Positions 1 to 64,000 of a stretch of DNA of 64,000 nucleotides are shown here, piece by piece. A program made the translations under genes and the position numbers. The notes beneath the pieces were generated by a model. It was not told where the DNA came from and did not search any database. It saw only the letters and a program-made list of their open reading frames with translations. Origin of the DNA: Branchiostoma floridae (taxonomy: Eukaryota; Chordata; Leptocardii; Amphioxiformes; Branchiostomatidae); the NCBI RefSeq assembly GCF_000003815.2, contig NC_049990.1:17064532-17128531 (forward strand). Reading direction: 5' to 3'. The first letter of the stretch is position 1. Every line of letters begins with the position of its first letter.

Positions 1-100
1 CAATGATATAACTCATTACACGGTTCTGCCTAGGCAGCTTTGTGCTGGTAGCGGCAGATCCACAGAGATACAGACGAACATACATCATCGGTCGACGTGA

Positions 101-130
101 TCGCACATGTTCGCACATGTTCGCACATGT
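101..130. repeat. Three tandem copies of a 10-bp ACATGT-centred motif
   Basis: The decamer TCGCACATGT is repeated three times head to tail and followed by a near copy. Each unit has the palindromic core ACATGT. It sits just outside the segmental duplication that begins near 392. Function unknown. Confidence 0.6.
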
Positions 131-184
131 TTACACACGACGGGGTTATACCGCACCTTACGGGGGACATACCCTTTCAGATGT

Positions 185-385
185 GCCAGGTCTCCCGTCC
201 GGGTGAATGATGTAAATCACCGTGAGCCGAAGCTAGGTACTTATTTTCACCTGAGTATAGTGAGGAAAGCCGTGTAAAGTGCCTTTCCCAAGGGCACAAG
301 ATCGGTAACACGGCAGGCGGATTCGAACCCGCAACCTCTCGGTCACGGGGCGAACACGGTCCCACTGCGCTACGCGGTCCCACTT
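185..385 (-). mobile_element. tRNA-derived SINE, copy 1 of a family
   Basis: On the minus strand the element begins with a tRNA-like head: an A-box-like TAGCGCAGTGGG (360-372) and a perfect B box GGTTCGAATCC (319-329). A tRNA-unrelated tail follows, with the motifs GGGAAAGGCACTTTACACGG, CCTCACT and AGTACCTAGCT. A related copy is at 44985-45255 and a tail fragment is at the start of the insertion at 12813. There is no acceptor-stem pairing or anticodon-arm structure that would support a functional tRNA gene. The ORF across this region (177-485, minus) is a by-product. Confidence 0.7.
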
Positions 386-589
386 TCATGATGTTATCTT
401 GGTAGGTCTCTGCATTCACAAAGTACCATCTGTTTCTTCTAGAATTTGCCCAAATGCCTTGTTGATGCAATTGTATGGATTCCATTCTCTGGTAACACCA
501 AAACTGGCTACAGGAAAGAGTTTAAAGCACCTGATTGTGCAATAATCAGTTCGAGAAGTTCCTAAAAGCAGAGTCTGCCAAGGACCCGG

Positions 590-935
590 TGTCAAAAAGG
601 GAAAACCCCTAGACGCCCTATGTATGTGATTGGGATCTTTGTTAATAGAGAAATGCCAGAGATTTCAACAGTGTTTTAATCAATATATTTTGTTGTACTG
701 AATGATTTTATGTGAGATAGGCTCGAGTTGTAAGATAGGCTCGAATTGTCTTACCTGATATCTGAACACAATAGAATTTGTAACGTCAATCCTAGTAGTG
801 TGAGAACTAGAGCAGAAGGTTTCAGGAAATGTGAAAAAGGGAACTTGTACGCCTTCCTGTTCCCTAGTAACTTAACTTGCGGACCGTCTTTGTTTGGTTC
901 AAGCCAAGCGTAATCTACCAACAAGTTAGCCTGCC
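590..935 (-). repeat. Degenerate third copy of the RTK upstream flank
   Basis: This stretch, and its counterpart at about 16185-16510, resembles the flank upstream of the RTK genes (about 10640-11110) block by block. Shared blocks are GGGAAA(A)CCCCT, TCTGAACACA, an ACGTCA-like block, AGAGCAGAAGGTTTCAGGA, and CTGTCTTTGT-TGG-TCAA-CCAAGCGTAATCTAC. It lies 3' of each RTK gene, where the 5' flank of a further RTK gene would be expected. No coding part of a third RTK is visible. It is read as a remnant of an older tandem duplication. Confidence 0.55.
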
Positions 936-1079
936 TTGAAATTTAGATAGCTTTTAACCCTGTTACTTTATTGTCCTCTGTTCTAAGATAAACAAAGAAA
1001 GAACAGCCAAAACGTGTGTGCTACATGTTTCAGTAATTCTGGTTTCCTCTCTCTAAACTGCACATAGTACACTAAGTTC

Positions 1080-1745
1080 TATTTATGAATAATGTAAAGA
1101 ATTTCATTGGACGAACGAGAGTTCCACGACCTCATACCTTTACTTTTACCAAATGGTTTAGTCTTTTTGAGTACTTATAAATCTTTCCACTTGATCATGC
1201 AATTGGTGTCCTCATTTTCATAATTTGTCTCGTTGGAGCATCCTCTCTATGCAATAGGCATACGCCCAAAGCATACAGGTCTTATCGTAGCAGAGAAGGC
1301 CATTTTAGTGTTTACTCCTGAGTTATGTAAATATCAAACTAATTTGCATGATTAACGTCAAATAATGAGCATATTCACTAAGTTCCATATTTTGTAAGTA
1401 TGAAGTTCCAATCATTGACCACTGTGGAATTACAATATTTTCTTATTTATCATGCAGACGAGGTCTTTATTTGCATTATTAATACCTATCGACATTTCTC
1501 TCTCAGCTACATATGTCACGAGTTTGAAATTCCTATCATGGAATACAGCGAATTAATAAACTTCCCTCATTAATTATGCAATTAGCTGGTAATTTCCACA
1601 TTAAGTATCTTATCATGTAAGTCATCACCTTGGCTATCTACATACCAAAAAACATGACAATCTGTCAACACGTGCTGGAGTTATTCCCACCTAACAAAAA
1701 TGAGACATTTGATTTATGCATGATAGACAATATTAGCTAATTGGA
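1080..1745 (-). repeat. Interspersed AT-rich repeat, partial
   Basis: The block starting GAGTTCCACGACCTCATACC, with its ATTAATGCAAAT-type motifs, resembles the reverse complement of the end of the repeat at 45338-46400 (AGGTATGAGGTCGCCGAACTC). It is also present in copy B at about 16670-17320. No coding potential was seen. Confidence 0.45.
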
Positions 1746-1764
1746 ACACTCTATGCCTTACTCT

Positions 1765-1778
1765 AATAACTGTTTTAG
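1765..1778. repeat. Target-site duplication, left side of LINE
   Basis: AATAACTGTTTTAG occurs here and again at 7381-7394 on the other side of the LINE. The empty site in copy B (about 17343-17360) carries only one similar copy, which proves insertion. Confidence 0.9.
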
Positions 1779-2519
1779 CTAGGGGGCGCTCGCAGGGAGC
1801 GAACGCTCCTTCCAACACCTCAAGAAGAAGTCGAAGTTCTTAGCCCCTTTTGTAACCATCCGACCGTTTTGAGTGCAGAATCATTAACAAGTATATCTAT
1901 GTAATCTGTGGGGCAAGGTACAGCAACGTTCTGAGGAGCAGTTAGCGAGAAATCGCATAGACAGAGAAGTAGCTCGACACGACAACCGCCAGGGGAAGCC
2001 CCCCTCCCACAAGAAGACGTCGTGCACTACAATCTTCACGGCGCATGAAGCCAGCAAGTCCCCAGACTCTCACACACTGGTCTACAAACATCAGTGGGCT
2101 CCTTTTACGGAGCCCTTGCGGGTAAGTGTCCTTTTTGAACCCAGAACAGTTGCTTCTTCGATGTTTTTGTGCAACGTCGACTTGAGATTGTAAAAAAAAA
2201 AAGCACCCCTCTGCCGAAGAGTATCTGAATTGCAGGGGCTTGAGGAGGGGACGTGTTGGAAGGAGCAGTCAAAGCTCAGCCTTGGAAGAGAAGATTTCCA
2301 CGAGACCTTACATCTCTACACAGGATCAAGTAGCGGGCCCCTATTGCAAAGGGGCCCACGCCGGTGAGTGTAACTCCTCATAGGATACACCACCCTTTTT
2401 TTTTCTCTTCTCCTGGCTGTCATACATTCCGCCAAGGAGGTTGACCTGCCTTGATTCTGCCGTTCCCTGTTGTTGCTGTTGCTTTGTCTTTTACAGCCGT
2501 TGCAACGGAACAGATCATA

Positions 2520-3335
2520 ATGCCTCGGCACAAGTCTACAGCATCTCCGCCGAGCAAGAAAAAAGAGCAGCCTAAGAAAAGAAAATACAGCTCGACGGGA
2601 TCACAGACAGAAGAAGAAGAAGGAAGGGATATAAAAGAAGTGCTTGAAAAAATTACAGAACAATTGAATGAAATGAAGAACATAAAAAGCCAAGTCAGCC
2701 AAGATGCTATACAAATTGTTAATCTTGCGAAAGCATGTCAACATCTCCAAGATGAAGTTGCTGATTTGAAAAAGGAGTTGAACGTAGTGTCAACAAAACA
2801 AAAAGTGTATGAAGAAATGCAAGAAAAGAATGAAAATGACAAGGCAATAACACAGTATAAACAAGTGCATCTTGAGGCACAATCAAGGAGAGAAAACTTA
2901 CTGTTCTTCAATGTTCATGAGCGTGTGGATGAAAAACCAAATCAGACTGAAAAATTACTATCTCAAATGCTAATCCATAACTGTAAGATTCCAGAAGAGA
3001 CAGTAAAAAAGATGAAGTTTCAGCGCGTTCACCGCCTAGGAAGGGTCAACATTGGAGAGAATGCAAAGCCTCGCCCTATCATTGCCAAATTTGTGTGGTA
3101 TAAAGACAGAGAAAGAGTTAGGTTGTCCGCGAAAAGCTTGAAAGGCACTGCGTTTGGAATCTCTGAAGATTTCCCCCGCCAGATCAGGGAGGTGAGGAAA
3201 AAACTGCTTCCAGTTATGCGGGCGGCGCGCAACTCTCATCCGCCGAAACTGGCAATTCTGAGTGTGGATCAACTTTTCATTGATGGCAAGCTTTATGATG
3301 GCCCCGAGGCAAGGCGCCCCTATATAAGGCGTTAA
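2520..3335 (+). CDS. LINE ORF1 protein (L1-type nucleic-acid-binding chaperone)
   Basis: This is a 271-residue protein from the ATG at 2520. The open frame extends further 5' to 2451 but only from a non-ATG codon. The N-terminus is lysine-rich and basic (SKKKEQPKKRK). It is followed by a long heptad-like region rich in Leu, Ile, Lys and Glu (about residues 40-125) predicted to form a coiled coil. Next comes an RRM-like segment starting RRENLLFFNV and a basic C-terminal domain with FQRVHRLGR and RPIIAKF. This order matches the L1 ORF1p family, which forms trimers and coats the element RNA. The frame has no stop or shift, so this part of the element could still be translated. It precedes the ORF2 start by about 190 bp. 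Confidence 0.85.
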   Translation: MPRHKSTASPPSKKKEQPKKRKYSSTGSQTEEEEGRDIKEVLEKITEQLNEMKNIKSQVSQDAIQIVNLAKACQHLQDEVADLKKELNVVSTKQKVYEEMQEKNENDKAITQYKQVHLEAQSRRENLLFFNVHERVDEKPNQTEKLLSQMLIHNCKIPEETVKKMKFQRVHRLGRVNIGENAKPRPIIAKFVWYKDRERVRLSAKSLKGTAFGISEDFPRQIREVRKKLLPVMRAARNSHPPKLAILSVDQLFIDGKLYDGPEARRPYIRR

Positions 3336-3526
3336 TAACAAGAACTGGATTTAGAACTTTGCTTGTATGTGTTTATGTGAATGCGATGTTAACGATCTAT
3401 GTTTGTTTCCTTTGGACCATGCCACAACAAGGTATACTATGTTCGGGAAGAAAATACTGTAATTATAATTATGATGTCAAATATTTATGTATGTAGCCTA
3501 TTTAGAAATGGGACAAAACATAAGGT

Positions 3527-6500
3527 ATGATGAGCTTTAAAATAACCCTTATGTCCTTAAACGTAAGAGGAATAAATGATAAAGTGAAGAGAATGAAAAT
3601 ATTCAGGTGGCTGCGTAACAAGCAAATAGACATCGCCTTTTTACAAGAGACATTCTCAACAAAAGAAAGCGAAAAACAATGGACCTCAGATTGGGATGGG
3701 GAAATTCTCTTCAGCCACGGAACAGCACATGGCAAAGGTGTGATGATATTATGTAGTCCAAAAGCTGATATTTATTTCAAAGATATATTGACAGACAAGG
3801 ATGGTAGATACATCATTACTAATTGTAGCTTAAATGGTACTGACATAAGTTTGATAAACATATACTCACCTAACAAAGTATCAGAGCAAGTGACTTTTTT
3901 TAGTAAAATACAGGCACTAATACAGCAACAAGCTGACGGGACAATAATTATGGGTGGAGATTGCAATCTTTCCCTCACAGAGTTAGATAAGATAGGGGGG
4001 AGACCTATAGCTTTTAAGGATGGAGCAATTAAGGGACTGAAATCTATACTTAATACCTTTAACTTAAGTGATGTTTGGAGATACAAAAACCCAAACAATA
4101 GACAGTATACATGGCAGAATAAGAACATAAAATGCAGATTGGACTATTGGTTTATACCTTGTAATATGCTACAACTTAGTGAATGTAACATTAAAGTTGC
4201 ACCGGTGCCAGATCATATGGCAGTGTCATTGTCAATTACGTCTAGCAATTATAAAAAAAGGGGACCAGGGTTTTGGAGATTTAACAATTCGCTACTACTG
4301 GACCAAAATTTTGTAAATGAAATGAATAGTCTGTTGAACGACCGTCTACCGAAAGACACACTAGATGATATTGAAGATCCGGGTCTAAGATGGGAAATGA
4401 CCAAAATGGAAATCAGATCTTTCAGTATTAAGTACTCTAAGAAAAAAGCACGTGAACGTAGGAATAAAGAGAGTGAATTAGAAGAAGAACTGAATAACTT
4501 GATAAGTGAAAATGATGAATCAAACGATACCGAGAAACAATCGCTAATCTATGAGTTAAAGGAACAGTTAGATAACTTACAGAACTACAAAGCGAAAGGT
4601 GCAATAATTAGAAGTAGAAGTAACTGGTATGAGTATGGAGAAAAGAGCACAAAGTATTTTTTTAACTTAGAAAAAAGAAGGTACCAGGAGAAGGTCATTT
4701 CTTCATTAACTCTGGAAGATGGAACTATGACTACTGATCCCAATAGGATTCTAATGGAAGAAGCTAGCTATTACAAAAAGCTTTATACTTCAAACAATTG
4801 TAACCCTGAGAAAAATGAATTTTAATTCTTCTTTAAAAACCCAGGAGATAAAGAAGCTAAATGACCANNNNNNNNNNNNNNNNNNNNNNNNNNNNNNNNN
4901 NNNNNNNNNNNNNNNNNNNNNNNNNNNNNNNNNNNNNNNNNNNNNNNNNNNNNNNNNNNNNNNNNNNTGAGGGAGAGATCAAAGAAACCGAACTGAAAAA
5001 AGCCCTACAATCATTAGCTAAAAATAAAAATAAAGCTCCCGGTTGTGACGGCATTACAGTGGAGTTCTATGTAAAATTTTGGGATATGTTAAAGAAATAC
5101 TTTGTAGACGCCATTGACCATGCATATAAAACAAATCTCTTACCTTCTTCTTTAAGAAGGGGAATAATAAGATTACTTCCCAAGAAAGGTTTAGATGGGA
5201 CCACGCTAGATGATTGGCGCCCTATAAGCCTACTCAATGTGGACTACAAAATTCTTAGTAAGGCATTGACATTGCGGCTAGAACCATTACTTCCTCATAT
5301 TATACACGAAGATCAAACAGGTTTCATCAAAGGCCGGTATATTGGGGAAAACATCAGACGTATTTGGGACAGTATAGAAGAGTGTGAAGAAAACAATAAA
5401 CCAGGGTTGCTAATGTTCCTAGACTTTAAAAAAGCATTCGATAGCATTGAAATAGCCTTCATTATTAAAGCACTTAAGACAGTAAATATTGGAGACGGCT
5501 TTATTAGATGGATTACGTTATTATACAATGATATACAAAGTTGCGTTATAAATAATGGCTATACTTCAACATGGTTCACAGTGCAGAGGGGAGTAAGACA
5601 GGGAGACCCTTTGTCCCCTACCTTATTTATCATTGGGATAGAAATGCTAGCTGCAACAGTCAGGGCTGATACGAACATTAGAGGTATTGAAATACACAAT
5701 ACAACACATAAACTATCAATGTACGCTGACGATATAACGTCATTGCTCGCAGATACAATATCTGCACAAAATCTGTTAGACACATTAAATGTATTTAAAA
5801 GATGTAGCGGCCTCGAATTAAACAAAAAAAAAACGGAGGCCCTCTGGGTAGGAAATAATAGTAATAGAGAGGATCATCCGTTACCAGTTAAGTGGCCTGA
5901 GTGCCCCATCAAGGCTCTTGGCGCTCATTTCGGATCCGACCGAGATAAGTGTTACAAGGAAGACTTTGAAAACAACTATACGAAAATGGTTAAGGCTTGT
6001 AATATATGGAAACAGAGAAACCTAACTTTAATAGGACGGATTTTGATTGTAAAGACTATTGGTATCTCAAAGTTAATATACATATGCTCAATCTTGCACG
6101 CTCCTCCCCATTTCTTAAAACAAGTAAATGACTATATTTTCAGATACATATGGCGAGAGAAACCACCAAAAGTAAAAATGAAAACTTTGATTGGCGAGAA
6201 ATGCCAGGGCGGATTGGAAATGATGGATTTTACTTTAATGAATAAAGCCTTAAAGGCGATGTGGGTAAAAAGAATCGTAACAGATACTCGTAAGGAAAAA
6301 GAATACTTGTTTAAAAAATGGGGAGGTTTCCTCATATTCCAGTGTAATTATTCTACAAAGCTGTTAGACACTTCTCACCTGTCAATGTTTTATAAAGATG
6401 TTATAACTGCATGGGAGGAAGTAACTAATTACGAACCAGAGACACACAGACAAATTTGTTCACAGGTAACTATGGAATAATAGATTTATTAAAGTAGAAG

Positions 6501-6595
6501 GATGCTACATTATGTTACAAACTCTGGATTGATGCCGGGCATTATTTATCTGAATGACTTGCTGTATGACGATGGAACATTTATTACCAATGAAG
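3527..6595 (+). pseudogene. LINE ORF2 (endonuclease/reverse transcriptase), frameshifted
   Basis: ORF2 encodes an APE-type endonuclease followed by reverse transcriptase. The endonuclease (3527 to about 4260) shows LNVRGIND, IAFLQETF, GGDCNLSL, RLDYWFIP and the terminal PVPDHMAV motif. The RT (about 5000-5900) shows DDWRPISLLN, QTGFIKGR, FLDFKKAFD, GVRQGDPLSP and the catalytic YADD box. The frame from 3527 stops at 4823-4825, but coding similarity continues one frame over until the gap at 4868, so a 1-nt shift near 4820 is likely. A second shift is near 6465, where the frame ending at 6480 is replaced by one encoding LWNNRFIKVEG, and a third is near 6515. The copy therefore appears dead unless these are assembly errors. 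The C-terminal end lies in the 6596-7099 gap. Confidence 0.85.
4868..4967. other. Assembly gap (100 N)
   Basis: This run of exactly 100 N is probably a gap of unknown true size. It lies within LINE ORF2, between the endonuclease and RT domains. Confidence 0.99.
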
Positions 6596-7099
6596 NNNNN
6601 NNNNNNNNNNNNNNNNNNNNNNNNNNNNNNNNNNNNNNNNNNNNNNNNNNNNNNNNNNNNNNNNNNNNNNNNNNNNNNNNNNNNNNNNNNNNNNNNNNNN
6701 NNNNNNNNNNNNNNNNNNNNNNNNNNNNNNNNNNNNNNNNNNNNNNNNNNNNNNNNNNNNNNNNNNNNNNNNNNNNNNNNNNNNNNNNNNNNNNNNNNNN
6801 NNNNNNNNNNNNNNNNNNNNNNNNNNNNNNNNNNNNNNNNNNNNNNNNNNNNNNNNNNNNNNNNNNNNNNNNNNNNNNNNNNNNNNNNNNNNNNNNNNNN
6901 NNNNNNNNNNNNNNNNNNNNNNNNNNNNNNNNNNNNNNNNNNNNNNNNNNNNNNNNNNNNNNNNNNNNNNNNNNNNNNNNNNNNNNNNNNNNNNNNNNNN
7001 NNNNNNNNNNNNNNNNNNNNNNNNNNNNNNNNNNNNNNNNNNNNNNNNNNNNNNNNNNNNNNNNNNNNNNNNNNNNNNNNNNNNNNNNNNNNNNNNNNN
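6596..7099. other. Assembly gap (504 N)
   Basis: This run of N hides the C-terminal part of LINE ORF2. All ORFs spanning it are artefacts. Confidence 0.99.
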
Positions 7100-7707
7100 A
7101 AGATATATGTTTAAGCAAGAATTCGATAATATATTGTGTAATGGAACCAGCATACCTTGAGTTTTGTATAATGATAGCTAAATATAGCCTATACATCTGC
7201 TTTGTTAATGACATCAAACCCAGTATCCGACATTTCCTTTTACAACTAAAATTCCGAACATACAATATGTAAGATGAAAGGTCCTTCTCTGTCTGTATCC
7301 ACCCAAGTTGTGGCACTTGTCCTTTGTATGTCTTTGTAATGTTTATTGAAATAAAAAAAAATTGAAAAAAAAAAAAAAAAAATAACTGTTTTAGTATTAT
7401 AAGCATTTTCTGAAAGAATGTTTTGTGATTTGAATAAGCGTTAAAAAGGTGCTAATTACAAAATGTAAAGGCCAATGTGTAGATTGTAGTAGCGTATATG
7501 CTAGAGTAAGTCACGTGTATGGATAATAAGTGCATTAACAAATATATATATCATATTCTATTTCTATGTCCAGTTTGCTTCATAATGTATATACAAGTCG
7601 TGCATTCATTGTTACATACTCCAGCAATAGTAGTCTCTGAGAAATCTTCTTAAATGATGAATGTAGAAGCCCATTAAGCTGTAAAGCCGGATGTTGTCCC
7701 GTGCTGA

Positions 7708-10500
7708 TCACACCACTGTCTCCCTCTCAATAAACACTTGGTGTGGGTTCAGTTTTTCCTGTTCACGTATCAGTCTTTCTCTCAACACTTCTGGTTTTGG
7801 CCTTGCTGTTGGGTCCTCGCTCCAACATGACGTCATGATGACGTACAGGTCTGGAGGACACTCCGCAGGCATGTCCAGACGGATCCCCTGCTGTAGGATC
7901 TCCACAAGCTGCTGACAGGTCGGCTGTGGTGTGTTGCCGTACATGGGGTCCGTCCCACCTGTTACAATCTCCCACAGAAGCACACCAAAGGACCACAGGT
8001 CGCTTTCGCACGAGAACTGAAGATGTAGGAGGGACTCGATCGCCATCCATTTCAACGGGAGACGTTGTTCTTGGCCTTGGTGATTGACAGGAATGTATTG
8101 TGCTGTGTTGTACACGTCGCGAGCAAGGCCGAAGTCGCCAAGTTTTGCGACATTCTGTTCAGTGATTAGAACGTTACGTGCGGCCACGTCGCGATGGGAA
8201 ATGCGGAGATCTTTCAGATGACTGAGGGCGTGTGTAATGTCAATTGCAAAATACAGCAAGTGATGTAACTTATTTTTCTTTTGCCTTAAGAAGTTGAGGA
8301 GGTTTCCTTTGCTGGCGTACTCGAGGATCAAGCACTTTGGATTGGATTTGATGTTAAATCCAAGCAACTGGATGATATTAGATTTTCGGGTATTGTATCC
8401 CTTTTCCTCATGTATCACTGTAAGTATCGCTGTCTCTCTGTAGAAGTCCTGGTAACACAGTCTGTCGTTGAAGCGGATCATCTTGGCTGCAACAGTTTGT
8501 TGTCCGGTAGGCAACGCTAGGTTGGCTTGTGTCACCAGACCGAAGGCACCCATCCCTATCATATCTCCCAATGTCAGCTGGCTGCTGTCTATCTGCCATC
8601 GCTCCAGCCATCCTGGGCGTAACTTGTCTGCCAGGTCTTTTTCCATCCTCCTCAACTCACATACAGCATATTCCTCTTCTGGGAGTGGTTTGTGCATTGC
8701 GAAAAGCTTCCATTTTTTCTTACATGCTAGAATGCCAACAAATGCAAGGAACCCCAAAACACAAGAAACGCTTATCAGAATAGCTACATGAAGATCTGAC
8801 TGCTTGATCATGATATCACAGTTCGGTCCCGACCATGGTGGGATACAGGTGCAGCTGCCATCCACGTGATGACAGGTGGCGTTGTTCTTGCAGGTGCAGT
8901 CAGATTGGCAGTTGTGTCCGAATGTGCCCTTCTCGCATGGCTGGCTACAAGTCGTGCCTTTCCAGCCTGCTGTGCAGTTACATGTCCCGTCGCTAGGACT
9001 GCAGTAGGCTCTGTTTTTACAGACGCAACTACTCTCACATCTTAGTCCATACGTTCCCGGTTTACAGGGATCCTCACATCTGTGTCCTCTCCAACCTTCC
9101 AGACAAACACATCCGTCCCGCCGATCACAGTCAGAGCCATGCAGACAGTTGCAGATCTTCTCGCATCTCGACCCATGGTGATTGGGTGGGCAGGAAGTTA
9201 CATTGAGTATGAAGTTCGCTCTCAGGACATTACCTTGTGTTGTGATCGCTTGGCAGATGTACAAGCCATTGTTTTCATTCTGAAGATTCACTATTTCCAC
9301 TTTGTGTCCGTGCTTGACACCTAAAGGCTTGAAGGCCCCCCTCCGTTTCTCAGGCTGAAATAACCATGTCAGCTTTGTAACATTGACATGGTGTTGTTGA
9401 CAATGAAGAGTCACAGATCCGGTAATGTACAGTTCATCTAAATGTCCTTGTGTTGAGTTGATTGACAGTTCTTGTTTTGGTATGTCACAGATGACCCCCT
9501 GCCAACCTGGTTTACACTTGCAGGCTCCATTGAATCTGTGACAATTCGCACCGTTTCTACATGAACACTGATTCTCACATAAGAGGCCATATCTATGTGG
9601 AGGACACGGCAGCAGTCGAACTGTTGCCTCAGCTGATATGGTGCTTTCTTTTAAATAGTCTGCAGAAAGTCCAATGTAATCCGAGAGTCTGAATGGATCG
9701 CATGTAACTTTGATAGAGCCTTCTGAATCTGGTATGAAAGTTGCATGTATCAAAGCCATGAATTCAACATCGGAGTCGGTCATCCAGCTCGGAGAGATAA
9801 GATTCTCAGCTGATGCACTAAAAAGTGATTTTGCTGCCTCATGAATGTTTGTCCTCTCAACTAGTAGGAAATTTAGTGATGCTGATTGTAATTGCTTTGC
9901 ACAGGCAGTAGTTTCCCAATCGCCTCTTATCATTCTGGCAGCTGTTGCGGAAGATGATCTGTCATGCAAAGCCCATACAGCTTTTATTTCACACTTGCTA
10001 TTCCTGCTATTGAAGCGAACATATTCATGTTGACCTTCGTTGTAAAAACGTGTCAGATTGCGATATCTCTTTGATTTCTCGGAAGCAGTTAGCTGTACAA
10101 AGTTTGTGCTTTGAGTGTTTTTTGTCGGTATGTCACAGCTGGTGTTAAACACAGGAGGATAGCCAGGCACGTCCACAACTTGTACCTGAATGGTGACCTG
10201 ACCTTCGTACCTGCCAGACGTAACGTGTAGGATGTACTCGTCTTGCACCCCATAATCCAAAGGATTATTCACAAACAACGTACCATTGCTGACTTTGAAT
10301 CGCCTGTGTGGATCACCTTCCACCGTGTACCCGCCTTCTTTGACCGGCCAAGCCGCCTTCAGGGGTTGGATGTCCTTCGAAATTGGTGTCCCGACAGTGG
10401 CGTTCTCATAAACAGACACACTGAAGATTTCTTGGCTGCAGTAAATTGACACACACAGTATACATGTCCACAGAACTCTGACAACCGTGAGTCCCGACAT
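7708..10500 (-). CDS. Intronless receptor tyrosine kinase, copy A (cadherin-EGF-Ig-EGF x3-kinase)
   Basis: This is a single-exon gene of 930 residues from the ATG at 10498-10500. The open frame runs ten codons further 5' but only from a TTG; AAAATGT fits a usable start, and a hydrophobic signal peptide (residues 1-22) follows directly. The ectodomain has a cadherin-like repeat (about 25-120: YENATVGTPI, NPLDYGVQDEYIL, VVDVPGYPPVF), a Cys-poor region of unknown fold (120-295), an EGF-like module (about 298-340), an Ig domain (about 345-435) and three EGF-like modules (437-562). A membrane helix (about 570-593) follows. The kinase (about 643-915) has GMGAFGLV, AAK (Lys673), HRDVAARN, DFGLARD with Tyr797 and Tyr802 following, and LPLKWMA. 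All catalytic residues are present, so it should be an active receptor. The ligand is unknown. The EGF/Ig part recalls Tie receptors and the cadherin part recalls RET or Cad96Ca, but no orthology is claimed. Confidence 0.93.
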   Translation of the reverse strand: MSGLTVVRVLWTCILCVSIYCSQEIFSVSVYENATVGTPISKDIQPLKAAWPVKEGGYTVEGDPHRRFKVSNGTLFVNNPLDYGVQDEYILHVTSGRYEGQVTIQVQVVDVPGYPPVFNTSCDIPTKNTQSTNFVQLTASEKSKRYRNLTRFYNEGQHEYVRFNSRNSKCEIKAVWALHDRSSSATAARMIRGDWETTACAKQLQSASLNFLLVERTNIHEAAKSLFSASAENLISPSWMTDSDVEFMALIHATFIPDSEGSIKVTCDPFRLSDYIGLSADYLKESTISAEATVRLLPCPPHRYGLLCENQCSCRNGANCHRFNGACKCKPGWQGVICDIPKQELSINSTQGHLDELYITGSVTLHCQQHHVNVTKLTWLFQPEKRRGAFKPLGVKHGHKVEIVNLQNENNGLYICQAITTQGNVLRANFILNVTSCPPNHHGSRCEKICNCLHGSDCDRRDGCVCLEGWRGHRCEDPCKPGTYGLRCESSCVCKNRAYCSPSDGTCNCTAGWKGTTCSQPCEKGTFGHNCQSDCTCKNNATCHHVDGSCTCIPPWSGPNCDIMIKQSDLHVAILISVSCVLGFLAFVGILACKKKWKLFAMHKPLPEEEYAVCELRRMEKDLADKLRPGWLERWQIDSSQLTLGDMIGMGAFGLVTQANLALPTGQQTVAAKMIRFNDRLCYQDFYRETAILTVIHEEKGYNTRKSNIIQLLGFNIKSNPKCLILEYASKGNLLNFLRQKKNKLHHLLYFAIDITHALSHLKDLRISHRDVAARNVLITEQNVAKLGDFGLARDVYNTAQYIPVNHQGQEQRLPLKWMAIESLLHLQFSCESDLWSFGVLLWEIVTGGTDPMYGNTPQPTCQQLVEILQQGIRLDMPAECPPDLYVIMTSCWSEDPTARPKPEVLRERLIREQEKLNPHQVFIERETVV

Positions 10501-12222
10501 TTTCGAGCGAGGACTCTCTTCGAGATACAATCAAAGACTGTGAGGCAAGACGTTTTGAAGCCCCTGTGTGAACAGTAATTAATGCCAAAGGTTCCTCAAT
10601 TTGATGTTCCTGAATCTTAATAATTATCTTTCTTCAAAGGGCTGGTAAGGAAAAGGGGAAACCCCTGGACTGCTTTGGACGGACGAGGCATTGCCTCGGG
10701 CTCTTGAAGAAGAAAGAAACGCTATAGTGTGCCTAATCTGCGTGTTTACTCAGTGCACCATTACATTTTCTGTCCAGCAATATTAATATGTAATCAGAAA
10801 TACATTTACTCTCAAATGTCAAGAAAATTTCAGCAAATATTTTACGAAGCCACTACTGTGGGAAAGGTAGTCTTTAGTCACTAGAATACACGTACACATG
10901 TATGTAGGATTGGACAGAAACATATTTTTTTCCGAGGGTCTGATCTGAACACAGTGACCTCGGTGACGTCATGCCTTGTGGCATTAAAACCAGAGCAGCA
11001 AGTTTCAAACACTTTCAGGAAGTGTAAAAAGCAGAACCTGTGACACCCTGATCACGTGTAACTTTGGGAACGACAAGTAACTGTCTTTGTCTGGCTCAAC
11101 CCAAGCGTAATCTACTTCCATGATACTTTCCAATCAGAGGTTGGTGGGGAAATCGATATCGTGACCTTTTCCTTTCTTCCTTTTTTTTATTGATCGGCCG
11201 ATCGAAAAAAAAGTGGGAATGCCGATCGAAAAAAAAACACACACACACACTGATGAATGGAAAGAGTCACGATTTCCCAACCAACCCCTGCTTGGTGAGT
11301 ACTCCCAGGATTGTACCATAAGATTTATTATGCATACGTAAAGAGTTGCCTTTTGGGGAAGTGGGCACTCAGTCGATCTTGGAATATTGTTCCTGAATTT
11401 ACTTCCCCTTTCTTTGTCTCAACGTCCTATCTCAGCGTATTGATTACATCCATGAAAACTACAAGTTATATTTTAGGCAGTGTTGTGTTTTTGTCTGTCG
11501 GTCAACACAACTACCGAGAGCTCCTCATGTCATTATTGATATGCAAAAATGCACTAAATATAACCATCTCATGTGGTATATGTTAAAATTTAAGTCCAAA
11601 AAAAATGCTAACAAGAGGAAATTGCTGACCCTTTTAACACATATGACACTCGAGGCACTCAGATAACAAAGTGACATACAAATGCATTTTCTTTGTAACA
11701 TTTGTACTTGTATCTAAATAGCCAGTAAAACTGCCCTTCAGTGAAGTAAAGTATGATGCTACTGGTAGTTTATTCAGCTATACACATGTAAGGAATAGAT
11801 ATGTACAAATGACTTTCCTAGCAACAAAACTCCATCCACCTTTCAAATTAAAAGGTTGTTGACTTAAGTTGGTATAAGTGTATTTTTGAAGGTTGTTGAT
11901 TTATCAGATGATCATGACAAGGGTCATTTTTTCTGTAACAAATTATATTCTGGTGACTGCACAATGTTTGCAGTACTTGTACATGATCTTTCACAACTTT
12001 GAATTGCTTGAGGTTGAGCTTGTGTTTCTTATTCAAAATGTAGAAGAGATTTAACATGTCAAAGGATTATGTCTGTTATTTTAATATATCAGCTTCCTGT
12101 CTGTGAATTTCACCACGTGTACATAAAACATAACACAGATTTGAACTGTACAGCATTTAGACATTCTGTATCTGAATAGGACGCAAAGGTGACAAGAGCT
12201 ACCATGGAAGACCATCCCTGCA
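10501..12222. other. RTK copy A upstream flank, noncoding
   Basis: There is no gene. The flank is strongly conserved with copy B (20446-22192), including a CRE (10964-10971), an E-box CACGTG (about 11054), a short (CA)n run (about 11238-11250), and a degenerate SINE tail (about 11712-11750, resembling 32325-32360). It ends at the orphan DnaJ last exon. Promoter elements probably lie in the first 700 bp, but no TATA box was identified with confidence. Confidence 0.6.
10964..10971. promoter_or_regulatory. Consensus CRE (TGACGTCA) upstream of RTK copy A
   Basis: A perfect palindromic CREB/ATF site lies 464 bp upstream of the start codon. The same octamer is at exactly the same distance in copy B. 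Recent duplication explains the conservation equally well, so function is only inferred. Confidence 0.45.
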
Positions 12223-12654
12223 TCACCGTAGCGGGCTCTTGGTACCGCCTCCCTCTAACAGATCCTTTGCCTCATTTATCTTTGCAGCAAGGTAAGGCGA
12301 CCCACCTGACATTCAGAAAAAAAAGATAGACAATGGTTAGTCTTGTCATGTTTGTATCATAAAGATATTTTCTTGTCAGTATTTAGTAGTTTTGCAAGTT
12401 TCACCTTGTTGACCATTGAACTGCAATGTTTTCTTGAAATGTTGATACACTGGAATGTTTTTTCACAGATGTTTCAATTGAAGACAGTGCAAAAGGCAGG
12501 TACAGTCAGAACTGCCAAAGATGACAACTCAAGGGACCAATAAACTTTGGTCTTTATGGATTGGTGAATTTTGGTGGTCACTATAGACAGAATTCTTCAG
12601 GCTTGTTCTAGTGGAAAATTATCTAAGGCATAAGGGATCACCAATATGTGGCCA

Positions 12655-12812
12655 CACTGGCCAGGTGGACCTTATGTACAGATGGTAACTTGTACAGGTT
12701 TGACTCAATATCCAATAGGCCAGGTGGTCCTTATGTTGAGGTGGTCACTTGTACATGTTTAATTGTAACAATTTGTATATCAGTGTCCAGGTGGTCCATA
12801 TGTAGAGGCATA
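12655..12812. repeat. Reduced, degenerate 57-bp minisatellite in copy A
   Basis: About three diverged units of CAGGTGG(T/C)C-TTATGT-GAGGTGG-CACTTGTACA-GTTTGA lie here, and one more lies after the SINE-like insertion (13218-13275). Copy B has eight regular units at 22584-23039, so the array expanded or contracted after duplication. Confidence 0.7.
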
Positions 12813-13204
12813 ACTCAGGTGTAAATGAGTATCTAGCTACGGCTAGTGACCTTGGCGGGGCTTTGTGGCCGAGACAGGCTTAGGGGCATGTTCGGGCATG
12901 ATGCACCCGCCATGACACACGAGTCGCGCGATCGGGGGTATGAGGAACTCCTTACATCCTTGGTCGGAAGTCCTCCTAGGAGACGGATACTCCAAATAGC
13001 AAAGCTGCATCTGCTGGAGCCGTCTCACACGTGTCATACAGTTCTGTCCCTGTGAGACTTAGTGCTCCAGTAGACGAGAGAGTGGAGAAGGAATTGCACA
13101 CCCCTCCTTCACGATAAAAAGTCATGTGCAGGTCAGGCAAAAACAGGTAAATGCCTGTCTGCCTGTTCATCTGTCGAATCGACAGGAGAACCATAAAGGG
13201 AACC
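12813..13204. mobile_element. SINE-like 392-bp insertion in copy A only
   Basis: The segment is flanked by a perfect 13-bp direct repeat ATGTAGAGGCATA (12800-12812 and 13205-13217), and copy B lacks it. The left end carries the SINE tail motif CTCAGGTGTAAATGAGTA-CTAGCT shared with the SINEs at 185-385 and 44985-45255. The remainder is GC-rich without a recognisable tRNA promoter or ORF. It is a post-duplication insertion. The exact class is uncertain, probably a truncated or composite SINE. Confidence 0.7.
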
Positions 13205-14456
13205 ATGTAGAGGCATAGTACTAGTACAAGTCTGATTGTACATCAATGGCCAGGTGGCAACCTTTACATGTTTGGCTGTACATAAACAAGATGATACATC
13301 CCACATAGCCTTACCTCTATCTGGATGGTTGAGCAGCATAATTCTCCTGTGTGCCTCCCTCATCTTCTTCGTGTTAGCTGATGGACTGGAAATAAAATCA
13401 AAGCCCTTTCACTCATCTGTGTTTTATCTCATCTTTTTAGCATTGTTAGTTTGTCATTTTGGTCATTTAACATTTTCAACAGTGACTTACCAAGTCTAGA
13501 CCAACATGACTTACTCTCCACCCAAAGAGCTTTATCTACCACTAAAAAATCATGTCATTGACCACAGCATATCCAGAACATGAGATATCCAAACTGGAAG
13601 TTCTACTGCAATACTGTAATAAAACGCTAGACGGACTTAAGTCTAACCATTCTGAGGTCTCATCAAGACCTATTCACATACTAACGTAACTAAGCACCAA
13701 CTTCAAAGACAATTCAACCTGACATTCTCAAGCTATATTATTCACAAACACACAACACACAGATCAAAACATAACCTTCTTGGCAAAGGCAAGAAGAAAA
13801 CCCATGTAGTTGTAGTTCAACACTAAGTGATACTGTAACAGGGATATCTGTCCTGTTTTTGTAGGTAATTTTTGGAAACATACCCGACTTTTGACTTTCT
13901 ATCGTTCTTTGTTATGTTTCTTAACTACATAAATACATCGCAACATGCTATACAGGAATCGCATACTACTGAATACCTTTATATTTTAGGCATACGTTCG
14001 AAAATACACTCGTTAAGAATGAAGTTGTTAATAATTATAAAACATTTTACGAAAGCACTACACTTTGCCTGTCATGCCGTTCAGACAAGTTTTGAATCGC
14101 TGTGCATGCTGGGATAGCCGACCCAGTTGGGCTGTCATCCCCGCATTTCCCCGGTAAAAACTTAATCGAATACCCTTTCTTGAAGATATAGAAACATTGA
14201 GCAGTGTTATTATCTAGAGAGATATGAGACACAGGGACGTGTTAGGGATGAATGATATGTGTCTATTGGTATCACGGAACGGAACAAAACCGAACGATAA
14301 AAAACAAACATGTAACCATTGATGTAACCAAAACCAAACGTAAAATTGTGTGTCCAGTCACGTCTCTAATGTCAACCAAGGAAGATCAACCTGAAAAAGA
14401 TAACAGGAAAACACTTATAGCGTTTAACATGCGACCAAGATAGGATAATAATCAAG

Positions 14457-14540
14457 TGTAACGAAATGACCTTGCCACGTGTAACGAAATTACTTCGTGA
14501 TGTAACGAATCGACTGTAACGAAAAGGCGATGTAACGAAA
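14457..14540. repeat. Five irregularly spaced TGTAACGAA motifs
   Basis: TGTAACGAA starts at 14457, 14480, 14501, 14515 and 14531 (spacings 23, 21, 14 and 16). The intervals differ, so it is not a simple microsatellite. Function unknown. Confidence 0.6.
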
Positions 14541-14780
14541 CGACCGGTTACCGGGTTAACTATGGGACAACGGACATGTGCATGTATATGTCACAGGGGA
14601 GATTGGAATCCATGGGGAATCGGAATCCCCCTAGGGGAGACTAGACTTCCAATTACCCCTAGGGCAGATTGGAATTCCAATCTCTCCTACGGGAATTCCA
14701 ATCCCCCTGGGAGAGATTGGAATTCTTATGGAGACCGAATAAAGAAACTCTTTTTACACAACCAACGATTTATTCTCACC

Positions 14781-14813
14781 GACGTTTCGGTGACTGTCTG
14801 TCACCTTCTTCAG
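14781..14813 (-). ncRNA. Hammerhead-ribozyme-like motif 1
   Basis: The minus strand reads CTGAAGA, then a stem-loop (GGTGAC, loop AGACA, GTCACC), then GAAAC and GTC. This fits the core CUGANGA / GAAA / NUH with a perfect 6-bp stem II. One extra A precedes stem II, and the only possible stem III is the short ACGU, as in the minimal hammerheads known from Penelope-like elements. Activity is uncertain. Confidence 0.5.
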
Positions 14814-15272
14814 GGCAATTCTGACTGGTTCACGTTGTACTGCAGGATAGGTGTCTTATGGAGACCATTATGAGTTTAACTTAATGTTCTCTACCGTTTT
14901 TTTTCCAGTTAGCTATGTTGCATTATTTTTTTCGGGCATATCCTTGCTTTTGACCTTGTTTTTTCTGCCAGCTGAAATTGACTAGATAGAATATCACTTG
15001 TCAAATAATTCTGTCTATTTTTCAAAACAATTTCATCTAATCTGAAATTTGCGGTAAAATCAAAGATTGTCTTGTATTACTGAATGTTTGATAATGTAAT
15101 GTTTAACGAGGTATAGTACATGATAAGATAATATTGTACACTATAGAGAAGTATTGTTAACCTTAAATTGTCAGAAAAATGCCAGATATGAGGCATAAGA
15201 TATTATGATTTATTCTCAGAAATGATTATAAATCCCTGTTGCATTGTTTTAAACTATGAAGCCACTGCTGGG

Positions 15273-15513
15273 TGTCACGAGGTGGCATCGTGATCACTCT
15301 GTGATCACCCCTGGTGTGGGGAGTGTCACCCGAGTAATTGGGAGCAGATGTACAGGGGTTTGAGAAGGGACACGTATGAGGGTAGGGGATTCCAGCTAGA
15401 GACGCCGACAGGGTAGGACGTGCCCAGATTGTCCTGAATAAAGGTTATCATATCCGCAACATCATGCCTCTGTCCTGATCCTTGACTTGACTCACTACCA
15501 TGCCACCGTGACA
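15273..15513. mobile_element. Possible solo LTR (about 241 bp)
   Basis: The segment starts TGTCACGAGGTGGC and ends GCCACCGTGACA, giving the 5'-TG...CA-3' ends and short inverted termini expected of an LTR. An AATAAA lies inside near 15439. No internal retroelement coding sequence flanks it, and no clear 5-bp target duplication is visible. The call is therefore tentative. Confidence 0.4.
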
Positions 15514-17658
15514 GTAGATTCAAAGATTGTCCTGGTAGAATTCCAATCTCTCCTAGGAGAATTCCGGATTCTCCTAGGAGAGTTGGAATTCCATTAGAAC
15601 TCTAGAAGAATTCCAATCTCTCGGGATCCTCCTAGATTCCAATCTCCTCTGTGACATATACATGAAGTGGACTTGACTATTTCAATGTGGCGTATGTGCC
15701 TGGGGATGGTAGCCTGATCAGATTTGACTGTAGTACAGTACTAAACTTCTTTTTGACTGTTAAAACCAATAATGTTACTGATCTGCATCGCATTTGTATA
15801 TCGTCAAAACGAACGATTTTCATTCTAATATTTTTCCAAATTGTTTTCCTCAACTTCAGCACAAAACTTTACTATCTTTAGGATTTCACCTAATACATGT
15901 AGTATCTTTTTGTAAAACTCAATTCAGACTTTTCCCCCATCACATCTTATCATTGCTGAAGATGGTGTTATCTTGGTAGGTCTCTGCATTCACAAAGTAC
16001 CATCTGTTTCTTCTAGAATTTGCCCAAATGCCTTGTTAATGCAATTGTATGGATTCCCTTCTCTGGTAACACCAAAACTGATGCAAAGGCTGCAAGAGAG
16101 AGTTTAAAGCACCTGATTGTTCAATAATCAGTTCGAGAAGTTCCTAAGAACAGAGTCTGTGCCAAGGACCCGGTGTCAAAAAGGGAAAACCCCTAGACGC
16201 CCTATGTATGTGATTGAGATCTTTGTTAATAGAGAAATGCCAGAGATTTCAACAGTGTTTTAATCAATATATTTTGTTGTACTGAATGATTTTATGTGAG
16301 ATAGGCTCGAGTTGTAAGATAGGCTCGAATTGTCTCACCTGATATCTGAACACAATAGAATTGATAATGTCTATCCTAGTAGTGTGAGAACTAGAGTAGA
16401 AGGTTTCAGGAACTGTGAAAAAGGGACGTTGTATGTCCTCCTGTTCCCTAGAAACTTAACTCGCGGACCGTCTTTGTTTGGTTCAAGCCAAGCGTTATCT
16501 ACCAACAAGATAGCCTGCCTTGAAATTTAGATAGCTTTTAACCCTGTTACTTTACTGTCCTCTGTTCTAAGATAAACAAGGAAGGAACAGCCAAAACGTG
16601 TGTGCTACATGTTTCAGTAATTCTGGTTTCCTCTCTCTAAACTGCACAATTCTAGTTATGAATAGTGTAAAGAATTTCATTGGACGAACGAGAGTTCCAC
16701 GACCTCATACCTTTACTTTTACCAAATGGTTTAGTCTTTTTGAGTACTTATAAATCTTTCCACTTGATCATGCAAATGATGTCCTCATTTTCATAATTTG
16801 TCTCGTTGAAGCATCCTCTCTATGCAATAGGCATACGTCCAAAGCATACAGGTCTTATTGTAGCAGAGAAGGCCATTTTAGTGTTTCCTCCTGCGTTACT
16901 TAAATATCAAACTTATTTGTATGATTAACGTCAAATAATGAGCATATTCACTAAGTTCCATATGCTGTAAGTATGAAGTTCCAATCATTGACCACTGTGG
17001 AATTACAATATTTTCTTATTTATCATGCAGACGAGGTCTTTATTTGCATTATTAATACCTATCGACATTTCTCTCTCAGCTACATATGTCACGAGTTTGA
17101 AATTCCTATCATGGAATACAGCGAATTAATAAACTTCCCTCATTAATTATGCAATTAGCTGTTAATTTCCACATTAAGTATCTTTTTATGTAAGTCATCA
17201 CCTTGGCTATCTACATACCAAAAATCATGACAATCTGTCAACACGTGCTGGAGTAATTCCCATCTAACAAAGATGAGACATTTTCTTTGTTGATTTATGC
17301 ATGAAAGACATTAGTTAATTAGAACACTCTATGGCTTACTTCTAATTACTGTTTAGTATTGTAAGCATTTTCTGAAAGAATGTTTTGTGACTTGAATAAG
17401 CAATAAAAAGGTGCTAATTACAAAATTTAAAGGCAAACGTGTAGAGTGTAGTAGCGTATATGCTAGAGTAAGCCACGTGTATGCATAATAAATGGCATTA
17501 ACAAATTATATTCTATTTCTATGTCCAGTTTGCTTCATCATGTATATACTAGTCGTGCATTCATTGTTAGATACTCTAGAAATAGTAGTCTCTGAGAAAT
17601 GTTCTTAAATGATGAATGTAGCTGTAAAGCTGTAAAGCCGGATGTTGTCCCGTGCTGA

Positions 17659-20445
17659 TCACACCACTGTCTCCCTCTCAATAAACACTTGGTGTGGGTT
17701 CAGTTTTTGCTGTTCTCGAATCAGTCTTTCTCTTAACACTTCTGGTTTTGGCCTTGCTGTTGGGTCCTCGCTCCAACATGACGTCATGATGACGTACAGG
17801 TCTGGAGGACACTCCGCAGGCATGTCCAGACGGATCCCTTGCTGTAGGATCTCCACAAGCTGCTGACAGGTCGGCTGTGGTGTGTTGCTGTACATGGGGT
17901 CCGTCCCACCTGTTACAATCTCCCACAGAAGCACACCAAAGGACCACAGGTCGCTCTCGCACGAGAACTGAAGATGTAGGAGGGACTCGATCGCCATCCA
18001 TTTCAACGGGAGACGTTGTTCTTGGCCTTGGTGATTGACAGGAATGTATTGTGCTGTGTTGTACACGTCGCGAGCAAGGCCAAAGTCGCCAAGTTTTGCG
18101 ACATTCTGTTCAGTGATTAGAACGTTACGTGCGGCCACGTCGCGATGGGAAATGCGGAGACCTTTCAGGTGACCGAGGGCTTGTGTAATGTCAATTGCAA
18201 AATACAGCAAGTTATGTAACTTATTTTTCTTTTGCCTTAAGAAGTTGAGGAGGTTTCCTTTGCTGGCGTATTCAAGGACCAAGCACTTTGGATTAGATTT
18301 GATGTTAAATCCAAGCAATTGGATGATGTTAGAGATTCGGGGATTGTATCCCTTTTCCTCATGTATCACTGTAAGTATCGCTGTCTCTCTGTAGAAGTCC
18401 TGGTAACACAGTTTGTCGTTGAAGCGGATCATCTTGGCTGCAACAGTTTGTTGTCCGGTAGGCAAGGCTAGGTTGGCTTGTGTCACCAGACCGAAGGCAC
18501 CCATCCCTATCATATCTCCCAATGTCAACCGACTGCTGTCTATCTGCCATCGCTCAGTCCAACCTGGGCGTAACTTGTCTGCCAGGTCTTCTTCCATCCT
18601 CCTCAACTCACATACAACATATTCCTCTTCTGGGAGTGGTTTGTGCAAAGCAAAAGGCTTCCATTTTTTCTTACATGCTACAATACCAACAAAAGCAAGA
18701 AGCCCAAGAACACAAGAGACGCCAATAAGAATAGCTACCCGAAGATTTAACTGCTTGATTATGATATCACAGTTCGGTCCCGACCATGGTGGGATACAGG
18801 TGCAGCTGCCATCCACGTGATGACAGGTGGCGTTGTTCTTGCAGATGCAGTCAGATTGGCAGTTGTGTCCGAATGTGCCCTTCTCGCATGGCTGGCTACA
18901 AGTCGTGCCTTTCCAACCTGCTGTGCAGTTACATGTCCCGTCGCTAGGACTGCAGTAGGCTCTGTTTTTACAGACGCAACTACTCTCACATCTTAGTCCA
19001 TACGTTCCCGGTTTACAGGGATCCTCACATCTGTGTCCTCTCCAACCTTCCAGACAAACACAGCCGTCCCGCCGATCACAGTCAGAGCCATGCAGACAGT
19101 TGCAGATCTTCTCGCATCTCGACCCATGGTGATTGGGTGGGCAGGAAGTTACATTGAGTATGAAGTTCGCTCTCAGGACATTACCTTGTGTTGTGATCGC
19201 TTGGCAGATGTACAAGCCATTGTTTTCATTCTGAAGATTCACTATTTCCACTTTGTGTCCGTGCTTGACACCTAAAGGCTTGAAGGCCCCCCTCCGTTTC
19301 TCAGGCTGAAATAACCATGTCAGCTTTGTAACATTGACATGGTGTTGTTGACAATGAAGAGTCACAGATCCGGTAATGTACAGTTCATCTAAATGTCCTT
19401 GTGTTGAGCCGATTGACAGTTCTTGTTTCGGTATGTCACAGATGACCCCTTGCCAACCTGGTTTACACTTGCAGGCTCCATTGAATCTGTGACAATTCGC
19501 ACCGTTTCTACATGCACACTGAGTCTCACATAAGAGGCCATATCTATACGGAGGACACGGCAGCAGCCGAGCTGTTGCCTCAGCTGATAAGGTGCTTTCT
19601 TTTAAATAGTCTGCAGAAAGTCCAATGTAATCCGAGAGTCTGAATGGATCGCATGTAAGTTTGATAGAGCCTTCTGAGTCTGGTATGAAAGTTGCATGTA
19701 TCAAACCCATGAATTCAACATCGGAGTCGGTCATCCAGCTCGGAGAGATAAGATTCTCAGCTGATGCACCAAAAAGTGATTTTGCTGCCTCATGAATATT
19801 TGGCCTCTCAACTAGTAGGAAATTTAGTGATGCTGATTTTAATTGCTTTGCACATGCCGTATTTTCCCAATTGCCTCTTATCATTCTGGCAGCTGTTGTG
19901 GAGGATGATCTGTCATGCAAAGCCCATACAGCTTTTATTTCACACTTGCTATTCCTGCCATCGAAACGAACATATTCATGACCTTCGTTGTAAAAACGTG
20001 TGAGATTGCGATATCTTTTTGATTTTTCGGAAGCAGTTAGCTGTACAAAGTTTGTGCTTTGGGTGTTTCTAGTCGGTATGTCACAACTGGTGTTAAAGAC
20101 AGGATAGCCAGGCACGTCCACAACTTGTACCCGAATGGTGACCCGACCCTCGTACTGGCCAGACGTAAGGTGTAGGATGTACTCGTCTTGCACCCCATAA
20201 TCCAAAGGGTTATTCACAAACAACGTACCATTGCTGACTTGGAATCGCCTGTGTGGATCGCCTTCCACCGTGTACCCGCCTTCTTTGACCGGCCGATCCA
20301 CCTTCAGGGGTTGGATGTCCTTCAAAATTGGTGTCCCAATAGTAGCGTTCTCATAAACAGACACACTGAAGATTTCTTGGCTGCAGCAAATTGACAGACA
20401 CAGTATACATGTCCACAGAACTCTGACAACCGTGAGTCCCGACAT
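17659..20445 (-). CDS. Intronless receptor tyrosine kinase, copy B
   Basis: This is a 928-residue single-exon paralogue of the gene at 7708-10500, with the start ATG at 20443-20445. Domain order is the same: signal peptide, cadherin-like repeat, unassigned region, EGF, Ig, three EGF modules, membrane helix and tyrosine kinase. It is two residues shorter (one Pro lost in the GYPVF motif and one Gln lost from NEGHEY). Kinase motifs GMGAFGLV, AAK, HRDVAARN, DFGLARD and LPLKWMA are intact. Differences from copy A cluster in the first 300 residues and around the membrane and juxtamembrane part (for example IIKQLNLRVAILIGV). The Ig and EGF2-4 part is almost unchanged, suggesting gene conversion. 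Its upstream flank is followed directly by the 3' end of the complete DnaJ gene on the same strand. Confidence 0.93.
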   Translation of the reverse strand: MSGLTVVRVLWTCILCLSICCSQEIFSVSVYENATIGTPILKDIQPLKVDRPVKEGGYTVEGDPHRRFQVSNGTLFVNNPLDYGVQDEYILHLTSGQYEGRVTIRVQVVDVPGYPVFNTSCDIPTRNTQSTNFVQLTASEKSKRYRNLTRFYNEGHEYVRFDGRNSKCEIKAVWALHDRSSSTTAARMIRGNWENTACAKQLKSASLNFLLVERPNIHEAAKSLFGASAENLISPSWMTDSDVEFMGLIHATFIPDSEGSIKLTCDPFRLSDYIGLSADYLKESTLSAEATARLLPCPPYRYGLLCETQCACRNGANCHRFNGACKCKPGWQGVICDIPKQELSIGSTQGHLDELYITGSVTLHCQQHHVNVTKLTWLFQPEKRRGAFKPLGVKHGHKVEIVNLQNENNGLYICQAITTQGNVLRANFILNVTSCPPNHHGSRCEKICNCLHGSDCDRRDGCVCLEGWRGHRCEDPCKPGTYGLRCESSCVCKNRAYCSPSDGTCNCTAGWKGTTCSQPCEKGTFGHNCQSDCICKNNATCHHVDGSCTCIPPWSGPNCDIIIKQLNLRVAILIGVSCVLGLLAFVGIVACKKKWKPFALHKPLPEEEYVVCELRRMEEDLADKLRPGWTERWQIDSSRLTLGDMIGMGAFGLVTQANLALPTGQQTVAAKMIRFNDKLCYQDFYRETAILTVIHEEKGYNPRISNIIQLLGFNIKSNPKCLVLEYASKGNLLNFLRQKKNKLHNLLYFAIDITQALGHLKGLRISHRDVAARNVLITEQNVAKLGDFGLARDVYNTAQYIPVNHQGQEQRLPLKWMAIESLLHLQFSCESDLWSFGVLLWEIVTGGTDPMYSNTPQPTCQQLVEILQQGIRLDMPAECPPDLYVIMTSCWSEDPTARPKPEVLRERLIREQQKLNPHQVFIERETVV

Positions 20446-22192
20446 TTTCAAGCGAGAACTCTCTTCGAGATACAATCAAAGACTGTGAGGCAAGACGTTT
20501 TGAAGCCCCTGTGCGAACAGTAATTAATGCCAAAGGTTCCTCAATTTGATGTTCCTGAATCTTAATAATTATCTTTCTTCAAAGGGCTGGTAAGGAAAAG
20601 GGGAAACCCCTGGACTGCTTTGGACGGACGAGGCATTGCCTCGGGCTCTTGAAGAAGAAAGAAACGCTATAGTGTGTTTAATCTGCGTGTTTACTCAGTG
20701 CACTATTACATTTTCTATCCTGCAATATTAATATGTAATCAGAAATACATTTACTCTCAAATGTCAAGAAAATTTCAGCAAATATTTTACGAAGCCACAA
20801 CTGTGGGAAAGGTAGTCTTTAGTCACTAGAATACACGTACACATGTATGTAGGATTGGACAGAAACATATTTTTTTCCGAGGGTCTGATCTGAACACAGT
20901 GACCTCGGTGACGTCATGCCTTGTGGCATTAAAACCAGAGCAGCAAGTTTCAAACACTTTCAGGAAGTGTAAAAAGCAGAACCTGTGACACCCTGATCAC
21001 GTGTAACTTTGGGGACGACAAGTGACTGTCTTTGTCTGGCTCAACCCAAGCGTAATCTACTCCCATGGTACTTTCCAATCAGAGGTTGGTGGGGAAATCG
21101 ATATCGTGACATTTTTCTTTCTTCCTTTTTTTTATTGATCGGCCGATCGAAAAAAAAGTGGGAATGCCGATCGAAAAAACACACACACACACTGATGAAT
21201 GGAAAGAGTCACGATTTTCCCACCAACCTCTGCTTGGAGAGTACTCCCAGGATTGTACCATAAGATATGCATACGTAAAGCGTTGCCATTTGAGGAAGTG
21301 GGCACTCAGTTGATCTTGAAATATTGTTCCTGAATTTACTTCCCCTTTCTTTGTCTCAAAGTCCTATCTCAGCGTATTGATTACATCCATGAAAACTACA
21401 GGTTATATTTTAGACAGCGTTGTGTTTCTGTCTGTCGGTCAACACTGTTTATGGACTACCGAGAGCTTGATATGCAAAAATGCACTAAATATAACCATCT
21501 CATGTGGTATATGTTAAAATTTAAGTCCAAATAAAATGCTAACAAGAGGACATTGCTGACCTTTTTAATACATATGACACTCGAGGCATTCAGAGAACAA
21601 AGTGACATACAAATGCAATTTCTTTGTAACATTTGTACTTGTATCTAAATAGCCAGTAAAACTGCCCTTCAGTGAAGCAAAGTATGATGCTACTGGTAGT
21701 TGATTCAGCTATACACATATTAGGAATATGTACAAATGGCTTTCCTAGCAACAAAACTCAATCCACTTTTCAAATTAAAAGGTTGTTGACTTAAGTTGGT
21801 ATAAGTGTATTTTTGAAGGTAGTTGATTTATCAGATGATCATGACAAGGGTAATTTTTTCTGTAACAAATCATATTCTGTTGACTGCACAATGCTTGTAG
21901 TACTCGTACATGATCTTTCACAACTTTGAATTGCTTGAGGTTGAGCTTGTGTTTCTCATTCAAAATGTAGAAGTATTTGAGATTTAACATGTCAAAGGAT
22001 TATATGTTATTTTGATATATCAGCTTCCTGTCTGTGAATTTCACCACATGTACATAAAACATAACACAGATTTGAACTGTACAGCATTTAGACATTCTGT
22101 ATCTGAATGGGATGCAAAGGTGACAACAACTACCATGGAAGACCATCCCTGCATTCTACATACTATTAGGCTGCATGTTTACTCTTGTAGCA
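20446..22192. other. RTK copy B upstream flank, noncoding
   Basis: There is no gene. It is nearly identical to copy A for the first 700 bp (CRE at 20909-20916, (CA)n near 21180). It is bounded on the right by the last exon of the DnaJ gene. Confidence 0.6.
20909..20916. promoter_or_regulatory. Consensus CRE (TGACGTCA) upstream of RTK copy B
   Basis: The octamer is 464 bp upstream of the start codon, the same distance as in copy A. Confidence 0.45.
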
Positions 22193-25100
22193 TCACCGCA
22201 GCGGGCTCTTGGTACCACCTCCTTCTAACAGATCTTTTGCCTCATTTATCTTTGCAGCAAGGTAAGGTGATCCACCTGACATTCAGAAGAAAAATATAAC
22301 ACAGTTATTATTTTTTACTCTTGTCATGTTTGTATCATAAAGATATTTTCTTGTCAGTATTTACTAGTTTTCACGTTTAACCTTGTGGACCATTAAACTG
22401 CAATGTTTTCTTGAAATGTTGATACACTGGAATGTTTTTTCACAGATGTACAAAAGCCAGCATTGTTTCAATTGAAGACAGTGCAAAAGGCAGATACAGT
22501 CAGAACTGCCAAGGAAGACAACTCAAGGGACCAGTAAACTTCTATGGATTGGTGGTCACTATAGACAGTGGCCAGTGTGGTCACACTGGCCTGGATGGTA
22601 TTATGTACAGGTGGTCACTTGTACAGGTTTGACTGAATATCAATGGCCAGGTGGCCTTTTTGTAGAGGTGACCACTTGTACAGGTTTGACTGTGTATCAA
22701 TGGTCAGGTGGCCTTTATGTAGAGGTGGCCACTTGTACAGGTTTGACTGTGTATCAATGGTCAGGTGGCCTTTATGTAGAGGTGGCCACTTGTACAGGTT
22801 TGACTGTGTATCAATGGTCAGGTGGCCTTTATGTAGAGGTGGCCACTTGTACAGGTTTGACTGTGTATCAATGGTCAGGTGGCCTTTATGTAGAGGTGGC
22901 CACTTGTACAGGTTTGACTGTGTATCAATGGTCAGGTGGCCTTTTTGTAGAGGTGACCACTTGTACAGATTTGACTGTGTATCAATGGTCAGGTGGCCTT
23001 TATGTAGAGGTGGCCACTTGTACAGGTTTGGGTGAATGTACAAACAAGATGATACATCCCACATAGCCTTACCTCTGTCTGGATGGTTGAGCAGCATAAT
23101 TCTCCTGTGTGCCTCCCGCATCTTCTTCGTATTAGCTGATGGACTGGAAATAGAATAAAAGCCCTTTCACTCATCTGTAATCTGTCTTATCTTTTTGAGC
23201 ATTGTTAGTTTGTTTTTTTGGTCATTTAACATTTTCAACAGTGACTTAAAAATGTTCTAGGGGACCTAGACCAACATGTCTTACTATCCATCTAAAGAGC
23301 TATATCTTCCACTCAAAAATCATGACCACAGCATGTCCAGAACATGAGATATTGAAACTGGAAGTTCTACTGCAATACCTTAACAAAACACAAGGGGGAC
23401 CAAAGGCTAACCATTCTGAGGTCTCATCAAGACCTATTCATATACTAAGTACCAACTTCAAAGACAATTCATGCAGGCATTCTCAAGCTTTCTTATTCGC
23501 ACAAACTCACACACACACACACCAAAACATAACCTTCTTTGCAAAGACTGTAAAGACCATGCAGCTGTAATGCAAAACTAAGTGATACAGAAAGATCTGT
23601 CGTTAGATTTTTGTTGGTAATTTTTGGAAACATACCTGACTTTTGACTCTTTCTATCATTCTTTCCTATATTTCTTGACTAATAAATTTGTTTTAATAAT
23701 AATTGTATCAATTATGTTGTATCAGCTATGTTACCTACCTGACTCCTAATACAAGTGCTGCTTCTCTCTTTGTCATCTTTGGTTCAAAACCACCTCTGTA
23801 GTAGTGACTGTTCAACAGCTGGGATGGAGACAAACTTGGTAAATATTTGGAATTTTCACATTCCTTTTTCACTGTTTTCTAAAGCAAGTCAAGCGTTACA
23901 CAGCACAGTATAGACAACAACAAAAATATTCATCTTCTTAGAATATTAAAAATTATATCGAACAGTCTTCTTCGTTTCACAACCTCTTTTTATTCTTCTG
24001 CAGACGTTTCGGTGACTGTCTGTCACCTTCATCAGTGCAAAATGAAATATACTAACGTTACTCGCTGCGATATGACCTGTACAGTGCAAATCGAACTAAA
24101 CCTATTGTGACGTAATTACTTGACATGGAATGTTCTCGAACGTGATACGTTAATCATCCTTGCCACTTTGTGACGTAGTGGCAAGGATGCGGTCCCAAAC
24201 ATGGCTAAGTTTATACGTCACAAAGTGGCAAGGATGATTAACGTATCACATTCCAGAACATTCCATGTCAAGTAATTACGTCACAATAGGTTTAGTTCGA
24301 TTTGCACTGTACAGGTCATATCGCATATCGAGTAACGTTAGTATATTTCATTTTGCACTGATGAAGGTGACAGACAGTCACCGAAACGTCTGCAGAAGAA
24401 TAAAAAGAGGTTGTGAAACGAAGAAGACTGTTCGATTGATCTACCAACCTGATGAAACTATTTACGGATTAAAAATTATAGTCATGAAATGTGTGCGGTC
24501 TAACAGTAACAGAGCCGCATAGAACTTGTTAGAAGTGCGGTGTGAAGACTAGCCGTCAGCTGCCTACCCATGTCAGGGAACCCAGAAGCAGTATTATCAA
24601 ACAATGGATCGTGAGTGAGTGAAATGTGATGCTAAAACATAACCGTTACTCACCGGTACTGCCTTTTCAAACTTCTTGGCACTCTCCATAAGAGGCTTGG
24701 ACCACCGGATGGCTGCTCGGGCTGTAGGTATGAAAATGTACTGATGAATGACAGCAGCAAGAGACGACTTAAATGTGTTTCACAGAATGCTGCATTATAC
24801 CACATACTACCATAATTGATTGTTCAACTTCACATATTCTGACAAATTATCCAAAGCAAGCGTATTTCATCCAGTAGTATTCGGATCACACCAAGGCATT
24901 TGCATAATGTAAATGCATTTAATTTTGCAGGGATTTAATTTCGCGATAGCGGGAAAAGGGACTTTCGCAGTAGTTTTAAGTTCGCGGTAGCACCATGCAT
25001 ATTCACAGTCCCTTACTGCCATGGAAAAATGTTTGCGGTAGTTTTGAGTTCGTGGTGAAGCAGCCACCGCGAAAACCGCGAATATCAAACCACCATTTCT

Positions 25101-25544
25101 GCATTTACAGTATTTTCAATCTAACCATGCCCCCTGTTGTAATGTCTTGCACAAATGTGTGGGACAAGGGCTACAGAAATGGAGATGGGGGCCACCCCTA
25201 AGCATCTACATGTATTACAGACACACGGGTTACTTTTTTAAACCAGGGTTGTACCTGAAATATGGAAGTAACATAAGTCATAAGTACCTGTAAATGCTGC
25301 TGCAGCCACTCCCAGACCCACCACAATCATGGTACTCGCCTGGAGATCAACACAAATAAAATCAAGTTAAAAACTGCATAATTTTCAACGGGAAATCTTT
25401 TCATGGTCAATATATTTCATAATGCCCCCCTCCCCCTTCCCTTTAAATTACACAATGTCAACGTTTCTACCCCCAACTTACTGGTCTCTGGCTGTTTATG
25501 AAATCCTGCTGCTTTGGCGGTACATTTGAGTAATTCCGTGCCAT
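22193..25544 (-). CDS. DNAJC15/DNAJC19: TIM14/PAM18-type mitochondrial DnaJ co-chaperone, 6 coding exons
   Basis: Exons, 5' to 3': 25482-25544, 25288-25339, 24654-24721, 23739-23818, 23073-23143, 22193-22275. All junctions have GT/AG and keep frame, giving 138 residues. A short N-terminus (MARNYSNVPPKQQ) precedes a Gly/Ala/Val-rich membrane segment (VVGLGVAAAAF, about residues 25-38). Then come a linker, YYRGGFEPKMTKREAALVLG, and a C-terminal J domain with HRRIMLLNHPD (HPD motif) and GGSPYLAAKINEAKDLLE. In this family the protein sits in the inner mitochondrial membrane and stimulates mtHsp70 at the TIM23 import motor. The N-terminal part is more like DNAJC15 and the middle more like DNAJC19, so it may be co-orthologous to both. 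Intron 3 holds a 480-bp palindrome and intron 5 a 57-bp minisatellite. The segmental duplication ends in intron 4. Confidence 0.92.
22584..23039. repeat. 57-bp minisatellite, about 8 units
   Basis: Units start at 22584, 22641, 22698, 22755, 22812, 22869, 22926 and 22983, with CAATGGTCAGGTGGCC near the start of each. The array lies in intron 5 of the DnaJ gene. The period is 57 (19 codons), so long ORFs appear on both strands by arithmetic; they are not genes. Confidence 0.95.
24003..24035 (-). ncRNA. Hammerhead-ribozyme-like motif 2 (left palindrome arm)
   Basis: The minus strand reads CTGATGA, stem II GGTGAC/GTCACC with loop AGACA, then GAAACGTC. It has the same architecture as the motifs at 14781 and 24358. 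This is also the sense strand of the DnaJ intron. Confidence 0.5.
24358..24390 (+). ncRNA. Hammerhead-ribozyme-like motif 3 (right palindrome arm)
   Basis: The plus strand reads CTGATGA, stem II GGTGAC/GTCACC, then GAAACGTC. It is the mirror of motif 2. Motifs of this minimal type are known from Penelope-like retroelement terminal repeats, which suggests where the palindrome came from. No PLE coding sequence is visible. Confidence 0.5.
24907..25112. mobile_element. MITE-like repeat with ATGTAAATGCA/TGCATTTACA ends, copy 1
   Basis: The ends are inverted (GTAAATGCA and TGCATTTAC). The body carries two GCGGTAGTTTT(A/G)AGTTCG(C/T)GGT motifs around a CCATGGAAAAATG. A second copy is at 60459-60647, and a degenerate one at about 33637-33780. 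This copy lies in intron 2 of the DnaJ gene. Confidence 0.7.
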
Positions 25545-26374
25545 TTCTTATGTCTTCAAGACGTCGAGACAAGACACAAGACAGTGTAGCGTGCTTGCAC
25601 GAGGTAGCGCAGCTGGGCTTCGAAGCGCTTCGCTTTCGTCACCCAAGTTGACCGATGACTCAGACCTTATTACAGCTTACGCAAGAGCTACAAGTTTTGC
25701 ATAAACCACCCAAAAACCTGTATGGACATGTGCACCATGTTTAACGAATCTACTAGCATATCTTGCGTCAAAAAGACTTAATGAAGAATAACTTTTACCA
25801 TTTTTTCTGAGTTCTTGTCCTTTCGCGTCCACCTGACCCTTTGACCTCTGTACCAGCCTGTTTTACGGTAACATTTGGATTAGTCTATTAGGTATGAGGG
25901 GGTGGTATGACACAGTAATAGTTCCACCCAACATGTTAAGTCTTTTTGATTTTCAAGCAAAACTATATTTCTTTGTGTAAGATGTAACTTTGTGGAGCTA
26001 ATATTTTTATAGGCATTGTTATTATTTATTAAGGACGTGTTGCAGACAGCAACGATGTAATTACGACAGCTGTGTAATTTTACGGCATGCTGCAAAGAGA
26101 ACCGACTGAGACACATGGTTTGTGTTGTGTTGATCAAATGTGTGTTTACAAGATAGATTTTGACGTTTTCTCATGACAGCAAGTTGTCAATGATGTCATT
26201 TAGGTGTCCCCTTAGTTTTATATTGTCCAATCAGCTACATTTTAGTGAATGATCTAAGTATGGTTATTCTCTGTCAGACTTTAAGAAATATATTTTTTCG
26301 ATGGACTTGTTTTGTATTCTTGAAAGCGTGGAACTGTATTGACTCAAGGAAGTTTAAAAACCTCCTTGACTGAC
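25545..26374. other. Intergenic region between DnaJ gene and EARS2
   Basis: No gene was seen. The GC-rich part at 25560-25650 is a plausible promoter side for the DnaJ gene. The remainder is AT-rich unique sequence leading to the minisatellite at 26375. Confidence 0.5.
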
Positions 26375-35636
<9,262 letters not shown>

Positions 35637-35997
35637 TGATAACATTACATCTATCAAGATTTACAAATAATTTTTACAGCACAAAATCACAATAGAATAT
35701 AACATAATGAATAGTTTTAGTTGTAAGATATACTACTGTAACAGCAACTCTATAAGTTCAAATCGGCATTGCAAAATTTTAATCAGCTTCACACACACAC
35801 AGACAATATGCTTTAAAGGACCATAATGGAATAAAATTTTAAAAAATACAATGGTACCTCCTCTTATTTGTGTTTTTCATGTAGTTACAGCTCATATATA
35901 TACTGTGGTGTAGTCCCATCTTTTTCAATAGTCTTTCTTGAGATACTTGTTCGGGTATGTCCTCCCCAGAGTTGTGGATAATGTTTTGTGTCTCTCT
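35637..35997. other. Convergent 3' flanks of EARS2 and the scramblase gene
   Basis: There are 361 bp between the two stop codons. An AATAAA at 35830-35835 on the plus strand is the likely EARS2 polyadenylation signal. The scramblase signal on the minus strand was not found with confidence. Confidence 0.6.
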
Positions 35998-38900
35998 TTA
36001 GCTCATCTCAAAGTACATGTAGTTCTGTAAGGGGAAAATGGGCACATTATAATAAAACCCAAAGAACAAAGTCACTTTGCAGACTTAAATTTTTTTTTCT
36101 GAACATGACCTAGCCATGAAGTAGGATCTGAAATTAATTCACTCAATATTCCATCGTTTGTTCCAGGAATCACTTTTATTATTAGTTAAATTATGATACA
36201 AAATATATGATTTTACAGTAAGTACATTGATTGCATGGTTCTGAACTAGGGCTGGGTACCGGTACGGTGTACCGGTACAAAAACGGTTTTTCTTATTGGA
36301 CCGGTGCAGAAAAACCGGACCTGAAAAAATTCTGTGGACCGGATGTTGGACCTATTGAAAAATTAACAGATTATTTTATCAGGCATGCACGCGTTTTGAC
36401 GCTTGCAGGTGGAAGAAAATAACATGAGTGAAGTATAGAAGAGTTTATAGTAATTTCTACCAAGTTTTACAGCCAATCGTACAAGTGCAGTCAGCATTGT
36501 AAGATTTTAAAACGCAAGTGTAGGTCTAATGCTCCACCAAACAGATTTCTTTGTAGTGAAATGGACCATTGGTATGAGTCATACTGAATCAGGTCCAGGT
36601 TCAGGTCCGGACCTGGACCTAATACTTTGGACCTGAACCGGACCTGTACCTGGATTTTCTGCACCGGTACCCACCCCTATTCTGAACTTTTGTGACAATA
36701 TGATATAATAAACAAATATACTTACTTTGTGACAATATGATATAATAAACAAACATACTTACAACCAGGAAGCATGCTCCCAACAGTACTGCCTTCATCC
36801 TCACATCCACCTCAAACGGAACTGGACATTGTAACACAAAAGACTTGTTCATCTTGTTTGTACATCATTGGCATTGATCATCATATTAGCAACTTTCGCA
36901 AGGAATGGTTACAACATGCTGTTCCTTTTTGATATTCAAAAGATTACAATCCTACGTATACAGAGCATGAAATGAAGAATTTGTTTATAACAGATTCAGG
37001 TACGATTTTATATAGTTTCTCTATCAAAATGCCTTTCTCTATCAAAATGCCTTTCCGTTACATTCCAAAAATGTAAATATGAAATAATGGTGGTTGCACA
37101 ATTGAAATGCTCAAATGTTTTGTAATAAAAGGACATGAGGAAAAAGCTTGGAAAGAAAGTATAACATTACATTAAAAGTGATTATGGGAATGAATTTGAA
37201 GACTTACATTCAATCTCAAAGTTCTCGTGATCCATGTTGTACTTGTCCTGTGGCCCTCCCCACCGTTTAGCAATGGACCCGACAGCCTTCTTATCTTCCT
37301 CCAGGGACAGGATCTGATCATATGACATGAAAATTGGTTGACGCTTTTACTTATTTTTCAATGGCTGTCAATGTTTACTACGTGATAATAACGTTTGATG
37401 TCTGGTTCGAGCAGAGGCTGGACCAAAGTAACTAAAGAATGTAAGACTCAATGTATTACTACTATTTTTATGCACGCAGCAACTTAACGTATGGCGGTAA
37501 ACAACAGCAACAGCAATAGGTCAGCCCTCGGTATTAACAAGAGAATAAGGCTGCAGCTTTTTTTTTTCAGCTGAAGTTTGAAATTTAAAATAGTTCGGTT
37601 GGATGGTCTTCGTGTGTTTTGTTCCTAAGAATTGCTGTGCTAAAATCTACCAGTTGGAGACGAAAAACGTACAGCTTGTTTGTGCGGTTTTGGTCCTTTT
37701 GATTCGAAAAATTATGAATTTCAGAGATACAGAACGAATTTTCTTACGTTTTGTAATTTTGTTGTCTTCTTAGTCATACTTTTACGTGTGCAATATCTAA
37801 ATTATTAAAAATCGGCGAAATAACACAACAGTGCCGCACCGGTGCCCCAAGTGCAGTGAGATTTCACCTTTACCTTGTACTCCATGTTACTGAAGCAGCG
37901 GCACGGACAGGCGGGACCCCGGATGTGGTACCACGGCTTCTTGTCCGCGTCCTGAACCTCCAGAATCCCGTGGAATATATTCCATCTGAAAAGGGAGACA
38001 GTGCTGTGAGTTTTAACATAAAGAGCCTAAACTTTAAGGCTAATGCATCTTGCAGCGACTCACATTTTTAGTAGCCTCAGGTTGATTCTTGGCCCACCCA
38101 AAATCCGACCACCCTTGCACTGGGAGGGCCAGCTATAGCCCTGGATAGCGAATTTTGTGTTACACAGACATTTTCGGAAAGGTATGAAAGCTTTCAGCAC
38201 AAATTGAACAATTACATGATAAAGCTTTTTTTTGTATCGTAGGATACATTTGGGCTGCAAATAATTTGACAAAACAAGACTATCCCATAGATATTAAGTC
38301 TTGATCAGGACGTCTTTAAAAAACGCCAATCTATAGATATTTGTATTTTAACTCAAGGCATTGCCTGGACAGTGGCGGGGTGGACACAGGCTATCTGCTG
38401 CAGTCACTAGTTTCCAAAGTCACGTCCCGGAAGCTGCAGTGGACGGGTCCAGTGTCAGCCGCAAATTTGGGTACTAGGTTAGGTTTAGTTTTTCATAGTG
38501 TATTTTCATAGTTTTGCCTACTTTTGCTTGACGTAGCCCAGGGTCTCCCCGTCGCCTGTCTTGACGGTGACAGTCATGAGACAGCAGGGACAGCAGCAGG
38601 CGTCACAGCGCGCTGGCCGCACCAGGTGCAGCACCTCCCGGGACAGCTTGTCGTACAGCCGCATGTGGAAGGCGCGGGCAGGGCCGCAACACTGCCGGCA
38701 GAAACAGTTCGTCTCTGTGAACAAAGGGGAACGTTTTTTAACAATGTTGTATGCACCTGTGATTTCTTATCGATCTATCGTACTGTATTTGATTTATTCT
38801 TAAGCCCATTAGATAGCTCCATTTATGTCATGATAGTTAGATACCACAAAGATTAAGATGCAAGCTTTCTAAAGTGCAGTATTTGCCTGATATTCACTTG

Positions 38901-39232
38901 GCGACAAAGGGAATACTACACAATTATACAATCTCAAGCATCAAGAAAATACGGCCCCATGTGGTTTCAATCGGCAAAGCAATACATGGAAGAGCTAAAG
39001 AGGAATAGCTTCCGATACAGAAGTATGTTTCTGCATGTTTAAACCTCACTGAAGTTATTTGTGGTTCTCATTATCGATTAGTACTGCTCAACATCTGCTT
39101 GTTGTAGTTCCTCACCTTCCGACGCAAAATACACCTGTTGTCCTCTGCCGTTCTTGATGACGTAATCGTTGTTTTCAAAGTTGCATACAGGTCCTGTGAG
39201 AAAGACAAGGATTGCAGATATCATATGTGAAA

Positions 39233-39270
<38 letters not shown>

Positions 39271-40360
39271 GTTAATTCTTTCTCTATTAATTTATCTTTG
39301 CCGTAGCCTTACACAGACCTTATTTAATGGCAAGCTTCTTCTAATCTTATTCGTGAGTTGATATTTCGTACTAAATCTAAACACGCCACATTCAAGTTGC
39401 TTAAAGCACTTTCCTTTCATGCGAGTGAAAAAAGACACATTTATTTATAGCTTTGGGTGTTGACTTCGCTAGAAATCTAGTTCATGTTATTAAGAGTCAA
39501 CACAATAACTAATACGCTCAGAAACTTAGTCTCTACTGTCACTGATGTAACAGCATTGTCGTGGCGACGAGTCAACAGGTCCCTTTTACTGCGTGTTTGA
39601 GGAAGTCATTAGGACACCTACCATCGATGCGGCCAGTGATTCTGAATGGTGCCTATAATCATGGCAACGTAAGACTACGCGTAAATAGAAATTGTACCAT
39701 GCAAAAACGATACAATTGTTCACTTCATGGGGGGAATTACAGTTTATGAACTCAAGACGAATTTTGAGGTTCTGTTTGACTTGTTCAGTGTATAGATGTC
39801 GATTCTAAAGTTTTGTCAATCAAGGTGATAAGATACGCCATATAGCAATTACTCAAGCAAACTTAAAATTGGGATTTCGAAAACGGTCAGACGTTCGAGA
39901 TAACACCCGTTATCTTTCGTCAATGACACTTAAAATATATAGTTTTATTTCCTACCTATGGGAAGTGAGAAAACGACAACGTAACCCCCACCCCCTTTGA
40001 CAGGCATCGTACAATTTATGTAAGTTGTTCCCCTTCCGTTTTTCTACCATTTCCTTTGCAATCAGTTGAATCTACCGCTCGGTGAGCCTTCCGAGTGACA
40101 ACAACTACTTTAGCATCATGCCTATGGTCTATCGACAAAAGCGACACAGTTTAACATCACTTATCCTCTACTTGTTCCATCTTACCTTCTGGCCCGTATG
40201 TCTGTGATATGCGGAGCTTGTCCAGGGTGGTGAGATACTCCAGACCGGCGGGACAGTTGGTAGGCTTGTCCGGCGGTCGTCCCATCCATGTTACCAGCTC
40301 CAGACTTTCCTCTCCCTTCCCGCCCTTTTTCGGCTGCTTGTCAACAACTCGGGCCGACAT
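35998..40360 (-). CDS. PLSCR: Phospholipid scramblase, 7 coding exons
   Basis: Exons, 5' to 3': 40186-40360, 39116-39193, 38522-38714, 37874-37985, 37208-37313, 36763-36821, 35998-36024. All junctions have GT/AG and keep frame, giving 249 residues. It lacks the long proline-rich N-terminus of human PLSCR1. Family landmarks are NCPAGLEYLTTLDKL, the palmitoylation-type cluster CDACCCPCC, PACPCRCF, a potential Ca-binding stretch (DHENFEIEF), and the C-terminal single membrane segment MKAVLLGACFLV ending in NYMYFEMS. In the family such proteins bind Ca and move lipids or signal at the plasma membrane. The exon 6 donor is duplicated (36689-36762), and a hAT MITE lies in the last intron. The paralogue number cannot be assigned. 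Confidence 0.95.
36247..36679. mobile_element. hAT-type MITE, copy 2 (scramblase last intron)
   Basis: It has TAGGGCTGGGTACCGGTAC and GTACCGGTACCCACCCCTA inverted ends. A perfect 8-bp duplication TTCTGAAC is at 36239-36246 and 36680-36687. It is longer than copy 1 (433 against 287 bp), with the same GGACCTG-rich right part. Confidence 0.9.
36689..36762 (-). repeat. Tandem 37-bp duplication of the scramblase exon 6 donor site
   Basis: Two copies of a unit ending, on the minus strand, with GTAAGTAT(G/A)TTTG at its 5' side lie at 36726-36762 and 36689-36725. The first is the normal donor of exon 6. The second is an equally good GTAAGT 37 nt downstream. There is one difference between the units in the stretch read. 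Confidence 0.88.
39230..39270. repeat. (AATC)n microsatellite
   Basis: About nine perfect AATC units in scramblase intron 1. Confidence 0.95.
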
Positions 40361-43300
40361 GTTGGCGCCCTGAGAACCCTTAAACCTGTTACTCTCGTCT
40401 CAGATGGCCGTAGAAATATAGCTTGAAGTCAACACAGCGAAGACCTTATCTTCTCGGGTAGTCGGTCAGATCTAAAATTCTAGACTACCCTGCTGTTCCC
40501 TTTGGAATACGTCAGCTTGCATCAACAAGTTACTGTTGTCCACCTTCTAACCAAAATAAGACATTCGACTTAAAATCCCGTAGGTATCACCTTCTTGGTT
40601 TGTTTCCTCTTCCTGTGTTGTCACAACTGGTTGGCCATAGACTATAGGTCCGTTCTTCTCTGCCGTGGGTTTGCGTGTGGCAGAACGAAGTACTTTCCAC
40701 CTCGGAATCTGTCAACGGTTTCCAACAGAACACCCTTATAAATGTCCCCACATAGAAGAGCAAAAACACTGCCCTGTAAACCCAGAGTCAACTACCGTCT
40801 TCAAAACAAGACCTGGCAAGGAATCGTTGGACACAACTTGGTTCAATCCCGCTGCTCTCACACTGTCACGAAATGACGCACCTGTTGTATTTGTGCCTGA
40901 CAACAAAGACTTAAACACCAGCCCCTTTCAACAGAACGTGCGTTCTCCTGTGCTGTAGCACTTTTCAAGTGGCTGCACTCAAAAGGGTGTCCAATATCAA
41001 CATTTCAGGGGAGAGTTTCTAATCCCTCAAACATTACCTTCCAGCACAAAGCCCGTGCCTGCTGAGTTGTTGACTTAGCCAACTAATCTTTTAGTAAAAC
41101 CATTTCCCTCTAATCCGGTGTCGGATTTGTTACACAGCAACACCGCTCCTGTTTTGCTGGTTGTTGGCGCTATGGTGTATGTTTTTACTTTATGATAACA
41201 AAAATGTTAATGTTTAATTTTTTCTCTACCCCTAGTTTAATATGATTGAGTGTAGCCGTAGAAATAAAACTTATTTGGTTTCCGTATTTGTAAGGCCTTA
41301 CTGACTTGCGGTATCATGTTGCTGGTTTTTGCTTTATGATAACAAACATTTTGATGTTTATTTTCCCAATTATCCTTTTTTTTATATCATTGAGTGTAGC
41401 CGTAGAAATAAAAAGTATGTGGTTTCCGTATTTGTAAGGCCTTACTGACTTCATTTTACCAATGATATCCTAAGGAAACCCCTAAACTAATACAGGAGAG
41501 CGAATGAAAAAGTCCAGGACAAAAGAATGCTGCAAAAATACAAGACTTAACATCCCATCCACTCTTTCAAAGGCTTGGTTTGTCTTATGTTCACATCTTA
41601 TAGGATTGAAGGAGACAGTTGTCACCACAATGGCAATATCTAAAAAAAAGTTTTACTGCCATTCTTGTTAGAAGACGGGTAGTGGATTGGAGGAGTTCTG
41701 TTAAACACATATGCATTCCGTCTATTCCGTGCATTCCGTAAAGACTATTAAATTCTTGAATTCATGGAAAGTACTATATTATGGCATATAGAGTTCACAG
41801 CATGGATTAAAATTGCCTCCTAGCAGTTCAAGACATCATTGCAGATGCAATCACTTATTGCTGCAAAACTAATATGAAACGCTAGGGGGCATCAATGACA
41901 CGTGGCGAGTGTCTACATGCCCGGTTGACTAAAGCGCTAACGCTTATAATTTTCCGCACCAGGCGTTTCTACAGCAGACAATAACGTGGTTATTATTTGA
42001 GATTTTACTGCTTATTTACACAAGACAATGATAGTTACTGCTTATATTTTATGATAAAGTTTCTACGTACTGTAGAATTTCCATACATGGTCGACGGTCT
42101 GCTATCAGAAATCTAGAGAAAAACAAAACAAAATTGCTGACATTTACAAACAAAATATCGTCAAACGCATCAAAGCGTTGTTAACGTTTGCAACGTGTTT
42201 GGCAGCAAAAGTCTGTCAGATTTCTGAAACATCAACAGTTATATTTTAAAGGGAACTTTCTCAAGGCGGTCGATTATGTCACCACACAAACCAGGCACAT
42301 AAAACTAACGCATATATTTCTGCATTTACAGTAGATGATGTGCACATTTATGAATGTTAACATATCCCAGTTCAATTCGGTGTAAAACTAAGTGTGAAAC
42401 GTCCTTCTGACATGGATAAATAATTATGTAATATATAATACGTTATGGACAATTTTAGAACATCTAATAGTCTCAAAGTCTCAAGGTCCCATACTAAATA
42501 TCCGAATGTTTATATGACACCATGGGCTGATGTACAATATATTATATTATATTCTTTACTATACCAGAGGAGTGTCTACGTAATCATGAGAATTTCATGG
42601 AACTATGAGGGTTTTAGGGAATACATACGCTCTAGCGTTTTTCAGAACTTTTACAGTCCACTTCTATAGCTTTGGTTTTACCAAGGTATTATCTGTCATC
42701 CTCTTTCTCTTTACCTGCATGTATGCAGGTATGGTTTTCACGGGCGTGGGAAAATTTGGAAGCTGGGGATTTAGGGCGCTGTATCTCGAGAACGGATGGT
42801 GCGAGCACAACGATTTTTGGTATGCGGGTTGGGGGTGGTAGCTTGACACTCAGGTTTGATTTTGGGCCTCCTGGCTCTTGAACTTGACATTGCAGGTGGC
42901 ATTTTTGGTGTTTTGGGGGCACTTTTGGCGCTGTGTGTCTGGAACGATACGCGCGACTGCGACGTATTTCTACACATGGGTGGGGGTTGTTGCTTGTTGC
43001 CTAGGATTGACTTTGGGCCTTGTCGCGTTTGAACTTGACCCGGCAGGTCGAATTTTGTGTCCGGGAGGGGTATTTCCGGAGTTATATCTTTCATACTGTG
43101 CATGCTCCAATTCTCACCCAATGACTGAATACACTAATAACTGTTGCCTCACAAAAGAAAGACAATTGCTGAATCAGTAAACCAATCAAACTTTATTCAA
43201 ATCAAAACGTCAAATATTTTGCAGTAGGAGTACCATTACAAGGTAGAAAACCATAAGTTATTATTAGATTTTATTTTATTCTCTAAATCATTTTAAAGTT

Positions 43301-44130
43301 TCTAAAATACCTTTTCTCATTTCCCAAAAATATTTGCTTGACAATGTGAGTTTTTGTGACTTGATAGTTTTTGCATGCTATAATGTTTCCTTGTGAATTC
43401 TTGGGTGATTTAATGTGTTTAATGAAATATCATTTGTCAAAAAAAATATACTTATTCTGATAATACATAATTCAACTGGCCTGCTTTTCATTCTAAGTGG
43501 GTCATTTTGAATTATAACCTGAAGTGATATTTTTAAATGAGAACTCTTCCCTTAATTTGGTCTGTTATCTGATAATGTTACAAATTCTGTGTATCTTGCT
43601 GATTTTTTTTATATTTCTATTCTACAAGTTTTCATGCAACTTATTCAATCAATCAATCGTTGGCATGCATCATTAATCAAGCAAAAGCAATAAAAAGCAG
43701 TAGCTTTTCGAACTGACCAAAACCTTGTATAATGACACAAGTGGCATATCAAGAAACTATTATGTGTTTGGACATGTTAATCATTATTTACTTTCCTTTG
43801 TTAAGCACGGCTATAAATATGCTTCTGGCAATGACATATTTAGAGGAATTTTTTGTCTAACTTCTCAAAAATGTTTTCTATTTCTGATTACAAAATTTGT
43901 CGAATATTTAGACAAGTTTATTAACATTTTCATTGGCATTACGAAAATAATACGGACGGTATTATTTCTTCTGAGCATGCCACTTTGAAGTGTTACATGG
44001 ATTGATACAAGAATTTAAATAGGAACGTTTTTTTTTAATTCTAAACAATTTTGGCCTGTATTCAAATGTTACAAATTTTGTACTTTCCTAATGAAATCCT
44101 ATCTGTGTTGGTGGAATCTATAGTTGACAA
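40361..44130. other. Intergenic region upstream of the scramblase gene
   Basis: No gene is recognised. A 97-codon frame at 40665-40958 (plus, no ATG) has protein-like composition but no known motif or splice context. Two units with period 145 bp (ending 41307 and 41452, TAAGGCCTTACTGACTT, each with GAAATAAAA) follow. The part at 42690-43110 has GGGTGTGGG/TTTGGGCC blocks similar to the repeat at 45338-46400. The rest is AT-rich. Confidence 0.5.
41160..41452. repeat. Two tandem ~145-bp units with polyadenylation-like signals
   Basis: TTTATGATAACAAA, TTGAGTGTAGCCGTAGAAATAAAA and GTAAGGCCTTACTGACTT each occur twice in the same order, about 145 bp apart. AATAAA in both suggests a 3'-UTR-like origin, unproven. 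Confidence 0.75.
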
Positions 44131-44134
44131 AGTT

Positions 44135-44241
44135 TAAACTTTGTTTCAACACAACAGAAGAAAGACTCACCATAAATTTTCGGAGTACTCGACCAAAAAC
44201 TTTGGGTGAGTCTTTCTTCTGTTGTGTTGAAACAAAGTTTA
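44135..44241. repeat. Perfect 37-bp inverted repeat with 33-nt loop
   Basis: Arms at 44135-44171 and 44205-44241 are exact reverse complements (AAACTTTGTTTCAACACAAC...). The loop itself has a small palindrome CGGAGTACTCG. It is a possible foldback element or hairpin RNA. Confidence 0.9.
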
Positions 44242-44984
44242 CACTTTCTACTCTCCTGTTGCTTTTATATTTCTACTGAGCAAGCTTTTATGCAATTTGA
44301 TGAGAAGCACAAGCAATGTTAACGAGCATTTGTACCTGAAAAATTCTCATAAACTAAAACTTATAAGTGACTTATCATAAGACAAGGACATGCAACTATT
44401 TTGGACATGCGACATTATTTACTTTCCTTTGTTAACTACAGTCATAACCACCACTTTAGGCAGTCAAAAATCTAGAGAAATTTTTGTTGACATGTTTCCG
44501 ATTATCATGAAAATGATAAACGCAAACAGCCTGCTTTTTACTCTAGTAATGCAACTTTGAAGTGAAAGATTAATTGAAATGATGCTTTAAATTTGTAATT
44601 TTTCCTTTGACCTTTTAGATAGAACTGCCACTTTTTTGTTGTTGAGATGACGAAATTCTTACATACACATGATAACATTTGTCGAAAGTTTAGTTTTTTT
44701 GACGTTACTAATTCTGAAAACAATACATTTACTGATCATTCTTGCTTTCCACCTGAGCTCTCCACTTAAAAGTGTAGCATGAATTGTTTTAGTTTAAATC
44801 TTGATTTAAAGAGGAACTTTTCCTTTGGTCATAAATATAATATTCAGTCTGTTATCACATGTTTGTACTGATCTGCTCTGCAAGCTTTCTTGCAATTGTA
44901 ATTATTTATTTGAGACTTACCACATTTGTGGAATGATTGACAGGTGACTATCACCTTTTCAACATGTCAACCCAGAGACCAAAC

Positions 44985-45255
44985 TGTAAGGTTTGATCCA
45001 CTCACACCGGGAAGGACCACTACTTTGGTGGGTTCTTAAATGTGCTCGAGGTGTGGTCTTCTAAAACATTTAACGTCCTATCCGAGGGACAGCCCTAACT
45101 GGAGCTAGGTACTCATTTCTACCCGAGTCAAGTGAGGAAGGTTGGGTAAAATGCCTTTCCCAATGGCACAAGATCGGCGACATATCAGCTGATTTGAACC
45201 TGGGACCTCTAGGTTCCGGGACAAACACCCTGTCGTTACACCATATGACCCCACA
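44985..45255 (-). mobile_element. tRNA-derived SINE, copy 2
   Basis: On the minus strand a decayed tRNA-like head (B-box-like GGTTCAAATCAG, 45189-45200) is followed by GGGAAAGGCATTTTACCCAA, CTCACTTGACTCGG and GAGTACCTAGCTCC. This is the same family as 185-385 but with a longer tail, GAAGACCACACCTCGAGCAC. Confidence 0.72.
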
Positions 45256-45337
45256 ATTAAGCACACACAATATTTACAAGCAGAAGTACTAGTTTGTCTA
45301 CCTGACCAACATCTTATCGTCACAATGTGACATAATA

Positions 45338-46400
45338 ATTACCTCCATGAAATGTCATGGAGGTTATATTTTACCCTGCGTTTGTGTGTGTGTGTGTCTG
45401 TCTGTCAACAAGATAACTCAAGAACGGCTGGATGGATTAGTTTCATATTTGGTGTGGTGGTGGGGTGTGACAAAAGCTAAAAGTGTTTAGATTTTGGGCC
45501 CCCTAGCGACTTTCCTTGGTACTGCAGCGCCACTTCCGGTTTTGCTATCTCGTGTTCTGAACAAGATATGGTCCCAATTTTTGGGTGTTAGATAGCTCTT
45601 GTGCTCAGGAATAAGTGACATAAGTTTGGGCCCCCTAGCGTCTGGTTTTGGGATAGCAGGGGCATTTCTGTCAGAAACTTCTGAAGTGGATAACTCAAGA
45701 AGGAAACAATGGATTTTCATGATTTTTGGTATGTAGGTACCTTAGACAATGTTATACAAGATAAAATACAAATTATGCAAAATTAGATTACATTTGCATA
45801 ATTAATGAGCTTATTCTATCATAGCAGTTTTTCAATGTATCTCTTGTACCGGACATGATATGGTTTTGATATTTGGGTGGTAGATAGCTTTCAACGTCAT
45901 GGCAAAGTGGGGCAAGTTTCAGACCCCTAACATTTAATTGTGGAACTGCAGGGGCATTTTTGTCAAGACACTTCAAAGAGGATAACTGCAGAAAGGAACG
46001 ACGGATTGGCATCATTTTAGGCATGCAGGTAGCTTGGGCAAAGATGTTTATAATGATATAAATTTTATGCAAATGAGGACTTAATTTGCATAATTAATGA
46101 GGAAATTGTACAATTCCATTGTTTTCAATAGCTGAACTTTCGTAAATGTAACACATGTAATTTATGATAGGTGAGAGATAAGCAGATACCAAATATGCAA
46201 GTGAGGAACTGATTTACATAATATATACAGAAATAGCAAATCCACATAATGACTAATATTGGGAATTTCATAATTGTGACATGTGTACGTTAGTCAATGA
46301 TGAACATCGCCATACATAAATTATGTAAATGGTAGTCATTTGCATGAAATTTACAAAAGCTCTAAATTTTCATGGAGGTATGAGGTCGCCGAACTCTAGT
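45338..46400. mobile_element. Interspersed repeat with TCATGGAGGT inverted ends
   Basis: The left end has ACCTCCATGAAATGTCATGG followed by GAGGTTATATTTTACCC and a (GT)n tract. The right end has AAATTTTCATGGAGGTATGA. The body has internal repeats of GATAACTCAAGAA-G and TTTTTGGTATGTAGGTA and blocks TTTGGGCCCCCTAGCG. No ORF with known motifs is present. Partial relatives are at 1080-1745, 16670-17320 and 42690-43110. Confidence 0.65.
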
Positions 46401-46763
46401 TATCTATTGTACAGTTATTTCGCTTCTTTATCATGCACAACCATTTAAGGCAGTCAGAAATACAATTTAACACATAAAGTCCTGAAAATAAAGTATACTA
46501 TAGAAAATCCAACTTGGTAATTTAACACACCATGTCTTATAGCCTTACTATTTGAACATATTCAAAGACATAACACACATTGTAACATTATTCAAAATGG
46601 TAATAAGATTACATATAGCATCTATGAAATAAGGTAAATATGCTTCACAAAGTCTTTTCAAACCAGTACATTTACTGATGACAAATAGAAGTAGACACAC
46701 CATAGACTAAATCTATGATATTACACACATAAACACGCAAACAACTTATAAATAGTGGTAGTG
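46401..46763. other. Unassigned intergenic sequence
   Basis: AT-rich sequence in which no gene or repeat is recognised. Confidence 0.5.
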
Positions 46764-48521
46764 GGATCAGTTCAACGTTATGTCATGACTCCAGAGATGA
46801 CCAAACCGTGTTTTCATCCGAGTGACTTTGTTCCGTTCCTTCAATCAGGAGAACAAACTGTTATTCTTGATCCTAAATTTCAACCTATTTGCGGCGCAGT
46901 AGAGACTACTTTTACACATCGCAGTCGCCGCATGAACATGAGACTGACTGACTGGCGGACAGTTGACGTGAAAGATCCTCCGGCATGTCTTCCAATTCTG
47001 TTTTCTTCCCAGACACCCCTCAAGCTCGCAGTGGCCGACCAGAGAGATTCGTTGACAGTATAAGACAAAATTCCTAGATCCTAGACTAAACTGCTAAATA
47101 TTACAAACACAGAAACACCAAAATGGATCGGCAATGGTGGAGGGATCAGTTCAACACTTCATTTTGTCACCACTCCAGAGATTACCACACTGCATCAGTC
47201 TTGTGCTTNNNNNNNNNNNNNNNNNNNNNNNNNNNNNNNNNNNNNNNNNNNNNNNNNNNNNNNNNNNNNNNNNNNNNNNNNNNNNNNNNNNNNNNNNNNN
47301 NNNNNNNNAGGAGATTGATCCTAAATGTCAATCAGTAGTTTTTACGCTGTAGAGCAAATTGTTTTTTCTTACTCAGTACAGTAGCCACATGCCCAGGATC
47401 CATCGCATGGATGGTTGACTGGCAGGAAGTTGACGTGAAAGATCCTCCAGCATGCCTAACAATTTTGTTTTTTCCCAGACACTCCTCAAGCTCGCAGTGG
47501 CAGACCAGAGAGATTTGGTGACAGCAGAAGACACAATTCCTAGATCCTACACTAAATTGCTGAATATTATATTATTTACACACACAGAAACACAAAAATT
47601 GATCGGCAATGGTGGAGGATCAGTTCAACATTCATTATGTCACCACTCCAGAGATGAACACACCGCATCAGTTTTGTTCTTTGAATTAAGTCCATCAAGA
47701 GGACAAGCAGTTATCATTGATCCTAAATGTCAAGCAGTAGTTTTTGCGCTGCAGAACAGCTTGTTTTTTCTTACACAGCGCAGTTGACAAATGTCCAGGT
47801 TCCATCACGTGGAGGGCTGACTGGCAGGCAGTTGACGTGGAAGATCCTCCGGCATGCCTAACAATTCTGTGCCCTTCTCAGTCACTCCTCAAGCTCGCAG
47901 TGGCAGACCAGAGAAATTTGGTGACAGCAGAAGACAAAATTCCTAGATCCTGGACTAAATTGCTAAATATTACGCGCACGGAAACACCAAAATGGATCGG
48001 CAATGGTGGAGGGATCAGTTCAACATTCATCATGTCACCACTCCAGAGATGAACACACCGAGCCAGTCTTGTGCTTTGATTTACGTCCATCAAGAGAACA
48101 AGCAGTTATCATTGATCCTAAATGTCAATCAGTAGTTTTACGCTGTAGAACAAATTGGTTTTTTAACACAGCGCAGTCACCACATGTCCAGGTTCCATCA
48201 CGTGGAGGGCTGACTGGCAGGCAGTTGACGTGAAAGATCCTCCCGCATCCCTGCTTCCTTCACAGACACTCATCGAGTTCCCAGTGGCCGACCAGAGCGA
48301 TTTGGTGACAGCATGAGACAAAATTGCTAAATATTACACAGAAACACCAAAATGTATCTGCAATGGTGGAGGGATCAGTTCAATATTCAACATGTCACGA
48401 CTACAGAGATGAACACACCGCATCAGTCTTGTACTTTGATTTACGTCCATCAAAAGAACAAGCAGATGTCATTGATCTTAAATGTCAATGAGTAGTTTTA
48501 CGCTGTAAACGCTGTTTTTTC
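46764..48521 (-). repeat. Tandem array of degenerate PHD-coding 3' exon copies
   Basis: The landmark GGATCAGTTCAAC marks units at 46764, 47143, 47617, 48012 and 48372 (about 360-395 bp each, one interrupted by a 100-N gap). On the minus strand each unit contains a copy of the end of the adjacent protease gene. For instance, the unit ending near 48170 still encodes IFHVNCLPVSPPRDGTW and CGDCAV. The Cys-rich first half is damaged by stops (for example CHCELEE then TGA near 47900). None has an obvious start or splice acceptor of its own. They look like duplicated pseudo-exons. Confidence 0.85.
47209..47308. other. Assembly gap (100 N)
   Basis: The gap lies inside the tandem PHD array, so the true number of units may be larger. 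Confidence 0.99.
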
Positions 48522-50238
48522 TTACACAGCACAGTCCCCACATGCCCATGTTCCATCACGTGGAGGGCTGACTGGCAGGCAGTTGACGTGAAAGATTTTC
48601 CGGCACGCCTTACATTTTTCCATCCTTCCCAGACGCCCTTCTTGCTGGCAGTGGCAGACCAGTGAGATTTGGTGTGCCTTGGTTGGGCCGACCTTTCGGC
48701 AGCTGGTCTGACGCGGAAACTGTGTAAGCTTCCCTTGTTTGAAACACGTCTCCAAATGGCTCCTCATCTTCCTGTCGTCAAACACAACCTTGCTCACGTC
48801 TTGCCCCTCTGCGATGTCCACTGCCCAGGCGATGGCGAACAGCCCACAATCAAAGACGTTCCCCTGACGCTGTACGTCCGGTAAGGTGACGGTTAGGACG
48901 TTTCTGGCTTGGTCAGCAAACTCGGCGTACGACTGGTAAAGTTGGCTTTGCATTGATGGAGTCATGACGACGCCGAGGCTGTCATACAGGCATACCTGTC
49001 TATCTGTGGAAGACGACAGTACCCAGTGCTGATTGCCGTTGTGGTGGATTTGTAGCCCTGTTCCTGTTATCTTGGCAAATCCGTCCTCACAGTGACCAAC
49101 TGCAGGCGCTTCCAGCCCTTGGAGTGCCGGGTACTGGCGGCGGAGCAGCATCTGGGCAGCCTGGATGTGGTCGTCTGTCAACATCTCACCGAAAACCAGA
49201 GCCACCTTGTCACGAGGGCTCAACTTGACACTTGCCCACTCCAACTTACGCTCCTCAATGTGACGAACAAGAACGACCTGAGCAAAATGAACTCTCCTGG
49301 TTGACATCACGTCACTTTTCTCACCTTTGGATAGGACAGACTTTATTTTTCTGACCTGGTTAGTTTGGGGGTTGTCGGGGTTGTCTTCTTTTGACGGGAA
49401 CATGGATGTTACCACCGCTGGAGCCTTGTTCACGGAGCGTATCGCTTGGCTGCCGCTGTCTGTGCAGTTGTTCGGGGAGGCAGGGCGGACCTTGATGACA
49501 CGGTGACGAACATGAAGTTCTACCTCTGCAGCTTCGGGAACATCTTTGACAATCGGAACAAATTCAGGCTCCGCAGGGAGGTCCGTTTCTTTCATTCTGT
49601 GAAGATAGAAGCGTTCAAACTGTCAAGTACATTCCCAATGATTTTTTTAGAACTTCTCAAGCCGCGTCTTTGTTTTTATTGTAAGCAATCATCACCATCA
49701 AGTTTAAGGCTTTTCTAGTTACAATTAGCGTATCAGGAAAATCACTCCATGCATCTTTAAGGGCATAATACTCAATTATCATGTTTTGTACTTACTTAAG
49801 GTTGAAGAGCGACTGTCTCTTCAGCCACAGCTTCTCCACTTTAATCTCCACCTCGATCAGGCTGTCATGAAGACTGTCCATGAAGTCGTCATCTGAGCAG
49901 ATGTAAATTAATTCGAAAGTTTTATTTTCTATCTAGAATAAGCAAATCATCTGATGACAACATTTATATGACATTGATGTACAAAGAAAAAGCTAAAACC
50001 CCTGTGGCAAGGCCTGTAGGATACAAAGGAAGGAAATGTTGTTCTATGGACAGGGCAGGAATTAACATTTTGGCATACTGTTAAACAACACTACACTACC
50101 TGTGTATGGTAATTTCCAGAGGCCGAAGAAGGCCGTGAAGCGTTCCCACAACCCCTGGATGAAGTACCGGTCCTCTTCAGGCATGTCGTGGTTCCGCACA
50201 TCGGGAAGAGCGCTGTCGATGATCGCCATGCACCCCAT
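48522..50238 (-). CDS. Ulp1/SENP-like cysteine protease with C-terminal PHD-like finger, 3 exons
   Basis: Exons, 5' to 3': 50100-50238, 49796-49892, 48522-49596; GT/AG junctions and frame agree, giving 436 residues. The start is the ATG at 50236-50238; a second ATG three codons on is equally possible. The middle (about residues 200-340) resembles the C48 peptidase family: NQHWVLSSS (His), CLYDSLG (Asp), DVQRQGNVFDCGLFAIAWA (Gln and Cys). The C-terminus (about 385-436) is a zinc finger: CHC, CKAC, FHVNC and CGDC, as in PHD fingers, giving a Cys4-His-Cys3-like pattern. Such enzymes cleave SUMO or related modifiers; the substrate is not known here. Ulp1-like proteases are often carried by DNA transposons in marine invertebrates, so domestication or transposon origin is possible. 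The PHD-coding end is repeated downstream (46764-48521). Confidence 0.85.
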
Positions 50239-50923
50239 ACAAGTACCGTTTTCACTTACAAGAGGTTAACGGTGGTCACCGTGATGCAGTTAGAAGTGAG
50301 CTATGAGACGTCTCCTGTCTCCTGAGAAAGACCGGTAACCACTTACAAGTGGCTCAGAGAGATGAGTGTGTCAGACTCCATGTGTTGTGTTTTTCGATGG
50401 GTAACCAAGTATATTGGGTCATTCTTGGGTTCATGGGTCACCTCGCTTGGTGTTGCCCTGGACGACCAGTGGCCCAAAATTGCCGTACACCCTAGGAATA
50501 CGCAAGGAAAAGTGTAGTTTTACGTTATTTTGGACAAGAATATAACGAGAAAGTGAGTTGGGTGTATTGTTTCTACATGTCTGTCAAAGGCTAAGGTTTA
50601 GCAAACAGTGCAGATATGCCTTTTCTTCAAACCCTAGTCGGCCGTCGGCAGATGATCGCAGCTTTGAGGTCGGGTCCAGGGTCGGTTCGATCGGTAAACG
50701 TATAACCTTTACCGCTGTGTAACCTTACATCATTTCCCAGCGACCGTGACATAATTCGCCATACATTTTTTAGTAGCAGACGTTGTTGATAGAATCTGGA
50801 CGTTTCTTGTACAGCTGCGCACAGAACTGAACTGCTAATGGTACTCTATTAAATCGCACTTTTTTTGGGGGAGGGGGGCGAAGTGTGGGGTGGGGGGCGG
50901 CTTTGAACGTTGGTAGTGAAACA
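50239..50923. other. Flank upstream of the protease gene
   Basis: No gene was seen. Probable promoter region of the protease gene; no core element identified. Confidence 0.5.
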
Positions 50924-51265
50924 ACCAGAGGGGCGAGTAAGAACAGAAAGAAACAACACCCCGACTCCCGGGATTCGAACCCGCAACTCCCCCTTTTCTT
51001 TTCAAGATTCGTCCTCGAATCTCCGAGTTCGACATCCCTGTGTGGCACATCCGCTAGCCTGTTACTCACAGGGTCGGCATGGGAACCAGTGAAACAACCA
51101 GAGGGGCGAGTAAGAACAGAAAGAAACAACACCCCGACTCCCGGGATTCGAACCCGCGCCGAACCCGGGCAGCCGGATCACAAATCGAACGTGCAAACCG
51201 TTCGGCCATAAAGGCTTAAGCCGTTAGGCGTCTTCGGTTTAGCAGTCCTTGAATACCACTGTTAC
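50924..51265 (-). mobile_element. tRNA-derived SINE with duplicated tail segment
   Basis: On the minus strand a head with A-box-like TGGCCGAACGGTTTGCACG (near 51207) and a B box GGTTCGAATCCCGGGAG (51140-51156) is followed by a tail ending GCCCCTCTGGTTGTTTCAC. The B-box-plus-tail part (about 70 bp) occurs twice, at 50921-50990 and 51089-51160. The second block may be a nested or dimeric SINE. Confidence 0.75.
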
Positions 51266-51821
51266 AGTAGTATTAGTAATGTGATGTTATACCACCTAGA
51301 CATCTTCGTACCAAAAATACCAAATGGGCAACACTACACGCCCCTGTGACCCATATATAGCAATTGGGTCTCATGTGAAAAACTACTCTCTGCCAAGGTA
51401 TCCATGTACAGTTAATACAGAAAACGTGGGATCCTTTGTCTTTCACTGTCTCATTCATTCACCTTGGTGTATTAATTTGCAGCCAGTAGATACCCAATCT
51501 GAGTAATAATGCTGTTAACGTGCTCTAGGCACCTCCTCAAACACAGGATTCCCTTTTTACTTGAACCTTTCCAGCCGACCCTGGGATCGAATTCAGACCT
51601 TTGAAACATCGATGTGTTCTCCAGAAAGAATTTAGAGTTAATGTTTTCAGACTAGAGGTGACACAATGGCTATATTGTTCTTCACCTATTATTGTAAATC
51701 AAATAATAATAATTGCAATTAGCTGTCGGGCAAGAATTTGCAAGAAACCATAATAACATTATGATCTAACAGGACAACACCATAAGAAAAATTTGGTACC
51801 TTACTTTTCACTCACCAAGAA

Positions 51822-52287
51822 TAGGGGTGGGTACAAAAAACGTTTTTTGCTTGTTAGACCGGTCCAGAAAAAACAGACCTGAAAAAATCAGTGGACCGGA
51901 TGTTGGACCGATTCAGAAAAAACAGACCTGAAAAATCAGTGGACTGGATGTTGGACCGATTCGAAATGAACAGATTATATCGGCAGACGTTCACATGTTT
52001 TGGGGCTTACAGATCCAAGAAAAGAACGACAGTGAAGTAGAGAGTTGATAGTCATTTTTACCGAGCTTCTACAGTCAAACTTGGTCTAAAACAGAGGCAG
52101 TTAGTGTTGTTGACATACAGAATTTTTTTTTAAATGCATATGAACGTCCAAATAGAATCTTTCGTTGCAAAAATGGACCACTGTTTTGAGTCGCCCATTC
52201 ATTAGTTTTCACAGATAGGTGCGGACCTGTACCTGATCCTCTAGACCTGAACCATACCTGTACCTTAATTTTCTGTACCCACCCTAA
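51822..52287. mobile_element. hAT-type MITE, copy 3
   Basis: It begins TAGGGGTGGGTAC and ends GTACCCACCCTA(A), with a perfect 8-bp duplication ACCAAGAA at 51814-51821 and 52288-52295. The internal block GACCGGATGTTGGACC is present twice. Confidence 0.85.
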
Positions 52288-52295
52288 ACCAAGAA

Positions 52296-55200
52296 CGACT
52301 ATACACATGTGTTATCTCAACATCTGAAGCAAATTAGTCAAAACACATAACTCCAGGTGGGAGTGGATCAAACCATTCTGGTTAGAATGGGGAAGGGAAT
52401 TTCACAAGCAACTCGTAACCTCTGCTTCGCCTATTGAGTCAGTGAGTCAAACTAGCTCCACAATGTTTCTAACTTAGGGAGAAGAGATGCTGCTACACAG
52501 CCTACAGTGAGCATAGTTCAGTGGTCGATGGCCTTACGCTGAGCAAACTCGTTTGAAAAAAAAATGGTCTTATCTCTGGGTGTTTTTGTATCTTATGATA
52601 CACTTTATGCTGATGAATACTTTTTGTACTGTGTTCCCACTCTGCAAAATAATCGATTCGCATTAAGGTAGCAGAACAATCATCTGATTTCACCAATGGA
52701 GATCTACATCATGGTTATGGACCCCAAAAGGGAGTGACATATTTGTCAGCACTCATGGTTTCCTACTGGATGCCCTGCACAGGAGAATGTCCATGACGCA
52801 ATACTTTGTCGCCAAACTTACAATTGGGTCATGCTTAGACACTGTGTTCTTCTGTGTATCTGAGTCAAATCGAGTCAGACCATGAGCTATTGCTGTATGA
52901 TTTTGAAAGCTGACTTATGAAGCTACTCTGAATTGTGTGTAGTCATACCATCCAATTCATTCCAGGGCCCTGGACTGTAAAGTAGTGTTTTCCACTGAGA
53001 ATTTGGGGACACCCTGGCTAAATAACAGAGAAATTAAAATCAATAAATTTTGCTACATACAGATAACTCAATTCCTACACCATGTAGCACAGTTTACACA
53101 TGGATTTCTCTCACATGCCCCCCCCCCCCAACAGATTATAATGTTTCACCTATAGGTATAAGTTCCTTTTTGCAATAGACTTCTTTTGGGGTATGCATGG
53201 ACTCTAGGGGGGTTACTGTGACAGCTGTTTATTCAGATTTTCTTTTCTCTCATTACTGTCTTGGGCAATTACATGTATGTTAAAATTACTCAGCAACAAT
53301 AGTATGGTGAAGCACCGAGACAGGTTAAGCAGTTGCTCGATACAAATAGATCCGACATCACAGAATCTGTATAAAAACCTCTGAGTCCAAACCATACAGT
53401 CTCTATTCCACATTCCTACACCACGCAGCACAATTTACACTTAAATTTCTCTCACGTGCTTTTCTACTCCATTGGAACATGAACTTACTCTGAAGATTCT
53501 CCCTTGCAGAATTAGATACTTCCAAAATGCCTCACCCTAAAATGGATTTTTCCAAACCATCCATGCTAATGCAGACTATTACTCAACACAAAAGTTAGGA
53601 ATGAGCACAATGTTATTGTGATGCAATTGGACTATTCAAGAAGCTCTGTTCTTGTGTACATTTAACGGCAGTCCCAATACCAAATTTGAGATCATCGGGC
53701 TTTGAACAAGAGCTACTTGTATGAGTGCAAAATATACATTTTTGGATGAAAATTATTCAAACAATTGTTTTACAATTCAATTCATTCATCCCCCAAATAA
53801 AATGTACCATAAATGTATCTTCTCGCTCCTTGCCCGTACATTTGCAGCTCATTTGAATTTGATGCTATGACATAGGACCATAAAATAAACACTTTTAGTT
53901 GGTAAAGACCAGAAAAAAATCTCGAAGACCAGATAAAAAATGAATATGAATCCCCAAGGTCACATTCTCATTCTACCTCCATACCATATATCAATATTGT
54001 TCAAGCAGATGTTGGGAGGGAAGATTTCTGACCCCCATTATTGCCCTCACAGTATCAGTATATAGTTTTAAAAATACTTTTCAATGAAATAGATAGATAT
54101 GAACAAGTATTTTTCATGCAGATATCATGGATTGTTGTTAATATAGCCAAATTCTAGTAACATAGGGGGTGGCAACAAACATGATTGTGACTTATGCATA
54201 TGCATGATAAAACCAAAAGACATCTTTCTTATGACAGGTGATTGATTGGTGCATTATAAGCAAAAACTGCATACCTATGAAATACAAATTACATGTACAA
54301 CTTGTTAAAACTCTTTCCAACAGAACCTAAATATTCTTTACATACAAACTAAAGAGGTCACTGTTTGCTCCACCACTTGCTTCACACAGGTGAACAAAAT
54401 AAGGCTGATTAACCTGAGTTTTACATGCAATGTATATAAAAAAAGGTATTTAACATGTGATCGATAACTTATCAAACATATTTGCACATTTTTAGTATCA
54501 AATTCTGCTATAGGGCATTCAGATGAGATGATGTGCAATGATGATGCTATTCATGAAATTAAATATTTGGCACTTTTATTCTCACAGCACATATGGGGTG
54601 AGAACGGGTATATTAACTTTTTTAAACAAATGTGTAAAATAATCATAGTACCCGCAAATCCATAATGATTGTTAAGTTGTGTGCGTGTTTGTGTGTGTTT
54701 GTGTGTGTGTTTCAATAACTGTGGTGAGTGCACTGTGTGATTGTGTGGGGAGTGGTATTGTGTGTGTGTGTATGTATGTATGTTTATGCGTGCGTGTGTG
54801 TGTGTGTATGTCTGTGTTTTTAAATGATTGCGGTGTACTGTGATTGTGTGGAGAGCGTTGACATCTAGGATCAAGGAGGTTATATCGATACATGAGATAG
54901 ATATTAACCTTGCTTGGACTCAGTTTCTGAAGAGTGATGAGTCACAGACGTGTCAAACCTCATACACGTATGAAAATCTACAAAGGGAAATTGATACTCC
55001 ATGTTGGTCAACAGGTGACAAGACAAAGATGCATTTTTTTGCTTAGAAACTTATGATAACACTAACCATTCAAATAACAAAACTGTGTCTTTATCCCTCA
55101 TGTTCACACACACATACATACATACATACATATTCATCACAACTGATATGTTTCTGTATTGTTGTTATAACCTAGTTCTTAGATCAATTGTTCTTGTATG

Positions 55201-58139
55201 GTTGTGACAGTGGACAATAGTTTTTAACCTCCTTGGTATGACTAAGCACTAGAGCACCTGTTCCTGCATGGAAGAGTTATTTATGAACCAGCCCAAGTCC
55301 TAATGCAATGATAATTGATTTATGAGCCTATGAAAATATTAAATAGCTAGTGGACATTTACTTAGAAACCCTTTCTGCAATGCCTGTAGTTTGTTACATT
55401 ACAGTGACTCTAATACAGATGCATGTGAAATCACAGCTATATTTGTATTGAAATTGTAGTAGAAATTTGTAAGTTCAATTTAGAAATTAGACATTTGTCT
55501 TATATAATACATGTAGTAGTATCATTAAGGTAAGCTAGCAAGCAGCCATTTTGCATCTTGTGCATACTTGTACAATGTGAACTACTTTATGTACAAAATT
55601 TTATGCTGTCAGTAACACTGGAATGATCCCAGTCTTTTACAGTGTTGTTTTTAACCCACACATGTATTTAACCCACATACATATAACTGATGAGGGTGAC
55701 AAGAATATGAAATTGTTGGTTAAGAAGCTTTTATGCTCCTTTGATTTCATGACAAAATAATCTGGATAATCTGGATTGCTGAATGTTTTAATATCTGTTT
55801 ATTACATAGATATGATCCACGAGTTTGAGTTATTTTCACATGTACTGTTATACATATGAGGAATAAACACAAAGGATCATATCCTGTTGTAAAAGATGGT
55901 GTTAAAGATGTGTCTATTTCAAGTACAGTATACAGTTCTTTCTTTATATGCGGGTTATTTTGTTTATTTTAAATATTCTGCATCAGTCAAGTCACTATGA
56001 AAAGAAACTGTAGTCTGTTTGATTATAAAATCTGCTTCTTTACAGTTATATAGGACAGATAAGCAGCAATCATCCAGAGGTTGATACAGTAGAATTATAT
56101 GGTTTCTTTTAGCTTTCCAGAAAATCTATTGTTAGTTACAATAGTAAGAATATTCATTGAAAACAAAGCCAAAGCCAAAGCATGAAGTTTTGAATTTTTT
56201 AAGTGATACTGTCAAGTCCTACCATTGCACAATTGACTTGAAAGCTCTGCACCTATAGAACAAAAATGATTCATTTCAAATTCATATGACATATACTGAG
56301 AGTAAACACGCTATTGATATCCTTTAACATTGACCGCAAGCACCCAGAAAACCACACAACTCAACTGAAAGCTAATTTGAACAAGAAGGCTTGAAACACT
56401 ACCATGGACCTCAATGCTTTCTACATTGATGCCTGCTGTTCTGAGGAAAGTCGCTAGGTTTTAATAACTGTCGGTTGTTTGTAAGTACATTCAATCAAAC
56501 ACGCTGAGCAGACTACTGGAGGAATGAAATACCACAATACGAGGTTTGACTACTTTTGTATACTATCATTGACGAAAAAAAAGGTTTTACAATCAGCAAA
56601 AGAAGCCGATTAATTTTCGCCGCAGTGGCGCCCTGCAGTAATAAGAATTACCGCTTGGATATAGATAAATCGTTTTTTTTGGTAAATATATCTAATAAAA
56701 CTCATTAAAATGACTGTGTAAAAAAATGAAATATCAAATTACGACTGTTTTAGTCATTTTGTAGATCATCTATGTAGAATGAATGATTTTTAAACTCAGA
56801 AAAGTTGGGAAAAGTTGCCATAAGCGCCACTTGATGTAAACATTTTTGTAGGGGTCGAAAATGAAGACATATGTAACACTCATATCTTCAATCAGATTAA
56901 TGGTACAGCAAAACTAAAAGAGGAACAGATAGATTGAGATATTGGCCTAATGTTGTGAAAATTGCATCGAAAAATTCCGCTCTCTTTATGATTTATGAAG
57001 AAAATGAGATTTCCGTCGCATGCGGTTTAAATCACGCTAGAATTGGATAGCAGGTGGCACGCGGGTCGGCCTTGCGTGAGAGTGGAACATGTTGGTTTTT
57101 CATATCTCACCCAGAAATCGATGGATTTTTCTCAAATTCTTTCTACAAGATTCTGAAAGCTTTCTTAGTCCCTGTATGAATCCCTATGCGATAATCTTAA
57201 TTGTTCATCGAGTTACTAACATTTGAACTTCGGAGAATAAATCATATATTTCGGGCGCAACTTTTAGATAAAAGTTCACATCTCCGTCTAAAGTATTGAG
57301 TACAGACACTCAGAAAGAAAGTGAGAATAGCACAAAAATGTCCTAACAGGCGTATGTGGTAAATTGTCTTTTTCACCTTCATAAATTCTTAACATACATG
57401 ATTTTTGTACGTCTAAACATACGTTTCTTTGTACGTCGGACAATGTTGAGCTTAGTGGAACGCGGGTTGGCTGGAACGATTTCATATCTCACTTGCAACG
57501 AACGTAATAGAATAGGGTTTCTTTCAAATTTAAATGAAATGTTCATGCTTAAGCTTGTACAAAGTCGTCATGTAAACTGCTGTTTGATATATTTGATTTG
57601 CAAGGAACAGACATGGTAAACGACATTTAACATCTAGGTCAGCTTAGATCGACATGAATTATTAGGTCAGTTAGGACGCTACGTGAGGTATCATCGGTGA
57701 TACTATACATGTATTTCACTTTTCTATACATTTCTTAATCTAGTTGTGCAGTTGCCATTCCACAACGGGGAGTTCCAGACATACAGGGGTTCCTTGTGCA
57801 GTTTGCATTTATTGCATACGTTGTAAAAAGAGAGTCATATTGACCCTCACCTCATTCTTTAAACACATTAACCCTCACGCTTTAACCCTCAAGTCAGTCT
57901 TTCTCATATGAAGGGATCCATGGATTTGAGCTTCCTAATATTGTTACTAGTACTGCTAGCCTTTCCTGGCCTTTGTTGCCAACTTCTATAGTACTACATG
58001 AAGCACTATAGTGACCTCAAGATTGTCTCTTCCTTTAGACGTTAACGTTCATACTTTTAAATTTATCTATTTACAGCTACTTCAGGCGTTTTGATCAAAA
58101 GTAAAAGTTCAACAAGAGTCACAGGCCATGCGCCAGTTC
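52296..58139. other. Long region without a recognised gene
   Basis: No coding exon could be supported on either strand. The longest ATG frames are below 110 codons and lie in simple repeats. Contents seen are an AT-rich background, a C-run near 53120, and a GT microsatellite at 54675-54826. It may be intron or intergenic sequence of a gene beyond the window. Confidence 0.5.
54675..54826. repeat. GT-rich microsatellite cluster
   Basis: Interrupted (GT)n and (GTAT)n tracts. Frames on the minus strand rich in His and Thr are products of this repeat. Confidence 0.9.
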
Positions 58140-58149
58140 TGCTGCTTCC

Positions 58150-60454
58150 AAACTTAAGCTTTTTTGACAAATAAGTTGCGTACATTATGTCAGGGAACCA
58201 TTCCGCAACCAATAAGGTTGGTTTGAAGAAAATCGGACATTGTTTTATGAAATCTAATTTTCTTGCGAATAATGCAGATTTTGTCCCAGAGGACCAAATT
58301 TAGCTTTTTTGACAAATAAGTTGTATATATGATGTCGGGGAACTATTCTGCACCCAATAATGTTATTTTGAATAAAATCGTACATCGTTTCGCGATATTA
58401 ATTTTTTTTGCGAAAAATGCATATTTTGGCTGAAAAGACCAAATTTAGCTTTTTCGACATATAAGATGTATACATTATGTCAGGGATCCATTCCGCACCC
58501 AACAATGTTGGTTTGAATAAAATCGGACATCGTTTCGCGATATTAATTTTTTTGGCGAAAAATGCATATTTTGGCTGAGAAGACCAAATTTAGCTTTTTT
58601 GACATATAAGTTGTATACATTATGTCAGGGATCCATTCCGCACCCAACAATGTTGGTTTGAATAAAATCGGACATCGTTTCGCGATATTAATTTTTTTTG
58701 CGAAAAATGCATATTTTGGCTGAGAAGACCAAATTTAGCTTTTTCGACATATAAGTTGTATACATTATGTCAGGGATCCATTCCGCACCCAACAATGTTG
58801 GTCTGAATAAAATCGGACATCGTTTCGCGATATTAATTTTTTTGGCGAAAAATGCATAATTTGGCTGAGAAGACCAAATTTAGCTTTTTCGACATATAAG
58901 TTGTATACATTATGTCAGGGATCCATTCCGCACCCAACAATGTTGGTTTGAATAAAATCGGACATCGTTTCGCGATATTAATTTTTTTTAGCGAAAAATG
59001 CATATTTTGGCTGAGAAGACCAAATTTAGCTTTTTCGACATATAAGTTGTATACATTATGTCAGGGATCCATTCCGCACCCAACAATGTTGGTTTGAATA
59101 AAATCGGACATCGTTTCGCGATATTAATTTTTTTGGCGAAAAATGCATATTTTGGCTGAGAAGACCAAATTTAGCTTTTTTGACATATAAGTTGTATACA
59201 TTATGTCAGGGATCCATTCCGCACCCAACAATGTTGGTTTGAATAAAATTGGACATCGTTTCGCGATATTAAGTTTTTTTTGCGAAAAATGCTTATTTTA
59301 GCTGAGAAGACCAAATTTAGCTTTTTCGACATATAAGTTGTATACATTATGTCAGGGATCCATTCCGCACCCAACAATGTTGGTTTGAATAAAATCGGAC
59401 ATCGTTTTGCGATAATTAATTTTTTTGGCGAAAAATGCTTATTTTAGCTGAGAAGACCAAAATCTAGCTTGATTGACATATAAGTTGTATACATTATGTC
59501 AGGAATCCATTCGGCACCCAACAATGTTGGTTTGAATAAAATCGGACATCGTGTCGCGATATTAAGTTTTTTTTGCGAAAAATGCTTATTTTAGCTGAGA
59601 AGACCAAATTTAGCTTTTTCGACATATAAGTTGTATACATTATGTCAGGGATCCATTCCGCACCCAACAATGTTGGTTTGAATAAAATCGGACATCGTTT
59701 TGCGATATTAATTTTTTTGGCGAAAAATGCTTATTTTAGCTGAGAAGACCAAATCTAGCTTTTTTGACATATAAGTTGTATACATTATGTCAGGGAGCCA
59801 TTCCGCACCCAACAATGTTGGTGAGAATAAAATCGGACATCGTTGCGCGATATTAAGTTTTTTTTGCGAAAAATGCTTATTTTAGCTGAGACGACCAAAT
59901 TTAGCTTTTGAGGCATATAAGTTGTCGACATTATGTCGAGGATCCATTCCCGACCCAACAGAGTTGGTTTGAATAAAATCGGACATCGTTTTGCGATATT
60001 AATTTTTTTGGCGAAAAATGCTTATTTTAGCTGAGAAGACCAAATGTAGCTTTTTTGACATATAAGTTGTATACATTATGTCAGGGATCCATTCCGCACC
60101 CAACAATGTTGGTTTGAATAAAATCGGACATCGTTTCGCGATATTAATTTTTTTGGCGAAAAATGCATATTTTGGCTGAGACGACCAAATTTAGCTTTTT
60201 CGACATATAAGTTGTATACATTATGTCAGGGATCCATTCCGCACCCAATAATGTTGGTTTGAATAAAATCGGACATTGGTTCGCGATATTTTTTTTGCGA
60301 AAAATGTAGATTTTGCCCCAGAAGACCAAATTTAGCTTTTTCGACAAATAAGTTGTATATATAATGTCGGGGAACCATTCCGCACCAAATAATGTTGAAG
60401 AAAATTGGACATTGTTTTCAATATCTAATTTTGACCCAGAGGACCAAATTTAGC
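58150..60454. repeat. Satellite array, 145-bp unit, about 16 copies
   Basis: The landmark AAATTTAGCTTTTT(C/T)GACA recurs every 145 bp (for example 58446, 58591, 58736, 58881). Each unit contains TATGTCAGGGATCCATTCCG, CACCCAACAATGTTGG and AAAATCGGACATCGTTTCGCG. Central units are nearly identical, and the outermost ones are clearly diverged. Two variants exist: GCATATTTTGGCTGAG (about 58420-59160 and 60160) and GCTTATTTTAGCTGAG (about 59290-60030). Confidence 0.96.
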
Positions 60455-60458
60455 CACT

Positions 60459-60647
60459 ACTGTAAATGTATTTAAGTTCGGGGATTTAATTTCGAGGTAG
60501 CGGGAAAAAGGACTTTTTGCGGTGGTTTTAAGTTCGCTGTACCACGCACCATAGTCTCTTACTTCCATGGAAAAATGGTCGTGGTGGTTTTAAGTTCGCG
60601 GTGAAGTGGCCACCCCGAAAAACCATTAAACCACCTGCATTTACAGT
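60459..60647. mobile_element. MITE-like repeat with ACTGTAAATG/CATTTACAGT ends, copy 2
   Basis: It matches the element at 24907-25112 (GGGATTTAATTTCG, GCGGTGGTTTTAAGTTCGC, CCATGGAAAAATG). It directly abuts the end of the satellite array. Confidence 0.75.
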
Positions 60648-61378
60648 ACTAGAATCCCAGACTCAACCTCTGCTTGGAGAATACAACAAACATTGGCAGG
60701 AACACACAGGAAACAAAGATCTGTTGTGACGTTGGTAAAGCCTTGCTGGCCATGTTACTCGACATTGCAAACCAGCCGGTAAACTGCTACTTTGGTCCCA
60801 GAAGCAAACATGAGAAGAGGCCGTCCTTTCACTAAAGAACTTCATTGAATCAGAGACTGGAGTGATAGGGACCTTACCTGACGAATAATAGATCATGCTG
60901 GAAATGGAACTTTGTTAATGATACAACTTGATAGAGTATGATTATGTATGTATGTATGTATGTATGTATGTATGTTGGGGTATCAAAATATTGTTAATTT
61001 TTTGCTACCGAATACAGGCAGTTCTGAGGCCAGTGACTGGATAACAGGAAATTTTATTTATTGAATTGTCAACAGCTGTTAACATCTTTCATTAAAGATG
61101 TATGTACAATAGGGCTCAATACAAGCACTTTGCACACAGCTCTTACAAGTAATAAAATGCATTTGGGACAGCATATCATTTTTAACCTAGCCACAGTCAA
61201 TATGTACAGGTTGTGTTTTAACAATATCATGTACTTAAGTACAAATGATTATCTAGTATAACACTGCCAGCATTAAAATCATAGTCAACAAGGAAAGAAG
61301 TCATGTCTGATATTATCCTATATATGAACACACTTAGGTACATTGTATCATATACATGTTTCTACACTGACAGCATTC
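60648..61378. other. Intergenic sequence with a tetranucleotide repeat
   Basis: No gene is recognised. A GC-richer block at 60661-60890 gives a 77-codon minus frame of unknown meaning. (ATGT)n lies at 60942-60976. Confidence 0.5.
60942..60976. repeat. (ATGT)n microsatellite
   Basis: About eight perfect ATGT units. Confidence 0.95.
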
Positions 61379-61760
61379 AAATCACAGTTAACATTTGGTT
61401 CAGATCTAGGAAAATCCCCATTTTGTATCTGTATACACGTTGCAAATGTGGGGGGATACTGCTTTTGAATTTGGTTAGGATCCAAAAATCTGAATTTCGT
61501 ATCTGCGAATACATTGCAAATACAGGGTGANNNNNNNNNNNNNNNNNNNNNNNNNNNNNNNNNNNNNNNNNNNNNNNNNNNNNNNNNNNNNNNNNNNNNN
61601 NNNNNNNNNNNNNNNNNNNNNNNNNNNNNNCAACACGTATCGTCTGGCGCTCGAAAATCCTATCGTATCTGCGCATTCGCAGGCAAATGTGGGGATTTGC
61701 GTGTTGGTTAGGATACGGAAAATTACAGACATTTAAGTGTATTTCACAGCAAGGATATAA
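61379..61760. repeat. Repeated GTATCTG-GCAAATGTGGGG motifs around a gap
   Basis: The string GTATCTG(C/T)...(C/G)GCAAATGTGGGG...TTGGTTAGGAT occurs at about 61425-61490 and again at 61667-61720, with a part at 61499-61527. It is probably a tandem or interspersed repeat split by the 100-N gap. Confidence 0.55.
61531..61630. other. Assembly gap (100 N)
   Basis: A run of 100 N. Confidence 0.99.
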
Positions 61761-62501
61761 AACCTCTATCGCAGCTGCAAAAGATACGTATTTTGTATTT
61801 TTTCCATATCCAAGTACGGAAACCGGCGAATGTCAGATTTTAGATCCATAACCAATCGCATCTGCCCTTATCTGATTGCATCCCTTAAGGATAAGGCAAA
61901 ATATGGGCCCGGATTTGACCCCATTTTGCCCAAAGATTTCTAACAATTTCATCTTTTTCTACAAGAATGTGGTTCTTCAGTGTGAACAACTAAAGCCAGT
62001 GGTCTGATCATTCTAGACAGGTGTGACTTGCATAAACAGCACCATCTCCTGCTTCCTACCAGGAGAAAATTTACATGTACACTTACTCAAACACCTGTCC
62101 AAAGTCATATGCATCAGTTCATTCATGTCTGTATTCTAAAAGCTCAGCTGAATACACAAGCAACACTACCAAGCATACGGTATGAACTGGAAGTTATAAA
62201 TACAGTAAGACTATAATATACAGGCATGCTTACTATGCTTTGGAAATATCTACAAACACAGGAATCAAAGGATGTATATATGACATATAAATGCTTTAAA
62301 AGATCTCAACAACACTAATATCAAAATGGCATCTGTCTTCATAAACAAAACATTCCTATTAGTAAGCTACTAAAACCTTTCCAAAGTACTAGATGTTACA
62401 AAACATTTCCAGAACATGTAGGATTATTGACACCAATAAATGTAATAACGTCCCTTTACTTTAGTTAGATATAAAATGACCTTTGGCATGACACACGTTG
62501 T
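61761..62501. other. Unassigned sequence
   Basis: No gene, RNA or repeat was recognised in this AT-rich stretch. Confidence 0.5.
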
Positions 62502-63362
62502 NNNNNNNNNNNNNNNNNNNNNNNNNNNNNNNNNNNNNNNNNNNNNNNNNNNNNNNNNNNNNNNNNNNNNNNNNNNNNNNNNNNNNNNNNNNNNNNNNNN
62601 NNNNNNNNNNNNNNNNNNNNNNNNNNNNNNNNNNNNNNNNNNNNNNNNNNNNNNNNNNNNNNNNNNNNNNNNNNNNNNNNNNNNNNNNNNNNNNNNNNNN
62701 NNNNNNNNNNNNNNNNNNNNNNNNNNNNNNNNNNNNNNNNNNNNNNNNNNNNNNNNNNNNNNNNNNNNNNNNNNNNNNNNNNNNNNNNNNNNNNNNNNNN
62801 NNNNNNNNNNNNNNNNNNNNNNNNNNNNNNNNNNNNNNNNNNNNNNNNNNNNNNNNNNNNNNNNNNNNNNNNNNNNNNNNNNNNNNNNNNNNNNNNNNNN
62901 NNNNNNNNNNNNNNNNNNNNNNNNNNNNNNNNNNNNNNNNNNNNNNNNNNNNNNNNNNNNNNNNNNNNNNNNNNNNNNNNNNNNNNNNNNNNNNNNNNNN
63001 NNNNNNNNNNNNNNNNNNNNNNNNNNNNNNNNNNNNNNNNNNNNNNNNNNNNNNNNNNNNNNNNNNNNNNNNNNNNNNNNNNNNNNNNNNNNNNNNNNNN
63101 NNNNNNNNNNNNNNNNNNNNNNNNNNNNNNNNNNNNNNNNNNNNNNNNNNNNNNNNNNNNNNNNNNNNNNNNNNNNNNNNNNNNNNNNNNNNNNNNNNNN
63201 NNNNNNNNNNNNNNNNNNNNNNNNNNNNNNNNNNNNNNNNNNNNNNNNNNNNNNNNNNNNNNNNNNNNNNNNNNNNNNNNNNNNNNNNNNNNNNNNNNNN
63301 NNNNNNNNNNNNNNNNNNNNNNNNNNNNNNNNNNNNNNNNNNNNNNNNNNNNNNNNNNNNNN
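62502..63362. other. Assembly gap (861 N)
   Basis: A run of N. All long frames crossing it are artefacts. Confidence 0.99.
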
Positions 63363-64000
63363 GCCATCTTGTGATCTCGTGTATGTCTTCAATAGGCTTC
63401 AGGGTGGATTCCAACCTGGAAAACAATTTCATTTGTTTTTCACTCATGTCTGTCAGAGGATATCATAGATGTTGAGGCATTATTCATAAAAAGAATTATA
63501 GTTTGTGCAAAGAGATTCCTTACATTTCCAAAACAGCTGACTACCCTTGGGAAAATGCAATGACACCTGAGAGAGACAAGAAACTTTGGAGACAATTCAG
63601 CTATATGTGGATTATAATAAAATGACAAATGTTGTATCTGTGACCATTCATTCAATTGATACACAAGGAGACAAACATTATGATTTGGAAATGTTCTCAT
63701 GGTCATGCCACATACATTTGTTCTCTATACTATAGTGCTTTCTGCATCTTGCCACATGCTACACGAGTGTCAATTTCTCTGGTATATTCAGGTTGATTTC
63801 TGATTCTGAAAGTGAACAGCTCAAAATCGAGATAATAATTTGAATCGAAACGATCGTATATCCGACTCATGGTCTTACTACATGTTTGGGGTGAATTGAT
63901 TTGAATGCTGTAAATGCATGGGCTTAATGACCGCTATAACAGGCCAGTAACAACAGCAGTGGGCTATTCTTGCGATCAGCACAATCACATGTACAATATT
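63363..64000. other. Unassigned sequence to window end
   Basis: No feature recognised. Confidence 0.5.

Follow-up and report, generated by a model that had tools for sequence, protein, structure and literature searches.

Two single-exon receptor tyrosine kinase genes with a hybrid outer part in a duplicated block of the Branchiostoma floridae genome

Gene content of the window

The stretch of Branchiostoma floridae DNA analysed here, a window of 64 kb, contains two uninterrupted reading frames for receptor tyrosine kinases (RTKs), both on the minus strand and both where a previous sequence-only reading had located them: gene A at 7708-10500 (930 amino acids plus stop) and gene B at 17659-20445 (928 amino acids plus stop). 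Each encodes extracellular domains, one transmembrane helix (as read from the sequence) and a kinase with catalytic motifs, as is characteristic of receptor tyrosine kinases, and the length of the frames together with their domain content rules out that they are chance open reading frames. Upstream of each ATG, ten in-frame sense codons are followed by a stop, with more stops beyond, so that there is no contiguous extension of the coding region. Considered together with the hydrophobic leader at the protein N-terminus (judged by eye), these upstream stops indicate that each gene reads as a complete receptor in a single exon. The term intronless refers here to the coding region, and an intron in the 5' UTR of these genes may exist.

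The two proteins are identical at 875 of 930 aligned residues, and the coding sequences at 2675 of 2784 aligned bases. With a dN of 0.027 and a dS of 0.089 (ratio 0.31), amino-acid changes per site are fewer than silent changes, which indicates that the copies have been under constraint at the protein level. Both genes lie within one gap-free stretch of about 40 kb (7100-47208).

It had been proposed that every other gene in the window has introns. This agrees with the four separate pieces in which a DNAJC19-like gene was found, and with a plus-strand EARS2-like glutamyl-tRNA synthetase gene, the first exon of which was located at 26975-27253 (tRNA-synt_1c, 7.2e-22), but not with a single-exon ORF of 357 amino acids and two LINE ORFs, which are among the five N-free ATG-to-stop ORFs of at least 200 amino acids present in the window. 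The second exon of the EARS2-like gene was located by eye within 28957-29175. The 357-aa ORF, at 48525-49595, gives weak matches to Ulp1 protease and PHD finger, and beside it lies a 360-base tandem array (47314-48674) that, by eye, seems to repeat its PHD end. Another tandem array, at 58148-60397, is made of about 15.5 copies of a 145-base unit with 92% matches. Rfam produced nothing in the 64-kb window at gathering thresholds, and the viral contigs scanned contained no relative.

Domain composition of the outer part

The domain order previously proposed, namely cadherin-like, unknown, EGF, Ig and three further EGF domains, is broadly right. In a search of Pfam the EGF-type repeats are clear and the Ig and cadherin domains weak. 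In gene A, to which the following minus-strand coordinates refer, the cadherin-like domain spans residues 24-118 approximately (10147-10431), and its Pfam Cadherin match is below the cut-off in both genes (E 0.066 in A and 0.084 in B). In PDB, ten sequences are listed as matching residues 24-298 at E<=10, all of them members of the cadherin family and all weak (E 0.064-0.69). The RET/Cad96Ca-like nature that had been suggested for this first domain is plausible in the light of these cadherin-family matches, weak as they are and with Pfam below its cut-off. The PDB matches stop near residue 122, and residues 123-298 approximately are matchless in Pfam (E<=1) and in PDB (E<=10); the domain delimited there, at residues 119-298 approximately (9607-10146), has no Pfam match at E<=1 and is left without family assignment. 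Structure predictions of gene A, computed from an alignment made of gene B only, reached a mean pLDDT of 35.7 for residues 24-298 and of 36.1 for residues 296-570, values too poor for fold comparison.

Then follow a first EGF domain at residues 299-339 (9484-9606; EGF_laminin/hEGF), which is a second stretch matching TIE2 EGF3, an Ig-like domain at residues 340-434 (9199-9483; V-set with an E of 6e-4, which does not reach the curated cut-off), and a triplet of Tie-type EGF domains, EGF2-4, at residues 435-562 (8815-9198). Six PDB sequences match residues 296-570 at E<=0.001, the top three being TIE2/TEK, the best of which scores 79.5 bits while no sequence other than Tie exceeds 55.9. The triplet aligns with TIE2 EGF by EGF. 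The score of this alignment (260) was reached by none of 1000 shuffles preserving Cys and Gly, the maximum being 238. Thus, of the EGF-Ig part that had been described as Tie-like, the EGF triplet is indeed so, whereas the Ig domain is no more similar to TIE2 Ig2 than shuffled sequences are. Its identification with Tie Ig2 was tried and dropped, the score against the end of TIE2 Ig2 being 22 and the best of 500 shuffles 39. No FN3 family match was found in the RTK proteins at Pfam E<=1. The outer part is followed by the transmembrane helix at residues 570-592 (8725-8793), recognised as a hydrophobic run followed by CKKKWK.

Placement of the kinase domain

The tyrosine kinase domain of gene A occupies residues 643-909 (7774-8574, minus strand; Pfam PK_Tyr_Ser-Thr, 5.4e-66), and its glycine loop, VAAK, HRDVAARN and DFG motifs are intact, with K673 as the predicted catalytic lysine. 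The best 60 of 1017 PDB sequences matched by the kinase include FGFR3, FGFR4, CSF1R, KIT, FGFR2 and RET, and are headed by an EGFR chain for which two kinase stretches were summed. In a tree of 16 kinases, made of the window pair and 14 references that are all human (invertebrate kinases being absent) and ten of which were entered by hand and incompletely checked, the window pair groups with TIE, RET, FGFR1, KDR, KIT and PDGFRB with a support of 90.1/90. The same group is recovered at 93.5/91 after removal of EGFR, and the placement in the supergroup reaches 98.5/96 when both EGFR and TRKA are removed and only gap-free columns are used. TIE appears as the sister of the window pair in one of the three trees, the last mentioned, with a weak 21/53. 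The branch leading to the window kinases measures 1.5 substitutions per site, so that long-branch effects are possible.

A constraint test with full search of 12 placements kept TIE (p-AU 0.65), RET (0.42), FGFR (0.18) and PDGFR/VEGFR (0.079), as well as TRKA (0.30), EGFR (0.19) and INSR (0.063), and rejected MET (0.044), AXL (0.044), SRC (0.020) and EPHA2 (0.010), the last being the sole placement also rejected by the SH test. An earlier fast search of eight of those 12 constraints had rejected FGFR (0.044), PDGFR/VEGFR (0.029) and MET; its rejection of FGFR and PDGFR/VEGFR is withdrawn, since the fuller search keeps both, and TIE can therefore not be told apart from the remaining families of this group. 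Among the 14 references, identity to the gene A kinase is highest for TIE2 (39.3%, 103/262), with FGFR1 next (38.7%); RET is 37.2% and KDR 37% identical. The kinase thus probably belongs, short of proof, to the TIE/RET/FGFR/VEGFR/PDGFR supergroup. The lineage-specific RTK expansion that had been suggested for these genes fits this placement, which does not amount to proof of it.

It could be argued from the TIE-type EGF triplet, and from the fact that sister placements with TIE and with RET are both kept by the AU test, that the pair is simply orthologous to TIE or RET of vertebrates. We consider this very improbable, since Pfam gives no FN3 match and just a single weak one each for Ig and cadherin, and since the kinase identities to TIE2 (39%) and RET (37%) are hardly above those to FGFR1 (39%) and KDR (37%).

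The duplicated block

The RTK genes are part of a larger duplicated block, whose left copy, interrupted by a LINE, extends over 388-13934 and whose right copy extends over 15962-23687, as delimited by self-BLAST. The paired segments are 388-1775 with 15962-17354, 7381-12808 with 17344-22782, and 13252-13934 with 23008-23687, and the copies are separated by a spacer of about 2 kb that has no counterpart in the window. A repeat pair at 231-357 and 45103-45228, the first member of which is situated at the block's left edge, resembles by eye a tRNA-derived SINE. The right copy adjoins the DNAJC19-like gene (22208-25339, minus strand), whose four pieces were located by tblastn at 25274-25339 (weak, E 0.006), 23741-23827, 23071-23145 and 22208-22276; the left copy holds only its last two pieces (12238-13387, minus strand; tblastn, 13313-13387 and 12238-12306). 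Across the matched stretches, the protein sequence of this fragment is identical to that of the full copy. A 57-base minisatellite of 7.5 copies is found in the right copy at 22601-23030, within an intron of DNAJC19, and its counterpart in the left copy (12655-12808) is short and diverged.

The LINE of the left copy (1779-7382, plus strand) contains endonuclease and reverse-transcriptase ORFs, terminates in a poly-A, and includes assembly gaps. It is flanked on both sides by the 12-base repeat TAACTGTTTTAG, at about 1767-1778 and 7383-7394, the ends of the element having been set by eye on the flanking sequence. The element starts on one gap-free piece and finishes on another, and the agreement of its flanking repeats speaks for the order of the scaffold at this point. 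The element is missing from the right copy, which indicates that it was inserted after the copies had parted.

In highly polymorphic animals, two haplotypes can show up as an apparent tandem gene pair, and this caution applies to the present locus. The substitution divergence between the copies is 3.9% in the coding sequence (109/2787), 4.7% upstream (99/2106) and 4.15% in the 3' flank (57/1374), so that the copies are about 4% apart over most of the block. This resembles the SNP rate of 4.39% reported between alleles of the diploid Chinese lancelet genome (PMC4284660). The LINE could be allelic as well, given that recent TE insertions make up 65-77% of large polymorphic indels according to the same paper (PMC4284660). 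The RTK pair might accordingly consist of two alleles of one single-exon locus assembled side by side. Against this possibility, which we regard as rather unlikely, both genes are on a single gap-free stretch of 40 kb, the left copy has only the last two DNAJC19 pieces, about 2 kb without counterpart in the window separate the copies, and divergence is above that of the rest of the block in the DNAJC19 part (13.8%, 91/661) and in a short 3' segment (7.0%, 22/314), a count that omits the minisatellite stretch separating the last two of the upstream segments. A real tandem pair of RTK genes is the likely arrangement.

Differences between the two coding sequences are unevenly distributed: 600 bases covering the Ig-EGF section have only three of them, and none of 2000 permutations gave so low a value. 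Such a pattern is what gene conversion would give, or else recombination between alleles. The low-difference tract, at about 8810-9457 (bases 1044-1691 of the gene A coding sequence), looks as if it had been homogenised recently.

Absence of introns

If the two genes are paralogues, the intronless state that both have in common must be older than the duplication. The ancient retrocopy that had been proposed for this earlier step is possible, but the marks of a retrocopy, a poly-A run and a flanking direct repeat, were not found. Around copy B, whose coding region is intron-free as that of a retrogene would be, no run of at least eight A is present in the 1.7 kb downstream, and no 12-mer is common to the upstream and downstream flanks as a target-site duplication would be. 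If the retrocopy is old, the absence of such footprints is to be expected; what argues for retroposition is the lack of introns. Stepwise or recombinational loss of the introns in place, with no messenger being retroposed, would equally leave no poly-A run and no shared flanking 12-mer around copy B. It appears nonetheless the less probable route, a minority possibility in our judgement, because the disappearance of all introns over 2.8 kb would most simply involve an mRNA intermediate, and because footprints fade over time and the kinase stands on a long branch. Retroposition would therefore be the simplest account of the loss of all introns.

A proposed receptor and its history

Beyond the complete ORFs, the domain matches, the intact catalytic motifs and the constraint between the copies, which are observed, we favour by a modest degree of belief the view that each gene encodes a single-pass RTK of the TIE/RET/FGFR/VEGFR/PDGFR supergroup carrying a Tie-like EGF triplet, with the following function and origin. 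The outer part would bind a ligand, bringing receptors together, upon which the kinase would trans-phosphorylate, with Y797 and Y802 as candidate activation-loop tyrosines, and adaptors would relay the signal. The C-terminal ETVV is a sequence that we take to resemble a class I PDZ ligand. Regarding origin, the spliced messenger of an intron-bearing member of the group would have been retroposed, or its introns would all have been lost otherwise; a block comprising the RTK gene and, from the adjacent DNAJC19-like gene, the 3' exons would later have undergone tandem duplication; a tract within the RTK pair would have been homogenised; and a LINE would have entered the left copy.

A more far-reaching version, which we put forward tentatively and hold to be rather unlikely, is that a complete and working RTK, retroposed as a whole messenger, persisted and gave rise to a new, lineage-specific type of receptor with a cadherin-like/Tie hybrid outer part, which spread by tandem block duplication and whose Ig-EGF section has stayed similar through gene conversion. 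Provided that both copies are real, the locus offers a tidy case of the origin of a new receptor, intron-free, hybrid and duplicated with a piece of a housekeeping gene, as well as a system for asking whether a retroposed RTK gained its own expression and ligand.

Comparison with known receptors

The RTK pair is ordinary in kind and somewhat unusual in its hybrid outer part and complete absence of introns. Its architecture is not described in the titles and abstract openings among the matches listed for amphioxus RTK expansion, intronless RTKs, EXTK and amphioxus Tie/angiopoietin.

TIE receptors have three Ig domains and three FN3 repeats, a set that the window RTKs, with one weak Ig domain and no FN3 (E<=1), do not have. 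Like TIE1 and TIE2 (TEK), the angiopoietin receptors, they have, following an Ig domain, three EGF repeats that agree in type and spacing; unlike them, they have no introns and add one EGF domain as well as the cadherin-like and unassigned domains at the N-terminus. The kinase also differs, with DFGLARDVY in place of the DFGLSRG of TIE. RET carries four cadherin-like domains in addition to a cysteine-rich one. The window RTKs are similar to it in the weak cadherin-like first domain and in a kinase 37.2% identical, but they have a single weak cadherin match, and the EGF, Ig and triple EGF domains are foreign to RET. Drosophila Cad96Ca/Stitcher is presumably an apt comparison as well, made with regard to the weak cadherin-like first domain.

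In amphioxus, TIE, FGFR, PDGFR and RET kinases have reportedly expanded by duplication and exon shuffling, the resulting receptors being said to have been named EXTK by D'Aniello et al. in 2008. EXTK and their relatives share introns in the kinase domain, which are absent from the window RTKs, where the kinase domain is encoded without interruption within a single ORF. On the other hand, the window RTKs are like the EXTK supergroup in their shuffled ectodomain and local duplication, and probably in kinase grouping, and fast exon shuffling and domain recombination are features of lancelet genomes according to Huang et al. 2014 (PMC4284660).
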